DNA from: Planctomycetota bacterium
GTDB lineage: Bacteria; Planctomycetota; Phycisphaerae; Phycisphaerales; UBA1924
Length of the DNA: 64,000 nt
Assembly: GCA_014584315.1 (NCBI GenBank)
Contig: JACTNA010000016.1
Span: 83,566-147,565 of the forward strand
Direction: 5' to 3'
The notes beneath the pieces are model-generated. The model ran no database searches. It worked only from the letters and a program-made list of their open reading frames with translations, and was not told the origin of the DNA. Both the position numbers and the translations under genes were made by a program. Positions 1 through 64,000 of the stretch are shown piece by piece (positions within the stretch are counted from its first letter, which is position 1; each line of letters opens with the position of its first letter).

Positions 1-451
1 CGAGATCGCCCGCGCCGGTGAGCGAGCCGGTGTCGGCGAGTTCCCTCATCGCGCCGCTCAGGTCGATGTCCGGCGGAGCGTCGAGCAGATCGACGGTCGC
101 CATGTCCGGGAGCGTGATCTCCGGCACCACCGGCGATTCGAGCGCCAACGCTTCGTCGGTCAGTTGCGCCAGTTCGACGTCGGTCATGACGGCGAAATCG
201 ACGACCGACGAGGCGCCGGCGGCTCCGCTCCGCGAGTCGTGCTCGACGCGGAGGTGCATGGCGACGAGCCAGGCCGTCAGGTGCACCAGCAGCGAAACGG
301 CGACGCCCACCACCGTCGCCCGCTTGGCGAAGCGGATGAGCCGCACCTCGAAGGGGACCTCGGGTGTTCCCTCGACGGGCGCGGTCGGCCACATCGGCCC
401 ACCGTGGGCCGGATCGCGCCCAGCCTCCTGCTGGCTTTCGGTGCGGCTCAT
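1..451 (-). CDS. Membrane-anchored protein of unknown function (partial, runs off the left edge)
   Basis: The minus strand is open without a stop from an ATG at 451 to base 2, so about 150 N-terminal residues are visible and the 3' part lies outside the window. A GAGGA ribosome-binding sequence sits five bases before this ATG, which makes it a better start than the in-frame ATG at 457. About 35 hydrophilic residues precede one strong membrane segment (ATVVGVAVSLLVHLTAWLVA), and the region after it is rich in Asp, Leu and Pro. This looks like a single-pass anchored protein with an exported or periplasmic domain. I do not recognise the family. The gene diverges from pyrH. Confidence 0.55.
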   Translation of the reverse strand, partial: MSRTESQQEAGRDPAHGGPMWPTAPVEGTPEVPFEVRLIRFAKRATVVGVAVSLLVHLTAWLVAMHLRVEHDSRSGAAGASSVVDFAVMTDVELAQLTDEALALESPVVPEITLPDMATVDLLDAPPDIDLSGAMRELADTGSLTGAGDL

Positions 452-585
452 GCACATCCTCATCGGCGACGCGGCGGGGCTCCGTGTGAGTCTACCTGCG
501 CTGTCGCCCGGCGTTGCCGCCTGCTTCGGGCACGCCGCGAGCCTGTTCGCACCGCTCGGGCTTCGGGTTCGATCGCGTCTCCCGC

Positions 586-614
586 TTGACGCCCGCCCCC
601 CCGCGCCGTTCAAT
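586..614 (+). promoter_or_regulatory. Candidate promoter for pyrH-frr
   Basis: TTGACG (586-591) is separated by 17 bases from TTCAAT (609-614), about 45 bases before the pyrH start. The -35 box is good and the -10 box is weak, so this is tentative. Confidence 0.35.
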
Positions 615-658
615 GCGGCCGCCGAAGTCATTTCCCCCCCGCCCACGGAGCCGACCCC

Positions 659-1423
659 ATGCCCGACACCGCCTCGTCCCCGGCCAGGCAGGCGGCTCCC
701 GGCTCGGCGGGCACGCCCCGTCGCGTGCTGCTGAAGTTGAGCGGGGAGGCGTTCTGCAAGCCGGGAGGCTTCGGAATCGACCCGGACGAACTCGAACTCA
801 TCGCCCGCGAGGTCGCCGACGCGGCCCGCAGCGGCGTGCAGGTGGCCGTGGTGGTCGGGGGCGGGAACATCGTCCGCGGGGCGCAACTGGCGGCCGCGGG
901 ACACATCGAGCAGGCGACGGCGGATTACATGGGCATGCTCGGGACGGTGATCAACGGCCTGGCGTTGAAGGAGAAACTGCTGACGCTCGGCGTGGACTCA
1001 CGCGTGCTCTCGGCTCTGGAGGTCCGCTCGGTCGCCGAGCCGTTCATCCGGGGACGCGCCCTTCGCCACCTGGAGAAGGGGCGCGTGGTGGTGCTGGTCG
1101 CCGGCACGGGCAACCCGTTCTTCACGACGGACACCTGCGCCGCGCTCCGTGCACGCGAACTGGAGTGCGGCGCGCTGCTGAAGGCGACGAAGGTTGACGG
1201 GGTCTACACGGCGGACCCGCGAACCGACCCGACCGCGACGCGCTACGAGCGGCTGACGTTCGCGGAGGCGATCGAGCGGCGGCTCGGCGTCATGGACCTG
1301 ACCGCGCTGGCGATGTGCCAGCAGCACGGCATACCCGTCGTCGTGTTCGACTTCAAGAGGCCCGGCAACATCCGGCGGGTGGTCGCCGGCGAGCCGATCG
1401 GCACCCGCGTCGAACGCCCCTAG
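659..1423 (+). CDS. pyrH: UMP kinase
   Basis: Phosphorylates UMP to UDP with ATP in pyrimidine nucleotide synthesis, in the cytoplasm. The 254-residue product has the amino-acid-kinase fold signatures: RRVLLKLSGEAF near residue 22, the VVVGGGNIVRG nucleotide/phosphate loop near residue 63, and the C-terminal half with KVDGVYTADPR and ALAMCQQHGIPVVVFD typical of PyrH. About 20 extra residues precede the conserved start of the fold. The gene is followed 32 bases later by frr, the pyrH-frr order found in most bacteria. Confidence 0.95.
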   Translation: MPDTASSPARQAAPGSAGTPRRVLLKLSGEAFCKPGGFGIDPDELELIAREVADAARSGVQVAVVVGGGNIVRGAQLAAAGHIEQATADYMGMLGTVINGLALKEKLLTLGVDSRVLSALEVRSVAEPFIRGRALRHLEKGRVVVLVAGTGNPFFTTDTCAALRARELECGALLKATKVDGVYTADPRTDPTATRYERLTFAEAIERRLGVMDLTALAMCQQHGIPVVVFDFKRPGNIRRVVAGEPIGTRVERP

Positions 1424-1455
1424 CCGATGGAATCGATCGACCACGGAGCGAACCC

Positions 1456-2025
1456 ATGACCGATCCCGACACCATCCTGCTCGAAACCGAGGACGCGATG
1501 CTCAAAGCGGTAGACTACCTGAAGAAGGAACTCCGCGGCATCCGCACGGGGCGCGCGACGACCGCGCTCGTCGACTACTTGAAGGTGGACTACTACGGCT
1601 CGTCGACGGACCTCAAGGCGCTCGCCGCGATCAGCATCCCGGAGCCGACGCAGATCCTCATCAAGCCGTTCGACCCGGGCTCGCTGAGCGAAATCAAGAA
1701 GGCGATCGAGTCCTCCGGGCTTGGCATGAACCCGATCGTCGAGGCGAAGCAGATCCGGCTGAACGTTCCCGCCTTGACGACGGAGCGGCGCCAGCAGCTC
1801 GCCGGGCAGGCGAAGAAGATGGGCGAGGAGCAGAAGGTCGCCCTCCGCAACGCGCGGCGCGACGCCAACAAGCACGCCGACGGGCTGGCAAAGCAGGAAG
1901 GCAAGCACTACCCCGAGGACGAGATCGAGACGCTGAAGACCGAGATTCAGGAGATGCTCAAGAAGTACGAGGGGCAGATCGACACGGCGGTCGAGGAGAA
2001 GACGCGCGAGATCATGGAGGTCTGA
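1456..2025 (+). CDS. frr: Ribosome recycling factor
   Basis: Releases ribosomes from mRNA after termination, acting with EF-G. The 189-residue product matches the usual family length of about 185. Typical blocks are visible: the LRGIRTGRA region near residue 30, VDYYGS near residue 45, and the charged C-terminal helix with KYEGQIDTAVEEKTREIMEV. An upstream in-frame extension exists, but the ATG at 1456 follows GGAGCG and gives the normal N-terminus. It lies directly after pyrH and is probably cotranscribed with it. Confidence 0.95.
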   Translation: MTDPDTILLETEDAMLKAVDYLKKELRGIRTGRATTALVDYLKVDYYGSSTDLKALAAISIPEPTQILIKPFDPGSLSEIKKAIESSGLGMNPIVEAKQIRLNVPALTTERRQQLAGQAKKMGEEQKVALRNARRDANKHADGLAKQEGKHYPEDEIETLKTEIQEMLKKYEGQIDTAVEEKTREIMEV

Positions 2026-2037
2026 AGGCCTCCCGGT

Positions 2038-3813
2038 TCAGCGGACCACGATCGCCCTGGGCATGGTCAGCAGGACCGGCTCGCGGCGGAGTTGCATGAG
2101 GGCCGCCGCGCCGCGCCGGACCTCCGACCAGGTCTGATCGCCGAGCAGTGCGCCGCCCGCGTCGATCAGCCCGCCGGGGAGCGACGCACCGGGCGCGGAC
2201 ATGGCCGAACCGAACATCTCTTCGAGCAGTTCGGCGATGCTCTTCGGCCCCGGGAACTCGAGCACGTCGTACTCGTCCAGGCCCAGCTCGGCCGCGAGGT
2301 CCTCGATGCAGACATCCAGCCCGCCGATCTCGTCGGCCATCCCGAGCGCGATCGCCCGCTCGGCGGTGAAGAGCCGTCCCTCCGCGGTCTTCGAGAGGTC
2401 GATGCCGGGACGACCGGCGACGACGCGGCGCGAGAAGAGGTCGTAGGTCTGCTTCATCTTCGCGTGCACCTGCTGGACCTGCGCCGGCGTCCACGGCTCG
2501 GTGGACGAGAACATGTCGCCCGCCGGCCCGCGGGTGCGGGTGGTGACCCGGACCTTGAGTTTGTCGTAGAGAGGCCCCATGGACATCTTGCCGCCGACGA
2601 CGCCGATCGAACCGACGATGCTGGACGGGTTCATGTAGATGCGATCGCCGCCGACGGCGATGTAGTAGCCGCCGGAGGCCGCCATCGACCCGACACTGAC
2701 CCAGACCGGCTTCTCGGAGGCGACGCGCCGCAGGCCCTGCCAGATGACCTCGCTCGCGGTCGCCGACCCGCCGGGCGAGTCGATGCGGACGACGACGCCG
2801 AGGATCAGGTCGTCGTGGAGGATGTCGTCGAGGGCGTTGCGGATGGTGCGGCTGCCAACGCTCGACTCGCCGAGAAACCCGCCCTGCGACGAGTCGCCGT
2901 CCACGATCGCGCCGTCGATATGCACGACCGCGATGCTCGGCATGGACGCGGAGTGGTCGGGACGCTCGGTGAAGATGCGGAAGACCGCGAAGGGATCGGA
3001 CATGCTGGGCGGCGCAGCGCTCTCGCCGAGATCATCGGCCCACTCGACCGCGGCCCCCAGCGATGCCGCCAGCCGGTCCTCGATCTCGTCGAGGTCCACC
3101 TCGGCGTCGATCAGCCGGTGGCGGACGGCTTCCTCCGCCGTGCCCCACCAGAGGTCGCGCATCGCGGCGTCGAGTTCCGCGTCGCTCAGGCCGCGGTTGG
3201 CCTTGAGCACGGCCCGCATCTCGGCGTACAGCCCGTCGAGCAACTGGGTGACGTTCTGCTCCCAGGCCTCGCTCGGGCCGCTGCGGGTGAACATTTCGTT
3301 GGCGCCCTTGTAGTCGCCCACCTGCACCAGGTCCGCCTTCAGTCCGATCCACGCGAGCGTGTCCGCGAGGAAGATCTCCTCCATGTGCATCCCGGGGAAG
3401 GAGACCGAACCGGCCCGCTGGATCAGGCTCTCGTCCGCGTAGGACGCGAGCAGCAGGTCCGTCGGCCCGTAGTTCTCGGCGTAGACGATCACACTCTTGC
3501 CCGCCCCGCGGAGGGCGTGCATCGCCTCGCCGATCTCCTGCACGTGGGTGAACCCCAGCGCGGCATCCTTCAGCCGGATGAAGACCGCGTCCACGTCGTC
3601 GCGCCACGCCGCTTCGTGCAGCATCCCGACGTAGTCCCGGAGCGTGGTCTCCCCCATGCCCAGCCAGGCCAGCGGGCCGGCGGCCTCGACCGGGGTGCCT
3701 TCGATCTCGAGAACCGCGACGCCGATCGACCGGCTGTCGTCGGCCCTCGCTCCGGGGACGAGGATCGCCAACACGACAATGACGGCCAGCAGACGCACGA
3801 CGCTCGGATTCAT
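2038..3813 (-). CDS. sppA: Signal peptide peptidase SppA, 67-kDa type (S49 family)
   Basis: A membrane-associated serine protease expected to degrade cleaved signal peptides at the cell envelope. The 591-residue product starts with a signal/anchor sequence (RLLAVIVVLAILVPGARA) and contains two S49 domains, as in the long SppA form. The N-terminal copy carries FIRLKDAALGF, the region of the catalytic lysine. The C-terminal copy carries VRIDSPGGSATASEV and SMAASGGYYIAVGG, which includes the nucleophilic serine. It converges on frr with a gap of 12 bases. A TACACT box lies 35 bases upstream of the ATG. Confidence 0.88.
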   Translation of the reverse strand: MNPSVVRLLAVIVVLAILVPGARADDSRSIGVAVLEIEGTPVEAAGPLAWLGMGETTLRDYVGMLHEAAWRDDVDAVFIRLKDAALGFTHVQEIGEAMHALRGAGKSVIVYAENYGPTDLLLASYADESLIQRAGSVSFPGMHMEEIFLADTLAWIGLKADLVQVGDYKGANEMFTRSGPSEAWEQNVTQLLDGLYAEMRAVLKANRGLSDAELDAAMRDLWWGTAEEAVRHRLIDAEVDLDEIEDRLAASLGAAVEWADDLGESAAPPSMSDPFAVFRIFTERPDHSASMPSIAVVHIDGAIVDGDSSQGGFLGESSVGSRTIRNALDDILHDDLILGVVVRIDSPGGSATASEVIWQGLRRVASEKPVWVSVGSMAASGGYYIAVGGDRIYMNPSSIVGSIGVVGGKMSMGPLYDKLKVRVTTRTRGPAGDMFSSTEPWTPAQVQQVHAKMKQTYDLFSRRVVAGRPGIDLSKTAEGRLFTAERAIALGMADEIGGLDVCIEDLAAELGLDEYDVLEFPGPKSIAELLEEMFGSAMSAPGASLPGGLIDAGGALLGDQTWSEVRRGAAALMQLRREPVLLTMPRAIVVR

Positions 3814-3848
3814 GGAAGCATCTCCCGCGGGGCACGCCGCCCCGACAG

Positions 3849-3854
3849 AGTGTA
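3849..3854 (-). promoter_or_regulatory. -10 box upstream of sppA
   Basis: TACACT on the minus strand, with the sppA ATG 35 bases further on. It is the same TAnACT form seen upstream of several other core genes here. No clear -35 box was found. Confidence 0.35.
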
Positions 3855-3896
3855 CGGCCGAACCGGCCCGCGGTGCCGCTCGGTCGATCGTTCGGT

Positions 3897-4304
3897 TCAG
3901 TCGTAGCCGAGGTCGGCCAGATCGTCCTCGTCCAGGCCGAAGTGGTGCCCGATCTCGTGAAGAAGCGTGACGCGGATCTCTTCTCCCACCGCCTCATCGC
4001 CGCTCTCCCAGCCGCCGGCGAGGTTCACGATTCCGGCGCGAAACAGGTGGATGTCGTCCGGGAGGTCGCCGGAGCGTTCGACCGAGCGTTCGGGGAGAGA
4101 GACGCCGGTGTGCAGGCCGCAGAGTTCCTCAGCGGCGTCGGCCTGCTCCTCGGGCGGGATGCCGAGTTCGTCGAGCAGCGCCCTGGTCGGGCGGTCGATG
4201 ACGATGACCGGGAGTTCTTCGAGCACGGCCCGCACCCGCCGGGGGAGGCGCTCGATCACGGCTTCGAGGAGCGCATCGAAGCGAGCGCGCTCGGCGTCGG
4301 TCAT
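3897..4304 (-). CDS. Small zinc metallopeptidase (DUF1025/PF06262 type)
   Basis: The product has 135 residues from the ATG at 4304. Near its C-terminus it carries HEIGHHFGLDEDDL, an HExxH zinc-binding helix followed by the Asp that marks the minimal zincin family PF06262. Family members are small cytosolic proteins of unknown substrate. The ATG overlaps the TGA of the upstream membrane-protein gene in an ATGA arrangement, so the two are translationally coupled. An upstream in-frame extension is Arg-rich and reads into that gene, so I reject it. Confidence 0.75.
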   Translation of the reverse strand: MTDAERARFDALLEAVIERLPRRVRAVLEELPVIVIDRPTRALLDELGIPPEEQADAAEELCGLHTGVSLPERSVERSGDLPDDIHLFRAGIVNLAGGWESGDEAVGEEIRVTLLHEIGHHFGLDEDDLADLGYD

Positions 4305-5293
4305 CGCCCCCCTCCCGTCGGCTCGGGCTCGTCGCCGCCGAAGACGTCGCCGAGCGCGAGGGGGCGACGCAGGAGCACGGGCAGCAGCCGCCACGAGTCG
4401 ATCAGCAACCCGGCAAGCCCGATGGTGAGCAGCATCGATCCGACCGCCACAAGGAAGAGGCTCGAGACGGCGGTCACGTCGCCGATCGGCCCCCGCAGCA
4501 CCCCTGCCAGCAGGCCCATCGCGTCGCCGAGAGCGACAACGGCGACCGAGGCGAGCACCGCGTACATCGTCTGGCGGTCAACCCGGCCTGTCCGCAACAC
4601 CAGCGACCTCGCCACCAGCAGGCGGAGATTCGGGCGCAGGCACAGCACCATGACGGCCATGACCCCCGACATCGCCAGCCGCAGGTACAGGCGGTCGATC
4701 GCCAGTTCCTCCACGGCGCCGCCCCGCGCGAAGTACGGCGGCGGGGCGATGGTGTCCAGCACGCCGACGACCAGCCAGTGCAGCCCCGCGAGGGGGACGT
4801 ACGCCGCGGCCGCGATCAGCGCGAGAACCACGTTTCGAACCGGAATGCCCGCGTGGGGCCGCGCGAGCGTGAGCGCGCCCAGCCCGGAGACCAGCAGCGC
4901 GACGACGCTCGCCCATCGACACCAGGCGACGTTCCACGCCGCGCCGCGCATGAGTTCGGCAACGTGCGAGCCCTGGATCAGCCAGGTCAGGCACGCCGCC
5001 GTCAGCCCTCCCAGCGCCCAGCACATCACTCCGGCGGCGACGAGTCTGGGGCGGGGAATCGGCTGAATCTCGGTGGCCCTCGGATCGATCCTCGCGAGAA
5101 TCGTGGCGCGCACCAGCACGCCGCACTCGGGGCAGTTGCCGCGGACCGAAAGCCCCCGCAGGTTGTAGCCGCACGAGGCGCAGGGCAGGTCGCCGGTCAG
5201 GTCGAGCGCGAGTGACCCGGCGGGTCGCTCGGCGACGTGCGCGTCGCCGCGCCGCTCTCCGCTGACCCCCTCGTGTCGTGCCGTTTCACTCAT
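4301..5293 (-). CDS. Polytopic membrane protein with an N-terminal zinc ribbon
   Basis: About 330 residues from the ATG at 5293. Near residue 35 lies CASCGYNLRGL followed by NCPECG, a two-CxxC zinc ribbon in a form common in planctomycete membrane proteins. At least six hydrophobic segments follow. The function is unknown; the ribbon may bind zinc or mediate a protein contact at the inner face of the membrane. It is coupled to the downstream metallopeptidase by a four-base overlap, which suggests they act together. It diverges from the MoxR ATPase gene. Confidence 0.65.
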   Translation of the reverse strand: MSETARHEGVSGERRGDAHVAERPAGSLALDLTGDLPCASCGYNLRGLSVRGNCPECGVLVRATILARIDPRATEIQPIPRPRLVAAGVMCWALGGLTAACLTWLIQGSHVAELMRGAAWNVAWCRWASVVALLVSGLGALTLARPHAGIPVRNVVLALIAAAAYVPLAGLHWLVVGVLDTIAPPPYFARGGAVEELAIDRLYLRLAMSGVMAVMVLCLRPNLRLLVARSLVLRTGRVDRQTMYAVLASVAVVALGDAMGLLAGVLRGPIGDVTAVSSLFLVAVGSMLLTIGLAGLLIDSWRLLPVLLRRPLALGDVFGGDEPEPTGGGR

Positions 5294-5393
5294 GGCGCTC
5301 CGATGCACTCGCGCGACCCGACATCCTCCCCCGCCGAGCGGCGATCAGCATACGCGACCACCGATCGCCCCGTGCGAACCCCCCAGTCCCCCA

Positions 5394-5399
5394 TATACT
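5394..5399 (+). promoter_or_regulatory. -10 box upstream of the MoxR ATPase
   Basis: TATACT, 56 bases before the ATG at 5456. No convincing -35 element. It belongs to the recurring TAnACT set in this window. Confidence 0.4.
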
Positions 5400-5455
5400 C
5401 TCGCCCCACGCAACCCCCGACCCGCGCGCACGAACCGGACCAGCGAGCAGACCCC

Positions 5456-6382
5456 ATGCCGGACGCCATCCAGCGACTCCGCGACAACGTGCAACGGGTC
5501 TTCCTGGGCAACAGCCCGGCGGTGGACCGGATCATCTGCTGCCTGCTCTCCCGCGGGCACCTCCTGATCGAGGACGTGCCGGGCGTCGGCAAGACGGTCC
5601 TGGCGAACACGATCGCCCGGAGCATCCACTGCTCGTTCAGCCGCATCCAACTCACGCCGGACATGCTGCCGGGCGACGTGCTCGGCGTCTCGATCTTCGA
5701 CCGCGGGACCGGCGAGTTCATGTTCAAGCGAGGCCCCATCTTCGCCAACATCGTGCTCGCGGACGAGATCAATCGCACGACGCCGCGCACGCAGACCGCC
5801 CTGCTCGAAGCGATGAGCGAAGCGAGCGTCTCGATCGACGGCGTGGTCCACCGGCTCGACCAGCCGTTCATGGTGCTGGCGACGCAGAACCCGTACGAGT
5901 TCGAGGGGACCTACCCGCTCCCCGAGAACCAACTGGACAGGTTCCTCATGCGGGTGCGGCTGGGCTACCCCGCGCCCGAGGACGAGCGGCGCATCCTCGA
6001 ACTCCGCCCCGCGACGACGGTGCTCGAAACGCTCAGGCCGGCGATCGACAAGGATGAACTGCTCCACCTGCAGGCCGAGGTCGACCGGGTCCGCGTCGAT
6101 CCGGCTTTGCTGGACTACGTCGTCGAGTTCGCCAACGCCACGAGGCGGCACGACCGCATCCAGATCGGCCTGTCGCCGCGCGGCTCGCTCGCGTTGACGC
6201 AGGCGGCGCGGGCGACGGCCCTGTTCCGCGGACGCGACTACGCCGTGCCGGAGGACATCCTCGACAACGTGACCGCGGTGTGCGCACACCGCATCATCAC
6301 TCGCACCTATCTGGGCGCGGCGCCCGAGGCGGCCGAGGACGTGCTGACCGGCATCCTCGAGACGCTTCGGAGTCCGGCCTGA
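5456..6382 (+). CDS. MoxR-family AAA+ ATPase
   Basis: A 308-residue MoxR/RavA-type ATPase. Members act as chaperones that assemble or insert metal cofactors, often alongside von Willebrand A proteins. Walker A is GVPGVGKTVLAN near residue 43 and Walker B is VLADEINRTTPRTQ near residue 100; the sensor 1 region reads MVLATQNPYEFEGTYPLPENQLDRF. The C-terminal lid ends near TGILETLRSPA. The start at 5456 gives the normal N-terminus (MPDAIQRLRDNV). The usual DUF58 and vWA partner genes are not next to it; a CDGSH protein follows at 15 bases. Confidence 0.85.
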   Translation: MPDAIQRLRDNVQRVFLGNSPAVDRIICCLLSRGHLLIEDVPGVGKTVLANTIARSIHCSFSRIQLTPDMLPGDVLGVSIFDRGTGEFMFKRGPIFANIVLADEINRTTPRTQTALLEAMSEASVSIDGVVHRLDQPFMVLATQNPYEFEGTYPLPENQLDRFLMRVRLGYPAPEDERRILELRPATTVLETLRPAIDKDELLHLQAEVDRVRVDPALLDYVVEFANATRRHDRIQIGLSPRGSLALTQAARATALFRGRDYAVPEDILDNVTAVCAHRIITRTYLGAAPEAAEDVLTGILETLRSPA

Positions 6383-6397
6383 ACGGGGGAGTTCGCG

Positions 6398-6616
6398 ATG
6401 GCCCGCATGGTCCGATTCGATCGCGACGGCCCGTACAAGATCGAGCCGGGACAGGTTCCGGCGGACAAGCCGATCTGGGTCTGCGGGTGCGGCCTGACGA
6501 AGAACCCGCCCTTCTGCGACGGCTCGCACAAGCCCTGCCGCAACGAGCAGCCTGGGACGCTCTACGTCTACGACAAGGACCGTGCAACGGTCGTCGAGCG
6601 GCGCGACGACGTGTGA
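6398..6616 (+). CDS. CDGSH-type iron-sulfur protein
   Basis: A 72-residue protein with one CDGSH domain: CGCGLTKNPPFCDGSHK around residues 30-46 supplies the three Cys and one His that hold a 2Fe-2S cluster in this family. Members are small redox or Fe-S transfer proteins. It lies 15 bases after the MoxR ATPase gene and may share its transcript. Confidence 0.85.
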   Translation: MARMVRFDRDGPYKIEPGQVPADKPIWVCGCGLTKNPPFCDGSHKPCRNEQPGTLYVYDKDRATVVERRDDV

Positions 6617-6636
6617 TCCGGGGTTGATCGGGACGA

Positions 6637-9600
6637 TCAGCCGAGCATGGAGGCGAGCAGTTCGACGGGGTGCAACGCCCGAACGCCGACGCCGTCCTTG
6701 ATCTGGTGGCGGCACGACGTGCCGGTCGCGACGACCGTCGCGCCCGGATCGCTCCGCACGGCCGGGAAAAGGGCGAGTTCGCCGATCCGCATCGAGAGGT
6801 CGTACCGCCCGATCGTGTAGCCGAACGAGCCGGCCATGCCGCAGCACCCGGCGTCGAGCGTCGTCAGCCCGTCGCCGAGGATGCGCCGCAGGAACGGGCC
6901 TGAACTCTCCGCGCCCCACAGCGCCTTCTGGTGGCAGTGCGCGTGGAAGAGCACTCGGTGGCTCGTGGCCCGGTCCGCGAGGGCCGCGTCGATGGTCGAT
7001 TGGCCGGGGTGGCTCCCCCACCGCTGCTCGAGGAACTCCTCCACGAGCGCAGCGCGTGCCGCGATGCGCTTGCGGGCCTCGATCGGCGTGCTCGTTCGCA
7101 GGCTGAGCCAGTCATCCTTGAGAGCGGACAGGCACGAAGGCTCCAGCACAAGGATCGCCTCGACGCGGTTGTCGTCCAGCCACGGGGTCAACCGCCCGGC
7201 CGTGCGGTCGATCGTCGCGGCGGCGTCATCGAGCAGGCCGGTGGAGATCATCGCGCGACCGCAGCAGCCCGCATCAACGAGGGCGACGCGGTAGCCGAAT
7301 GCCGCCAGCACGCGGACGGCCGCTTCGCCAAGCCCTCGCTCACCATAGAGCGTGAAGCAATCCCCGAAGAGGACCACGGCGCGGTCGCCCTCGCGGAGGT
7401 GGGCCGGGCGCCTCGCGACACCCGCTTCGATGCGCCGGTGCAGCGGCGGGGCGAACTCGGGCAGCGTGCGGCGGGGGTCGATCCCCAGCAACCGCCCCGC
7501 TGCTCGGCGCGCGAAGCTGGTTCGGTTGACCGCGTTCGCCAGTCGTGGGGTGATCGAGGCGAGGCGTGAGAGTTCCCGCACGCGCCCGAATGCCCGCGCA
7601 GCAAGGGGCGCGCCGCCTCGCGCGCGATAGCCCTGTGCGAGGTACTCGGCCTTGAGTTTCGCCACGTCCACGTTGCTCGGGCACTCGGCCTTGCAGGCCT
7701 TGCAGGAGAGACACAGGTCGAGCGTGGCGAGCGTGTCGGGGTCGTTCCACGCCGGCGCACCGCCATCGCCGCCCGGGAACTGGCCCGTGATGGCGAGTCG
7801 GAGGGCGTTGCCGCGGCCGCGGGTTGAGTGGCGTTCGTCGAGCGTCGCCATGTAGGAGGGGCACATGGTCCCGCCGCGCTTCTTGCGGCAGACACCAGCG
7901 CCGTTGCACTGCTCGATCGCGCCGCCGAAGCCGTGCTGCTCGGCGTAGTCGAAGTAGGTATCGACCGCCGGCGCGCGCAGGTCCGTCCCGCTCGGGCGCA
8001 CGCGGAGTCGCTCGGTGATGGACTCGACGCCCGGCCCGCCGCGCCCGATGGCGTCGCCCGCGCCGAGCGGCGCGACGATGTTGCCGGGGTTGAGGAGGTT
8101 GTGCGGGTCGAAGAGGGTCTTGACCTCGCGGAATGCCCGCACGAGTTCGGGCCCGTAGAACCGCTCGATGAGCGGCGATCGCACTCGCCCGTCGCCGTGC
8201 TCGCCCGACATCACGCCGCCGAGTTCGCGTGCCAGGTCGGCGACCTCGACCGCGATCGATCTCAGGATCGTCAGGTCGCGCTCGTCGTGCAGGTCGATCA
8301 TGGGGCGCACGTGCAGCACGCCGACGGAAGCGTGCGCCCAGTACGCCGCCTTCGTGCCGTGCCGGGTCACGATCTCGCGGAATCGGCGCACGAACTCGGG
8401 GAGTCGCTCGACCGGGACGGCGTTGTCCTCGACAAAGGTGACGGGCTTTCGGGCCCCCGGCACGCCGTGGAGCAGCGGCTCGCCGGCCTTTCGCAACGCC
8501 CAGGCTCGCATCATCTCGGACGGCTCGGCGTGGAACGCCGTTGGTGCGCCGGGGAGCAGCCCGCGGAGCGCCGCGAATCCCGCATCGATCTCCGCGCGGT
8601 CGCGCTCGGCGGAGAACTCGACGTACAGCACCGCCGCGGGCGTCAGGCCGTTCACCGTCGGCAGCACGTCCAGCAGGCGCGAGCAGCCGGGGTTCGCTCT
8701 TGCGAGCGAGATCACCATGTCGTCCAGGAGTTCGACCGCGGTGGGCCGCAGTGCGAGGATCGGCGCGACGGCCTCGACCGCGTCGTCGAGCGAGCCGAAC
8801 CCGACCACCGCCAAGCCGCGCGCCACCGGCATCAGCGACAGCCGCAACTCCGCGCCGAGCGTCACCGCGAGCGTGCCCTCGCTGCCGCAGAGCATCGGGG
8901 CGAGATTGACATCCGCCGTGCGCGCGCCCGCGTCCAGTTGGCGCAGCACCTCGTCCAGCCCATACCCCGCGTTGCGGCGCACCGTCTTGGGGAATCGGTC
9001 GCGGATGAGCGCGGCGTGTGCGCGGACGATCTCGACGATCGACCCGGTCAGGTCGGCGACGCGGGGCTGCGTGCGGGCCGCGCCCGGGCCGAATCGCGCC
9101 CGCGTGCCGTCGGCGAGGCACGCTTCGATCGAGATGAGGTTCTCGCTGGTCCGCCCGTAGCGGATCGAGCGCGCCCCCGCGGCGTTGTTGCCGATGCACC
9201 CGCCGACGTTCGCGTGGCGGCTCGTCGCCGGATCGGGCGGCCAGAAGAGGCCCAGCGTGGCGAGCCGCTCGTTCAGTTCGTCCACGCAGACGCCCGGCTC
9301 AACCCGGCATCGCCGCTCGCCCGCGTCGATCGAGGGCACGCTCCGGCAGTTGACCGAGAAGTCGATCACGACGGCCCGGTTCGTGCACTGACCGGCGAGG
9401 CTCGTCCCCCCGCCGCGCGGGAGGATCGGCAGCCCCCGCGAGGCGCAGAACCGCACCGCCCGCACCGCGTCTTCGACCGAGGCCGGGATGACAACGGCGA
9501 GCGGCTCGACCTGGTAGAGCGAGGCGTCGGTCGCGTAGAGCATCCGATCGTGCAGGCCGAGGCGGACCTCGCCCTCGACGGCCGTCGCCAGTTCGCGTCC

Positions 9601-9657
9601 CAGCCCGTCGAGGCCCGCGCGAACCGAACCCCCGTCGAGCACCGGCAGCCCTGCCAT
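6637..9657 (-). CDS. FAD-linked oxidase/dehydrogenase fused to an Fe-S (GlpC-like) domain
   Basis: About 1,006 residues from the ATG at 9657, which follows GGGAGGT at four bases; a longer frame to 9699 lacks such a site. The N-terminal half is a FAD_binding_4 domain (LPRGGGTSLAGQC near residue 80) plus a GlcD-type oxidase C domain. The C-terminal half has an Fe-S region (CLSCKACKAECP and CNGAGVCRKK) and two CCG domains (DAGCCGRAM and DAGCCGMAGSFGY). This is the architecture of quinone-linked D-lactate, glycolate or D-2-hydroxyglutarate dehydrogenases at the inner face of the membrane. The substrate cannot be read from the sequence. Confidence 0.85.
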   Translation of the reverse strand: MAGLPVLDGGSVRAGLDGLGRELATAVEGEVRLGLHDRMLYATDASLYQVEPLAVVIPASVEDAVRAVRFCASRGLPILPRGGGTSLAGQCTNRAVVIDFSVNCRSVPSIDAGERRCRVEPGVCVDELNERLATLGLFWPPDPATSRHANVGGCIGNNAAGARSIRYGRTSENLISIEACLADGTRARFGPGAARTQPRVADLTGSIVEIVRAHAALIRDRFPKTVRRNAGYGLDEVLRQLDAGARTADVNLAPMLCGSEGTLAVTLGAELRLSLMPVARGLAVVGFGSLDDAVEAVAPILALRPTAVELLDDMVISLARANPGCSRLLDVLPTVNGLTPAAVLYVEFSAERDRAEIDAGFAALRGLLPGAPTAFHAEPSEMMRAWALRKAGEPLLHGVPGARKPVTFVEDNAVPVERLPEFVRRFREIVTRHGTKAAYWAHASVGVLHVRPMIDLHDERDLTILRSIAVEVADLARELGGVMSGEHGDGRVRSPLIERFYGPELVRAFREVKTLFDPHNLLNPGNIVAPLGAGDAIGRGGPGVESITERLRVRPSGTDLRAPAVDTYFDYAEQHGFGGAIEQCNGAGVCRKKRGGTMCPSYMATLDERHSTRGRGNALRLAITGQFPGGDGGAPAWNDPDTLATLDLCLSCKACKAECPSNVDVAKLKAEYLAQGYRARGGAPLAARAFGRVRELSRLASITPRLANAVNRTSFARRAAGRLLGIDPRRTLPEFAPPLHRRIEAGVARRPAHLREGDRAVVLFGDCFTLYGERGLGEAAVRVLAAFGYRVALVDAGCCGRAMISTGLLDDAAATIDRTAGRLTPWLDDNRVEAILVLEPSCLSALKDDWLSLRTSTPIEARKRIAARAALVEEFLEQRWGSHPGQSTIDAALADRATSHRVLFHAHCHQKALWGAESSGPFLRRILGDGLTTLDAGCCGMAGSFGYTIGRYDLSMRIGELALFPAVRSDPGATVVATGTSCRHQIKDGVGVRALHPVELLASMLG

Positions 9658-9672
9658 GCGACCTCCCGGGCC

Positions 9673-9678
9673 ACTATA
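9673..9678 (-). promoter_or_regulatory. -10 box of the FAD/Fe-S dehydrogenase gene
   Basis: TATAGT on the minus strand, 15 bases before the ATG at 9657, with the GGGAGGT ribosome-binding site between them. No clear -35 element. Confidence 0.35.
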
Positions 9679-9798
9679 CGGCCCGGTGCGGCGTGTCACG
9701 CTTGCGCAACTCCGGGGCGACTCGGCACCCGCTGCGAGCCGGCGGCGGTACCTAGGCTGCGCCGGGCCTGTTCACTCGCCCAAGCCAGGAGACGAACC

Positions 9799-11877
9799 AT
9801 GAAGCACTCGACGACCGCGCTCGTGCTCGCCGCCGGGATGGCGCTCGCCGCCCCGCACGCCGCCCTCGCGATCGGCGACGGCACCGACTCGCTCCCGATC
9901 AGCCAGATCACGCTGTACCGATCCGGGGTCGGATCGTTTGTGCGGCAGGGCGTGGTCGAGGGCGACGCACAGGCGAGCCTCCGCTTCCGGACCGAGCAGG
10001 TGAACGACATCCTCAAGTCGATGGTCGTGCTGGACCTCGACGGCGGGACCGTAGGCGGGGTGACCTACGCCTCCAAGGAGCCGTTGCAGCGTCGGCTGCG
10101 GGCGTTCGCGGTGGACATCTCCGACGACCCGAGCCGAGCGGAACTGCTGACGCGGCTGCGCGGGGCGCAGGTGCTCGTGCGGACGACGGAGGGCGAGGAA
10201 CGTGGGGCCGTGCTGGGCGTCGAGGCGCGGAACATCGTCCATCCCCAGACGAACCGCTCGACGGTCGAGCACTCGCTGAATCTGCTGACGGCCCAGGGCG
10301 TGCGGACGGTGCAGTTGGACTCGGTGCGGTCGTTCGAGGTGCTCGACGGTGCGCTCGCGGAGGAACTGAACATGGCGCTGGCCGCGCTGGCCGAGCACAG
10401 GGCGGACACGACGAAGTCCGTGGCGATCGACTTCACCGGGCGCGGCTCGCGCCGGGTCGTGATCGCGTACGTGCAGGAGACGCCGGTGTGGAAGACGTCG
10501 TACCGGCTGGTGCTGCCGGAGGAGGGCGGCGGGGACGCCGGGACACGCCTCCAGGGCTGGGCGATCGTCGAGAACACGACGGACGAGGACTGGCAGAACG
10601 TGCGGCTCGCGCTGGTCGCGGGGCAACCGGTGAGTTTCCGCATGGACCTCTACGAGCCGCTGTACCTGGACCGGCCGGAAGTGCCCGTGCCCGTGGCGGC
10701 GGGCGTGGAGCCGCGCATCTACGGGGGGGGCGGTCAAAGCCCGTTCCGAGACGCGGAGGACGAGGATGGCAAGGTGGTAGCACGATCCGACATGCGCTAT
10801 CGCGTCGAGCGCCGAGCCGAGCCCGGGCCCGCAACAATACCATCCGAGAGACTCAGCAACGGCTTCGGGATCGAAAGACTCGCCCAATACGTTGCTGACA
10901 CCCGCGCCACCGCCGCCCAGGATGGTGAAGTCTTCCAGTACGTGCTCGACGCGCCGGTGACGGTCGCGCGCCAGCAGTCGGCCATGCTCCCAATCCTCTC
11001 GGCCCTGATCGACACGCGGCGCGTGAGCATCTTCAACCGCAACGACGGCCTCTCCAATCCCATGCGCGGCGTCGAGATCACCAACACGAGCGACCTGCAA
11101 CTCATGCCCGGCCCGATCGCCGTCTACGACGGCTCCGCCTACGCGGGCGATGCGCAGATCGGGCATGTCCCCGCGGGCGACAAGCGGCTGCTGGCGTACG
11201 CGGTGGACCTCGACGTGGCCGCGACCACGACGGACCGCGGAGCGTCATCCGTCCGCAAGGTCCGCATCGTGGACGGCTTGATCGAGCAGACGACGCAGCA
11301 GCGGCACACGGTGGAGTACGCCTTCGAGAACAAGGACCGCGAGCAGGGGCGGACCATCATCGTCGAGCACCCGCTCATCGAGGGCTGGGACCTGGTGGAG
11401 ACGCCCGAACCGAAGGAGCGGACGCAGGACACGCTGCGGTTCGAGGTCTCGGCGAAGGCCGGCGACTCGGCGAAACTGGGCGTCACCCAGCAGGTCGTGC
11501 AGAGCCAGCGGCTCGAACTGCTCTCGTACGACCTGCCGACGCTGCTGGCGCACCAGCAGGCCGGGCGGGCTTCGGCGAAGGTCGTCGAGGCGTTCCGCGA
11601 GGCGGCGCGGCGCCAGTCCCTGGTGCAGGAGGCCGAGCGGACGATCGCCCGCCTCCAGAACGAGCGCAACGAGATCAACACCGACCAGCAGCGCGTCCGC
11701 CAGAACATGCAGACCGTGGACCGGCAGAGCGACCTCTACACGCGCTACGTCAAGCGGCTCTCCGACCAGGAGACACGCCTGGAGCAGATCGGCGCGGAGA
11801 TCACGCAGGCGACGAACGATCGCGAACGCCTCCGCGCGGAACTGCTCGCGTACCTCCGGGGCCTGAACGTCGAGTGA
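9799..11877 (+). CDS. Exported DUF4139 domain protein
   Basis: A 692-residue protein with a signal peptide (STTALVLAAGMALAAPHAALA). The ITLYRSGVGSFVRQG start of the mature part and the long beta-rich body with VWKTSYRLVLPEE match DUF4139, a family of exported proteins of unknown role. Residues from about 595 to the end form a charged coiled coil. AGGAG lies eight bases before the ATG. The frame stays open far upstream, but that part is only the antisense shadow of the dehydrogenase gene. Confidence 0.75.
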   Translation: MKHSTTALVLAAGMALAAPHAALAIGDGTDSLPISQITLYRSGVGSFVRQGVVEGDAQASLRFRTEQVNDILKSMVVLDLDGGTVGGVTYASKEPLQRRLRAFAVDISDDPSRAELLTRLRGAQVLVRTTEGEERGAVLGVEARNIVHPQTNRSTVEHSLNLLTAQGVRTVQLDSVRSFEVLDGALAEELNMALAALAEHRADTTKSVAIDFTGRGSRRVVIAYVQETPVWKTSYRLVLPEEGGGDAGTRLQGWAIVENTTDEDWQNVRLALVAGQPVSFRMDLYEPLYLDRPEVPVPVAAGVEPRIYGGGGQSPFRDAEDEDGKVVARSDMRYRVERRAEPGPATIPSERLSNGFGIERLAQYVADTRATAAQDGEVFQYVLDAPVTVARQQSAMLPILSALIDTRRVSIFNRNDGLSNPMRGVEITNTSDLQLMPGPIAVYDGSAYAGDAQIGHVPAGDKRLLAYAVDLDVAATTTDRGASSVRKVRIVDGLIEQTTQQRHTVEYAFENKDREQGRTIIVEHPLIEGWDLVETPEPKERTQDTLRFEVSAKAGDSAKLGVTQQVVQSQRLELLSYDLPTLLAHQQAGRASAKVVEAFREAARRQSLVQEAERTIARLQNERNEINTDQQRVRQNMQTVDRQSDLYTRYVKRLSDQETRLEQIGAEITQATNDRERLRAELLAYLRGLNVE

Positions 11878-11975
11878 CGGAAAGGGAGCGAGGGAGCGAG
11901 GGATGAGAAGCGCTCGCCAGAGCGACTCCCGCCCCTCTGCCCTCGAACCCTTGATCCCTCGAACCCTTGGCTTCC

Positions 11976-12485
11976 TCAACCCGCGAGCCACGCCAGCGCG
12001 ACCTGCACCAGGACCACCGCCAGCGCGGCGGCCATGATGAGCAGCACGACCGGGTGCGCCGGCGTGCGCTCGCGCCGGGCCGGGCGCACGAGCCGGAGCC
12101 GAGGTTCGACGCTGGGGCCGTGCAGCCCTTCGCCGAGGCGGGCGGCGTCCTGGACGATGGCGATGACAAGGTTGGTGTCGAAGGGGCGCAGGCCGAGGTT
12201 GACGCCGAGCGCGACGAGTCGGTCCCGCTTCTCGGGGGGCAGCACCGCGGCACGCCCGCCCTCCAGCGAGGCGGCGGCGCGGACGGCCATCGCCCACCGA
12301 GCGTCCGAGGCGGTCAGGGCGGCGGCGGCACGGTTCTCGACCTCGACGGCATGGGCCGCGTCCGCCCAGCGGATGTCGGGCGTGCCGTCGTCCGTACGCA
12401 CCGTCGTGCGACGCGGCAGCGCGCCGGCGTTGACCACGCGCAACGCGGGCACGCCGACTCGGGCTTGGAAACGCGGGTCCTTCAC
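11976..12485 (-). CDS. Tail-anchored protein of unknown function
   Basis: 169 residues. The N-terminal two-thirds is soluble and Ala/Arg-rich, and one membrane segment sits at the very C-terminus (HPVVLLIMAAALAVVLVQVALAW), which suggests a tail-anchored cytoplasmic protein. I do not recognise the family. The 98 bases between it and the DUF4139 gene are convergent and low in complexity, with short runs repeating GGGAGCGA and CCCTCGAACCCTT. Confidence 0.45.
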   Translation of the reverse strand: MKDPRFQARVGVPALRVVNAGALPRRTTVRTDDGTPDIRWADAAHAVEVENRAAAALTASDARWAMAVRAAASLEGGRAAVLPPEKRDRLVALGVNLGLRPFDTNLVIAIVQDAARLGEGLHGPSVEPRLRLVRPARRERTPAHPVVLLIMAAALAVVLVQVALAWLAG

Positions 12486-12621
12486 GCGCCATTTCTACGG
12501 GCGAACGGCGTGCCCGGCTCGCGGCGTTTGGGGCGCGGTGCACAATCGGCGTTATTCGGACGCGCATGGCAGCCGATAGACTCCCCGCCCCCCGGCCCCC
12601 CACGACTCCCGGAGCCGACGC

Positions 12622-13155
12622 GTGCGCGACGTCCGACCCGACAAGCCCGCTCCGCCGCTGCCGGAGGTCCGCACGCCGCTCGCGCCGGAGGAGGCGCTGG
12701 CACGCCTGGCGACGGCGGCGAAGCGCGGCCGGCTGCCTGATTACCGGGCGATCGACGGGTCGGCGTTCGAGGCGGAGGCGTTCGCGACGCCGTTCACGCA
12801 CGCGCTCGTGGGGCGGCTCGCGGCCGGTGGGGAGGGCGCGACCCGGATCGCCTTCTCGCTGCGTCGTCCGTGGCCGATGCCCGTGCTGTTCGCGGTGGTG
12901 CTGGTGGTCACGGTCTGGCCCGGCGTGGTGCTGACGGACTCGCTGCTGGCGACCTACTGGGCGGCGTACGGCGGTTGGGCGACGCGGATGCCGTGGCTGA
13001 CCTACGCGTGGTACCTGCCCTTGACGGCGTTGCCGCTGCCGTGGGCGTGGCGGGCGTGCGTTCGCCGATCGGCGGCGATGGCGCACGAGTCCGCCCGCGA
13101 GACGATCGCGAAGATCGCCCGCGAGACGGACGGCGCGGTGGTCGAGCCGGCGTGA
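12622..13155 (+). CDS. Small membrane protein of unknown function
   Basis: 177 residues from a GTG preceded by CCGGAG at eight bases. A soluble N-terminal half of about 85 residues is followed by two hydrophobic segments (WPMPVLFAVVLVVTVWPGVV and a second with YLPLTALPLPWAW). A short cytoplasmic tail ends the protein. No family recognised. It diverges from the tail-anchored protein gene; TAGACT lies 40 bases upstream. Confidence 0.5.
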   Translation: MRDVRPDKPAPPLPEVRTPLAPEEALARLATAAKRGRLPDYRAIDGSAFEAEAFATPFTHALVGRLAAGGEGATRIAFSLRRPWPMPVLFAVVLVVTVWPGVVLTDSLLATYWAAYGGWATRMPWLTYAWYLPLTALPLPWAWRACVRRSAAMAHESARETIAKIARETDGAVVEPA

Positions 13156-13173
13156 GGGGCGCCGGGCGATGGG

Positions 13174-15072
13174 TCACTTGACGTCCTTGCCCTCTACAAC
13201 ATCCAGCGGCTTGGGATAGGGGTGCCCGACGAACTCGCCGCGCTTGAGTTTGGCGTTGTAGGTGTGGTAGGCCTTCATCGCCTGCGACCCGAAGAGCAGC
13301 ATGATGGGGATGTTGGCGAAGAGCATGACGCCGGTGCCGAGCGCGGTCCACGAGTCGAGTTGGGCGTCGGTGCGGATGAAGCCGAGGGTCGAGATGATGA
13401 TGAGGGCGCAGTAGCAGAGTTTGTAGAGCATGACGCCCTTGGACCCCACGAGGTAGACGATGCCCTGCTCGCCGTAGTAGGCCCAGGAGATCATGGTCGA
13501 GACGGCGAAGAGCCAGCACGCGATGGTGACCAGCCACATGCCGAGGCCCGGCATGACGCGGTCGAACGCGTGTCCGGTCAGGGCCGCACCGACGAAGTCG
13601 TTGTAGAGACCCGGACTGTCCAGCCGCGGCTCATTCGGCGACGAGTGCGGCGTCCAGGCGATCCGGAGCGTGCCGTTGACGTCCGCGAGCGAGCCTCTCA
13701 GCCTGTGCAGGTCCCGCCCGGTTTGCTCGTCCAGGTCGCCGTGGACGATCATGAACACGGTGTTGCCGGCCCGCCATGCGCCGCTGACTCGCTTGGCTTC
13801 GGCGGTCTTCTCGGGCACGCCGTCGGTCTGCGGCAACCACCGTGTCGGGTCGGGCCCCAGGGAGACGACGGACGAACGCGGCCAGACCTTGTACGCGGGT
13901 TCGCCCGGCCTCGTCTCGCCGTTGAGGAAAGCGATTTCGGCGTCGCTCTCGCTGATGAGCACGCCGTGAATCGTGCGTTGCTTCGTGCCGTCCTGCACGG
14001 TCAGGGCCTGGGCGTTCACGAGCGCGGGCATCGAGTCGAAGGTCGCCTCGGCCTGGCGGTTCCACGCCCCGCTGAGCAGGATGACGAGCGTCGTCAGCGT
14101 GCAGACGACGATGGTGTCGATGAACGGTTCGAGGCCGGAGACGACGCCCTCGCGGACGGGTTCGTTGGTCTTTGCGGCGGAGTGGGCGATGGGCGCGGAG
14201 CCTTGGCCGGATTCGGAGGAGAACAGTGCACGCTTCATGCCCCAGAGGAAGGCGTAACCCGCGGTGCCGCCGAGGAACGCGCCCCCCGCTTCAGCGGGCG
14301 TGAAGGCCGAAACCACGATGAGTTTCAGCATGGCCGGGATGTCTCCGATGTGGACGACCAGCACGTAGACCGCGGCGAGGAGGTAGAGCACGCACATGAG
14401 GGGCACGAGTCGGCCGGCGACCGCGCCGATGCGCTTGATGCCCCCGATGATGACCATGCCGACGACGATCGCCAGGATCACGCCGACGACGTATTTGGGC
14501 ACGACGGGGAAGTAACTGTTGGTGATTTCGGCGACGTTCCAGGCTTGGAACATGTTGCCGCCGGTAATGGCGGAGATGATGAGCGTAATGCAGAAGACGC
14601 CGCCGATGATGGCGCCGAGTGGTTTGAGAGCGGGGCTCCACTTCTCGAAGCCCTTCTGGGCGACCCACATCGGCCCGCCGTGGGGGTTCTCGGGATCGTC
14701 GGTGTTGCGGTAGAGCATGGCGAGGGTGACTTCCGTCATCTTCAGCGCCATGCCGAAGATGCCGACCATCCACATCCAGAAGACCGCACCCGGCCCGCCG
14801 AGGGCGATGGCGAGCGCGACGCCTCCGATGTTGCCCAGGCCGACGGTCGCTGAGAGAGCGGTCGAGAGCGCCTGGAAGTGGTTGATGGCGCCGGGATCGG
14901 CCTTGTTGTCGTACTTGCCGCGGATCACCTGCACGCCGTGCGTGAGCGCACGGTACTGCCCGAAGCCGGACCAGATGGTGAAGAGCACGCCGGTGGCCAG
15001 CACGATGTACAGCACGTAGTCGTGCCAAAGCACACCATTGACGACGTTGATGTAGTTCGTCAGGGTTTCCAT
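13174..15072 (-). CDS. Alanine/glycine:cation symporter (AGCS family) with a large inserted domain
   Basis: 632 residues from the ATG at 15072, which follows GGAGATG. AGCS carriers import alanine or glycine with Na+ or H+. Family signatures are clear: TIWSGFGQYRALTHG near 32, ATVGLGNIGGVALAIALGGP near 75, and KRALFSSESGQGSAPIAHSA near 280. Usually about 20 residues separate the SGAW and GAALTGHAF blocks; here about 150 residues (roughly 340-490) are inserted, hydrophilic and beta-like, before the last membrane segments. The family normally has 450-550 residues. The gene diverges from an unknown gene at 15187. Confidence 0.85.
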   Translation of the reverse strand: METLTNYINVVNGVLWHDYVLYIVLATGVLFTIWSGFGQYRALTHGVQVIRGKYDNKADPGAINHFQALSTALSATVGLGNIGGVALAIALGGPGAVFWMWMVGIFGMALKMTEVTLAMLYRNTDDPENPHGGPMWVAQKGFEKWSPALKPLGAIIGGVFCITLIISAITGGNMFQAWNVAEITNSYFPVVPKYVVGVILAIVVGMVIIGGIKRIGAVAGRLVPLMCVLYLLAAVYVLVVHIGDIPAMLKLIVVSAFTPAEAGGAFLGGTAGYAFLWGMKRALFSSESGQGSAPIAHSAAKTNEPVREGVVSGLEPFIDTIVVCTLTTLVILLSGAWNRQAEATFDSMPALVNAQALTVQDGTKQRTIHGVLISESDAEIAFLNGETRPGEPAYKVWPRSSVVSLGPDPTRWLPQTDGVPEKTAEAKRVSGAWRAGNTVFMIVHGDLDEQTGRDLHRLRGSLADVNGTLRIAWTPHSSPNEPRLDSPGLYNDFVGAALTGHAFDRVMPGLGMWLVTIACWLFAVSTMISWAYYGEQGIVYLVGSKGVMLYKLCYCALIIISTLGFIRTDAQLDSWTALGTGVMLFANIPIMLLFGSQAMKAYHTYNAKLKRGEFVGHPYPKPLDVVEGKDVK

Positions 15073-15186
15073 GTCATCTCCGTGCTGTGGGCGGCCCGGG
15101 TCCGGTCGGCCGCGCGTGGACGCCAGTGTCTGTCCCGGGCGCGACCCCCGCCGCCCCGGGCGAGCGGGGAGTATCGTCGATCCTGC

Positions 15187-15897
15187 ATGTGGTGTCCAGA
15201 GGCCCTTGTCGAGGCCTGCACAACCGCCCTCCGGGCCGAGGCCGAGCGGCTCGACGCCGAGCAGGCCGTCCACGGCCTGGACGCCCTCGACGAGGCGGAC
15301 TTCCACCCCATCCTGGCGGGGGGACTCGCGGGCACCGGCCTCGGGGTGCTTCGAGAGCAGCCATACCCCGGCGTTCCCGCCCGCCGGGCCAGACACGCCG
15401 AGCGGGAGCGGTGCGATCTGGTGGTGTTGGATCAGCCCGGGGTGAGGCTGCTGGACGAGACGATCGAACTTCGCGAGCGGGACCGGGCCTCGGGGACGCT
15501 CTTCGAGCAGGCCGCGGCTTCGGAGCGGATGCCGCGCGACGGGGTCCCGCCTTCGGAGGCCGTGTGGCTTGAGGTGAAGGCGGTCGGGCAGTTCACGTAT
15601 GTGGAGGGGTTCGCCGGGCCGAACCGGCGGTACGCGTCCGAACTGGTCGTCGGCCCGCTGGCCGATGCCCGCAAACTGGCCGCCGACCGCGCGATCCGGC
15701 ACGCGGGCGTCCTCGTCGTTCTGCTCACGGCCGACGCGGCGACGGCGGAGCACGATCTCCACGTGCTCGTGCATAAGGCGCTGGACAGTGACCTGCCCGT
15801 CGGCTCGCCCATCATCGAGGGGTTCGACATCACGGACCGGATCGGCAACGCGCGTTGCACGGTTGCGCTGCTGCCGGTGCGGTCCCGCCCAGACTGA
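15187..15897 (+). CDS. Conserved protein of unknown function
   Basis: 236 residues from the ATG at 15187; a longer frame upstream is the antisense shadow of the symporter gene. The product is cytosolic by composition. Recognisable blocks are CDLVVLDQPGVRLLDE near 78, AVWLEVKAVGQFTYVEG near 125 and HAGVLVVLLTADAATAEHD near 180. Paired acidic residues before WLEVK resemble a PD-(D/E)xK nuclease core (D78, E129 and K131 region), but this is only a resemblance. It converges on lpxB with a 10-base gap. Confidence 0.5.
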   Translation: MWCPEALVEACTTALRAEAERLDAEQAVHGLDALDEADFHPILAGGLAGTGLGVLREQPYPGVPARRARHAERERCDLVVLDQPGVRLLDETIELRERDRASGTLFEQAAASERMPRDGVPPSEAVWLEVKAVGQFTYVEGFAGPNRRYASELVVGPLADARKLAADRAIRHAGVLVVLLTADAATAEHDLHVLVHKALDSDLPVGSPIIEGFDITDRIGNARCTVALLPVRSRPD

Positions 15898-15907
15898 TGG
15901 CGCAGAC

Positions 15908-17143
15908 TCAGACGGTCTCGGCCGCGAGGCTCACCAGCCCGAGGGACTGCTCGATGGCGTCGGCGGCGCTTCGGGCGGCGTGGCGGCCGGCGAACTTCTC
16001 GGCGATCCGCGCCATCTCCGCTCGCTGGCGTGCGGCGAGGGACGGATCGGCGAGCAGGCGGAGGGCGTGCTCGGCGATCGGCTCGGGTCCGGCGAAGTGC
16101 GGGACGAGTTCAGGGACGATCTCGCGCCCGGCGATGAGGTTCGGGAGGGTGAAGAACTCCGTCGAGAGCACCCACCGCGCCAGCAGCAGGTACACGAGGG
16201 GGTTCGACCGGTAGACGATGACCATCGGCCTCTGCTGGCGGGCGATCTGGAGCGTGACGGTGCCGCTGACGACGAGGGCCAGTTCGCACCAGTGGATGAC
16301 GGCGTCCGCCCGCCCTGAGACGACGCTGAGGGAGTCGGGCCATCCGCCGTGGCCGGCGGCGATGGCGCGCAGCCGCTGCTCGACGGCCGGGGTCGTCGCG
16401 GCGACGACGCCGACCGCCCCTTCGTGGGCCTTGCCGATCGCCCTGAAGGCCCCGAGCAGGAGCGGGAAGTTCTTGGCGATTTCCGCCGGGCGCGAGCCGG
16501 GCATGAGCGCGATGCATGGCGAACCTTGGGGCAGGCCCGCGGCAGCCTCGTCGAGTGCGTCGCGGTCGAGGGGTCTGTCGAAGAGCGGGTGCCCGATGAA
16601 CCGGGCCGGGATGCCGCGTTCGCGGAACCACTCCTGCTCGAAGGGGAGCAGGCAGAGCAGCAGGTCCGTGAGCCGGCGGAGTTTGTGGATGCGCCACCCC
16701 CCCCACGCCCAGACCTGCGGCGCGACCAGGTGCACGATGCGCAGGCCCATCGAGCGTGCAATGCGGCAGATGGGGAAGTTCGCCGCGGGCGAGTCCACGG
16801 GCACGACGAGCCGCACTTCGGGGTGCCGTTCGAGCCACGCCCGCACGCGCCGGTTGATCCGCTGGTGCTCGCGGACCTTCGCGAGGCCGGGGACTCCCAT
16901 GACGGCGTCTTCGCCGGTGCGCTCGACGAGCGTCGCGCCCGCGGCGGCCATCTTCGGTCCGCCCCAGGCGTAGATCGGCAGCGTCGGGTGACGCGCGCGC
17001 AACTCGCGCACCACAGCGGCGGCGTGGTCGTCCCCGCTCGGCTCGAAGGCCGTGAAGAGCACCCCCGAGACTTCGGGCGCGACGACGGGCGGTCTCTCGG
17101 CCTGGTGGCTCAAGGCGGGACTCAAGCGACCGGCGGGGGACAA
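15908..17143 (-). CDS. lpxB: Lipid-A-disaccharide synthase
   Basis: Joins UDP-diacylglucosamine and lipid X in lipid A synthesis at the inner membrane, which implies an outer membrane with LPS or lipid A. The 411-residue product has the LpxB blocks FTAFEPSGDDHAA near 30, VVPVDSPAANF near 112, HLVAPQVWAWGGWR near 138, LPFEQEWF near 165, FIGHPLFD near 182 and LMPGSRPAEIAKNFPLL near 212. SGTVTLQIARQQRPMVIVYR near 295 is the acceptor/UDP region. It lies 21 bases after the response-regulator gene and may be its cotranscribed neighbour. Confidence 0.9.
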   Translation of the reverse strand: MSPAGRLSPALSHQAERPPVVAPEVSGVLFTAFEPSGDDHAAAVVRELRARHPTLPIYAWGGPKMAAAGATLVERTGEDAVMGVPGLAKVREHQRINRRVRAWLERHPEVRLVVPVDSPAANFPICRIARSMGLRIVHLVAPQVWAWGGWRIHKLRRLTDLLLCLLPFEQEWFRERGIPARFIGHPLFDRPLDRDALDEAAAGLPQGSPCIALMPGSRPAEIAKNFPLLLGAFRAIGKAHEGAVGVVAATTPAVEQRLRAIAAGHGGWPDSLSVVSGRADAVIHWCELALVVSGTVTLQIARQQRPMVIVYRSNPLVYLLLARWVLSTEFFTLPNLIAGREIVPELVPHFAGPEPIAEHALRLLADPSLAARQRAEMARIAEKFAGRHAARSAADAIEQSLGLVSLAAETV

Positions 17144-17164
17144 GTCAACGCCTCGGGAGGCCGG

Positions 17165-17809
17165 TCAGAAGCCGGCGGCTCGCAGCCAGTCGGACGGCTT
17201 GCGGTCCAGGGCCAGCGCCACCGCCACCAGCGACTCCAGACTCGGCAGGTGGGCGCCCCGCTCGATCGAACTCAGCTGGCTCACGCTCACGCCCGACTCG
17301 TCCGAGAGCTCCTTCAACGTCCAGCCCCGTTCCGTCCGCGCGAGGCGGATGTGCCGCCCGAGTTCCTGACGCAGCCGGTCCTGGGGACGCTCCCCGAGAT
17401 GGAACGCCGCCGCGGCCTGCGACAGCGTGCGCCGCAGTTCCTCCACCGAAAACGGCTTGGCGAGGTAGTCGAAGACGTCCCGCCGGAAGGTCTCTCGCAT
17501 GCTCTCCAGCGATGGGTACCCGGTCACCACGATCACGCACAGCCTCGACCACCGGCGGCGGATCTCCGCCAGCACCTCCTCGCCGCTGTGCGGTCCCATC
17601 TTGATGTCGAGCAGCACCACGTCCGGCAACGCACGCTCGCACTCGGCGTAGCAGTCGGCCGGGGTCGCCACCGCACGGACCTCGTGCCCCTCCTCCTCGA
17701 GCACGCGGCGGACGTACTCGCGGAAGTCGTCGTCATCGTCGAGGGCGACGATCGACAAGCGGTGGGAGACGGGGTCGGTCTCAGCGGGCGTCACGGGTCG
17801 CCTCCACAT
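17165..17809 (-). CDS. Response regulator with a C-terminal XRE-type helix-turn-helix
   Basis: 214 residues. The receiver domain has the acidic pocket (LDDDDDF near 21), the phosphoacceptor Asp in VVLLDIKMG near 63, Thr in VVTGYPS and Lys in YLAKPFS. After a short linker, residues about 150-214 form a lambda-repressor-type helix-turn-helix (WTLKELSDESGVSVSQLSSIERG). Most regulators use OmpR, NarL or Fis outputs, so this pairing is uncommon. The ATG overlaps the end of the kinase gene by 29 bases; a GTG at 17794 is an alternative start. Confidence 0.8.
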   Translation of the reverse strand: MWRRPVTPAETDPVSHRLSIVALDDDDDFREYVRRVLEEEGHEVRAVATPADCYAECERALPDVVLLDIKMGPHSGEEVLAEIRRRWSRLCVIVVTGYPSLESMRETFRRDVFDYLAKPFSVEELRRTLSQAAAAFHLGERPQDRLRQELGRHIRLARTERGWTLKELSDESGVSVSQLSSIERGAHLPSLESLVAVALALDRKPSDWLRAAGF

Positions 17810-19322
17810 TGGAGTCGGTCGCGTCTGCCGCGGGCTCGTGGGGGGCGGGCAGGACAACCTCGAAGACGGCCCCGGTTCGCCCGGGCCGGTTCCGGGCCAG
17901 CATAACGCCGCCGTGCTCCCGGACGATCCCCTCGGCCACGGCGAGGCCCAGGCCCGTGCCCCGGGCGTCGAGCGTGGTGCTGACGAACGGCTCGAACATA
18001 CGGGAGAGGACGGCCGGCTCGATGCCCGGGCCGTTGTCGGTGACGGTGAGGGCGATCCAGTCGGTTCCGTCGCGTCTGATGTGCGTGGCCTCGATGACGA
18101 CGGCAGGCTGGGCGGCGTTCGACGACCTGCCCGCCCCCCGGCGGGCGGCATCGACCGCGTTGCGGACGAGGTTGACCAGCACCTGCACGACCCGGTCGCC
18201 GTCGCAGTCGAGTTCCATGCGCTCCGGCACGAGGTCGGTCATCTGGACGTCGGCCGTGCCGCGGTCGAGGCGGACGAGGGTGAGCGCTTCCTCGACGAGC
18301 GGACGCAGGCGGACGCGAGCGGTCTCGGGCGGGCGAGCGCGGGCGAAATCGAGCAGGCTCTCGCTGAGGCGTTCGAGGCGCCGCACCACCCGGACCATCA
18401 GTTCCGCTTCGGCGGCATCGACCCGGTGGGCCGGATCGTCGGCGAGTTTCTCGACGAGTCCCTTGAGCACCGCGAGGGGCGTGTTCAACTCGTGGGCGAT
18501 GCCGGCGGACATCATGCCGAGGCTCGCGAGCCGGTCCGCATCGGCGAGGTTCCGCCGCGCGGTCTCGAGCAGGTGGTTCTTTCGGCGCAGGTCCGTCGCG
18601 ACCTCCTCGAGGCGGGCGAGGGCGTCGGCGAGCGCGGCCTCGTGCCGGCGCAGCGAGACGATGGAGCGGTTCCGCGAGCGCATGATGTCGCCCAGTTCGT
18701 CGGCGGGGATGGCCGACTCGGGGATGATCTCGTCGGACGCGCGCCCGTCCTGCACGGCCTCGTCGGCGGCGAGCATCCGGCGGATCGGCGAGTAGACCTG
18801 GCGGGGCAGCACGAACACCTCGAACGCGGCCGCGATCAGCCCGTAGAACGAGAGCAGGGCGAGCGCGACCAGCCCGTAGAGCCGGCGCACGGCGGAGCGC
18901 GCCGCCTCGATCTTCGCCCGCGCGGTGACGAACCCACCATCCCCCTCGTCCCACGCGACGAAGAGCGCGGCGATCTCCCCCCCCCCGGCGTCGGACTCGG
19001 CGGGCACGCCCGTCGGCGTCCACGGCCTGGTCCGCGCGAGCGCCGCCACGCCCGGGTCGAGTCCGAGGTCTTCGGCGCTCCCCGCGCGGACCTCCAGACC
19101 CCGCCCGCGCGCGGACGCGCTCAACGCCAGGGCGGAGAGGTCGGCCCGGGGGCCGCCCGCACGCGCCTCGGCCGCGACGAGCCGCAATGCCAGCGCGGCG
19201 TGATCGGCCTCGGCCTCGCGGACGATCTTCGCGAGCGCGGGACGGAGCGCAAGCAGCAGGATCGCGGTCAGCGCCAGCGAAAAGCAAGTGTGCAGGACGA
19301 TCAACTTGCGCCGCACGCCCAT
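17781..19322 (-). CDS. Membrane-bound sensor histidine kinase
   Basis: 513 residues from the ATG at 19322. Two membrane segments (HTCFSLALTAILLLAL near 12 and YGLVALALLSFYGLIAAAF near 160) flank a periplasmic sensor region, followed by a HAMP-like stretch. The HisKA dimerisation helix carries the H-box GMMSAGIAHELNTPL near 285. The HATPase domain has the N-box NLVRNAVDAARRG and G-boxes VTDNGPGIEP and GTGLGLAVAEGIV. It is the cognate kinase of the overlapping response-regulator gene. Confidence 0.85.
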   Translation of the reverse strand: MGVRRKLIVLHTCFSLALTAILLLALRPALAKIVREAEADHAALALRLVAAEARAGGPRADLSALALSASARGRGLEVRAGSAEDLGLDPGVAALARTRPWTPTGVPAESDAGGGEIAALFVAWDEGDGGFVTARAKIEAARSAVRRLYGLVALALLSFYGLIAAAFEVFVLPRQVYSPIRRMLAADEAVQDGRASDEIIPESAIPADELGDIMRSRNRSIVSLRRHEAALADALARLEEVATDLRRKNHLLETARRNLADADRLASLGMMSAGIAHELNTPLAVLKGLVEKLADDPAHRVDAAEAELMVRVVRRLERLSESLLDFARARPPETARVRLRPLVEEALTLVRLDRGTADVQMTDLVPERMELDCDGDRVVQVLVNLVRNAVDAARRGAGRSSNAAQPAVVIEATHIRRDGTDWIALTVTDNGPGIEPAVLSRMFEPFVSTTLDARGTGLGLAVAEGIVREHGGVMLARNRPGRTGAVFEVVLPAPHEPAADATDSNVEATRDAR

Positions 19323-19388
19323 GCCGAAGAACAGCCGCCGACGGCGCGTCCCGCGTCGGTCGCCGTGCGCCGCCGCCCCCCCACCACC

Positions 19389-19394
19389 TACACT
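19389..19394 (+). promoter_or_regulatory. -10 box giving a leaderless rsmB-like mRNA
   Basis: TACACT followed by six bases and then the GTG at 19401, so the expected transcription start coincides with the start codon. No ribosome-binding sequence could fit. The same spacing is seen at 22082-22094. Confidence 0.5.
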
Positions 19395-19400
19395 CGCCCC

Positions 19401-20795
19401 GTGATCGGCCACGGAGGATCGTTCGAGACGCGCTCGCCCGGGGCAAGCGCCCCGCCCGCGGACGCCCGGGACGCCGCGACACGCCTCATCGCCCGCCACA
19501 CGCGCCGTTTCCCGAACCTCGAACCCGCCGAACTCTCCGAGGCGGGGCTGGACCCGCGCGACGCGGCCTTCGCCCACGCCATCGCGGACGCCTGCGTGCG
19601 CCGGTGGCTCACGCTCCGATTCCTGCTGGAGCGTTGCTTGTCGCGCCCGTGGTGGAAGGTCGAGCCGAAGGTGCAGGCCGCGCTGCTGGTCGGGGCCGCG
19701 CAACTGCTGCTGCTCGACCGCGTGCCGACCCACGCGGCCATCGACGAGACGGTCGAGTGGGCGAAGCGGAACGTGCGGCCCGGCGCGGGGGGCATGGTGA
19801 ACGCCGTGCTTCGCGCACTCGCCAAGGCTCGCGGGTCGGAAGGATCGGGTGATCGTGTGCTGCGGGAGCGGGCGACGCTCGGTCGGGACGAACTGCCGCT
19901 CTCGGACGGGCGTGCGCTCGTGCTGGCGGAGCCGATCCTGCCCGACGACCCGATGACGCGGCTCGCCGTCGCGACGAGCCTGCCCGAGTGGCACGTCCGC
20001 CGCTGGGCGAAACGCCACGGCTACGACTGGTGCCGGTACCAGGCGCTGCACACGCTCGTGCCTCCGCCGACCGTGCTGAACGTGGGGCACCTCGAGTTGC
20101 CGTTGCCGGCGGATGCGCCGGTCGAGCCTCACGATGCGCCGGGGCACGTGGTGTGGACCGGATCGCGGGCCGCGCTGGTCGGGCTGCTCCGGGACCGCGC
20201 CGACGTCTGGGCGCAGGACGCCGGCTCCGCGCTGTGCGTCGGCGCGGCCGGGGACGAGCGACCGGCGCTCATCGTCGATGCGTGCGCGGGTCGCGGCACC
20301 AAGACCCGGCAACTCGCGGCCGTGTTCCCCGACGCCCGGATCGTCGCCACCGACGTGGACGACACGAGACGCGCGGTGCTGGCGGCGGCCCTGGGACGGC
20401 ATCCGCGGGTCGAAGTCGTCGAGCCGCGTCGGCTCCGCGAGCGGTGCGACGGGCGCACGGACCTCGCGGTGCTGGACGTGCCGTGCAGCAACAGCGGCGT
20501 CCTCGCCCGGCGGGCGGAAGCACGGTACCGGCTCGGGGATCGGCAACTCGAACGGCTCGCCGCGACGCAGCGGCAGATCATCGCCGACGCGATCCCGCTG
20601 CTCTCGCCGCGAGGCCGCATCCTCTACTCGACGTGCAGCCTCGAACCGGAAGAAAACGAAGCACAGGTCGCGTGGGCGGCACGGTGGCACGGATTCGCAC
20701 AGACCGGCGGCGGACGCCGCGAGCCGACCGGAACGCCGGGAGCCCCGGCCCGCGAATACCGCGACGGCTCGTTCGCCGCCCTGCTGGCACGATGA
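19401..20795 (+). CDS. NusB-RsmB-type rRNA cytosine-C5 methyltransferase
   Basis: 464 residues from a GTG. The N-terminal 150 residues are a NusB-like RNA-binding domain (DPRDAAFAHAIADACVRRW and HAAIDETVEWAKRN). The rest is an AdoMet-dependent RsmB/NSUN methyltransferase: motif I DACAGRGTKTRQLA, motif IV DVPCSNSG with the release Cys, and motif VI YSTCSLEPEENE with the catalytic Cys. It is expected to modify 16S rRNA at C967 or an equivalent site, using both cysteines. It diverges from the sensor kinase gene. Confidence 0.85.
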   Translation: MIGHGGSFETRSPGASAPPADARDAATRLIARHTRRFPNLEPAELSEAGLDPRDAAFAHAIADACVRRWLTLRFLLERCLSRPWWKVEPKVQAALLVGAAQLLLLDRVPTHAAIDETVEWAKRNVRPGAGGMVNAVLRALAKARGSEGSGDRVLRERATLGRDELPLSDGRALVLAEPILPDDPMTRLAVATSLPEWHVRRWAKRHGYDWCRYQALHTLVPPPTVLNVGHLELPLPADAPVEPHDAPGHVVWTGSRAALVGLLRDRADVWAQDAGSALCVGAAGDERPALIVDACAGRGTKTRQLAAVFPDARIVATDVDDTRRAVLAAALGRHPRVEVVEPRRLRERCDGRTDLAVLDVPCSNSGVLARRAEARYRLGDRQLERLAATQRQIIADAIPLLSPRGRILYSTCSLEPEENEAQVAWAARWHGFAQTGGGRREPTGTPGAPAREYRDGSFAALLAR

Positions 20796-20827
20796 GGGCG
20801 AACGCGGCGGACCGTGCATCGGGCGTC

Positions 20828-20833
20828 TACACT
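20828..20833 (+). promoter_or_regulatory. -10 box upstream of the PTS IIA gene
   Basis: TACACT, 94 bases before the ATG at 20927, just after the methyltransferase gene ends. No clear -35 box. Confidence 0.35.
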
Positions 20834-20926
20834 CTCCGCCACCCCTCCGGGGGAGCGCGCCGGCGGCGACGGAACGCCGCGCCGGGGAACGCGGTCCGGG
20901 CCTTTCGATCCGCCGAGGTGCGGCCG

Positions 20927-21388
20927 ATGAACCTGCTCGACATCCTCACGCCCGAGTGCATTCGTGCGCCGCTGCACGCGGGGGACAAGCGCGGGGTGAT
21001 CGATGAACTGGTCGACCTGCTCGCGGCCGCGGGCAAGATCGACAACCCGTCCGCCCTGAAGGAAGCCGTCTGGACACGCGAACAGACCCGCACCACCGGG
21101 ATCGGGCACGGTCTGGCCATCCCCCACGGCAAGTGCCCCGGCATGGCCTCCCTCGCCATGGCGCTGGGGCGGCCCGCGCAGCCGCTCGACTTCGAGGCCA
21201 TCGACAACCAGCCGGTCCGCCTCGTGGTCCTGCTCGCCAGCCCGACCGACCGAACCAGCGACCACATCCAGGCGCTGGCCCGCATCAGCCGCCTGATGAC
21301 CATGGAAGAGTTCCGCGAGCAGATCTACAACGCGGCCAGCCCTCAGGACATCTGGGAACTGCTCAGGGCTGCCGAGTCTCGGGCCTGA
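20927..21388 (+). CDS. PTS system fructose/nitrogen-type IIA domain protein
   Basis: 153 residues, one complete PTS_EIIA_2 domain. GIGHGLAIPHGKCPGM near 62 holds the phosphorylatable His. LMTMEEFREQIYNAASPQDIWELL is the usual C-terminal helix pair. Stand-alone proteins of this type (PtsN-like) mostly regulate rather than transport sugar, and no permease gene is nearby. Its last 46 bases overlap the end of the convergent channel-protein gene. Confidence 0.8.
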   Translation: MNLLDILTPECIRAPLHAGDKRGVIDELVDLLAAAGKIDNPSALKEAVWTREQTRTTGIGHGLAIPHGKCPGMASLAMALGRPAQPLDFEAIDNQPVRLVVLLASPTDRTSDHIQALARISRLMTMEEFREQIYNAASPQDIWELLRAAESRA

Positions 21389-22035
21389 CCTCGGGCGTCC
21401 CCGGCCTCGCTCGCGGCGCGACAGGCGACGATCACGGCGGCCAGGGCCTCGAGCCTGCCCAAGGCCCGATCGGCCTGCGACCGAAAGACGACGAAGGGAA
21501 AGAGCGTCGCCAGCGCGACGACGAGGCCGAAGGCGGTCGTGTAGAGCGCCTCGCCGATGCCGCCGGCCACCAGGGCCGGGTCCGTGACAATGTCCGCCCC
21601 ACCGAGCAGCCGGAAGCTGCGGATGATGCCCGTGACGGTGCCGAGAATGCCCAGCATCGGCGCGGCGGTGATGATGGTCGAGAGCGGAACGGCGAATCGC
21701 TCGAGCGCGGGACGCATCGTCTCGATCTGCTCGGCGGCGAGGGCTTCCAGCGCTTCGCGCGACATCGCCCCCGACCCGAGCAGCGATGCCGCCAGTCGCC
21801 CGTAGACCGTGGGATCGGAGTCGGCGAGGGCGGTGGCGGCGGCGGCGTCGCCCTTGCGGAGCCTCGACGTGATCTTCGCGATGCGCCGGACCCGACCCCG
21901 GCTGTGCGTCGTGAGCCAGAAGACCGCTCGCTCAAAGCAGAGCGCGCCCGCGAGCAGACTCAGGCCCAGCAGCGGGTACATGACCCACCCGCCGGTCCGG
22001 AAGATCTCGACCAGTACCTGCATCCAGCCGGGCAT
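21343..22035 (-). CDS. MotA/TolQ/ExbB-type proton channel protein
   Basis: About 230 residues from the ATG at 22035. Three membrane segments are visible: WVMYPLLGLSLLAGALCFER near the start, TIITAAPMLGILGTVTGIIRSF near 125, and ALYTTAFGLVVALATLFPFVVF near 165. The middle segment with PMLGILGTVTG is the family signature. Such proteins use the proton gradient to energise ExbD/TolR-type partners, none of which is adjacent here. A TACGAT box lies eight bases before the ATG. The tail overlaps the PTS gene by 46 bases in convergent orientation. Confidence 0.8.
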   Translation of the reverse strand: MPGWMQVLVEIFRTGGWVMYPLLGLSLLAGALCFERAVFWLTTHSRGRVRRIAKITSRLRKGDAAAATALADSDPTVYGRLAASLLGSGAMSREALEALAAEQIETMRPALERFAVPLSTIITAAPMLGILGTVTGIIRSFRLLGGADIVTDPALVAGGIGEALYTTAFGLVVALATLFPFVVFRSQADRALGRLEALAAVIVACRAASEAGDARGQARDSAALSSSQMS

Positions 22036-22081
22036 AGGCCCGGATCGTAGCGAGTCGGCACGGCCACCGGGCAGCGCCATC

Positions 22082-22087
22082 TATACT
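22082..22087 (+). promoter_or_regulatory. -10 box giving a leaderless polyprenyl synthase mRNA
   Basis: TATACT followed by six bases and then an in-frame GTG at 22094: the same spacing as upstream of 19401. It supports the GTG as the start. Confidence 0.5.
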
Positions 22088-22093
22088 CACCGC

Positions 22094-23044
22094 GTGTGCC
22101 CGCGCTGCGCAAACGCCGAGCAGATGACGCCGACCGACGCCCAGCGCGCCGTGCCGGTCCTGCCGCCAGCGGTGACGGCCCCGCTCGCGGCGGTCGAGCG
22201 GGAACTGGCGTCGACGATCGACCGGGCCAGTTACCCGCCGGGCCTGGACGGGGCCGTTCGGTACGCGACCCTCGACGGGGGCAAGAGGCTCCGTCCACTG
22301 CTGACGTGGCACGCCTGCATGGCGGTGTGCGGACGCGGCGAGCCTTCGTTGCCGGCGTGCGCCGCCGTCGAACTCGTCCATGCGTTCAGCCTCGTGCATG
22401 ACGACCTGCCGTGCATGGATGACGACGACCTCCGCCGCGGGCGACCGACGCTGCATCGGCACGCGGGCGAGGCGATGGCGCTCCTCGCGGGCGACGCGAT
22501 GCTCGCGCTCGCGTTCGCGACCATCGCGCGCATGGATGACCCGACGCTCGCGGCCGCCCTCACGGCGGAACTGTCGCACGCGACTTCGGCGATGATCGTC
22601 GGACAGACGCTCGACGCGCTCGGTCACGAAGAGCCCGTGCCCACCCGGGCGACGCTCGAGCGCATCCACGCGAACAAGACCGGAGCGTTGATCCGGGCGG
22701 CGGTTCGTATGGGGGCGATTGTGGGCCTGGCGGAACCGGATGCGTACGGCGACTTCCGCGACCCGCTGGCCACGCTCACGGACTATGCGGAGGCGGTCGG
22801 GCTGCTCTTCCAGGTGATCGATGATCTGCTCGACGTCGAGCAGACGCAGGAACAGACGGGCAAACGGACGGGCAAGGATTCATCGGGCGGTAAGCTGACG
22901 TACCCGGGCCTGCTGGGCGTGGCGGCCGCGCGGCAGACCGCCGCGGAATTGCATGCGGCGGCCGTTGGTGCGGTCGGCCGGCTCGGCCCCCGGGCCTCCC
23001 ACCTCCGAGAACTGGCGGACTTCATGGCGGTTCGGACGAAATAG
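22094..23044 (+). CDS. ispA: Polyprenyl (farnesyl/geranylgeranyl) diphosphate synthase
   Basis: Condenses isopentenyl diphosphate with allylic diphosphates to make C15-C20 isoprenoids in the cytoplasm. The two Asp-rich motifs are present: DDLPCMDDDDLRRGRPT near 105 and FQVIDDLLDVE near 245, with GGKRLRPLL near 68 and KTGALI near 205. The first motif has the extra residues of bacterial IspA types. I take the GTG at 22094 because the -10 box places the transcript start there; the ATG at 22124 is an alternative giving 306 residues. It precedes dxs, which supplies its substrates. Confidence 0.87.
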   Translation: MCPRCANAEQMTPTDAQRAVPVLPPAVTAPLAAVERELASTIDRASYPPGLDGAVRYATLDGGKRLRPLLTWHACMAVCGRGEPSLPACAAVELVHAFSLVHDDLPCMDDDDLRRGRPTLHRHAGEAMALLAGDAMLALAFATIARMDDPTLAAALTAELSHATSAMIVGQTLDALGHEEPVPTRATLERIHANKTGALIRAAVRMGAIVGLAEPDAYGDFRDPLATLTDYAEAVGLLFQVIDDLLDVEQTQEQTGKRTGKDSSGGKLTYPGLLGVAAARQTAAELHAAAVGAVGRLGPRASHLRELADFMAVRTK

Positions 23045-23110
23045 AAGGCTCGGCGAACGCCGGGCGAGCCGGCACCGAAGAATCCCGGCCGCGGGGCGTC
23101 TTGCAGAGCC

Positions 23111-23137
23111 TACACTGTTTTCAGAATCTACTGAAAA
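23111..23137 (+). promoter_or_regulatory. -10 box and inverted repeat upstream of dxs
   Basis: TACACT (23111-23116) is followed at once by an AT-rich inverted repeat, TTTTCAG (23118-23124), AATCTA loop, CTGAAAA (23131-23137). The repeat covers the expected transcription start, 30 bases before the dxs ATG. It could be an operator or a 5' hairpin. Confidence 0.4.
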
Positions 23138-23166
23138 TCGTCCGGCCGCGGGCCGCAGGAACCCGA

Positions 23167-25161
23167 ATGTCGATCCTCGAGACCATTCAAAGCCCCGCCC
23201 AACTGAAAGGGATGAGCGTCGAGCAACTCGAGGCGCTCGCGGCGGACATCAGGGCGGCGATCGTGCGCCAGGTGGCCCACTCGGGCGGACACCTCGCTCC
23301 GAACCTCGGCGTGGTCGAACTGACGATCGCGCTGCACGCGGTCTTCGATTTCGCGCACGACCGGCTGCTGTTCGACGTCGGGCATCAGTGCTACCCGCAC
23401 AAGCTGCTCACGGGGAGGCAGCACATGCTGCCCGGGCTACGAACCCGCGCCGGCATGGCGGGCTTCCCCGCGCCGAGCGAGTCGCCGTACGACCTCTTCG
23501 CCGTCGGGCACGCGGGGACGGGCATCTCGACGGCGATCGGCATGGCCCGCGGCGACACGCTCAACGGCGAGGCGTACGACCCGCGCACGAAGCCGGACGG
23601 GCGGCGCGTGGTGACGCTGATCGGCGACGCCTCGATCGTCAACGGCGTCGCGATGGAGGGCCTGAACAACGCCGGCACGCTCAGGCGGCAGTTCCTCGTC
23701 GTGCTGAACGACAACGGGATGTCCATCAGCAAGCCTCAGGGGGCGCTCTCGCAGTACTTCGACCGGCTGCGCCTGAGCCACATCTACTCCGACTTCAAGA
23801 AGGGCGCGCGCGACATTCTGCGGCACGTTCCCGGCGGCTCGCTCCTCGAAGAGGCCTACCACCGCATGGGCGAGGCCACCAAGGCCATGATCTCCGAAGG
23901 GAGTTGGTTCGAGCACTTCGGGCTTGTCACCGTGGGGCCGATCGACGGGCACGACCTGCCGACGCTCATCGAGTTCCTCTCCGAGGCCCGCGAGTTCGAC
24001 CGCCCGATGGTCCTGCACGTCAAGACGGTCAAGGGCAAGGGTTACGACTTCAGCGAGAAGGACTCGTCCCGCTTCCACTCGCCCCCCGCGTTCCAGCTCG
24101 CCGAGGAGGACGAACTGCTCTCGGAGGGATGCCGGGTCGAACTCCGCACGGACGGGCGTTCGTTCACGCGGGCGTTCGGCGAGGCGATGCTCGCGATGAT
24201 GGAGCGCGACCCGCTCGTGGTCGCGTGCACGGCGGCGATGCCCGACGGGACGGGCCTGACGAGCGTGCTCGAACGCTTCCCCGAACGCGCGTGGGACACG
24301 GGCATCTGCGAGAGCCACGCGATGGACATGATGGCGGGGCTGGCCCGCGCCGGCCGTCGCCCGTTCTTCGCGGTCTATTGCACCTTCCTCCAGCGTGCGT
24401 TCGATCAGGCCTTCCAGGAGGTCGCGTTGCAGGGGCTGCCCGTGCGCCTGTGCCTCGATCGTGCCGGCCTGGTCGGGGGCGATGGCGCGGTGCACCACGG
24501 CTTCTGCGATATCGCGTTGCTGCGGGTGCTGCCCGATGCCGCGATCATGGCGGCGATCGACGAGCCGAGCCTGCTGGCCGCGCTCGAGTTCATGCGGACC
24601 TACGACGCGGGCCTGTCTTCGGTGCGGTACCCGCGCGACACCGTGTCGGCGCGGCTGGCGTCCGAGCCGTGCCCGCCGTTCGCGCTCGGGCGTGCGCGCC
24701 GACTGACTTCAGCGTGCCCGGTCGCCGAACTCGACGCCGCGGTGCTGGCCTTCGGCACGCCGGCGATCGCCGCGCTTGAGGCGGCCGATGCGCTCGCGGG
24801 CGAATACCGGATCGGCGTGTGGGATGCGCGGTTCGCCAAGCCCATCGACACCGAACTCGTCGCCGAACTCATGACCGCCCGGGTGCCGATCGTCACGGCC
24901 GAGGACCATTCCATCGTCGGCGGCTTCGGATCCGCGGTCCTCGAAGCCGCGCAGGCCCTCGGGCTTGACGCGTCGCGTGTGACGCGACTCGGCATCCCGG
25001 ACCTGTGGATCCATCAGGACTCGCGGTCGCGGCAACTGGCCGAGGCGGGGATCGACTCGGCGGGGATCGCCCGCGCGGTGCGTGCCGCTGCGGGATCGCG
25101 CTTGGCGGACTCGACGATCGAGGCGGGCGCGGGAGCATCGGTCGAGCCGCCCGTCCGCTAG
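23167..25161 (+). CDS. dxs: 1-deoxy-D-xylulose-5-phosphate synthase
   Basis: The first enzyme of the MEP isoprenoid pathway; joins pyruvate and glyceraldehyde 3-phosphate using thiamine diphosphate. The 664-residue product has HLAPNLGVVELTIALH near 40, DVGHQCYPHKLLTGR near 73, the thiamine-diphosphate motif around GDASIVNGVAMEGLNN near 155, and GPIDGHDLPTLI near 258. The C-terminal transketolase halves follow (GICESHAMDMMAGLA, and VTAEDHSIVGGFGSAV near 575). It sits 122 bases after the polyprenyl synthase gene, forming an isoprenoid cluster. Confidence 0.92.
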   Translation: MSILETIQSPAQLKGMSVEQLEALAADIRAAIVRQVAHSGGHLAPNLGVVELTIALHAVFDFAHDRLLFDVGHQCYPHKLLTGRQHMLPGLRTRAGMAGFPAPSESPYDLFAVGHAGTGISTAIGMARGDTLNGEAYDPRTKPDGRRVVTLIGDASIVNGVAMEGLNNAGTLRRQFLVVLNDNGMSISKPQGALSQYFDRLRLSHIYSDFKKGARDILRHVPGGSLLEEAYHRMGEATKAMISEGSWFEHFGLVTVGPIDGHDLPTLIEFLSEAREFDRPMVLHVKTVKGKGYDFSEKDSSRFHSPPAFQLAEEDELLSEGCRVELRTDGRSFTRAFGEAMLAMMERDPLVVACTAAMPDGTGLTSVLERFPERAWDTGICESHAMDMMAGLARAGRRPFFAVYCTFLQRAFDQAFQEVALQGLPVRLCLDRAGLVGGDGAVHHGFCDIALLRVLPDAAIMAAIDEPSLLAALEFMRTYDAGLSSVRYPRDTVSARLASEPCPPFALGRARRLTSACPVAELDAAVLAFGTPAIAALEAADALAGEYRIGVWDARFAKPIDTELVAELMTARVPIVTAEDHSIVGGFGSAVLEAAQALGLDASRVTRLGIPDLWIHQDSRSRQLAEAGIDSAGIARAVRAAAGSRLADSTIEAGAGASVEPPVR

Positions 25162-25164
25162 ACT
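25159..25164 (+). promoter_or_regulatory. -10-like box overlapping the dxs stop, upstream of nadK
   Basis: TAGACT includes the dxs TAG and is followed by five bases and the nadK ATG, which would make a leaderless nadK transcript. Read-through from dxs is equally possible. Confidence 0.3.
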
Positions 25165-25169
25165 CCGCC

Positions 25170-26042
25170 ATGCCCCGCGCCGCACTGCTCGCCTACAGGC
25201 ACGACGACGCCGAATCGGCCCTGGCGGCGGCGCAGGTGCTTCCGCTGATCGAGCGTTTCGGCCGGCTCGTCGGCGTCGTCGACGCCAACGACCACACTGC
25301 GTCTCTGGATGGCCGCGGGGCGGACCTGCTGGTCGTGCTCGGCGGAGATGGCACGCTGCTCTCGATGGCCCGGCGCACCGTGGGCTTGGACGTGCCGCTC
25401 CTTGGCGTGAACCTCGGGCGGCTCGGTTTCATGGCGGAGTTCGATCTCGCCTCGCTCATCGCCCACGCGGGGGCGCTCCTTGGCGAAGCGCCGCTGCGGC
25501 TGCACGAGTTGGCGCTGCTCCACGCCGCCGTCAACGCGCCGGACGGCTCGGTTCGCTTCGAAGGCCCCGCGCTCAATGAGTGCGCGATCACCGCGGGTCC
25601 GCCCTACCGCATGATCGAACTCGCCCTGAGCATCGACGGCATGGCGGGGCCGATCGTCTCGGGCGACGGGCTGATCGTCTCGACACCTACCGGCTCGACG
25701 GCGTACAACGTGTCCGCCGGGGGGCCGATCGTCGCCCCGGGCGTCGGCGCGTTCGCCATCACGCCCATCGCCGCGCACACGCTCTCGTTTCGTCCGATCG
25801 TCGTGCCGGACTCGGCTCGCGTCGAGATCGCGGCGGTGCGCGTCAATCGCGATGGGCGGGGCCTGGGCACGACGCTCGTGCTTGACGGGCAGGTGCAGAC
25901 TTCGCTCGCGGAGGGGGAACGGGTCTGCATCTCGCGCAACGGGCGCGGCGTGCGATTCGTCCGCAACCCTGACGGCAGCTTCTGGGCGACGGTCATCGAG
26001 AAGCTGCACTGGGCCGCGCCCCCGCGGATGCGCACGCCGTAG
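25170..26042 (+). CDS. nadK: NAD kinase
   Basis: Phosphorylates NAD to NADP. The 290-residue product has the catalytic VVLGGDGTLLSMAR near 53, VNLGRLGFMAEF near 82 and the NAD-binding SGDGLIVSTPTGSTAYNVSAGGPI near 165. SFRPIVVPDSARVEI follows near 205. No ribosome-binding site precedes the ATG eight bases after the dxs stop. Confidence 0.92.
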   Translation: MPRAALLAYRHDDAESALAAAQVLPLIERFGRLVGVVDANDHTASLDGRGADLLVVLGGDGTLLSMARRTVGLDVPLLGVNLGRLGFMAEFDLASLIAHAGALLGEAPLRLHELALLHAAVNAPDGSVRFEGPALNECAITAGPPYRMIELALSIDGMAGPIVSGDGLIVSTPTGSTAYNVSAGGPIVAPGVGAFAITPIAAHTLSFRPIVVPDSARVEIAAVRVNRDGRGLGTTLVLDGQVQTSLAEGERVCISRNGRGVRFVRNPDGSFWATVIEKLHWAAPPRMRTP

Positions 26043-26059
26043 CGAACGAAAGGACCACC

Positions 26060-26551
26060 ATGCGCCTGTGGATCATCCGCCACGGCAAGGCCGAGCAGGA
26101 GTCGCCCACGGGGCACGACGAGCACCGTCTCCTGCGCGATCGCGGCCGCCGACAGGCCGAGTGGCTCGGCGCCGCGCTGCGCGAGAGTGACGCACCGCCT
26201 TCGCTGATCCTCTCGTCCGGACTCTTGCGGGCCATCGAGACCGCGCGCATCATCCAGGGCGCGCTGGAATGCCCCCTGCTGGTGGAGCCCGCTCTCGAGA
26301 CAGGGCGCGCGGCCGAAGACGCGCTACGGCTCATTCGATCGCACGCCGACGCGGGATCGCTCGCCGTCGTCGGCCATAATCCGCAACTGGAATCGCTGGC
26401 GGGGATGCTCGTGCGCTCGGACACCGTCGCGATACCGGGCATCCGTACCGGGCAGGCGATCGAACTCGCGCTGACACTGGCGGGCAACGGCGCTCCATTC
26501 GCCTCGCTCGTCCGCTCGCTGCGCGCGGCCGAATCGGCGACCGCGTCCTGA
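26060..26551 (+). CDS. SixA-like histidine phosphatase
   Basis: 163 residues of the phosphoglycerate mutase/acid phosphatase fold. WIIRHGKAEQ at the N-terminus holds the phosphorylated His; ILSSGLLRAIETA near 50 and VVGHNPQLESLAGML near 100 supply the second Arg and second catalytic His. SixA dephosphorylates phosphohistidine on HPt domains or on PTS HPr-type proteins; the exact partner is not visible. A GAAAGGA ribosome-binding sequence precedes the ATG. Confidence 0.8.
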   Translation: MRLWIIRHGKAEQESPTGHDEHRLLRDRGRRQAEWLGAALRESDAPPSLILSSGLLRAIETARIIQGALECPLLVEPALETGRAAEDALRLIRSHADAGSLAVVGHNPQLESLAGMLVRSDTVAIPGIRTGQAIELALTLAGNGAPFASLVRSLRAAESATAS

Positions 26552-26620
26552 GGGCCAGACGGGAGCGCGCCGGGCGTTCGCTGGCCGCCGTCGGCCACAG
26601 TTTCCGCGATGTGTGGAGTT

Positions 26621-26635
26621 ATCACGTTTCGTGAT
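26621..26635. repeat. Perfect 6-bp inverted repeat between the sixA-like and lipoprotein genes
   Basis: ATCACG, TTT, CGTGAT: a compact palindrome 70 bases after the phosphatase stop and 70 before the lipoprotein ATG. It may be an operator for the downstream gene. It lacks the T-run of a terminator. Confidence 0.3.
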
Positions 26636-26705
26636 CGGTCTCGCGCGGTACGGAACGCGACGGCCGTTTACGATCGTGCGCATCCACCATCCCGGGAGAA
26701 CGATC

Positions 26706-27188
26706 ATGGCCACGATCGATCGCGCACGCGTCACGCTCGCACTTCTGCTGCTCGCCGTTCCGCTGACGGCTTCGTGCACAAGCCCGCCCACACGCTCCAA
26801 CGCGACCGACGGGTATCCCCTCAGCCGATGCCCGGTTTCGGGGCGGCCGCTCGGGACGGAAGCGGTCGTTCGCGTGATCGACGGGCGCGAGGTCCGGTTC
26901 TGCTGCGAGGCGTGCCCCGACCGGTTCGAGGCCGCGAAGGCGGAGCACTTCGCGAAGATCGACGCCGACCTGATCGCGGCCCAACTCCCGGATTACCCCA
27001 CGGACGAGTGCATCGTGACCGGCGCGCCGATGACGCTGGACGGGACGGACGTGGGGATCAACGTCATCTACCGCAACCGCCTGGTCCGGGTTTGCTGCGA
27101 GGATTGCCTGGCCCAGTTCGAGGATGCCCCCGAGCGCTACCTGTCCATCCTCGATGAAGCCCGGACCGAAGCCCGCGCAAGCGAGTGA
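26706..27188 (+). CDS. Lipoprotein with two TRASH/YHS-like cysteine modules
   Basis: 160 residues. The signal sequence ends at a lipobox (LLAVPLTASC near residue 23), so the mature protein should be lipid-anchored. Two tandem modules of about 50 residues follow: CPVSGRPL then VRFCCEACPDRFE, and CIVTGAPM then VRVCCEDCLAQFE. Cys-x2-Gly followed by CCEAC/CCEDC resembles TRASH or YHS domains that bind heavy-metal ions. It is most likely an envelope metal-binding or metal-sensing lipoprotein; the metal is unknown. Confidence 0.65.
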   Translation: MATIDRARVTLALLLLAVPLTASCTSPPTRSNATDGYPLSRCPVSGRPLGTEAVVRVIDGREVRFCCEACPDRFEAAKAEHFAKIDADLIAAQLPDYPTDECIVTGAPMTLDGTDVGINVIYRNRLVRVCCEDCLAQFEDAPERYLSILDEARTEARASE

Positions 27189-27234
27189 CGCGCGCCCCGC
27201 ACGAACATCGCTCGACGCACCCGTCCATCCGCAA

Positions 27235-27308
27235 CGTCCCGGGGAGGACTCGAACCTCCGACCTGCGATTTAGAAGACCGCCGCTCTATCCGGCTGAGCT
27301 ACCGGGAC
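27235..27308 (-). tRNA. tRNA-Arg, anticodon UCU
   Basis: Folds as a complete cloverleaf: 7-bp acceptor stem GTCCCGG/CCGGGAC, D-arm GCTC-AGCCGGATA-GAGC, anticodon stem GCGGT/ATCGC around loop CTTCTAA (anticodon TCT), and T-arm GGAGG-TTCGAGT-CCTCC with the usual TTCGA. The 3' CCA is not encoded. It stands at the border between core genes and the RHS scrapyard, which starts about 90 bases on its 5' side. Confidence 0.93.
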
Positions 27309-27401
27309 TCGCGGTGAAGTCTAGATCGAACCGCCCGCCCCCGCGGCCCGGAGCCTCGCGCTCCCGGCCCGCGCCTGCGGAGGGCTCGTGGACACGGCGG
27401 C

Positions 27402-27775
27402 GACGTGGCGCGCGTGGTGGCGCAGTGGACGTACGACGCCTACGGGGCCGTGCTGACGGCCGAGCACCTGGACGGCTACACGCTCGACGCCGCGCCGCAC
27501 CTGGGGCACAAGGGGCTGTTCTTTGACAGGCTCGACGCGAGCGTCACAGCACCAAGGCTGGTGCCGTTCGCGCACGCGCTGTACCACGCGCGCAACCGGG
27601 TCTACCAGCCCCGCCTCGCCTGCTGGAACCAGAGCGATCCGAATGCAACGGGGTTGGCACTTCTCGAATACGCCGCGTTCCACGGAGAAGTGCTGCCCGT
27701 GCGCGTCTCTGAACTCGACCTTCCCGGGCTGTACGGCGACGGCGGCAACCTGTACGAGTACCTGGGAAGCAGCAC
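27402..27775 (+). repeat. RHS core repeat, copy A (truncated)
   Basis: Collinear, without net gaps, with 29994-30367 of copy B. The homology starts abruptly at GACGTGG (27402) and fades after the YEYLGS codons. Confidence 0.7.
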
Positions 27776-28511
27776 ATGGGGTCGATCCGATGCGCTCGGA
27801 CTGTGGTTCTGGGAGGTGATCGAAGCGGACTGGGAGATGAAGAAGCGTGGACTCCAGTTCCTTGCCGGGGCGGCGGACCCGGGCGGCATCGCAGGCTCCA
27901 TGCTCAAGCAGATGGGCACGCAGTACGCGGCAAACCTGGACTGGGACGTCGAGTGGGCATTGGACTGGTCGCTGCCGGATGACTGGCACACGCGAGGGAG
28001 CAGCCGGTGGGTCGAGGTGGCTATGATCATCGGTGCCGCGGATCACTTTGGCATCGACTTCTCAAGCTTCAGCAGTCCGTTCGGCGGCCCCGCGATGGCG
28101 TCGGGCGTCAGTGGCGGCAGCCTCCTTCCACGTCAGCTGGCGAACAAGTCGGGCACGCTTAAGGTGTTGAATGCAACGGAGAGGGCGTCAATCGCTGCAG
28201 GGGCTGTTGCCAAGGCCAAGGTCAACAAAGCGAGTGCGAGTGGAAAGGGTGGGCAACTCACGTACGCTGGCCATGCGTACGAGAAACACCCAAGAATCGC
28301 AGGGCACAACTCGGCGAAGGGGAGCCACAACACCAAGAATCTCACAGGCGAACAGGTGGTCCGAAAGTACACCACGAACGGCATCGCCGTTCGGAACACC
28401 AGCGATCCGTACCAGATCTACTTCCTCGATCCTAATATGTCTGGCCACGCTGTAAAGGTGAACCTCGGAAGAAACGGTGGAGTGTTCAGCGTGGACTTCG
28501 TTGGACCATGA
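27405..28511 (+). CDS. RHS core fragment with a variable C-terminal toxin-like tail (module A)
   Basis: 368 residues from a GTG that is internal to the RHS core in the other copies, so this is a 5'-truncated module. Residues 1-133 are RHS core ending in the hallmark GDGGNLYEYLGS. Residues 134-368 share nothing with the other tails. They include a hydrophobic/Ala-rich bridge and a polar C-terminal domain from about 280 (LTYAGHAYEKHPRIAG, NLTGEQVVRKYTTNG, YQIYFLDPN). By position this is a polymorphic toxin domain; H290 and H295 with later K/T/S residues recall small RNase toxins, but I cannot name the family. The next gene is the likely immunity gene. Whether it is expressed without the N-terminal delivery part is doubtful. 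Confidence 0.6.
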   Translation: MARVVAQWTYDAYGAVLTAEHLDGYTLDAAPHLGHKGLFFDRLDASVTAPRLVPFAHALYHARNRVYQPRLACWNQSDPNATGLALLEYAAFHGEVLPVRVSELDLPGLYGDGGNLYEYLGSSTWGRSDALGLWFWEVIEADWEMKKRGLQFLAGAADPGGIAGSMLKQMGTQYAANLDWDVEWALDWSLPDDWHTRGSSRWVEVAMIIGAADHFGIDFSSFSSPFGGPAMASGVSGGSLLPRQLANKSGTLKVLNATERASIAAGAVAKAKVNKASASGKGGQLTYAGHAYEKHPRIAGHNSAKGSHNTKNLTGEQVVRKYTTNGIAVRNTSDPYQIYFLDPNMSGHAVKVNLGRNGGVFSVDFVGP

Positions 28512-28533
28512 ACACAGGGAGATCGCATCGAAG

Positions 28534-29079
28534 ATGAGTGCCGGCGATGCCATTCCTGATCATGTAGCAGTGGAGTTCTTGACAGAAGTGATCGCCACTA
28601 GTTGGTGCGAGGTTGTCCACCATTCGCCTGAAGCGGAACTGGACGCAACTCTGTGGAACTGCTCGATCCTACGCGGCCGTGCTAAGCCGCCGAAGCCCAT
28701 CGACCAGAACATCTGGCGGATAGTGTCGATTCAGACAAATGGCGAGTTTGGCAAAGGAGATGTATGGGATCATATTCGCGCATGCCCAAAAGAATTTAGC
28801 GTTGATATCGACTGCTATGTATGTGGGATCAAATGCCGCATGATTGTGCGCGGAGGCATGGCCAGCGGCGTGTTTGACTGCGAATGTGTATTCGCTGATC
28901 GCGATCGACAACCGTTCGAAGTGGGTGATGATGTGTTCAGGAGGCGCGTTCAGGAGTGGTGCGAAGCCGTGGTCAAGCTCGGCGAGGCACTCGACGCTGA
29001 ACGCGTGGAGGTGGAGGGTGGGCGTCATTTCGATGATGTATTTGTGGAAGAACCGATTGTGCTGTGGAAGCGAGAGTAG
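28534..29079 (+). CDS. Putative immunity protein for RHS module A
   Basis: 181 residues from the ATG at 28534; the frame is open back to 28477, inside the toxin gene. No family recognised. The protein is acidic (many Asp/Glu), soluble and Cys-containing (CYVCGIKC near 105), and its codon use is clearly less GC-rich than the flanking core genes. Position 22 bases after the toxin-tail gene and composition are those of immunity genes in polymorphic toxin loci. Confidence 0.5.
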   Translation: MSAGDAIPDHVAVEFLTEVIATSWCEVVHHSPEAELDATLWNCSILRGRAKPPKPIDQNIWRIVSIQTNGEFGKGDVWDHIRACPKEFSVDIDCYVCGIKCRMIVRGGMASGVFDCECVFADRDRQPFEVGDDVFRRRVQEWCEAVVKLGEALDAERVEVEGGRHFDDVFVEEPIVLWKRE

Positions 29080-29200
29080 TCGCGGGCGGGGTGGCGCCGT
29101 GGGCCTCTGGTCTCTGGACATTCCGGGAGCCTAGCCGGGTGTCGAGATCATCGGCTGTTCGTGGGGTCCGGGTGAGCGTCGGGAGCGAGTTTCGGGCATG

Positions 29201-29310
29201 CACGGAGCCTGCGCGAGCGCGTACGGAACAATTTCGAGCGCGCACGGAGCCTGCGCGAGCGCGTACGGAACAATTTCAAGCGCGTACGAAGCCTGCGCAC
29301 GCGCATTCCG
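29201..29310. repeat. 42-bp tandem repeat (about 2.6 copies)
   Basis: Units begin at 29201 (CACGGAGCCTGCGCGAGCGC), 29243 and 29285, an exact period of 42. Copies one and two differ at one or two bases; the third is partial and more diverged. The period is a multiple of three, so the open plus-strand frame encodes a 14-residue repeat (RTEPARARTEQFRA). Confidence 0.85.
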
Positions 29311-29572
29311 TGCGCGGGGGGCGGTTCCCGGGTCCGCCGGACGGGCAGCGGTGGGCGGGCGGGGAGCAGGGAATGCCGGTTGCTTTGATAGGAATCTGGA
29401 AGGGTTGCGGGCCGGGTGCTCGGGATGAGCGCGGCGAGAAGGGCGAGAAGAATGCGGAAGGCACGGGAAAGATTCCGCCGCGGGAGCAGAGCCGGAAGAT
29501 AAGAAAGGCGATGAGGCTCCGGGGGCGGGGAACAGACAGAACGTCAACACCCCGGGATCGCCGGCCGTTCGG

Positions 29573-29578
29573 TATGCT
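29573..29578 (+). promoter_or_regulatory. -10-like box before RHS module B
   Basis: TATGCT followed by seven bases and the ATG at 29586, similar to the leaderless pattern of core genes in this window. Confidence 0.3.
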
Positions 29579-29585
29579 GGGACGC

Positions 29586-30959
29586 ATGAGCCTTCCGTCG
29601 GCGTGGCGAACGCTCCTCGTCCTGCTCCTGCTCCTGGCCGGCGCGTTCCCGCCCGCCGATGCCGTTGCGCTGACGTCGGGCGACCCGGAGCTCGAGGCGC
29701 TGGCGCTGGCGACGGTGGAGCCTGGGACGGACGAGCAGGCGACGCCGCTGGCGTTCGAGCAGGGCCAGGTCGAGTTGCTGAGCGGCGGCGGCGGACCGGG
29801 GGGAGGAGGAGGAGGCGGGGGGAATATCGAGCCGCCGCGGATCGACCGGGAGTACGTGTGGGGTCCGGGCGACAACGGCCTCGACGAGTTGCTCGTGCAG
29901 TACGACCGCTACGGCGACGAGTGGTGGGCGATCATGGACGCCGGCGGCGACCTCGTCGCGCTGTGCGACCTCTTCGGCGAAGGGCAGTACGGGGACGTGG
30001 CGCGCGTGGTGGCGCAGTGGACCTACGACGCCTACGGATCGGTGCTGACGGCCGAGCACCTGGACGGCTACACACTGGACGCCGCGCCGCACCTGGGACA
30101 CAAGGGGCTGTTCCTGGACAGGCTGGACGCGAGCGCAACCTCGCCGCGGCTGGTGCCGTTCGCGCACGCGCTGTACCACGTGCGCAACCGGGTCTACAGC
30201 CCGCAGCACGGGCGGTGGAACCAGCAGGACCCGAACCAGACGGCGATCAACCTGCTCGAAGCGAGCGTGCACCACGGCCGCGGCATGGCGGCGATCGTCA
30301 TGGCGTTCGACGTCGAAGGCCTCTACGGCGACGGGGGGAACCTGTACGAGTACCTCGGCTCCAACCCCTGGATGCGGTTCGATCCGATGGGCCTCTCGTG
30401 GGACCCGTTCGACATGGTGGATGAGTACCTGGCCGAGGACGCCGCGAGCAAGGCTGCGTTCCTGGACCGTGTCGTTGGTGGGGCACACACGGCTGCCTAC
30501 TTAACAGCCTACGTCATGAGCTGGCTTCCGATTCCCACCGCCGCGATCGCGGGCGAGGTGGCCCTGGCGATCATGGGTGAGCCTGATGCGCTGGCGCGGA
30601 ACGATTGGTGGCAGGACCTGAAGTTGGGCGAGGAGGCTGTGGCTTCGGTGATGCGGTTCGTGGGAGTGGGACAACTCGCTATGATGGAGATGGCGCTGTC
30701 CTACGCGCAGAGCTACGGAAACCGGGGCGCCCCGGGGACGAGCAGCAGTGGGATAACCGGTCAAGCAGCGCAGGTCGTTGCGGCCGGAGGACCCGAAGCG
30801 GCTCTGCTGGCCTTTGCGGTGGGTTCCGCCTCCTTGCTGGCGCCAACGGATGTGTATGTGGGATACGATCAGCAGGGCAACGTGCGGTATGTTGGTACAA
30901 TCGACGAGCACGGGAGCACAAGCAGAGCGGCCATCCCGTCAAATCCCAGCTCAGAATAG
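29586..30959 (+). CDS. Exported RHS-core protein with a truncated GIY-YIG-like toxin tail (module B)
   Basis: 457 residues. A signal peptide (SAWRTLLVLLLLLAGAFPPADA) is followed by an acidic stretch, a Gly-rich linker near 65-80, and an RHS core (about 31-278) with the hallmark GNLYEYLGSNPWMRFDPMGL. The tail from 279 contains hydrophobic pretoxin sequence and ends with VYVGYDQQGNVRYVGT, the start of a GIY-YIG-type nuclease as found at RHS C-termini. A premature stop follows because the frame slips; the rest of the nuclease is encoded in another frame (30899-31165). The product should therefore be toxin-dead. It is much shorter than a complete RHS protein, so it is an orphan tip that has gained a signal peptide. 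Confidence 0.65.
   Translation: MSLPSAWRTLLVLLLLLAGAFPPADAVALTSGDPELEALALATVEPGTDEQATPLAFEQGQVELLSGGGGPGGGGGGGGNIEPPRIDREYVWGPGDNGLDELLVQYDRYGDEWWAIMDAGGDLVALCDLFGEGQYGDVARVVAQWTYDAYGSVLTAEHLDGYTLDAAPHLGHKGLFLDRLDASATSPRLVPFAHALYHVRNRVYSPQHGRWNQQDPNQTAINLLEASVHHGRGMAAIVMAFDVEGLYGDGGNLYEYLGSNPWMRFDPMGLSWDPFDMVDEYLAEDAASKAAFLDRVVGGAHTAAYLTAYVMSWLPIPTAAIAGEVALAIMGEPDALARNDWWQDLKLGEEAVASVMRFVGVGQLAMMEMALSYAQSYGNRGAPGTSSSGITGQAAQVVAAGGPEAALLAFAVGSASLLAPTDVYVGYDQQGNVRYVGTIDEHGSTSRAAIPSNPSSE
29676..30420 (+). repeat. RHS core repeat, copy B
   Basis: 745 bases collinear with copy C (32334-33078) at a constant offset of 2,658, so there are no net gaps, with only scattered substitutions. Confidence 0.85.
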
Positions 30960-31165
30960 AGAAAGTCGCTCGTAAGCCTGCCATTCTCGCCTGGTCCATC
31001 GAGAGTGGTCTGATCGCTCACCACAGACCCAGGGGGCTTGGCCAATACCAGCTCGTGAACCAGCGGCTCAGCATCGGCCCTCGTGGCTCTAGAGCGTCCG
31101 TTTACGGCATCGCAATCCAGTATGGTTCTAACTGGATCAGGAGGCACAGGAGCGACCTGTGGTGA
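30899..31165 (+). pseudogene. Out-of-frame remainder of the GIY-YIG-like toxin of module B
   Basis: In the -1 frame relative to module B the sequence reads NRRAREHKQSGHP, then a helix with AWSIESGLIAHH, then QYQLVNQRLSIGP. This is the R..EH, E..LI.hh and L.N...SI order of RHS GIY-YIG nuclease tails (the Glu that is usually EQ.LI sits in SIESGLI). Adding one A to ACAAT at 30897-30901 would join VGT to NRRAREH. The frame ends at 31165, three bases before the immunity gene, as expected for the original toxin end. Confidence 0.6.
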
Positions 31166-31168
31166 CAC

Positions 31169-32011
31169 ATGCCGAGACGACTGCCGCCAACCAATCTGAT
31201 CGTCCTCAAGCCCTCCCGCAAGCAGCCGGTGGCTGGTGACCTATTTGTGTGCAACTTGAGAGGCAATCGGTGGATCGCAGGGCGGGTCGTTCATACGGAC
31301 TGCCGGATGATGTCCGACGATCCAGGTCATGAGCCGCTGCTGTACTTCTACCGGTTCGGGTTCTGCGATCCTTCGGAGCTTCGGCCTCCGTTCAGGCCGG
31401 ACCTTCTGATCCCACCCGTCGTCACCGACTTCGGGGGGTGGCAATACGGGTATTTTCAGACAGTGGGCAACTATCCGATGCTTCCGGAGGAGCGGCTGAG
31501 CAGGCATTGTTTTCTTCGGGGTCGGCGTGGAACCTGGGACAGCCCCGATGCGGTGTACGTCGACGAGTACGGCAACCGCTGCCCCCGTCCGAATCGGGGC
31601 GAATATTGGGATACCGTCGGCCTCAGTGGCGTTTTTCTGATTGATAACATACTTAGTGATGCGATTGGTATTTCGCAGGTTTCTCAGAAAGAGTTCGAAG
31701 TGTCACTCGAACGTTCGCCATCCTGTGGCAGCGATGAAGTTATTATTTACATTATGGATGCCGTCGGAGACTCGATTAGTCTTGCCGTGAACATCGAAAA
31801 TCCTCTCGCTGAAGAAGTATCACAGTCTGCTGTTGGTCGTTTCGCGGGACATGGCTACGACATCGAGCGTCAGCGGTGGGATATCCGATTCAATGGCCCG
31901 GATCCCAATCGTATTGCAAAGGTCTTGCTGTCAGTTCTCAAGAGGTTGGGTCTGCCGCCGGGGTCGTTCATGCTTGTGGGCGGCAGGCGATCAAGGCGCA
32001 TTGATCTCTAA
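31169..32011 (+). CDS. Immunity protein, Imm26-like
   Basis: 280 residues. The N-terminal half resembles Imm26 (PF15428): KPSRKQPVAGDLFVCNLRGNRW then IAGRVV and a YFYRF block. The C-terminal 120 residues (from SQVSQKEFEVSLERS) look like a second domain. It lies directly after the original end of the broken module-B toxin and is intact. Its lower GC content than the RHS core is typical of immunity genes. It would neutralise the cognate nuclease in the cytoplasm. Confidence 0.6.
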   Translation: MPRRLPPTNLIVLKPSRKQPVAGDLFVCNLRGNRWIAGRVVHTDCRMMSDDPGHEPLLYFYRFGFCDPSELRPPFRPDLLIPPVVTDFGGWQYGYFQTVGNYPMLPEERLSRHCFLRGRRGTWDSPDAVYVDEYGNRCPRPNRGEYWDTVGLSGVFLIDNILSDAIGISQVSQKEFEVSLERSPSCGSDEVIIYIMDAVGDSISLAVNIENPLAEEVSQSAVGRFAGHGYDIERQRWDIRFNGPDPNRIAKVLLSVLKRLGLPPGSFMLVGGRRSRRIDL

Positions 32012-32086
32012 GCGTTCGATCGCCGCCAGGAACGGTGCGATACAGTGGTGCTGAACCTCGTCGTGTTCCTACACACGCTGCTCCTC

Positions 32087-32225
32087 AACATCGTGTTCGA
32101 CGGGGAGTACTGGTACCAGTACGACGCGTGGAACCGGTTGGTGCAGGTGAACAAGGCGTGGCGGGATGATCAGTCGCCGTATGACGTGATCGTCGGCGGC
32201 CTGGTGAAGCAGGACGCAGTCGCCC
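32087..32225 (+). pseudogene. RHS repeat fragment joined to module C by a 26-bp deletion
   Basis: Bases 32087-32212 match 35926-36051 of the RHS piece D at a constant offset and encode YQYDAWNRLVQVNKAW. At 32213 the sequence jumps to what is 36078 in D, so 26 bases are missing and the frame changes. After the jump the module-C frame reads TQSPVPLAVSLRTERFHYDG. An original continuous RHS gene was therefore cut here. Confidence 0.65.
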
Positions 32226-34001
32226 GTGCCGCTGGCGGTGAGCCTGCGGACGGAGCGGTTCCACTACGACGGGGTGCGTCGGATCCAGGAGGTGGTGACG
32301 GACCCGGTGATGTCGCCGGGCGGGGCGATTTTGTCGGGCGATCCTGAACTCGAGCAGTTGGCGTTGGCGACGGTGGAGCCGGGGACGGACGAGCAGGCCA
32401 CGCCGCTGGCGTTCGAGCAGGGCCAGGTCGAGTTGCTGAGCGGCGGCGGCGGACCCGGAGGGGGGGGCGGTGGTGGCGGCGGTATCAAGCCGCCGCGGAT
32501 CGACCGCGAGTACGTGTGGGGGCCGGGCGACAACGGCCTCGACGAGTTGCTCGTTCAGTACGACCGCTACGGCGACGAGTGGTGGGCGATCATGGACGCC
32601 GGCGGCGACCTGGTCGCGCTGTGCGACCTCTTCGGCGAGGGCCAGTACGGGGACGTGGCGCGCGTCGTCGCCCAGTGGACGTACGACGCCTACGGGGCCG
32701 TGCTGACGGCCGAGCACCTGGACGGCTACACACTGGACGCCGCGCCGCACCTGGGGCACAAGGGGCTGTTCCTGGACAGGCTGGACGCGAGCGCAACCTC
32801 GCCGCGGCTGGTGCCGTTCGCGCACGCGCTCTACCACGTGCGCAACCGCGTCTACAGCCCGCAGCACGGGCGGTGGAACCAGGCCGATCCGAACCAGACG
32901 GCGTTGAACCTGCTCGAAGCGAGCGTGCACCACGGCCGCGGCGTCGTCGCCATCGTCATGGCGTTCGACGTCGAGGGCCTCTACGGCGACGGCGGCAACC
33001 TCTACGAGTACCTCGGCTCCAACCCGTGGATGCGGTTCGACCCGATGGGGCTCTCCTGGGACCCGTTCGACATGGTGGACGACTTCTACGCCGAGCACAT
33101 GGGCAGCGCGGCCGCGCTCCTGAGCCAGCTGGGCCAGAGCGCCAAGGCGGTCGCGGTGGTCGCGGCGACGATCGCCACGTACCTGCCGTTCCCGGCGGCG
33201 AGCCTGGCCGGTGAGGTCGCCCTCTATGCGCTCGGCGAGACGGACGCCAGCGAGTTCGCGGTCGCGGCGGCGATCGGGCTTGTGCCGGGCGGCAAACTGG
33301 GCTCGTTCATCGGCAAACTCGGCGGGTCGGCGTGGAACACGGCCAAGCAGTACGCCAGCCGCGCGGGTGGGTTCCTGGCCCGCGGGGCCGAAGGGCTGGC
33401 GCAGCGGGCGAAGCAGTTCGTGCGCAAGGGATGTGGCTGCTTCGAGGCCGGGACGTCCGTCTGGACGGCCCGAGGAATCATGCCGATCGATCAGGTGATC
33501 GAGGGCGATCTGGTCTTCGCGAGAAATACGGAGACGGGTGAGATCGCCCTGCGCGAGGTGATCGGCACGTCCGTGCGGCACGGAGCGCCGATCGTGGTGG
33601 TGACCATTACGACTTGGGACGGCCGTTCGACCGACTACCGGACGACTGAGGAGCATCCGTTCTGGGTGGAATCCCGGGGTTGGGTGCGGACGGATCGGCT
33701 CGAGGCCGGAGATGCCGTTCTGCTCCTGGACGGGAGCACGGGCGTCGTCTCCTCAATCGCCTTCACGAACGCCCGGGCGACGGTGTACAATTTCGAGGTC
33801 GAGGGCCTGCACACGTACCTCGTCGGCACCGACGGCGTGCTGGTGCATAATGCGATTCCCTGCTTCAAGCCGTTCACGAGAAAGAACCTTCGAGACAATC
33901 TATCGCTCTATCGCTACTCAGGCCACCTCCTGGCCCGGGCTATGAGGCACATCACATCATTCCATACGAATGGCGGCACTTGTTTCCAGGTAGGGAGCTG
34001 A
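32226..34001 (+). CDS. RHS-core protein with Hint domain and a truncated AHH-type toxin tail (module C)
   Basis: 591 residues from a GTG. The RHS core with Gly-rich linker spans about 37-284 and ends with GNLYEYLGSNPWMRFDPMGL. A hydrophobic bridge follows. Residues about 405-543 are a Hint (intein-like) domain: CFEAGTSVWTARG, the B-block TTEEHPFWV, and C-terminal VYNFEVEGLHTYLVG then GVLVHNA. Hint domains release toxin tails by self-cleavage. The tail begins FKPFTRKNLRDNL but slips out of frame and stops at 34001. The remaining nuclease is in another frame (33932-34177). Confidence 0.7.
   Translation: MPLAVSLRTERFHYDGVRRIQEVVTDPVMSPGGAILSGDPELEQLALATVEPGTDEQATPLAFEQGQVELLSGGGGPGGGGGGGGGIKPPRIDREYVWGPGDNGLDELLVQYDRYGDEWWAIMDAGGDLVALCDLFGEGQYGDVARVVAQWTYDAYGAVLTAEHLDGYTLDAAPHLGHKGLFLDRLDASATSPRLVPFAHALYHVRNRVYSPQHGRWNQADPNQTALNLLEASVHHGRGVVAIVMAFDVEGLYGDGGNLYEYLGSNPWMRFDPMGLSWDPFDMVDDFYAEHMGSAAALLSQLGQSAKAVAVVAATIATYLPFPAASLAGEVALYALGETDASEFAVAAAIGLVPGGKLGSFIGKLGGSAWNTAKQYASRAGGFLARGAEGLAQRAKQFVRKGCGCFEAGTSVWTARGIMPIDQVIEGDLVFARNTETGEIALREVIGTSVRHGAPIVVVTITTWDGRSTDYRTTEEHPFWVESRGWVRTDRLEAGDAVLLLDGSTGVVSSIAFTNARATVYNFEVEGLHTYLVGTDGVLVHNAIPCFKPFTRKNLRDNLSLYRYSGHLLARAMRHITSFHTNGGTCFQVGS
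32334..33078 (+). repeat. RHS core repeat, copy C
   Basis: Pairs with copy B at offset 2,658 over its whole length. Such long near-identical direct repeats are good substrates for recombination that would swap or delete the tails between them. Confidence 0.85.
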
Positions 34002-34177
34002 ACGATCCGAGCTGGAATGGCGCATGGGTTCACGTATCAATCCACAGGGGTGCTGGAGGCATTACGCCTGAGTGGGCCGCTTTCAAGAGGGCCAATCCCA
34101 ATGCCACCGCTCAACAGGTCGAGGCCTTCGCGCGTGAGATTGAGGAAAAGGCCGGTCTCTGGATCATTCGGCCTTAG
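33932..34177 (+). pseudogene. Out-of-frame remainder of the AHH-type nuclease toxin of module C
   Basis: In the -1 frame the sequence reads PGPGYEAHHIIPYEW, then NDPSWNGAWV, IHRGAGG, EWAAFKRANPNATAQQ and ends AGLWIIRP. AHH followed by a late His is the HNH/ENDO VII (AHH) nuclease pattern. One extra base in CTCCT near 33927-33931 would connect SGHL of module C to PGPGYEAHH. The frame ends at 34177, 11 bases before the next gene. Confidence 0.65.
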
Positions 34178-34188
34178 CAGGAGTCGCA

Positions 34189-34542
34189 ATGAGCGTTCTC
34201 GATGAGTTTTTTGCGGAGGTGCTGCGGGATGCCCGGCTAATGGCCGAGGAAGCTGTTGTTGCAGCAACAGATCCGATCACCCTCAAGAGTGCTGGATTGA
34301 CCGGAGAATCTGCTGGCCACTTCATCAGAGCTATCAAACCGATAGCATCTACAATAGAGTTTCGTGCCTATTCAGAACTAGCCATCTTGCTGGCGTACGC
34401 TCGGCTGTTCGCATCGATCGAAGGAATTACGGCAACCTACAGTTCACGAGTCACGCTTGTCGATGATGCCGGAGTTGAAGTATCAGAGTCTCTGAGCAGT
34501 GATTTTATCGGCTTTCTCATCGATCGAGGATACAGTATTTGA
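34189..34542 (+). CDS. Putative immunity protein for RHS module C
   Basis: 117 residues, mostly helical, acidic, with no family I recognise. AGGAG lies five bases before the ATG. Position just after the AHH nuclease remainder and the lower GC content are those of an immunity gene. The frame is intact although the toxin is broken. Confidence 0.5.
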   Translation: MSVLDEFFAEVLRDARLMAEEAVVAATDPITLKSAGLTGESAGHFIRAIKPIASTIEFRAYSELAILLAYARLFASIEGITATYSSRVTLVDDAGVEVSESLSSDFIGFLIDRGYSI

Positions 34543-34587
34543 CAAACGCAACGGGACTGCATGCTCGCTCGTAATGCGTGAGCGAGG

Positions 34588-36105
34588 ATGAGCGCGAACG
34601 TGGTTTGCCAACTCCTTGCCTTTCTACTCTCGCTGCTCCGCTGCTCACCGAACCCCTCCGACGGCACGGCCGGCGTGGCGGACGATGTGAGCCTGCGGTA
34701 CACGTTCGGCGGTCAGGTGGCGGAGCGGATCGACGGTCGCGGCGTGGCGTTGCGGTACCGGTACGACGGGCTGGGGCGGCTGGCGTCGGTCGAGGTCGGG
34801 CACTACGACGGGTACGGCGACTTCGAGCCGGGCTACCCGTCGAGCCTTGATCCTCCGGGGGAGATCGGCTCGCCTCCTGACCGTGCGGGGTTTGTGGAGT
34901 ACGGGTACGACGCGGCGGGGAGCCTGCGTGACGTGGTGACGTGGACGGCGCGTGACGCGCAGTCTCGGTCGCTGATCACGCAAGTCCGGCACGAGGTGGA
35001 CGGTCGTGGGAGCCTGGTGGCGGACTGGCAGTCGTACGGGTTGGAGGTGAACGACGACCCGCAGCAGGGGGCGTTGACGCCGCGGGTGGAGTACGGGTGG
35101 TCGTACGCGGCGACGGCGGCGGGGTCGCACCTGGGCGGGCACCTGCGTCTGTCGTCGATGACGTACCCGCCGTACGGGACGGGGGACCCGCGTGAGGTGG
35201 GGTTCGATTACGGGACGCCGGGCGGGGCGTCGGACCTGCTGTCGCGTGTGTCGGGGCTGACGACGAACCTCGGGACGGCGTCGGTGGCGGCGTTCGAGCA
35301 CGTTGGGTCGGGGCGACGGGCGGGGCTGACGCTGGCGGGGGGGGCGATCGCGCAGGGGTACCGCGTCGGGAGCGAGGTCGGGCTTGGGGGTCTGGACGGG
35401 TTCGGGCGTGTGTCGGACCTGCGGTACGTGAACGCGGACACGACGCCGGCGACGCTGTTCCGCGCCGAGTACACGTAGGACGCTTCTGGGAGCCGTGTGT
35501 CGTCGCGGCTGACGCAGTGGCCAGTGGGTTCCGGCGGGGGTCAGCAGCGTGAGAACGTTCGTTCGCAGGTGAACGCCTACGACGCCTTGCAGCGGCTGAT
35601 CAGGACGGAGGTCGGGGAACTCGACTTCGACCAGCAGGACGGCTCGCCATTCATCGTGCCGCAGTCGTTGGTGCGTTCGGACGTGTGGCGTCTGGACCTG
35701 CTCGGGAACTGGGTGGGTGACGGCGCGAGCGGCTCGGGGCGTAAGTCGTGGGGTGACCTGGACGGGTTCGGGACGCCGTGGGCGTTGCCGTGGGCGGACG
35801 ACGAGGACGACGAACTCGGCGTGACGCACGGGGTGGACGAGCGGAACCGGCTGTCGGGGATCGTGCGCGCGGACGACGAGGAGGAGATCACCGACGACCA
35901 CGAGCCTGTGTACGACGGCGCGGGCAACATCGTGTTCGACGGCGACTACTCGTACCAGTACGACGCGTGGAACCGGTTGGTGCAGGTGAACAAGGCGTGG
36001 CGGGATGATCAGTCGCCGTATGACGTGATCGTCGGCGGCCTGGTGAAGCAGTACGACGGATTCGGCCGTCTGGTGCGGACGCAGACGCCGGTGTTCGCCG
36101 AGTGA
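34588..36105 (+). pseudogene. RHS repeat-region fragment with an in-frame amber codon (piece D)
   Basis: YD-type RHS repeats are visible in one frame throughout (LRYRYDGLGRLASV, VEYGYDAAGSLRDV, YQYDAWNRLVQV). The codons read EYT-TAG-DASGSRVSSR at 35467-35502, where a Tyr codon is expected, so one base change created the stop at 35476-35478. The left end joins unrelated sequence near 34655 and the right end stops at 36105 without a core or tail. It is the broken trunk of an RHS gene, now behind the modules that would belong to its 3' end. Confidence 0.7.
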
Positions 36106-36245
36106 TCGGCCGAGAGATGGGGGTTCTCCGGCGGCGCGTCGCACTTCGGGCCATGTCCCCCGGTCTTGGCGTCCCGTCGGGCCGAGACCCTTCCGGCCGC
36201 GCCGCGCACTCCAAACCGCCCCGCACACTCCTCCAGAACGCGACA

Positions 36246-36271
36246 ACGCCGCCGAGGTCTCTCGGCGGCGT
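36246..36271. terminator. Perfect 11-bp hairpin with a 4-base loop
   Basis: ACGCCGCCGAG, GTCT, CTCGGCGGCGT. Very stable and symmetric, but no T-run follows on either side, so function as an intrinsic terminator is uncertain. Confidence 0.35.
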
Positions 36272-36562
36272 CCACCGTGAACCGTGGGGCCGGCGGCGTT
36301 TGCAACCGACCGTCAAATAGCGGGGGCCCGCTATGCCCGCCCCCACAACCCGCCTGGGAGCGAGCGAGGGCTGATTCTGGCGTCCATCCGGGCGGTCTTC
36401 TGGGAGCGGTTCGGGCAGGCGGCGTAGCCGGCGGCGGGAAACCGGCCGGGCAGCGGGCAAGGGCCGACAGGTCACGGGCGCTCAGTCCGCGCCACGGCGG
36501 GGCCGTCTATCGACCTTGCCGGGGTCCGGGAACCGTCTCGTGGGGGGTAGAGCGTGAGGCTT

Positions 36563-36593
36563 GGAGCGGGAGAGGGGCCGCGTCTCCCGCTCC
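36563..36593. terminator. Perfect 11-bp hairpin with a 9-base loop
   Basis: GGAGCGGGAGA, GGGGCCGCG loop, TCTCCCGCTCC, located 30 bases before the -35 box of the toxin-antitoxin promoter. No T-run; it may insulate the promoter from upstream transcription. Confidence 0.35.
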
Positions 36594-36621
36594 ATCAACG
36601 TGGTCCACCCTTCGGTGGGAC

Positions 36622-36650
36622 TTGACGGGTTGTGACTTATAGGTTACACT
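36622..36650 (+). promoter_or_regulatory. Sigma-70-type promoter of the toxin-antitoxin pair
   Basis: TTGACG (36622-36627), 17-base spacer, TACACT (36645-36650), ten bases before the toxin ATG, so the leader is only a few bases long. Confidence 0.6.
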
Positions 36651-36660
36651 TGGGTGGACG

Positions 36661-36987
36661 ATGGAAATACGCCGCTACCTCACCGAGACGGGCAGGGATG
36701 TCGTCGGCGAGTGGCTGGCGGGCCTCAAGGACGCCCGGGCGCGGGCGAAGGTGGCGACCCGCATCGCCCGGCTGGAGGCCGGGAACGTCGGAGACTGCAA
36801 GCCGGTGGGCGAAGGCGTGTGGGAACTTCGGGTCGATTGGGGGCCGGGCTACCGGGTGTACTACGCGATCGTCGGCGCCGAGGTCGCCCCGCTGCTGTGC
36901 GGGGGCGACAAGCGGAAGCAGGCGGCGGACATTCGCAGGGCGGCGGAGTTCCTGAAGGATTACAGGCGAAGGACGACGGCATCATGA
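36661..36987 (+). CDS. HigB/RelE-type addiction module toxin
   Basis: 108 residues of the RelE-like addiction-module killer group. EIRRYLTETGRDVVGEWL at the start, ARIARLEAGNVGDCKPVGEGVWELR near 38 and YRVYYAI near 62 are the family's recognisable blocks. Such toxins cleave mRNA on the ribosome. The TGA overlaps the antitoxin ATG, so the two are coupled, with toxin first as in HigBA. Confidence 0.85.
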   Translation: MEIRRYLTETGRDVVGEWLAGLKDARARAKVATRIARLEAGNVGDCKPVGEGVWELRVDWGPGYRVYYAIVGAEVAPLLCGGDKRKQAADIRRAAEFLKDYRRRTTAS

Positions 36988-37289
36988 AGCACAAAGCCAG
37001 CATCTCGCAAGAAGACGCGATCATCAGGGAACTCCGCGAAGATCCCGAGTACGCGGCCGAGTATCTCAGGGCCGCGCTGGAGGACAGCGACGAGCCGCGC
37101 GTGCTGCTCATCGCACTGCGGCACATTGCCAAGGCGCAGGGCATCGCGGAGGTCGCCAAGCGGGCGAACATCGAGCGGGAGAGTCTGTACCGTGCCCTGT
37201 CGCCGAAGGGGAATCCTCGCTTCTCGACCATCATGGCGATCACCAAGGCGCTCGGGCTGTCGCTGACGGTCGAACCGGCACGGGGTTGA
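36984..37289 (+). CDS. HigA-type antitoxin
   Basis: 101 residues. The first half is an antitoxin linker (LREDPEYAAEYLRAALED); the second is a helix-turn-helix (GIAEVAKRANIERESLYRALSPKGNPRFSTIMAI). It pairs with the preceding toxin and should repress the shared promoter. Start chosen at the ATG overlapping the toxin stop. Confidence 0.85.
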   Translation: MKHKASISQEDAIIRELREDPEYAAEYLRAALEDSDEPRVLLIALRHIAKAQGIAEVAKRANIERESLYRALSPKGNPRFSTIMAITKALGLSLTVEPARG

Positions 37290-37301
37290 CGAGGCACCGC
37301 G

Positions 37302-37499
37302 ATGATCCGAAGCGATGACGAGTACCGGGCGACAAGCGGACGCGTGGCGGCGGCCGAGCGGCGCATTCACGAGCAGGAGGAGCGGCTGCGGAGCGCGGGC
37401 CTGACCGCAGCGGAGATCAAGCGGGTGATTGACCCGCTGAAGTCGTTCTACTTGGGTTTGAAGGAAGAGCTTGAAGAGTACGAACGGCGACGATCGTAG
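37302..37499 (+). CDS. Small coiled-coil protein in the toxin-antitoxin operon
   Basis: 65 residues, almost entirely charged helix (RRIHEQEERLRSAGLTAAE and LKEELEEYERRR). It starts 12 bases after the antitoxin stop and is probably cotranscribed. It resembles the N-terminal helical part seen before HTH domains in some XRE regulators, but has no HTH here. Function unknown. Confidence 0.5.
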   Translation: MIRSDDEYRATSGRVAAAERRIHEQEERLRSAGLTAAEIKRVIDPLKSFYLGLKEELEEYERRRS

Positions 37500-37507
37500 T
37501 CTGATGA

Positions 37508-38692
37508 TCAGGTAACGACGGTTGCCTTAGGTTGGGTTGGAGCGCCGATTCGGGATGAATCTTCCTGCATGAGCTCACGCACCGCCTGTTGTTCCCATTG
37601 CGCGTAGCAGTTCGGGTCGGCCCAGAACTCTGCCCAAGCACTGTTGAGCGTAAGGCGCACGGGACCATCCAGAGAACCCTTGAGGGCGAGCCGGCAGCGC
37701 ATCTGTTCGACTCCGTTCTTTGCGTGACTCGCCAGTGCGTTCAACACAGACACTGGGAAGCAACGGTGATACTCCGGCTCGGGGCGGAAACCAGATGCAG
37801 TGGCCAGTGAAGTCCATCGCGAACTGATCACTGTGGCTTCGTCGTTGAATCCGCAAGCGGACAATGCGGCGAGCATAGCCTTCATGCGGGCGTCGTCAGC
37901 AGGATGACTCGATGGATAGTGCTGCGCCACATCGAAGGGGTCTTTTCCTCGCAAGGCGCACAGGTGCAGGTGCGACCACACGAACGCTGGCCCAAGCGTG
38001 CAGACTGCGAACAGGTCGCAGAAGAACTCCGTGAGCCAGAATCGCACCCAGCAGAGTCGCCAGAGGCCCAACTCCGTCTCGCTCCCCAACGGACCATTGC
38101 GGCGCGATTCCTTCACCGATTCGTCTTCGAGGTACGCCAATACATCACGAAGCGCCAGACCGAATGCCGCGAGGAATGCCTCCACCTGTGGCTCATCGCG
38201 GGCGAGCAGGAGGGGATGGGCCAGCTCGTGGTAGAGATCAGGCAGATGCAGGAGAAAGCGCCCCTCGATCAGCGGGACCGCAAGGAGGTTTAGCTCTGTA
38301 TTGATACAGAAGTACTGTTGCGACAGCGTCGTAACAACGGGTGTCACCAGCGGATAGTCGATCTCCTGTGTGATCCGTTCGAGGAGGCGGTTCAGTTGAT
38401 GGTCATCGTCCGTGGCGCGAACGAGCGCTGCAATGCCCTCCGTCTCAAGCATGTCCAGGTCCGCAACCTCTCGCTTCAACTTCCTCATGCGTTCCGGCTG
38501 GTTGGCTGGCACTTGATAGTCCGGATCCCCACGAAGCGACCGAAGAGTGGCAAGGGAGGCATCAAGCCGCGATCGGCATTCCTTTGCGAGCGTGTCGTAG
38601 TCTCGCGGAAGCCGGCGCGGGATGCGGGCGCGAAGCTCCCGGATTCGGCTTTCCAGTTGATTGATGCAGCCGGTCACATAGACGTCCATCAT
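37508..38692 (-). CDS. HExxH metalloprotein, last gene of the Argonaute operon
   Basis: 394 residues, no signal peptide. HELAHP (H155, E156, H159) is followed at 222-226 by TEFFCDLF, giving a possible third ligand or Asp in the order seen in zincin metalloproteases (HExxH, then E.xCD). The rest is helical. Its ATG overlaps the stop of the 119-residue gene by four bases. No known family came to mind. In this context it may be a protease effector or regulator of the Argonaute system. It converges on the coiled-coil gene at eight bases. Confidence 0.6.
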   Translation of the reverse strand: MMDVYVTGCINQLESRIRELRARIPRRLPRDYDTLAKECRSRLDASLATLRSLRGDPDYQVPANQPERMRKLKREVADLDMLETEGIAALVRATDDDHQLNRLLERITQEIDYPLVTPVVTTLSQQYFCINTELNLLAVPLIEGRFLLHLPDLYHELAHPLLLARDEPQVEAFLAAFGLALRDVLAYLEDESVKESRRNGPLGSETELGLWRLCWVRFWLTEFFCDLFAVCTLGPAFVWSHLHLCALRGKDPFDVAQHYPSSHPADDARMKAMLAALSACGFNDEATVISSRWTSLATASGFRPEPEYHRCFPVSVLNALASHAKNGVEQMRCRLALKGSLDGPVRLTLNSAWAEFWADPNCYAQWEQQAVRELMQEDSSRIGAPTQPKATVVT

Positions 38693-39048
38693 TGACGGCC
38701 CCGAATCTTGGCGAATGTTCCCGCACGCTCTTGCTCAAGCAGTCCCGCAAGAGCCTCTAGATCGTCCAAAACGCGCGGCGACGCTGTCCCCGACATCAAT
38801 GCGCTGCCGAGTTCACTGAGCCGTGTTCGGCTTCCTCGCCCTCCTGCAAGCAGGCTTGCCAACAACTGCTCATGCGGCGCCGTGGCCGGGGGGTTGGCCA
38901 AGCGTAGGAGGATGGTGCCGAGTTGGCGTGGTTTGGATGCGTCGCCCGCACTGGAAGTCGATCTGAGGGCGATCAGGGCTGCGTCGAAGAGTTCGGCCAG
39001 CTGCCGGATTTCTCGGTAGAGTCCGGATTGCAGACCAGCAGTGCTCAT
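38689..39048 (-). CDS. 119-residue helical protein of the Argonaute operon
   Basis: Ala/Leu-rich, predicted all-helical, cytosolic, with no recognised family. Both ends overlap neighbouring genes by four bases (Argonaute upstream, metalloprotein downstream), so it is coupled to both. A bridging or regulatory subunit is plausible but not shown by the sequence. Confidence 0.55.
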   Translation of the reverse strand: MSTAGLQSGLYREIRQLAELFDAALIALRSTSSAGDASKPRQLGTILLRLANPPATAPHEQLLASLLAGGRGSRTRLSELGSALMSGTASPRVLDDLEALAGLLEQERAGTFAKIRGRQ

Positions 39049-41426
39049 TGGAAGGAATCCTCCGTGCTGTGGATTTCGCCCTCTTCAAACGCGAGGGCGT
39101 CTGCGTCGAACTCACCAGCGCTCTCGGCAAGCCTGCGATCGGTCAGTTTAAGAGTGACGGGATCGCGGGTGCAATCGTCGGGTCTGGTCCAGGCCAACGC
39201 CGTGAGCGCGTACACGTCCTCCAAACACTGCGCCAGGGTCATCGACCCCTCGACTCGCCGGACGTGCAAGGGTTGCACGGTGCCTTGGCGTGGGAAGGCC
39301 CTTCCGGTGGCGCAGACATATCCGTCGCTCTCGGTGAGCTCGTAGTAGTGGCCGACCTGCGGATTCTTAATCAAAGGATGTCCGTTGCCGCTGGGCACGA
39401 TGTCAAAGAGCCGCAGTGGGACGAGGGAGGACTTGCCAATCTCGACGATGGTGAGGTCCGCATCGGCGGACAGGATCCCGTCTCTCTTGAGGTGTGCTAG
39501 GGCCTTCCGAGCACCTTCGATCTCTGACTGGAAGCTCCGGCCATCGCGATGAATGACGAGGCGCTTCACGTCCGCCGACATACGCTGTGCCTCCGGCGAA
39601 ATGAGCTCGACGAGGTGCTTGCGGACCTGGTCGCAGGTAAGTCGCTCGCGCTGCTGAGACACTGAACAAACGGTGCGGATGATGCGACCACGATTTGCCA
39701 CGATCGTGAACCCGGCCGTGTTCGCCTTCACGTCGATGCCGATGACGATGTCCGCATGCAACGGCGTGGCAAGCACGAACGGCCATCGTTCGTTGGTGAG
39801 CAGGACCTTGTTTAGCGCAACGTTGCGAAGGTAGCCCGCGAACCGGCCGCGACGGTCCGGACGAATGCGATAAGCGGGGTTTCCCGAGCGTTCGCGCTGA
39901 AACACATAGCAGTCGCCCGGCGTGGTTGAGTGATGAACGGCGGCGCAGATGTCCAGCTCACGGAGTTTGCGGATGACCATGGCCGCGAGTTGGTCCTCCT
40001 CCCGGATGCGGTTCTTTCGAGTTTCGTGGACCATCACGAGGGCGTATCCCTTCTTCGTGCAGTGATCCCGGGCCGCAGCGAGGATGGCATTGCCCTGATC
40101 AAGAAACGTCCTGGGCCCACGGTCGGGATACGGCACGACGATCGGGTCGTACGACTCAGCCTGCGGAAACAGGTCGTCAACGGCCCCGCGCAAGTCGGAA
40201 ACGAACTGACTGCCATAGCTATCCATCACGGATTGGGGGAGAAGCAGGTACTGTCGTTCCAGCCGGTCCGTGATGTAGAAGCCTGCGCTGCGATCGCGCA
40301 ACAGCCCTGCCCGGCTCTTTCCGTACGTGTCCAGAGCGACTTGGCGTGCGCCGGAAGTGCCGCGGACGGACAGGACACGGTCATTCCCGAACTGCAAGTC
40401 CGGCATGACGAACATGCGCTGTTCAGCGCGCAGGGGGCGACGATCCACGCGCAGCACGGTGTCGCCAAAGCGGATCTGCTGTAAGTAGGACTCAACAAAT
40501 CGCATGATCGCCGCTCGCCTCTCGTGTGGCGGAGGCGTCATGTACTGGTGGCTCCGCTGAACTTCGTCGCTCTGGGTGTCGAACACGGGGAAGCACAGGG
40601 CCGCAGGTGCTGCCCGGCTGTCCCGCCGATTGTTGGAGTAATGCACCACTGAGGCGTCATGCGGGAGCGCGGCGAGTTCGGCTGGTATCGGTTTGGCGGA
40701 GTGGCGGACGATGTAGTCGAGAAGGCTGATGCGTTCTCCATCGAGCAGCACCAGCTGTTCGGTGACCGTCAAGTCGCCGAATTCCTCCAGCCTGATTTCA
40801 TACCATCGGTGTCCGTAGCGATAGACGCAGTGGCGTCCCTTCCACGGGCGAAACTGGTCACGACGCAGGTGGGTAGGGAGTGCAGTCCGGGACAGGAACT
40901 TCGTCCGCAGGTCCACGCAGAGTCCCATGCCGCCGTCTGGAGTCACGACTGCCCGCACGGCGAACCCGACGAAACGCTCGACGGTGTGGCCCGAGTGGGC
41001 CGGGGCCTTCTCAAAGAACGGCTGGCCTGAACCGGGTTGCCAGAGCTTGGGCGACGCGAGCAGCGGCGCCTGAATCATGAACTGAAGGAAGCGAGTGCAT
41101 ATCTCGTCGTTCTGGGGTGTCCGCTGGGAAAAGTCCAGTTTGATCACGCCGGGGATGCGATCCAGATAGACGGTGGTCCGAACAAGGATCTGAGGAGATT
41201 CCGGCTCTTCGGCGTCGGCCCGCACAACCAGATGTGGTCCGTCATCACGATCGATGATGGTGGCCGGCGTCCGAAGCCCGTAGCTGATCTTTCGCACGAG
41301 CGCCTGCCGGTTCTGGAAGTACTCCGCCTGATCAGTCCTTAGGCCGCGAAGGCGGTACAACCGGTACTCCGCGCTCAAAGCACTCAGATTCGTCACTGGG
41401 AAGACGTTCGTTTCAAGCCCGGGCAT
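39045..41426 (-). CDS. Long prokaryotic Argonaute (PIWI-domain protein)
   Basis: 793 residues from the ATG at 41426 (a GTG at 41483 would give 812; numbering below uses the longer form). The N-terminal 450 residues would hold N and PAZ-like parts. A MID region follows (KKGYALVMVHETRK near 478) and then PIWI from about 575. Candidate catalytic residues are D584 in IGIDVKANTAG, E613 in QQRERL, D647 in VIHRDGR, and D769/D770 in WTRPDD. Their spacings are close to those of active pAgos such as CbAgo, allowing for a seven-residue deletion after the first Asp. It should therefore be an active guide-dependent nuclease, unlike most operon-borne long-B types. The gene overlaps the end of the nuclease gene. 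Confidence 0.8.
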   Translation of the reverse strand: MPGLETNVFPVTNLSALSAEYRLYRLRGLRTDQAEYFQNRQALVRKISYGLRTPATIIDRDDGPHLVVRADAEEPESPQILVRTTVYLDRIPGVIKLDFSQRTPQNDEICTRFLQFMIQAPLLASPKLWQPGSGQPFFEKAPAHSGHTVERFVGFAVRAVVTPDGGMGLCVDLRTKFLSRTALPTHLRRDQFRPWKGRHCVYRYGHRWYEIRLEEFGDLTVTEQLVLLDGERISLLDYIVRHSAKPIPAELAALPHDASVVHYSNNRRDSRAAPAALCFPVFDTQSDEVQRSHQYMTPPPHERRAAIMRFVESYLQQIRFGDTVLRVDRRPLRAEQRMFVMPDLQFGNDRVLSVRGTSGARQVALDTYGKSRAGLLRDRSAGFYITDRLERQYLLLPQSVMDSYGSQFVSDLRGAVDDLFPQAESYDPIVVPYPDRGPRTFLDQGNAILAAARDHCTKKGYALVMVHETRKNRIREEDQLAAMVIRKLRELDICAAVHHSTTPGDCYVFQRERSGNPAYRIRPDRRGRFAGYLRNVALNKVLLTNERWPFVLATPLHADIVIGIDVKANTAGFTIVANRGRIIRTVCSVSQQRERLTCDQVRKHLVELISPEAQRMSADVKRLVIHRDGRSFQSEIEGARKALAHLKRDGILSADADLTIVEIGKSSLVPLRLFDIVPSGNGHPLIKNPQVGHYYELTESDGYVCATGRAFPRQGTVQPLHVRRVEGSMTLAQCLEDVYALTALAWTRPDDCTRDPVTLKLTDRRLAESAGEFDADALAFEEGEIHSTEDSFQ

Positions 41427-42360
41427 CGGCGTCCTCCCAGCAAATGGAGCGGTATGGGCAGCGGCGGCAGAGGTCTGGATCACGGGTTACTCCAAAGTCT
41501 TCGGGCCGCAGTTCAGCATTGGCTCGCCCTTCCGTCACGAGCAGTATGTCGTTGACGCTGTGGGCGATGTAGTCGTGGATGTCGGCGAGTCGGTCCGCCT
41601 CCACGCGATGCTCTCGTACGACTCCGTTCAGCAACTGCACTTCCATCAGCCGGATGTCCTCCGGTTTCCAGGGCTGGCTCGTGGCAGGAAAGTCCTTATG
41701 GGGTTTGCCCTCAGCGAGTGCGAGGGCATAGGTCCCAAGCTGAAGCCAAGCCTCGTGCAAGCCGAAGACGTGCACCTTCCAGTCGATAATGGTCGGCGGG
41801 GCGGCGTCGTAGAAGGCGATCACGTCGGGTACCGCCCGAACGGTGACGCCGGAGTGCGCGACAGTGAGTGCGCGCTGCGCGACGAGATACTTGGCCGACT
41901 TGAGGGCGTTGCGGATCTGATCCAGGGTGAAGAGGCTCGAAAGTGCCCGATCCACTTCGTCCCACGCCCGGACAATCTCCGCGTCCGGGATGGCGCGGTC
42001 GTACTCCATGCAGTGGAATGCAGCGAACGCTTCTCCGGCCTCCTTGATGGAAAAGCCGGGTTCATGCAGGCGATGCTCACGAGCGCAACGAAGCTGCGCA
42101 TCAAACAGGGCGCGGGCGCGCGCCTTGATCTGCTGGAGCGTCGCGGTCTGCTTCCGGTTCAACGCGGGAATCAGCACGGTGCTGATGACCGTGTCCACCA
42201 GCGAGCCGCGCCAGCCGCTGATGCTCTGGAGTTTGCTGAGCAGATAAGCCCGCCTGCGAAGGGGGTCCTTGACGGCGTTGGCGTTCGCGACACAGTGCTT
42301 GAAATACCACTGCCGCTGGCACCGCCGGAACGCTTTCCCTTCAGAGATCGACCAGATCAT
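41413..42360 (-). CDS. Cas4/RecB-like PD-(D/E)xK nuclease with Fe-S cysteines
   Basis: 315 residues. The nuclease core is RAVPDVIAF (D179), TIIDWKV (D193, K195) and QLGTYALAL (Q207, Y211), the RecB/Cas4 order. Four cysteines, C14 near the N-terminus and C298, C301 and C307 in CRRCPYRSIC, are placed as in the 4Fe-4S cluster of Cas4 and AddB. It is coupled to the XRE regulator by a four-base overlap and overlaps the Argonaute gene. Likely roles are making guides or ends for the Argonaute, or acting as an effector that cuts DNA after target recognition. Confidence 0.8.
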   Translation of the reverse strand: MIWSISEGKAFRRCQRQWYFKHCVANANAVKDPLRRRAYLLSKLQSISGWRGSLVDTVISTVLIPALNRKQTATLQQIKARARALFDAQLRCAREHRLHEPGFSIKEAGEAFAAFHCMEYDRAIPDAEIVRAWDEVDRALSSLFTLDQIRNALKSAKYLVAQRALTVAHSGVTVRAVPDVIAFYDAAPPTIIDWKVHVFGLHEAWLQLGTYALALAEGKPHKDFPATSQPWKPEDIRLMEVQLLNGVVREHRVEADRLADIHDYIAHSVNDILLVTEGRANAELRPEDFGVTRDPDLCRRCPYRSICWEDADARA

Positions 42361-42704
42361 CGGGTGTTCCTCCCGCGGGTCTTGGATCGGAGGAACGCCA
42401 AGTAATCGGCGAGTGCCTCGTCCTCCGCAGCCGTGGTAGGTCCAAGACGGGCGGCTAGGCGACTGGACTCCGACCGCCGGCCGCCGCTTGGGACCGGATA
42501 CCCGGCGGCTTCAAGGAGCGACTCATAGGGAATGGCGTAGAGCTCGCTCAATCGGTGAAGGATATTGGGCGACGGCTCGCGGACTTTGCCGCCCTCCAGC
42601 TGGCTCAGATACGCGTTGGAAACCCCTGTCGCCTGCTCCACGGCACGGAGTGACAGGCCCTTTCGCGTCCGGCCCTCAACCAGAAGTGATCGCAAGGCGT
42701 CCAT
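42357..42704 (-). CDS. XRE-family regulator of the Argonaute operon
   Basis: 115 residues from the ATG at 42704, which follows GGAGG. The helix-turn-helix is near the start (LSLRAVEQATGVSNAYLSQLEGG), then a helical tail. It is the first gene of the operon, and the promoter contains repeats of GCTTGA that could be its operator, so autoregulation is likely. Confidence 0.8.
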   Translation of the reverse strand: MDALRSLLVEGRTRKGLSLRAVEQATGVSNAYLSQLEGGKVREPSPNILHRLSELYAIPYESLLEAAGYPVPSGGRRSESSRLAARLGPTTAAEDEALADYLAFLRSKTRGRNTR

Positions 42705-42723
42705 GCATGAACCTCCGCTGCTC

Positions 42724-42751
42724 ACTATATCAAGCGTGCTTGCGATGTCAA
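42724..42751 (-). promoter_or_regulatory. Promoter and candidate operator of the Argonaute operon
   Basis: On the minus strand TTGACA (42751-42746), 16-base spacer, TATAGT (42729-42724), 20 bases before the regulator ATG. The spacer and -35 box carry GCTTGA twice, and GCTTG/CAAGC forms an inverted repeat over the -35 box. Confidence 0.65.
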
Positions 42752-42836
42752 GCACCCTCCTTGGGCAGGTGTCCCTGCCTCCCCGAAGCCGGCTGCCAGG
42801 GTCGAGCGGGGGTTCGGGTCGGTATCGACGAGGTGG

Positions 42837-45782
42837 CTACGCCGCAGGCTGGTCGTAGGTCAGGCTGAACACCGTGTCGAGCAGCCACTTCTTGAACTGC
42901 GGGTTGTCGCTGAACTGCTTGAAGAGCTCGGTGTGGTCGGCGAGTAGCTCCGTCATCACGCGGGCGAGCGCCTTGTCGTGCTCGATCCGGGCGTTTTGCC
43001 TGTCCGAGTTCTTGATGGCGTTCTGATACGCCTTATCGGCGCCGACCTTGGCCGGGAGTTCCTCGGCGATGACCTTGCGAATCTTGTCCTCGTCCTTCCA
43101 CTCGATGTTGCCGAACTGGTCATTGAATGCCTGAAGGATCGCGCTGAGGCGGTCGAGCTGCGGCTCTGGCTTGCCGCCGCCGCCGGCCGTCGGCACGGGG
43201 TCGATGAGGGCGTCGGCATCCGGGAGCGCGATGCTCATGGCGGCCTGCCGCTCGGAGCGGTAGCTGTCCATGTCGATCGCTTCGAGAATGCCCTTCGTGA
43301 AGTCGGTGTCCTGCGGAGCTGGCAGCTTGGGAATGAGGAAGTTCAGGAAGATGGAGAGCTTCTCCCATGCGGGGTTCGAGTACGGCAGGATGGACGCCAG
43401 GAAGCCGTAGGCGCGGACGAACGCCTTGGCGTTGCCCTTGAACCGGACCTGCCCGTCTTCGTCCAGGTGCTCCGTGTAGAGGGCGACGCATTCATCCAGG
43501 ATGGGGTCTAACTGCTCGCGCGGCGCTCCGCCCAGGTAACGGCGGACGAACTCCTCGACCTGGGCATCGCTGTACACCTGCGCGCCGTCGAGGTCCGCCT
43601 TGAGGTCATGGAGCTTGTTGGGGTCGGTTTCCTCGGCGAGGATCGTCGTGCGGTAGTAATCGGCGAAAGCCGCCTGGATCGTGTCGGCGTCGTTAGCGAA
43701 ATCGAGCACGAACGTGTCGTGTTTCTTCGGGTGGGCGCGATTTAGGCGCGAGAGCGTCTGCACGGCTTTGATACCCGAGAGCGTCTTGTCCACGTACATC
43801 GTGTGCAGTAGCGGCTCGTCGTAGCCGGTCTGGAACTTGTCGGCGCAGACCAAGAGGCGGTACGGGTCCTCGACGATCTTGTCCTCGATATGGCTGCTCG
43901 GGAAGCCGTTGAGCGATGCCTCGGTGACGTTGACGCCGCCGAACTCGTGCTCGCCGGAGAAAGCCACGATGGCCTTGAACGGCGACTTCTGCTCGGCCAG
44001 GTAGTCGCGGATGGCGTGGAAGTACTGGATCGCCCGGTTGATGCTGCCGGTGACGACCATCGCGCGGGCTTCGCCCCCGATCTTGCGCTGGCCGATCAAC
44101 TGCGTGAGGAAGTGGTCCACCATGATCTCGGCCTTCTGCCGGATGGCGTGCTCGTGGCCCTCCACGTACTTCCGCAGCTTCTTCTGGGCACGCTTCGTGT
44201 CGAACTCCGGGTCGCCCTCGATCTTCTTGGTCAGGCGGTAGTAGCTGTTGACCGTCGTGTAGCTCTGGAGCACGTCCAGGATGAACCCTTCCTGAATCGC
44301 CTGCTTCATCGAGTAGGCGTGGAACGGCCGGTGCTGCACCTTGTCCCCGGTCGGGTGCGGCTCGCCAAACACTTCCAGGGTCTTGTTCTTGGGCGTTGCT
44401 GTGAACGCGAAGTAGCTGGCGTTCGACAGCATCTTCCGTGCGGCCATGATGCGGTTGATCGTGTCCTCGACCGTTTCCTCCTCCTGCTCCTGGCCGTCGG
44501 CCGACAGCGCGATGTTCATCTTCGCGGCGGTGCGGCCGCCCTGGCTGGAGTGGGCCTCGTCGATGACGATGGCGAAGCTGCGCCCCCGGTGCTCGCTGCC
44601 GATCTCGTCCAGCACGAACGGGAACTTCTGAACCGTCGTGATGATGATCTTCTTGCCGCCCTCGATGAAGCGGCGCAGGTCGCCGGAGTGGTCGGCATGC
44701 CCTACCGTCGCCGCGACCTGGGCGAACTGCTTGATCGTGTCGCGGATCTGGCGGTCGAGGACCGTGCGGTCGGTCACGACGATGACGGAGTCGAAGATAG
44801 ACTTGCCGGCGCGCTGCAACCCAATCAACTGGTGGCTGAGCCACGCGATGGAGTTGCTCTTTCCGCTGCCGGCGGAGTGCTGGATGAGGTAACGCCGGCC
44901 GGCGCCCCTCGCGGCGGCATCCGCGAGCAGTGCCCGCACCACGTCAAGCTGGTGATACCGCGGGAAAACCTGTGCCTTCTTCGTGCGGCCGGTCTTCTCA
45001 TCCTTCGCCTCAACAACCTGGGCGTAGTTCTCAATGATGTCGGTGAGGCCCTGCCGCGTCAGGATCGTCCGCCAGAGGTAGTCGGTCTTGATGCCGGCCG
45101 GGTTCGGCGGGTTGCCGGCGCCGTCGTTGAAGCCCTTGTTGAACGGCAGGAACCAGGAGTCCTTGCCCTTGAGCGCGGTGCAGAAGCGCACCTCGGAGTC
45201 ATCGACGGCGAAGTGGACCAGGCAGCGTCCGAACTGAAACAGTAGCTCGCGCGGGTCGCGGTCGCGCTGATATTGGAGCACGGCGTCGGCGACAGTCTGT
45301 TTCGTCAAGTTGTTCTTGAGCTCGAACGTCGCGACGGGCAAGCCGTTGATGAACAGGCACAGATCGAGGGCGTTCTGCGTGTCGTCGCGGCTGTAGCGGA
45401 GTTGCCGGGTGACGCTGAAGACGTTCTTCGCGAACAGTTCCTCGGCCTTGGTGTTGCCGGGCGAGGGCGAGCCGTAGAAGAGGTCCACGTGCGCCGGGCC
45501 GTCCTTCACACCCTTGCGGAGCACGTCGATGATGCCGCGCTTGGCGATCTCGCCCTGGAGGCGGGCGAGAAACTGGGAGCGCTTCGGTCCCTCCTCGTCC
45601 AGGGACAGCGTCTCGACGACCTTCGGCTGCGTGTCGCGCATGAATGCGAGCAGCTTGGCGAGATCCACGGCGTGCTCGCGGTCATAGTCGGCCGGAGCGC
45701 CCGCGGCGTACCCTGCCTCCCGGACGAGGGAATCCGCAATCAGGGCCTCAAGCCCCTTCTCGCTGGTGTCAGTCGGCACCAT
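42837..45782 (-). CDS. hsdR: Type I restriction enzyme, R subunit
   Basis: 981 residues. The N-terminal nuclease domain has LFINGLPVATFELKNN (E, K of the PD-ExK core) near 165. The SF2 translocase has QHSAGSGKSNS (Walker A) near 295, VIDEAHSSQGG near 405 and the late motifs MVVTGSINRAIQYF and VCADKFQTGYDEP. The C-terminal helical region binds the M/S complex. It translocates DNA past unmethylated sites and cuts. It starts directly next to the NTPase gene end. Confidence 0.92.
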   Translation of the reverse strand: MVPTDTSEKGLEALIADSLVREAGYAAGAPADYDREHAVDLAKLLAFMRDTQPKVVETLSLDEEGPKRSQFLARLQGEIAKRGIIDVLRKGVKDGPAHVDLFYGSPSPGNTKAEELFAKNVFSVTRQLRYSRDDTQNALDLCLFINGLPVATFELKNNLTKQTVADAVLQYQRDRDPRELLFQFGRCLVHFAVDDSEVRFCTALKGKDSWFLPFNKGFNDGAGNPPNPAGIKTDYLWRTILTRQGLTDIIENYAQVVEAKDEKTGRTKKAQVFPRYHQLDVVRALLADAAARGAGRRYLIQHSAGSGKSNSIAWLSHQLIGLQRAGKSIFDSVIVVTDRTVLDRQIRDTIKQFAQVAATVGHADHSGDLRRFIEGGKKIIITTVQKFPFVLDEIGSEHRGRSFAIVIDEAHSSQGGRTAAKMNIALSADGQEQEEETVEDTINRIMAARKMLSNASYFAFTATPKNKTLEVFGEPHPTGDKVQHRPFHAYSMKQAIQEGFILDVLQSYTTVNSYYRLTKKIEGDPEFDTKRAQKKLRKYVEGHEHAIRQKAEIMVDHFLTQLIGQRKIGGEARAMVVTGSINRAIQYFHAIRDYLAEQKSPFKAIVAFSGEHEFGGVNVTEASLNGFPSSHIEDKIVEDPYRLLVCADKFQTGYDEPLLHTMYVDKTLSGIKAVQTLSRLNRAHPKKHDTFVLDFANDADTIQAAFADYYRTTILAEETDPNKLHDLKADLDGAQVYSDAQVEEFVRRYLGGAPREQLDPILDECVALYTEHLDEDGQVRFKGNAKAFVRAYGFLASILPYSNPAWEKLSIFLNFLIPKLPAPQDTDFTKGILEAIDMDSYRSERQAAMSIALPDADALIDPVPTAGGGGKPEPQLDRLSAILQAFNDQFGNIEWKDEDKIRKVIAEELPAKVGADKAYQNAIKNSDRQNARIEHDKALARVMTELLADHTELFKQFSDNPQFKKWLLDTVFSLTYDQPAA

Positions 45783-47882
45783 TCACGACACCCTCTTGAG
45801 AAACGCTTCGACAGACTTCGACATTTTGTACTGTCGCAGATCGTGCCATGTCGTTCCGAGCACCTTCGACAGCTTGTCGGAGTCTACGTAGTAAAAATTC
45901 GGGTCTGAACTAAGCACGCCCTCCTGAAGAAGTCGAGCAAGGATCTGCTCACCCATTTTACCTCTCAACACACGTTCATGCTCAATCTTGTCACGGTACT
46001 TCGCAAGCCCGCCCTTGCTATGCGATGCGAACTCTGAGAGTATGCGACGAAGGCGGCGATACTTCGCGGCAACCTCATCATCGGGGATGGTCCGCTCGGT
46101 CTTTTGGACGTACTTGGCGAGCGGGTACGCGAGATCGTGTTCTAAACAGGCGATCTCAATCGTCCCGCCCTTAATCGCAACCTCTTGGGCGTGCCCCTGG
46201 GCCTGCGCAACGTCGAGAAACAATCCCACATGGTCGCCTCCAGCCTGTCCTGGAATCTGACGAACGAGGAGGTCAGGCGTATCGATGTAGACCTTCCGTG
46301 CGACAATCCGGCAGGTCCCGCCGCATTCGAGAGTTGGCGCGCCTTGCAGAGCGATCTCACACGGCAATGTGACAGCGGCATTCGCAAGGCACGGGCCAAA
46401 CGGAATGTGGTCTTCATTAGATACGCGACCCTTGAACTTGAAGACCTGCCGCATTGTGGTGCCTTGCACGGCCACCGCCACTTCCAACTCGGCAGTAGAT
46501 TGGGCGGGAAGGTCGGGCTCATCCCAGGACAAGCCGCTCACTTCGACCGCAACATCATTGCCCTTGCCCATGAAGTCTGAGCAGGCTTGAATCAACATGT
46601 TGAAATGACGACAGTCGAGCTCTGCATTCGCAGCGCGGTCCGCCATGATGTAGAGCAGGTGATAGGTCGGTCGCCTGGATGCTGTGTATTCAACTGCCAG
46701 GGCACTGTATTCGGGAATATCACTCAATACACAGTGCGAGACGACAATTGCTTCAAACACCGCGTTCCGAATGCGCATGTCGTTGAGGAACGGATGCTCT
46801 GGACACCACATGCCGATAGCTTTCTCATACTCCTCGTTAAGCGCCGCATCATCGACCAACCGCCGGGGGAACGTGCGACCCAGCGCGCGAGACAGAACTC
46901 GTGCTGACTGCTCGACCTCGTTGTACAGCGCATCTTGCAGCTTCTGTGCTGTCTGTGCGTCTGCCTTGCTGCTGATCTCGGTGATGAAGTTGGGCACAGC
47001 CTTGTCATTACGCTCTCGTTGTAATAAATAGGTCGCAATTTGGATCAGCAGCGTCACTTCGAGGCCAGCGTTCGCGCCATCGCTAAGCGCCTGCTTGATA
47101 CGATGGTAGTTAGACTCGTTAGACAACAGAGTGGCAATTGCATCCAGTACTGGTGGATAGCCAATGAACGAGAGGAAGGCTTCGTTACTCCCGTCGGAGG
47201 AAGCGAAGGCGGCTCCGAGCTTCGATAGCACGGCATCGCGCGCCTCCTCGTACATTGCCTTCTGGCTTGCGTTCTTGTGCGTCACATAGGCGTCAATGTA
47301 CTCCTTCGCCTGCTCAAGGCTGAAGGGGTCTATGCGAACTAGGGCGACGTCCGCATTCTTCTCCGCCAAGTAGTACCATGTGCTGAAAAGGGTTTGGCCC
47401 CGACCGAAGATGACCACCGAGGTGCCGGCGGCACCCTCAGACCGCTCAATCACGTCGTCAAGGAATGCCTCAAACCCGTGTTCTGTCGTCTTGGACCGCC
47501 CCTCATCGACACCGTCGATGATTATTCCGTGCGTACCGTTACGAAGCCCTTCGAGTACAGCGCCGACCTTCTCAATCGGATATGCGGATGTGAGGATGCC
47601 CGTCAGCGAATTGTCAGCGACAGGCTTATGGGCTGCCAAATCAAGCAGGGGAAGACCGGTGTCGAAGCCCAATGCGCGCGCCGTCGTCGTCTTTCCCGAT
47701 GCGCCAACAGCCGACACCAAGAGGATTGCGGGTTTTTCCTTTGGGTGCTCCTCCTTGGTGAATGTCGGTTCAATGTATGGCGTCGGGCGCTCTACGACCT
47801 GGTAGAACGACGGTGATGCCGTGTTCATTTGCACCAGTTGTTTCTGTGATCCCACGACCGACTTCAATGCCCAATACTTCAT
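45783..47882 (-). CDS. P-loop NTPase inserted between hsdS and hsdR
   Basis: 699 residues. Walker A GASGKTTTA near 60-68 and Walker B GIIIDGVDEGRS near 119-130, with an NACHT/STAND-like order (VVIFGRGQTLFS near 155 as sensor). The C-terminal 350 residues have no recognised domain and include a helical region and a Cys/His-poor beta region. No TM segment. It abuts hsdR and follows hsdS by 24 bases, so it belongs to the operon. Less GC-rich than its neighbours. Likely a sensor or effector ATPase acting with the restriction system. Confidence 0.65.
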   Translation of the reverse strand: MKYWALKSVVGSQKQLVQMNTASPSFYQVVERPTPYIEPTFTKEEHPKEKPAILLVSAVGASGKTTTARALGFDTGLPLLDLAAHKPVADNSLTGILTSAYPIEKVGAVLEGLRNGTHGIIIDGVDEGRSKTTEHGFEAFLDDVIERSEGAAGTSVVIFGRGQTLFSTWYYLAEKNADVALVRIDPFSLEQAKEYIDAYVTHKNASQKAMYEEARDAVLSKLGAAFASSDGSNEAFLSFIGYPPVLDAIATLLSNESNYHRIKQALSDGANAGLEVTLLIQIATYLLQRERNDKAVPNFITEISSKADAQTAQKLQDALYNEVEQSARVLSRALGRTFPRRLVDDAALNEEYEKAIGMWCPEHPFLNDMRIRNAVFEAIVVSHCVLSDIPEYSALAVEYTASRRPTYHLLYIMADRAANAELDCRHFNMLIQACSDFMGKGNDVAVEVSGLSWDEPDLPAQSTAELEVAVAVQGTTMRQVFKFKGRVSNEDHIPFGPCLANAAVTLPCEIALQGAPTLECGGTCRIVARKVYIDTPDLLVRQIPGQAGGDHVGLFLDVAQAQGHAQEVAIKGGTIEIACLEHDLAYPLAKYVQKTERTIPDDEVAAKYRRLRRILSEFASHSKGGLAKYRDKIEHERVLRGKMGEQILARLLQEGVLSSDPNFYYVDSDKLSKVLGTTWHDLRQYKMSKSVEAFLKRVS

Positions 47883-47906
47883 GCGCGTCTCCGTTGCGGA
47901 GAGATC

Positions 47907-49325
47907 CTAATCGGCGACATCGACTGCCTCCTCGACCTGTTCGGCTTCCTCGTCCTCCAGGCCGACCTCTTCGATTGGCTCGTCGGCCGGCTCATCCGCC
48001 GGCATCGGTTCGGTCGGAACGAATCCGCGAACGTCCAGTTTGCCCGTGACGACATCGGCAATCAGGCGTGTGCGATATTCCCGGATCAGGTCGATCTCTC
48101 GCTGCGCGCGCACGATGGCTGCGGTCAGTGCTGCCGTCTGAGATCGCACTTCCTGGACGATGTGCTCCTGCTCCTTCGTGGTCGGGGGCATAGCAACGTG
48201 GAAGGTGCCGAGCTTCGACTCAGCGATCGCGGGGTAAGCAATCCCGATCGAGTTCGCTGTGACGCGGTTGATGAACGGGTCACTTTGGAGCGTGATTCCA
48301 AGGTACTCGGGTACAACTCCGGGCTCTGGGGTCAGCACCGCGAAGCCGGTTGATGCTACCAAGTCTGTAACCTCGTCCGCTACAAAGTACACCGCGCGAA
48401 GGTACGTACGAACAGTTGAGAGAATGGTGTCGCCGCGACGGAGAACGCGGCGAGCCCTTGAAGGTGCATCGCCGAATCGAATGCGGCTTGGTTGTCCCGT
48501 CAACCGTCCCGTTCCGACGCAGCCGATGTCCAGATAGTCGAACATGTAGTCAGGGTCGGTGCTCTCAGGCAAGACTCGCTTGTTGATCGAGACCCACCGC
48601 TTGAGCGGCTTAACTTCCCAGTGCGCGGGGATGTCGCCGAGCCAGTCGATACCGGATGGCTTGAGAGGGACGCTGTTGTCGAGGCCGCGGGTAACCGCTC
48701 GGTTGATGATGGCCTGCTTCTGCTCGTTCAAGACTTCGATCAGCCGGCGACGGTTGCGGATGAATCGCCGTATCCGGGTGGCGCTCGCGTCCAGGAAATC
48801 GGCGATGGCACGCTGTTCGTTCACTGGTACTACCGGTAGCGGCACCTGGCAGAAGTTTGCGAACGTCAAGTCCTGGCCGTCCCGAATGAACTGGCAGGTA
48901 GCACGTAGTGCCTGGATGTACGGGTTGGACTTGAAGAGGTGCGCGAAGTAAGGCACATGAACGTCGCGCCGTGGTTTGAGCACGACATAGGAGGATCGGA
49001 TCGCACCGCGGGCCCATGCCCGCTCCAGTCCGCCCTGGAAGCTCCTCATGCTGATGACGAAGTCGTCCTTCTCGACGTGCTTCCGCTTGTCCAAGTGGTT
49101 GAGAATGCGAACGACTTTGCGCCCGACGAGTCGCTCGAACTCTGCCTGCGGTATGACTCCGTGCGATTGCGTCGCGGACAACTGGATGTCGTCAGGACGA
49201 GCGCGTTCACCGCTCTCCGCGAATAGACGCTTCGCCGCTCGGATGTCCCAATGCGCAGGAATCTGGTCTAGCCAGCGACTTCCGGCGTCTTTGTACTCTG
49301 GATAGGGACGAAGGCCGTTCGTCAT
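47907..49325 (-). CDS. hsdS: Type I restriction enzyme, specificity subunit
   Basis: 472 residues with two target-recognition domains separated by helical conserved regions (NEQRAIADFLDASATRIRRF near 168; KEQEHIVQEVRSQTAAL near 385). Each TRD begins with a W-x-hydrophobic patch (DQIPAHWDIRAAK; GDIPAHWEVKPLK). Its ATG overlaps hsdM by four bases. The C-terminus has a long acidic tail. The subunit chooses the DNA target for methylation and restriction. Confidence 0.9.
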   Translation of the reverse strand: MTNGLRPYPEYKDAGSRWLDQIPAHWDIRAAKRLFAESGERARPDDIQLSATQSHGVIPQAEFERLVGRKVVRILNHLDKRKHVEKDDFVISMRSFQGGLERAWARGAIRSSYVVLKPRRDVHVPYFAHLFKSNPYIQALRATCQFIRDGQDLTFANFCQVPLPVVPVNEQRAIADFLDASATRIRRFIRNRRRLIEVLNEQKQAIINRAVTRGLDNSVPLKPSGIDWLGDIPAHWEVKPLKRWVSINKRVLPESTDPDYMFDYLDIGCVGTGRLTGQPSRIRFGDAPSRARRVLRRGDTILSTVRTYLRAVYFVADEVTDLVASTGFAVLTPEPGVVPEYLGITLQSDPFINRVTANSIGIAYPAIAESKLGTFHVAMPPTTKEQEHIVQEVRSQTAALTAAIVRAQREIDLIREYRTRLIADVVTGKLDVRGFVPTEPMPADEPADEPIEEVGLEDEEAEQVEEAVDVAD

Positions 49326-51322
49326 GCCCGCCCTCCGACAGGGGCGACGATCTGGTCGAGCAGCCCTTCGGCTTCGTCGTGGAGCGCCTCCAGGTCCGCC
49401 TTGATCTCGTCGAGCGTGCGCAGTGGCGCGGGCTTGTAGAAGTAGCGGGTGAACGACACCTCGTACCCGATCTTCGTCCCGGATTCATCGAGCCAGGCGT
49501 CCGACGCATACGGGAGTACCTCGCGCCGGATGAACGCCTCGATCCCGCCCTCCTCCAGCAACGGAATCTGCTCCGTGTCGCGCAGGGCCGAATCCGGCGC
49601 GTACTCCACGACGGCAGGCTTGCCGTCGATCGTGGTCTCAAACCGGCCGCGGAGCGGGTCGGGCTTGGTCCCCTTCTTGTGGACCTTGGTGATGACCGGC
49701 GGGGCGGACGAGTCGCGCTCGCTGGAGTCCCGCAGGGCCTTGATCTCTTTGGCCGTGTACACGCGGCCGGGCTCGGCGCCCTTGAGCCGCAGCGGCCGCT
49801 CGACCGTGACTTTCCAGTAGCCGAGCGCCTCGTTGGGCAGGATGCGGCTCTGCGGCGTCTCCTTGAAGGCGAGGAACGTGTTCACGATGCGGGCGATGTC
49901 GTCGGGGGACAGCTCGCAGTTCTTCTTGCCGAGGTTTTTGCGCAGCGGGCGGAACCATGCGGTCGCGTCGATCAACTGCACCTTGCCCTTACGGTGTTTG
50001 GCCTTGCGGTTGGTGAGAACCCAGATATACGTCGCGATGCCGGTGTTGTAGAACATGTTGAGCGGCAGCGCGATGATCGCTTCCAGCCAGTCGTTCTCGA
50101 TGATCCAGCGGCGGATATTGCTCTCGCCCTGGCCGGCGTCGCCGGTGAACAGGGATGAGCCATTGTGAACTTCGGCGATGCGGCTGCCGAGCCAGCCCTT
50201 CTTGCCGGTGTCGGGCTTCATCTTGCTCAGCATGTTGACCAGGAACATCAACTGGCCGTCGCTGGAGCGCGTGATGAGGGAGTATTCGGGGTCGTCGGCG
50301 TGCTGGATGACGAAGCGCGGGTCCTTGATGCCGCCCTTGCCGCCCATGCGCTCCAAGTCAGTCTTCCAACTCTTGCCGTAGGGCGGATTAGAGAGCATGA
50401 AGTCGAAGGTGCGGGAGCGGAAGGCGTCGGCGGAAAGGGTGGAGTGCTCGGGACCGCCGACGATGTTGTCGGCCGCGTCGCCCTCGCCCTTCATGAGCAG
50501 GTCGGCCTTGCAGATGGCGTAGGTCTCGGAGTTGATCTCCTGGCCGAACAGGTGCGTGGAAACCTGTTTGCCGTGCTCATTGGCGAGGGCTTGGAGCGTT
50601 TCTTCGGCGACGGTCAGCATGCCGCCGGTGCCGCAGGCGCCGTCGTAAAGCAGGTAGGTACCCGACTCGATATCGTCGGCGATCGGGCGGAAGATCAGTT
50701 CCGCCATGAGCTTCACCGCGTCGCGCGGCGTCCAGTGCTCGCCAGCCTCCTCGTTGTTCTCCTCGTTGAAGCGCCGGACCAGCTCCTCGAAGATGGTTCC
50801 CATCGCGTGGTTGTCGAGGCCGGGGTGCTTGATACTGCCGTCCGGGTTCGTGACCGGCGTGGGACTGAGGTTGATCTGCGGATCGAGCATGCGCTCGATG
50901 ATCGTGCCGAGCGCGTCAGCCTTGGAGAGCCGGGGAACCTGGTTGCGGAACTCGAAGGCGTTGAGGATGTCCTGCACGTTCGGGGAGAAGCCGTCGAGGT
51001 ACGCGTCGAAGTCGGCCCGCAGTTGCTGGGCCTTGGCGCGGGCCTTCAGGTCGCGGAGCGTGAAGGGTGATATGTTGTAGAACGCCTGCTTCGCCGCGGC
51101 ACGGAGCGCGGCGTCCTGGCTTGTGATCTTGGCCTTGTCGAGCCGGGCCTTCTGTTCAAGCACCGCCTGCTTGGTCGGTTCGAGCACGGCGTCGAGCCGG
51201 CGAAGCACCACCATCGGCAGGATCACGTCGCGGTACTTGCCGCGCACGTACACGTCCCGGAGCACGTCGTCGGCGATGCCCCAGATGAAGTTCGTGATCC
51301 AGTTTAGCTGTGCTTGGTCCAT
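49322..51322 (-). CDS. hsdM: Type I restriction enzyme, methyltransferase subunit
   Basis: 666 residues from the ATG at 51322. AdoMet motif I DGACGTGGML near 227 and the N6-adenine catalytic motif NPPY at about 312 are present, with the preceding EHWTPRDAVKLM typical of HsdM. A GTG at 51349 would overlap the previous gene by four bases; I prefer the ATG because GAGAAG precedes it. Confidence 0.93.
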   Translation of the reverse strand: MDQAQLNWITNFIWGIADDVLRDVYVRGKYRDVILPMVVLRRLDAVLEPTKQAVLEQKARLDKAKITSQDAALRAAAKQAFYNISPFTLRDLKARAKAQQLRADFDAYLDGFSPNVQDILNAFEFRNQVPRLSKADALGTIIERMLDPQINLSPTPVTNPDGSIKHPGLDNHAMGTIFEELVRRFNEENNEEAGEHWTPRDAVKLMAELIFRPIADDIESGTYLLYDGACGTGGMLTVAEETLQALANEHGKQVSTHLFGQEINSETYAICKADLLMKGEGDAADNIVGGPEHSTLSADAFRSRTFDFMLSNPPYGKSWKTDLERMGGKGGIKDPRFVIQHADDPEYSLITRSSDGQLMFLVNMLSKMKPDTGKKGWLGSRIAEVHNGSSLFTGDAGQGESNIRRWIIENDWLEAIIALPLNMFYNTGIATYIWVLTNRKAKHRKGKVQLIDATAWFRPLRKNLGKKNCELSPDDIARIVNTFLAFKETPQSRILPNEALGYWKVTVERPLRLKGAEPGRVYTAKEIKALRDSSERDSSAPPVITKVHKKGTKPDPLRGRFETTIDGKPAVVEYAPDSALRDTEQIPLLEEGGIEAFIRREVLPYASDAWLDESGTKIGYEVSFTRYFYKPAPLRTLDEIKADLEALHDEAEGLLDQIVAPVGGRA

Positions 51323-51345
51323 AGTCTGCTTCTCGCACTTGCTCG

Positions 51346-52590
51346 TCACGCCGTTGTGGGAGCAGTGGCTCTGAGGACGACGCGAAAGGACTCGCCGTCC
51401 TCGATAAGTTCCGGTGCCGTGCCGTTGTGCTCGCGCATTCCTTTGACAATCTTTCGCGGCACACCCATGCCCAGGTGTTCCAAGTAGCCGTAGTCGGCCA
51501 TGACATCCTTGAGAAGCTGATTTCGCGCCGCGCGACAGCCGGTGAGCATGCGCGCGGGCGTGATCCCGTTGGGTAGCCTGCCGGGCGAGATGACTTCTAT
51601 GCGATCCGCGTAGATGGACAGTTCGATGTCGGTCGCGGACAGCAGGTAGTCGCGATGCACCAGCGCATTGACGACCGTCTCACGGATCGCTTCCTCGGGG
51701 TATGCGGGTCGCTCAACGCGCCTGGCGCCATCTTCAAGCGTCGCGGTAACGGCTGTGTTGCGGCGCACGAAGTCGGTAGCCTGCTCAACCAGACCGTTCT
51801 CGACAACGCGCGGTTGCCCGCCAGTGACCGCCATGAGCGGCGTCAGAGGGCCTCGGAGATTCGCTCGTTCGCGTGCGGCGTAGTCCTTCTCAAGCCCAGG
51901 AAACGCTGTGGCAGAGATTCCGGCGTGGGCAAGGAACTTGTTCGGCGCCGTGCCAAAGAGCAGCAGACCCGCGACGCTCGGGCAGACCTGACCGGTGTTC
52001 GTTTCAATCATCAACTCCGTGTTGACGAGGAGGCTGGTCCAAGCCGCGTCGTCACTGAGGTCGGGAGCGGATTGCGCGCGGACACGGGCGAAGTAGTCCA
52101 CGAGACGCCGCCGGTCCAAGTCGGCCAGCGTGGCGCCGGAGATTGCCCTTAGCTCCGCTCTCACGGAACCGCGCCGCTGGAACAGTCGTTCAAGCTCCTC
52201 CTGGCTTGCTTCGCGGCATGTTGTCCCCACACGGATGTAGTACGTGCGGTGGTTGTTGTGCCAGACATGGTGTACGCTCCATCCGGCCTCAATCTGAACT
52301 ACCGCGACGTGTTTTCCCGGTTCAACTTCCTTGACGATCTCGAAAAACGGAATCAGCTCCGGGCGAATCTTGTCCCGGCATGCCTGCATGACCCACTCTT
52401 CGATGTTCGACCGGGTGATCCCGGCGACGCTTCCGTCATCCTCGACGCCGAGCAGCACACGGCCGCCTGCGAAGTTGGCAAAAGCGACCAGTTCCTTCGC
52501 AAGCGCGCGGGCCTCAATGGTGTCCTGCTTGAACTCCACGCCGGAGTTCTCGCCGTTTCGGATCAGCTCTAGCAGTTCGGTGCGTGTCAT
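51346..52590 (-). CDS. AlbA_2/Schlafen-type ATP-binding regulator
   Basis: 414 residues. The N-terminal AlbA_2 domain is clear: SGVEFKQDTIEARALAKELV near 16 and FANFAGGRVLLGVEDDGSV near 40. A C-terminal ATPase/winged-helix part has ETVVNALVHRDYLLS near 295 and DRIEVISPGRLP near 320. Such proteins are linked to type I systems and other defence loci as regulators or RNA-directed effectors. It is the gene just before hsdM. Confidence 0.75.
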   Translation of the reverse strand: MTRTELLELIRNGENSGVEFKQDTIEARALAKELVAFANFAGGRVLLGVEDDGSVAGITRSNIEEWVMQACRDKIRPELIPFFEIVKEVEPGKHVAVVQIEAGWSVHHVWHNNHRTYYIRVGTTCREASQEELERLFQRRGSVRAELRAISGATLADLDRRRLVDYFARVRAQSAPDLSDDAAWTSLLVNTELMIETNTGQVCPSVAGLLLFGTAPNKFLAHAGISATAFPGLEKDYAARERANLRGPLTPLMAVTGGQPRVVENGLVEQATDFVRRNTAVTATLEDGARRVERPAYPEEAIRETVVNALVHRDYLLSATDIELSIYADRIEVISPGRLPNGITPARMLTGCRAARNQLLKDVMADYGYLEHLGMGVPRKIVKGMREHNGTAPELIEDGESFRVVLRATAPTTA

Positions 52591-52598
52591 GCGGTGTC

Positions 52599-55313
52599 CT
52601 AAAATCCGTACTTCAGCCGACGCATCTCGAAGGCAACCTTGCCGCCCTCAAGCAGTTCTTCCACTAGCGCCCGAACAGGCTGCGAGTCGATGGATCCCAT
52701 GAATTCCGGACCCATGCGACCGTGAACTTGCTGTTGATCGTTGCTGCCTGCTGAGAGTCCGACGATGAGCTCCGCATCGCCCAGCACCGGGATGTTTGCA
52801 TTGTGTGTGGAGAAGAGAAACTGTCGGCGCCTCTTTTCCTGGCGCATCTTGGGAACCACGCCCTCCGTGATGAAGCGGTTGTCGAGGTCGTCCTCCGGCT
52901 GGTCCACGACAAGGGGTGCGTCGGACTCCAGCAGCAGCAGTAATAGGACGGCGGTGGCCTTCTGCCCCGTTGAGAGTTGCTCCAATGTGTGCCACTGCGG
53001 GTCTTCACCTTCGGCAGCGGTATTCAGTTCGATTCGCGTCGTCGATGGCAGATCAAGTTCCTCAACGCGAAGCACAACATCCGGTTCACACTGGATGAGC
53101 TTCTCCGCCTGCGCGACCGGAATCGAGAACTTCCGGGCGAGTTCGTCCTTGCCGGCGCGCCATGCGTTCGCCAACTCCATGAGCGAGAGCTCGGCGAGCC
53201 CAGCGAGCCGATCAATCGTGTCCTTGAGGCGTCCAACGTTCAGCTCACGCAGGAGCCTTTCCAGCGGTTCCCGATTGCCGGCCATCGAGACTTCCACCCG
53301 CACTCGTTTCTCCAGGGCGCGGGTGACGCGTTTGGCCGCTGTTTGAAGCGTGCGGAATTCCTGCGCCTTGAGGTCCTCCCACTCGGCGACGAGATTGCGG
53401 CGCTCAGCAGCAAGTTCCTTGGCTTCGCGCTGAAGAATGGCCTCGCGGTCCTTGAGTGGGCGAAGCTCTTCGATCTGTCGCCGGAGCCTGATGAACTCTT
53501 CGCCGTCAATCTTCGACTTCTGAAGCTCGCGGAGAATCTGCTCGTAACGCTCCTGGACGCTCGCCTGCCGCTTGCTCCACTCGGAGCCAACCTCGCTCAG
53601 GCCGCCTTCAGCATTCTGCAATGCCGAGTCAAGCTGTGCGAGCAGAGAGGAAGCGGTCGCGTCAAGCTGGCTCAGAATCTTGTCAGCCTTTGCAAGGATG
53701 CCCCGGCCAGGCAGCGTCTCCAGCGCTTTCTCGGAAAGAAAGGCGCGATCGAGCGGGAGTGCGCGCCGTAGATGATCGATCGCCTGCCGAAGGGACAGCA
53801 CACGCTCATCCGCGGTCCGAAGCACACGCTCTTCGCGCACGATGAGACTCTGCTCCTTCAGGCGTTCCTCTAGACCGGCCTCCTGAAATCGTTTGAGTGT
53901 CTCCTCAAGCGCCGGCAAGGCAGCGAGCCGCTCAACAACTTGCCGCGTCTCCTTGATGTTCTCGAGAATTCTCGTGCGAGAACGCTCCAGCCTTCGCTTG
54001 GTCTCCACCTTGCGGCGCGACACATCTTCGTCACGTTCGACGAAGCGCTCTAAGAGGCGGGTGAGCTTCTCGCGGCTCTTGGTCAACTCTGAAATTTCGT
54101 GCTGACCGTACACCTCGACGCCTGGCAGTACGTCCAAGGGGCTTAGGTTCAGCACGTTGCCGTCGTCATCGCGAACCAGTGGTGGATTGGGCACCGTTCG
54201 TTCGATGATGTACTCTCGCTTGGCAGGCCGATGGGATCGAACTCTTAGAGAGATCTTGGTGCCGCTCTGGAGCACGTCCCTCACGATCCCGTCATGGTTC
54301 CGTTGCGCTTCGTCCCCCAGAGGCTTGAGGCCGAGTACGTAGCGCAAGCTCTCGACCACCGTGGACTTGCCAGCGCCGCGGCCTCCGATCAGCACGTTCA
54401 GGTTCTCGTTGAAGTGGATCGCCGCCTTGTCCAAGAATCCTGCCTGCCACGCGATGGCGAGAAACTCCGAGTGTTCTTCCGGGGCGGGGTCGCTTGCGAG
54501 ACGGACGCGGGACTCGGGGTCAAGAAACGCCTGTCGCAGGCCTTCGATGGAGACGGAGGACATCTTGATGAAGCATGACGCGCTGGGATCGGCGAGCTTC
54601 TCGGGCGTGTTGACGTCGCTGGCGTTCAAGATCGCAACCGGACGCTCCCGCTTGTGGTTGGGGTCCGTGTTTTCAAGGATGACTCGCACATCCTGCGGAG
54701 TATCGCGTACCGCACCGGGAATCGCGCAGGCGAACAGCCGGCGATGGCGCCATGCCTGCATGCGCGTCTGGCCGCTCAGTGTCTTGAGAAGGCCGCCGCT
54801 TTGATGCGTGCAATGGGCGGCAATGCACACGCTTCCCCACTCTGCGGTCTTGTCGAGCAGCTCCGTTGTGTCCAAGCTCCCAAGCGGGGAATTCGTGGAA
54901 CTGTCTTGAACACCGCAGGCGCCGATGTGCCGCTCCAGTTCGGAAAAGGGCTTGCCCGGTTCAAAGAGACAGAGGAAATGAACTCCGTCCTTCGTGACGG
55001 CTTCAAAGCCGGGGAACACGATGATCCCCGCTTTCGTTGCCGCATCGACAAGGCTCTGACTGGATTGGACTCGGTAATGATCTGTGACCGCGATAACTTC
55101 AATGCCGTGGTCAAGACAAGCGGCGACGATGGCGTCGTTGTAGGACTGCTCGTCAGCGAACTTTGAGTTCTTGTTGTGCCGTCCGAGATACTCGAAGGGG
55201 TTGACTTGGAGCGCGCAGCGGTAGAAGCGTGCCCCGTTGGGAAGATCTAGTGCGCTGGCGAGAAGGCCGTTCGGCTTGACGGACGCAGCGGTCGTGGAGG
55301 AAGTGCGAGTCAT
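52599..55313 (-). CDS. TrlF-like PHP domain-AAA (SMC-type) ATPase
   Basis: 904 residues. A PHP phosphoesterase-like domain occupies about 30-250 (VIAVTDHYRVQ near 73, IAAHCTHQSGG near 164, ILNASDVNTPE near 228). An ABC/SMC-type ATPase follows: Walker A LIGGRGAGKST near 308, a long coiled coil from about 410 to 740, signature LSTGQKATAV, Walker B LVVDQPEDDLDNRF and the H-loop FSTHNANIPVLGDA. This resembles the TrlF family known near type I systems. It is expected to be a DNA-end or damage sensor nuclease. The ATG overlaps the HTH gene by four bases. Confidence 0.75.
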   Translation of the reverse strand: MTRTSSTTAASVKPNGLLASALDLPNGARFYRCALQVNPFEYLGRHNKNSKFADEQSYNDAIVAACLDHGIEVIAVTDHYRVQSSQSLVDAATKAGIIVFPGFEAVTKDGVHFLCLFEPGKPFSELERHIGACGVQDSSTNSPLGSLDTTELLDKTAEWGSVCIAAHCTHQSGGLLKTLSGQTRMQAWRHRRLFACAIPGAVRDTPQDVRVILENTDPNHKRERPVAILNASDVNTPEKLADPSASCFIKMSSVSIEGLRQAFLDPESRVRLASDPAPEEHSEFLAIAWQAGFLDKAAIHFNENLNVLIGGRGAGKSTVVESLRYVLGLKPLGDEAQRNHDGIVRDVLQSGTKISLRVRSHRPAKREYIIERTVPNPPLVRDDDGNVLNLSPLDVLPGVEVYGQHEISELTKSREKLTRLLERFVERDEDVSRRKVETKRRLERSRTRILENIKETRQVVERLAALPALEETLKRFQEAGLEERLKEQSLIVREERVLRTADERVLSLRQAIDHLRRALPLDRAFLSEKALETLPGRGILAKADKILSQLDATASSLLAQLDSALQNAEGGLSEVGSEWSKRQASVQERYEQILRELQKSKIDGEEFIRLRRQIEELRPLKDREAILQREAKELAAERRNLVAEWEDLKAQEFRTLQTAAKRVTRALEKRVRVEVSMAGNREPLERLLRELNVGRLKDTIDRLAGLAELSLMELANAWRAGKDELARKFSIPVAQAEKLIQCEPDVVLRVEELDLPSTTRIELNTAAEGEDPQWHTLEQLSTGQKATAVLLLLLLESDAPLVVDQPEDDLDNRFITEGVVPKMRQEKRRRQFLFSTHNANIPVLGDAELIVGLSAGSNDQQQVHGRMGPEFMGSIDSQPVRALVEELLEGGKVAFEMRRLKYGF

Positions 55314-55525
55314 GCTTCCTTCCCTTCGTCGTGACCACGACCAGCTGGTGGATGTTCACTCGACTGGCGGTTGATCCATTCGTTCACTTGGTCTTGCCGA
55401 AACTTCCAGAGCCGGCCGACCTTCAGCGCGGGTAGCCCGTTGCGGTCAATCAGCTTGTAGACCGTGTCTCGCTTCACGCCCAGAAAGGCGGCAACCTCGT
55501 CTGCTGAAAGTAGTCGCTGTGTCAC
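55310..55525 (-). CDS. Small helix-turn-helix DNA-binding protein (excisionase/MerR-like)
   Basis: About 71 residues from the GTG at 55525 (an ATG at 55555 would add 10). One helix-turn-helix, LLSADEVAAFLGVKRDTVYKLIDRNGLPALKVGRLWKF, of the AlpA/excisionase group. It heads the seven-gene restriction operon, so it may regulate it; the fold is also used by mobile-element excisionases. Confidence 0.75.
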   Translation of the reverse strand: MTQRLLSADEVAAFLGVKRDTVYKLIDRNGLPALKVGRLWKFRQDQVNEWINRQSSEHPPAGRGHDEGKEA

Positions 55526-55589
55526 TGGCCGCCTCCCGGGCGGGTGATGGAGCAATGCCTATGGAAACCGGTCTGGGCCATTTCAGCCG

Positions 55590-55618
55590 ATTCTATTGGA
55601 CACGGACGGCCTTGTCGA
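55590..55618 (-). promoter_or_regulatory. Promoter of the seven-gene restriction operon
   Basis: On the minus strand TCGACA (55618-55613), 17-base spacer, TAGAAT (55595-55590), about 65 bases before the HTH gene start. Confidence 0.5.
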
Positions 55619-55652
55619 GCCGAAAGTTGGGACCGTCAGCCCGGTTCGCGGC

Positions 55653-56393
55653 TCAGGCGGCTTCCGCCAGCTCAGCGTGGGACGGCCGCGATGATCTCGG
55701 CGGCGGTCTTCTGGATGCGGTCGAGGGAAGCGGCCAGCGTCTCGGCCTTGCCGTCGAAGAGCTGGATGTAGTCGCTGGCGGCGGTGCCGGTCTCCAGGCC
55801 GATCGCCTGGCAGACGACGAAGGCGACGGCCTCGGCCTCGGGACGGAGAACTCAACGGCCGGCTCCAGGTCGGGACGGATGCTGATGCGGCCGCCACGGG
55901 AGACGCCGAGGGCGTCGTGCGGCACGTCGATATGGTCGAGCGTGATGCCTCGCTCAGCCACCAGCGCCTTGAGGCGGCCGGTGTGGTGGCGCGGATCGCC
56001 GTTCACGCGCGCCGGCTCGGGCAGCGGCTCGCCGTCGGTCTGCGACACGTCGAAGACGTAAACGCCGCGAAACCGGAGCACGGGCTTGGAGGCTTCGGCG
56101 CCGTCGCTGTCCGGCTCGTCGCGCTTGCGGATGAGCATCGGCGCGATGATGACGATGCCCTTCTCGCCCTTGCGGACGAAGCGGCCCATCTGCCGCCAGG
56201 TGTGGAAGCCGGCGACGTGCGTGGCGTCGGGGCGCTGCGAGAGGATCATCAGCACGTTCCCGAAGCTGTACTTGTGGAACTTCGCCAGCATGGCGAGGTA
56301 GCGGGTGAGCGCTTCGCTCTTGCCCTTGGCGAGCGCGTCGGCGAGTTGTTCGAGGGCCTGGTCGGCGATCTTCTTGGCTTGTTCGGCTTTCAT
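55653..56393 (-). pseudogene. ArdC-like antirestriction protein lacking the HExxH region
   Basis: From the ATG at 56393 the first 183 residues are a good ArdC N-terminal domain (ssDNA-binding; KYSFGNVLMILSQRPDATHVA near 41, GFHTWRQMGRFVRKGEKG near 62). After AVEFSV the family should continue into a zincin helix (HELAHE) and then an E-A-E-A-V-A-F-V-V block. Here AVEFSV runs directly into codons for PEAEAVAFVVCQAIGLE, but one base out of frame. About 30 codons, including the catalytic HExxH, are missing and the current frame is nonsense to its stop at 55653. The original frame would stop at 55672. Confidence 0.7.
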
Positions 56394-56662
56394 GGTTCTG
56401 CTCCTTGTCGGGCCCCGCGACGTGCGGTCCCTTCGCCAGGCACGAGGGACCACGTCGGGGGTGACAAGGAGCAAGCGACGCGCAGGCCGGCAGCACGCCG
56501 GAGAGTCCCGCGTCAGCGGAGCAGGCCGAATGACGGAGCGCACCCGCAGGGCGCGCAGCGGCGACGGCGTGAGGCGTGCAAGACTCGCAGGCGGGAAGCG
56601 AAGCGGCGTCGGCCGGAGCGTCGCGACTGAAAGCCGACAAGCGGAATCGCCTGCGGCCTACG

Positions 56663-59600
56663 TCAACGCTGAAGCGACGTGTCGGCGGGCAGTCGGTGCG
56701 CCCGTCGCCTCTGGTCGGCGACGTGTTCCCGGTACTGCTTCGGGGCTCGCTGCGGTACGCCTGCACCTGGCGCGTTCAGTCCGGGGATGGCGAAAGCGTC
56801 CGGCTCGTGCGATGGCGCGGCGTCCTCGCAACGCGCCACGGCTTGGCGACGGATGCGGGTGGTGACCGGTTCCTCGGCGTCGAGGCGGCGGGTGGCGGCT
56901 CGTGCGGCCGGCGCTTCGACGGTGTGTGCCGCTTTCAGCGCCTTGATCCGCTCGGCGAGTTCGGCGGCCGTCGCTGCGGGAGTTCCGGCGGTCGATTCGG
57001 TCGTCATGCCGGCGAGGCTGGCCTTGAGCCGGTCGCGCAGGGCGGTCAGCTCGTCCTGGTAGGACTCGTGGACGAACGGCCTGCCGACGCGGGCCTGGTA
57101 GTCGCGGAGTTGCGACTCGGCGATGGAGAGGTCCTGCCGGAGCCGGGAGATGTCGGTGTCGTAGCCGGCGCAGAGCCGGTCGAGGGCGTTGAGGACGGCG
57201 CGCGCTCCGTGGCTGCCGCGGGTGAGCCGGTCGGTCCGGGTCGCGGCCCCTTCGAGGTAGACCTCCGGCGGGAAGTGCGGGCAGAGCACGAGGCCGAAGC
57301 GCAGGCCGCGGTAGGTGCCGAGCGGGACGCGCTGCTCCTCGCGGACGGCCTGCGGCAGCGCCTCCAAGCGCTTGCCGAGCACGGCCATTGCGTCCTCGCG
57401 CGGGTAGGCGCGCTCGCCGATGACGATGTCGTCGCCGGCGTGGGCGGTGACGGTCGCCCGGTCAGCGTCGAGACCCGCTAACCGCTCAGAAAACCTGGCG
57501 ATCCTGCCCGGCAGGTCGCGCACGTTGCGGCGGGCGACGTACTGCTCGTCAAGGTGGTTTTTCCTGAGCAACGCCAGCCGCTGTAATTCTGCGTCGGCCT
57601 CGGCGAGCGTAAGCACCGCCGGGTTGCCGGAGGCGATGGCCTTCACTTCCGCGTAGGAGAGTTCCTGGCCGCCCACGTCCTCGGCCCGGCGGGCGGCGTT
57701 GTGTCCGGTGATGACCTGGCCGATGAACCGGGCTTTCGTTTCAAGGGCCTGCCACATGTAGGCGTCGAACGAGCCCTCGGTGACGTAGCGGTAGACCGCC
57801 ACTTCCTCGTTCGTGTTCCCCTGGCGCAGGATGCGGCCTTCGCGCTGCTCGACCTCCGCCGGCTTCCACGGCGCGTCGAGGTGATGCAGGGCGACCAGCC
57901 GCTGCTGGACGTTCGTGCCGGTGCCCATCTTCTGCGTGCTGCCGATCAGTACGCGCACTGTTCCGTTTCTGACCTTCTCGAAGAGGGCCTGTTTCTTCGC
58001 GTCGGAGTCCGCGTCGCCGATGGCCGCAATCTGCGAACGCGGGATGCCGGCCGCGACGAGCTTCTCCGTCACGTCCTCGTAGACCGAGTAGCCCCACGGC
58101 GTCGGGTTCACACCCATGTCGGAGAAGATCATCTGCGTGCCGCGCGTGGCGGCCGTGCGCCGCCAGATGTTGGCGACGTTCTCGACCAGGCGGTTGACCT
58201 TCGAGCCGGGGAAGTCGGTGGCGGACGGCGAGAGCAGCCGGGCGTCGGTGGCGAGCTTGCGCCCGTCGGTGGTGATGGCCAGCGCGTTGTCCTCGCGCGG
58301 GTCCACTTTCTCGCTCCGCAGCCGCTCGTATCTCGCGACGAGCTGGTCCTGCAGGGCGTGCTGCTCATCGGACATCGGGCAGGCGACGACGATCGCCTTG
58401 CCGGTTTCCAGTTTCGGCGTCGGAAGGTTCAGCATCCCGGCGGTCTGCACGTCGGCAAACGCCCGGAACATTTGCTGGAGTTCCGGCAGGTTGGTGAACT
58501 TCGCAAAGCGGCTGCGCGGCCGCAGCGACGCCCCGTCCGGCGAAATCTCCATCGTGTCGATCACCTCGCCGAAGGTGGCCGCCCAGGCGTCGAAATGCTC
58601 CAGCCCGCGGCTTTTCAGTCCCGCCGGGTCGAGGAAGCGCTGCATGGTGTACATCTCCACCATCGTGTTCGAGACCGGCGTCCCGGTGGCGAACGTCACG
58701 CCGTGGCCGGGATGCCGCTCGCCCAGGTAGCTCGCCTTCATGTACACGTCGAAGGCGCGTTCGCTGCCGCCGGTCTGGATGCCGGCGACGCGCTCCATCT
58801 TGGTCGGCGTCTCCAGGTTCTTGAAGTAGTGGGCTTCGTCGATGAAGACGTGATCGACGCCGAGCTCGTCGAAGACGAGGCCGTCGTCCTTCTTCTCGCG
58901 GGCCAGCAGGTCTTTCAGGCGCTCGACGCGGGCCGCCTTCTGCTTCTCGATCTGCTTGATGATGTTGCGGTTCGATCCCTTGGCGCCGGCATGCTCGATC
59001 AGCAACCGGTCGTACTCGGCGATCTGCTCGGTGAGGAACTTCTCCTGGTAGTCCCGCGACATCCCGATGCGCTCGAACGACGAATGCGTGACGAGGATGC
59101 CGTCCCAGTCGCCGCTGGCGATCCTGGCGGTGAGCAGCTTGCGGCGGTCGCGCGCCAAATCCTCCTTCGTTGCCACGAGCAGTTTCGCATTGGGGTAGAG
59201 CTGCATGAACTCGCGGGCGAACTGCTCCAGCAGGTGGTTGGGCACGACGTACATGGGTTTTCGGATGAGGCCGGCCTGCTTCATCTTCATGCCGGTCGCG
59301 GCCATCGTGAAGGTCTTGCCGGCGCCGACGGCGTGCGCCAGCAGGGTGTTGCCGGCGCTCATGCCGCGCCACACCGCGTCGCACTGGTGCGGGCGGAGCC
59401 GGATGGTCCGGTTCATGCCGGGGAAGTCGAGATGCGCGCCGTCGAACAGTCGCGGCCGCAGATTGTTGTAGGTGTCGTTGTAGATGCGCACCAGCCGCTC
59501 GGTGCGCTCCGGGTCGGCGAAGACCCAGGCGCGGAAGCGCTCCTTGATGAGCTTCTGCTTCTCGCGGGCGGCCATCGTCTCTTCCCGGTTGACGACGCGC

Positions 59601-61873
59601 TCCTCGCGGTCGCCGTGGTCGATCACGTCGTAGATCGTCGGCGATTTCATGTTGAGTGCCAGTTCCAACAGCCACGTGCCGTTGGCGCGATGGGTGCCGT
59701 AGTCAGAGGTGGCGGAGACGGATTGCTTCGCCGCGTAGCCGGCGTCGAGATTCCAGACGGCGTCCTTGGCGAGGTGCGCCACCGGCACGGCCTCGGGCGC
59801 AACGTGGAACAACTCGGCGGCGAAGGCCTGGATGTCGCTGGCGGGAATCCACGGCGCGCCGAGATTGGCGTCGATGTCGCCGGGCAGCACGTCCTCGGGC
59901 TGCACGCGGCGCAATGCCTCGGCGTTGCGGGTGAACTTGCTACCGGCGCTCTCGGCGACGGCGAGTTTGTGGCGGACGTTGCCGGAGAGATACTCGTCGG
60001 CCGTCCGCCACTGCTTCGACTCCGGGTCGTGGTAGACCAGGTCGCCCAGTTCGGCGATGACCTGCTGCTCCGGCTTGCCGTAGAGCCCGGCGATGAACGG
60101 CAGGTCCACCCTGCCCCGCTGGTTGAGCGAGACGAGCAAGCCCTCCTCGGCGCTTCGGACCTGCGTCACGGGCGGCGTGCGGCCGACCACGTCGCGGCTC
60201 ATGATCGCCGCCTTGGCCGCCTTGCCGGTGACCTCGTCGTAGTCTTCCAGCGACATCACCAGCATGGCGTCGGGGTCTTCGATGAACTTCACCAGGTTGG
60301 GCCGGCGGCGGATGACGCTGCCGTCGCGAGTCTCGCTGAAGCTGGTCTTGTTGATCGGGCCGTAGGCGCGCACGAATCGGTCGTAGGCGAGATTCAGATC
60401 GCGGCGGGCCTCGTCGCGGTGCTCCGCTGGCCAGCCCTCGTTCTGCGACTCAAGCACACGGCGGGCGCGGTCACGGATATCAATCAGCGCCGCCATGCGC
60501 TTACCGGTCAGCGTGCCGTTCGCTTTCAGCGCCGTACCGCCGTAGACGACGGGCACTGTCTGACGGCCGGCGACTTGGTAGATACCGCGATCCTCGCCGA
60601 CGAAGAAGCTCCCCTCGTCGATGTGGCGCTGCAGCGGCGGCGGAACAAACGACGGCGCGGCCGGCTCTTGCGGCCGGGTCGCCTGCATCGGCGAAAACTC
60701 CGGCAGGCGGGCGATCGCCTCGCGGAGTCTCGCGGCAAGGTCTCCACCGCCGCGGACGCTGTATCCCTCGCCGTAGAGCGTGTCCTTGCGGCTCCACTCG
60801 CCCAGCACCATTTCCGGGTGATTCAGGAAGTAGCGGTTGACGGGAACCTCGACACCCTCGACGGCGAGCGAGGCCACGCGCAGCCAGTCGGGGTCTACGT
60901 GATGCTGCGGCTCGCCGGGGGCGCGCCTGCGCAGGAAAAGGATGTCGGTGACGACGGACGTGCCCTCGCGCCTGAAGGCGTCGGACGGCAGGCGGATCGC
61001 CCCCACGAAATCCGTCCGCTCGGCGAGATACTCGCGGATCGCGGCGTTCTGCTTGTCGAGCGTGAAATGCGAGGTGACCACAGCCAGCACGCCGCCGGGC
61101 TTGAGCGCGTCCACGGACTTCGCGATGAAGTAGTCGTGCAGGGCGAGCTTCTGCCCGTGATAGTCGAGCCGGATGTCGGCGAAGGGGACGTTGCCGATCA
61201 CGGCGTCGATGCCGCCCTCGGGGAGTTTCGAGTCACGGAAGTTCTCGATGCGGATGTCGTGCTGCGGGTGCAGCGCCCGGGCGATACGCCCGGAAATCGA
61301 ATCCAGCTCGACGCCGATGAAGCGCCTGTTCCCGCTGCCCTGGCGCATGAAGTTGCCGATGCCGCAGCCCGGTTCGAGGACCAGCGCGTCGTCGGGTGCG
61401 CCCAATCGCCCGATGGCTTCGTGGATCGCCGCAATGACGGTCGGCGACGTGTAGAAGGCGTTGAAGGTGGTCCGCCTAGCGCTCTCGTACTCCTCGGGCG
61501 AAAGCAGCGCCTTCAGTTCCTCGCCGAGCACCTGCCAGCCGGCGTCCTTGAACCACCCGGTCACCGGGTCGGGGAAGATCGAGAGCGCCACCGGCCCGAA
61601 GCCGGCGAACCTGGCGAGGGTTCGCTGCTCATCGGGCGTGGCCCGCCGGCCTTCCTGCTCGATGGCCTTCAGCGTGCGGATGGCCGCGAGGATGTCGCGG
61701 GCCTTCTCCTTCTCGCCGCTGGCGATCTCGACAACCGGGGCGGGAGTGCTATCCGGCGATTGCTCGGTCGTCCCGGCGCGATGCGGAGTCTCGACGGGAG
61801 GCGCGGCGTCGTGATCCGGCCGGGGCGTCGGCGGCGGCAGATCCCACAGCGTGGGGGCGCGACGCGCCTTCAG
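56663..61873 (-). CDS. Giant DNA methylase-helicase (DarB/plasmid antirestriction type)
   Basis: About 1,740 residues. An N6-adenine methylase domain is near the start (LVLEPGCGIGNFMRQ and DAVIGNVPFADIRL; the catalytic motif is N-V-P-F). A helicase follows: VGAGKTFTMAATG (Walker A), VFIDEAHYFKN (DEAH box), TFATGTPVSNTM, IGSTQKMGTGTNVQ and VEQREGRILRQGN motif VI. A coiled-coil C-terminus ends it. Such proteins ride on plasmids and ICEs and protect incoming DNA or modify it. The frame is open to 62305, but that part is overlapped by a gene in another frame; I suggest translation from about 61873, where CTG overlaps that gene's TGA. No ATG, GTG or TTG lies in frame nearby. Confidence 0.75.
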   Translation of the reverse strand: MKARRAPTLWDLPPPTPRPDHDAAPPVETPHRAGTTEQSPDSTPAPVVEIASGEKEKARDILAAIRTLKAIEQEGRRATPDEQRTLARFAGFGPVALSIFPDPVTGWFKDAGWQVLGEELKALLSPEEYESARRTTFNAFYTSPTVIAAIHEAIGRLGAPDDALVLEPGCGIGNFMRQGSGNRRFIGVELDSISGRIARALHPQHDIRIENFRDSKLPEGGIDAVIGNVPFADIRLDYHGQKLALHDYFIAKSVDALKPGGVLAVVTSHFTLDKQNAAIREYLAERTDFVGAIRLPSDAFRREGTSVVTDILFLRRRAPGEPQHHVDPDWLRVASLAVEGVEVPVNRYFLNHPEMVLGEWSRKDTLYGEGYSVRGGGDLAARLREAIARLPEFSPMQATRPQEPAAPSFVPPPLQRHIDEGSFFVGEDRGIYQVAGRQTVPVVYGGTALKANGTLTGKRMAALIDIRDRARRVLESQNEGWPAEHRDEARRDLNLAYDRFVRAYGPINKTSFSETRDGSVIRRRPNLVKFIEDPDAMLVMSLEDYDEVTGKAAKAAIMSRDVVGRTPPVTQVRSAEEGLLVSLNQRGRVDLPFIAGLYGKPEQQVIAELGDLVYHDPESKQWRTADEYLSGNVRHKLAVAESAGSKFTRNAEALRRVQPEDVLPGDIDANLGAPWIPASDIQAFAAELFHVAPEAVPVAHLAKDAVWNLDAGYAAKQSVSATSDYGTHRANGTWLLELALNMKSPTIYDVIDHGDREERVVNREETMAAREKQKLIKERFRAWVFADPERTERLVRIYNDTYNNLRPRLFDGAHLDFPGMNRTIRLRPHQCDAVWRGMSAGNTLLAHAVGAGKTFTMAATGMKMKQAGLIRKPMYVVPNHLLEQFAREFMQLYPNAKLLVATKEDLARDRRKLLTARIASGDWDGILVTHSSFERIGMSRDYQEKFLTEQIAEYDRLLIEHAGAKGSNRNIIKQIEKQKAARVERLKDLLAREKKDDGLVFDELGVDHVFIDEAHYFKNLETPTKMERVAGIQTGGSERAFDVYMKASYLGERHPGHGVTFATGTPVSNTMVEMYTMQRFLDPAGLKSRGLEHFDAWAATFGEVIDTMEISPDGASLRPRSRFAKFTNLPELQQMFRAFADVQTAGMLNLPTPKLETGKAIVVACPMSDEQHALQDQLVARYERLRSEKVDPREDNALAITTDGRKLATDARLLSPSATDFPGSKVNRLVENVANIWRRTAATRGTQMIFSDMGVNPTPWGYSVYEDVTEKLVAAGIPRSQIAAIGDADSDAKKQALFEKVRNGTVRVLIGSTQKMGTGTNVQQRLVALHHLDAPWKPAEVEQREGRILRQGNTNEEVAVYRYVTEGSFDAYMWQALETKARFIGQVITGHNAARRAEDVGGQELSYAEVKAIASGNPAVLTLAEADAELQRLALLRKNHLDEQYVARRNVRDLPGRIARFSERLAGLDADRATVTAHAGDDIVIGERAYPREDAMAVLGKRLEALPQAVREEQRVPLGTYRGLRFGLVLCPHFPPEVYLEGAATRTDRLTRGSHGARAVLNALDRLCAGYDTDISRLRQDLSIAESQLRDYQARVGRPFVHESYQDELTALRDRLKASLAGMTTESTAGTPAATAAELAERIKALKAAHTVEAPAARAATRRLDAEEPVTTRIRRQAVARCEDAAPSHEPDAFAIPGLNAPGAGVPQRAPKQYREHVADQRRRAHRLPADTSLQR

Positions 61874-62187
61874 CCGCGCGACGTGAGACTGCGGACGAAC
61901 GCCATCGCGGCGTCCAGAGACAACTGCCCCTGCCCGCTGGCCGGAAACGCGGCCTGTAAACGATGCTCCATCTCCGCCGCCGCGATCTCCATCGCCGCGC
62001 TCGCCGCCTGTGCGGGGTCGAGGTCCGGCCTCGTCGCCGCCAGGTCCTTCTTCAGTTCCTCGTGCCGGGCCTTGAGCGCCGTCGCCAGCGTCTCGGTCGC
62101 CGCCAGCAGCATCCGGCCGCGGCGGAGCTGCTCGTGCAGCGGCGGCGCGCTCTGCAGGAGTTCGAGGATGATCGTCTTGTACGGCAT
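61870..62187 (-). CDS. 105-residue helical protein preceding the methylase-helicase
   Basis: From an ATG preceded by GAGGGAG at six bases. The product is helical, with TIILELLQ at the start and LDAAMAFVRSLTS at the end. Nearly every third codon position is G or C, as in real genes here; the overlapping frame does not show this so well. Function unknown. It should be coupled to the methylase-helicase. Confidence 0.65.
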   Translation of the reverse strand: MPYKTIILELLQSAPPLHEQLRRGRMLLAATETLATALKARHEELKKDLAATRPDLDPAQAASAAMEIAAAEMEHRLQAAFPASGQGQLSLDAAMAFVRSLTSRG

Positions 62188-62548
62188 GGGGTTCTCCCTC
62201 GGTTTGTTGCGGCGGTTCTTCCAGGGCGACGGCGGCGCCCTCCCCGTCGAGCGTGAAAAGCAGCGGTGTTTCTGAACCGGGGCGTGACCGTCTGCGCATC
62301 GTCACGGCGCGGCGTGCCCGCCCGTTCCATCGTCGCCGGTGCGTCCACGCGCAGAGGCATCACCGCCGGAGACGACGGCCCCGGAAGGCACAGTCATGGC
62401 AAGGTGGACGGAAGATTCGATGCACGCGGGGCGGGAATGACGGGGCATGGAGTCGGTGGTGTGAGTTGTGGCGTACTCACATGCCACACTCCCGCCGACG
62501 AATCAACCCAAAACTGAATCGGCCGAAGCACGCCTCGCTTCCGGCAGG
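62188..62548. other. Stretch between the regulator and the methylase region
   Basis: Contains the N-terminal extension of the methylase-helicase frame (codons for SETPLLFTLDGEG near 62260), which could be a short gene or a relic, and about 240 bases with nothing recognisable. Confidence 0.4.
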
Positions 62549-62860
62549 TCAACGCCGGCGGACAGAGCGGATGATCGCCAACGGGTCGTCCCATTCCAGC
62601 GCCTCGCACCAGTCGAGGAACTCGATGGGGTCGAGCCGGCGCTGGCCGGTCAGGGTCTTGTGGACCGTGGTCCTCGGGCGGTCGAGGCGCTCGGCGAGCG
62701 CCCGCACCGACAGGCCCAGCTCGTCCGCCCGGGCGTGGATGAGCCGGGCGAGGCCCTGGTACGCGGAGTGCTGTAGGGGCTGCTTGGTCGGCAGTAGACG
62801 TTTTTTGCCGCGGGTCGTTGGCACATCCCTATCAGAGCGGCTATACTGAGGTGTCCCCAA
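62549..62860 (-). CDS. XRE-family helix-turn-helix protein
   Basis: 103 residues; the HTH is RALAERLDRPRTTVHKTLTG near 55-75, with a lead helix HARADELGLSV. It heads toward the methylase gene and may regulate it. The start may be a few codons further in. Confidence 0.65.
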   Translation of the reverse strand: MGTPQYSRSDRDVPTTRGKKRLLPTKQPLQHSAYQGLARLIHARADELGLSVRALAERLDRPRTTVHKTLTGQRRLDPIEFLDWCEALEWDDPLAIIRSVRRR

Positions 62861-62935
62861 AATGCGGACAGTCCGCGCGGGCGTGCCGTCGCGGAATCTG
62901 CCGCTTCAACCCGGATGCCCAGGAGAGAAAAGACC

Positions 62936-63571
62936 ATGCGGCTCGGAGTCGTTGTCGCCGTCATCGCCATGCTCGCCCCCCTCGCCTCCGCCGACATCAT
63001 CGAGGTCGGCGGGGCGGCCGTCGTCGCGGAGCCGCCGTCCAACATCGCGCTCAACCAGTGGGAGAGCGACACCGAGATCCGCGGCTTCTTCGAGCGGCAG
63101 ACCGTGCTGTTCTCGGACCTGGCCCTGGACCACGTCAACACGGGCCTCGTCGATCACGAGTCGCTGGTGGTGCCGGGCCTCGTCTCCGCCGGGACGGCGG
63201 TGCAGAGCTACCTGTTCCACGCTGACTCCGTGGCCGGCTTTGACGCGCTGCTCTCCGGCTACGTCGTCTTCGACCAGCCGATCCTGGGTGTGCTGATCCA
63301 CACCGCGTCGATGAACGGCACGGACGACTTCCTCGGCCGGCCGGGCGTGACCTACGGCAACAGCCCCGGCAGGCGGCTGGAACTGCCCCCCGGCTCGCTG
63401 GACACGTTCGAGATTTCCGGGGACCGGACGCGGCTGGACTTCACGCTGAAGTTCGGTGCGGCCTACGACGAGATTCGCATCGTCACCGCCGTGCCCGAAC
63501 CCGGCTCGCTCGCCCTGCTCTCCCTGGTCGGGTTCGCCGGCCTGCGGCGACGGAGGGAGGCGCGGCGATGA
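62936..63571 (+). CDS. PEP-CTERM exported protein
   Basis: 211 residues. Signal peptide (VVVAVIAMLAPLASA), a beta-rich body of about 160 residues, and a C-terminal PEP-CTERM sorting signal: VPEPGSLALLSLVGFAGL then RRRREARR. The exosortase is expected to cleave after the PEP motif and deliver the protein to the envelope or outside. AGGAGAG lies ten bases before the ATG. Confidence 0.85.
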   Translation: MRLGVVVAVIAMLAPLASADIIEVGGAAVVAEPPSNIALNQWESDTEIRGFFERQTVLFSDLALDHVNTGLVDHESLVVPGLVSAGTAVQSYLFHADSVAGFDALLSGYVVFDQPILGVLIHTASMNGTDDFLGRPGVTYGNSPGRRLELPPGSLDTFEISGDRTRLDFTLKFGAAYDEIRIVTAVPEPGSLALLSLVGFAGLRRRREARR

Positions 63572-64000
63572 GCGGCAGACCATCTGCGAGTCGGGACGTG
63601 CGCACGAGCGAGGCGGAATTGCAGACGCAGTTGTACGAGCCGCGCAGGAAGGGCCGGCTGCTGCATTTCCTGGGATGGGTGAACGACGTTGGGCCGGTAC
63701 TGTTGCCATCCATCGGCGTCATTGTGGGGCTGGTCATTGCCGCTTGGCTGATCAGCGACGCCGGCGGCCTGCCCGCCGTGTCGAAGGCGATCACGCGGCA
63801 TCGCTTGGCGGGAACGTGGCACGTCAAGGGGAGTTTCGCCGACTGGAAGTTCGGCCGCGACGGGACATGGACGGAGGATGCCCTCATCGACACGCACGGC
63901 TCCTACACCCTGCTGGACGACGACCGCATCCACATCAAGGGATTGCTCGGAGCGACGATGGAGTTCAAGTACACGTTCGACGATGAGGGCCTGCTGCTGA
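63568..64000 (+). CDS. Membrane protein of unknown function (partial, runs off the right edge)
   Basis: The ATG overlaps the TGA of the PEP-CTERM gene. 144 residues are visible without a stop. One membrane segment (VLLPSIGVIVGLVIAAWLI near 50) is followed by a beta-rich domain (LAGTWHVKGSFADWKFGRDGTW) resembling lipocalin/DUF-type exported domains, but not identified. It is probably a partner of the PEP-CTERM protein. Confidence 0.6.
   Translation, partial: MSGRPSASRDVRTSEAELQTQLYEPRRKGRLLHFLGWVNDVGPVLLPSIGVIVGLVIAAWLISDAGGLPAVSKAITRHRLAGTWHVKGSFADWKFGRDGTWTEDALIDTHGSYTLLDDDRIHIKGLLGATMEFKYTFDDEGLLL

Follow-up and report, generated by a model that had tools for sequence, protein, structure and literature searches.

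The window analyzed here, a 64,000-nucleotide stretch of a contig from a bacterium of the Planctomycetota, probably carries a recently inactivated ardC gene, broken by a loss-of-function deletion and located in a resident planctomycete element that is probably still mobilizable. Simple gene decay was the most likely reading of this deletion, considering the sequence of the broken copy, its intact relatives, and the element in which it lies. An earlier note on this DNA had described the same gene, and its observation was largely right, with the corrections given below.

The 246-aa open reading frame (ORF) scored 45.8 bits for the ArdcN domain (PF08401), above the cut-off of 22.6 (E value, 8.5e-12; profile positions 5-123 of 123), and among PDB sequences it matched R388-type ArdC (6I89 and 6SNA) over residues 26-124 (E value, 0.0014), confirming the ArdC-like gene proposed previously. 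The first 184 codons comprised the ssDNA-binding domain (residues 7-114 matched ArdcN) and the start of the metallopeptidase domain, and the 92-95% identity over these 184 residues indicated common descent with intact ArdC genes. The frame was good through EFSV at codon 184, in agreement with the earlier note, which had read the family domain as intact up to AVEFSV and the following conserved block as out of frame. Past this point, the frame turned rich in arginine, proline, and serine, and the continuation of the peptidase domain, with the conserved block EAEAVAFVVCQAIGLETGTAASDYIQL..., sat in another frame; such a disruption of the frame, with the gene conserved in other respects, marks a recent pseudogene. 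A structure prediction for the 246-aa product, made from a 14-row alignment, reached a mean pLDDT of 42, which is too low for the model to be used. This gene was the only ArdcN match in the window's genome, and no second ArdC that might complement the broken copy was detected by that profile search. In addition, a search for another metallopeptidase (MPTase) with PF18818 gave no match, but this negative is uninformative, as the controls were likewise without a match.

Table 1. Coordinates of the broken ardC gene, its lesions, and its neighbors within the window
Feature	Position	Strand	Basis or remark
Broken ardC ORF, 246 aa	55653..56393	(-)	ATG at 56393 preceded by AGGAG; full Pfam ArdcN domain
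ardC codons 1-184, intact frame, ending EFSV	55842..56393	(-)	92-95% protein identity to intact L023-L025
Deletion junction	55840..55843	(-)	blastn and MAFFT alignments; ≤1 nt of microhomology
Conserved "glutamate helix" block with the sequence that follows it, shifted out of frame	55682..55841	(-)	52 codons compared with L023
Second length change, net -8 bp versus nearest relatives, restoring the original frame	55680..55683	(-)	Alignment
Terminal 8 codons (HAELAEAA) plus ancestral stop, back in frame	55653..55679	(-)	Alignment
SNF2/ResIII-type helicase with DNA-methylase-like domain, 1880 aa, intact, 5' neighbor	56663..62305	(-)	Only triplet indels versus G079
Variable defense cargo	37508..55555	(-)	Shared with none of G001, G086, and G079
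HTH_17 protein, first cargo gene 3' of ardC	55310..55555	(-)	Domain match

To define the lesion, related ardC genes were collected from public genomes and also from genomes related to that of the window. The closest intact relatives were one gene from the same genus (L023) and two from other families of the order (L024 and L025), all of them 273-codon genes with the motif HELAH and with the same 5' DNA as in the window. Unlike these intact planctomycete genes, the window copy was shortened by 73 bp and by a second length change. The 73 bp (24 codons plus 1 base) were gone at about 55841, a length measured against three homologues with 92-95% protein identity, one of which was from the same genus as the window, so the previous estimate of about 30 absent codons was too high. 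The missing DNA encodes the HExxH helix, ...HELAHELLHRGEDR...RET, and was kept in all close relatives. Neither the zincin HExxH nor the downstream glutamate was found in frame in the window ORF (the former deleted with the 73 bp, the latter in the out-of-frame EAEAVAF block), and the loss of the metallopeptidase motif had been recognized correctly. This absence is not due to chance, since the stretch is present in all other full-length relatives. Alignment with intact ArdC genes, which the earlier note had proposed, supported the deletion and also revealed the second length change near 55681, which that note had missed. When the old frame was read through this second change, a short and poorly conserved C terminus was merely replaced by an early stop (IIAAVPR*); for this reason, the second change is not necessarily compensatory and may be older and harmless.

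The 73-bp deletion was unique to the window copy among about 45 homologues. Its 26-base junction had no exact match in viral contigs, and a search of a plasmid collection for the same deletion allele returned distant partial matches only. Slippage or assembler collapse between repeats was rejected, as no flanking repeat that could explain the deletion was found in window positions 55600-56000. The HExxH motif was kept in 40 of the 41 full-length relatives, down to 48% identity, and the sole exception (L075) had HYLAQ together with an in-frame stop. This gene was one of three other ardC copies that were broken differently, the remaining two having a stop in the middle of the gene (L020) or a mid-gene deletion of ∼250 bp plus a stop (L021). 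Judging from these alignments, ardC in this clade is broken occasionally, by differing lesions, while the peptidase is otherwise well kept.

Across the 52 post-deletion codons, compared in the old frame, the window copy showed no nonsynonymous and three synonymous differences from L023, and no nonsynonymous and seven synonymous differences from L024. Over its 184 intact codons, it differed from L023 at 26 synonymous and 9 replacement codons; with L024 and L025 used to polarise the replacements by hand, about 3 fell on the window side versus 4 to 5 on the L023 side, and the ssDNA-binding domain of the window copy had no excess change. Because drift was seen neither in the first 184 codons nor in the post-deletion codons, the lesion would be very recent, or else an assembly error. 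An artefact of assembly or strain mixture, by which 73 bp were lost from the consensus while the gene in the cell is intact, was considered unlikely: a pair of length changes in so short a gene, followed by no drift, would also be expected of an error, and the genome is a draft of 36 contigs, but there is no flanking repeat to collapse, a net loss of 73 bp is not a homopolymer slip, the 5.6-kb neighboring gene shows only triplet indels against a 90%-identical relative, and the relaxase aligns unbroken. An indel-rich assembly was rejected as well, since no such indels occurred in the neighboring helicase or relaxase genes.

The ArdC of R388 shields conjugating DNA from the HsdRMS system of the recipient, its known in vivo target, and is required in the recipient only (PMC7213743). 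Its metal ligands are H201, H205, and E229, and the E229A mutant had full conjugation-promoting activity and kept its anti-restriction function, with DNA binding alone being proposed by the authors to block HsdRMS (PMC7213743). The window gene has the same N-terminal ssDNA-binding domain as the ArdC of IncW R388/pSa (PDB 6SNA and 6I89) but, in contrast to the R388 protein, in which all three ligands are kept, it is without the HExxH helix and has the third ligand out of frame. More generally, ssDNA binding is the proposed role of ArdC-N, and the MPTase domain is present in ∼70% of the polyvalent proteins with ArdC-N and missing from about 30% of them (PMC5512222). The window gene resembles the latter in pairing an ssDNA-binding domain with no active peptidase; however, MPTase-less polyvalent ArdC-N proteins are described family architectures, whereas the window gene is one young out-of-frame lesion.

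Both the activity of the E229A mutant with the proposed block by DNA binding and the natural MPTase-less proteins would favor a truncated ArdC that works as an ssDNA-binding-only anti-restriction factor, with a dispensable protease, coating incoming or newly copied element DNA against type I enzymes; the intact ssDNA-binding domain and the restored frame of the last 8 codons and old stop point the same way. We nevertheless regard such a function as improbable, given that E229A alters a single residue of a folded domain, while most of the peptidase domain here is missing or scrambled, and that the positive groove of R388 ArdC sits between its two domains (PMC7213743). Moreover, with the motif kept in all but one of the full-length relatives, the protease evidently matters in this clade, and too little time has passed since the lesion for selection to be visible. 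Nothing in the sequence favors such a factor. The strong HExxH conservation argues for a protease job in the planctomycete clade, yet R388 could do without it in one mating pair. The broken ardC offers a natural test of an ssDNA-binding domain without its peptidase domain, a question that the R388 point mutant answers only in part; in other respects, this is an ordinary case of an accessory gene with a young lesion, of modest value as a natural experiment.

In the preferred and simplest reading, recent loss of function in a gene required only at transfer, a 73-bp deletion with almost no microhomology took out the HExxH active-site helix and put the third metal ligand and the remaining peptidase domain, with all its later helices, out of frame. 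The gene can now encode no more than the ssDNA-binding domain, the beginning of the peptidase domain, and a tail of about 62 mostly out-of-frame residues. Considering the loss of all three metal ligands, the 246-aa product is predicted to be protease-dead, and it is probably unstable or inactive, although residual ssDNA-binding activity is possible. Since ArdC is thought to matter on the entry of an element into a new, restricting host, a chromosomal ardC copy may be free to decay between transfers. Of the two options raised in the earlier note, a decaying gene fits better, as the deletion is young and shifts the frame, the lesions of other copies are different, and the motif is so widely kept (40/41). 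Counted against decay are the lack of excess change in the ssDNA-binding domain and the R388 E229A mutant, which still protects, so that protease loss need not mean function loss (PMC7213743).

The backbone of the element around ardC was 74-93% identical at the DNA level to elements in other planctomycete genera, families, and orders, a range that covered the elements in three other genomes (G001, G086, and G079). Its open mobility genes encode a TrwC relaxase, two serine recombinases, a TraG/TraD-type coupling protein, and ParA, and the relaxase aligned full-length (882 residues) in all three relatives. An open TrwC relaxase together with a serine recombinase and a coupling protein assigns the element to the MOBF mobilizable elements. 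As on R388, which has a TrwC relaxase, ardC here lies on an element with a relaxase of that type. These gene contents suggest a resident element that is not obviously dead and is probably still mobilizable, and the "former" mobile element of the earlier note is not supported by them. The flanks gave no single clean empty site for the window element in same-genus genomes.

The cargo 3' of ardC contained, in order, HTH, PHP/AAA (Ppl-like), AlbA, HsdM, HsdS, an unknown protein, HsdR, HTH, a Cas4-like nuclease, pAgo_II, and another unknown protein. The corresponding position held a DrmD-like helicase and a type III methylase in G001; Cas12b, a Cas4-Cas1 fusion, and a repeat array of roughly 8 kb in G086; and HmaABC homologues in G079. 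Ten large ORFs chosen in the 3' flanks of seven further copies likewise matched defense families (PglX-like, type IIG, IetS, type III R-M, GajB-like, and HmaA). All of these calls are family matches, with helicases and methylases matching loosely, but the pattern was consistent across the window and the 3' flanks of ardC in L056/L057, L060, L064, L097, L098, L100-L102, L002, and L005: in this family of mobilizable elements from planctomycetes, the DNA 3' of ardC is a swappable defense-cargo slot. The slot is a more interesting feature than the broken ardC and may be useful to those seeking new defense systems.

The presence of HsdM, HsdS, and HsdR in the cargo 3' of the broken ardC raises the idea that its loss was favored, as an active ArdC would blunt the adjoining type I R-M system on the same element. 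Window-like Hsd genes occurred in the slot of the window only, among the elements examined, and were absent from the fetched 3' flanks of relatives with intact ardC; likewise, ardC was broken in the window only, among the window and its three closest relatives, and HsdRMS is the in vivo target of ArdC (PMC7213743). Such a conflict was nonetheless deemed very improbable, being a single case, and the intact-ardC genomes have type I systems elsewhere (for example, HsdM is encoded three times in G086 and once in G079). Because these two genomes have both, intact ArdC and type I R-M are compatible in one cell, and a strict incompatibility was rejected at the genome level. Taken jointly, it is distinctly improbable that either idea holds, namely, that the shortened ArdC has been selected to counter restriction without a protease or that its loss was favored by the element's own adjoining type I restriction system.

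Several features of the slot were also observed. The prokaryotic Argonaute of class II, with 812 aa and a score of 1014 bits to PADLOC pAgo_II, and the adjoining Cas4-like nuclease occupied positions 39045-42360, sharing the cargo with the type I R-M system. Two ORFs were without a Pfam or PADLOC match, namely, a 699-aa ORF between HsdS and HsdR (45783-47882) and a 394-aa ORF next to the Argonaute gene (37508-38692). The array in G086 (L060, G086:C1:2307648-2315893), with a repeat of about 36 bp over roughly 8 kb, adjoined Cas12b and the Cas4-Cas1 fusion and lay 3' of an intact ardC. In addition, a strong GC hairpin (GGAGCGGGAGA...TCTCCCGCTCC) lay within a conserved stretch at 36316-36607. In the window, as in G001 and G086, this stretch is at the cargo end distant from ardC, but in G079 it is between the cargo and ardC; it may mark the cargo insertion point.
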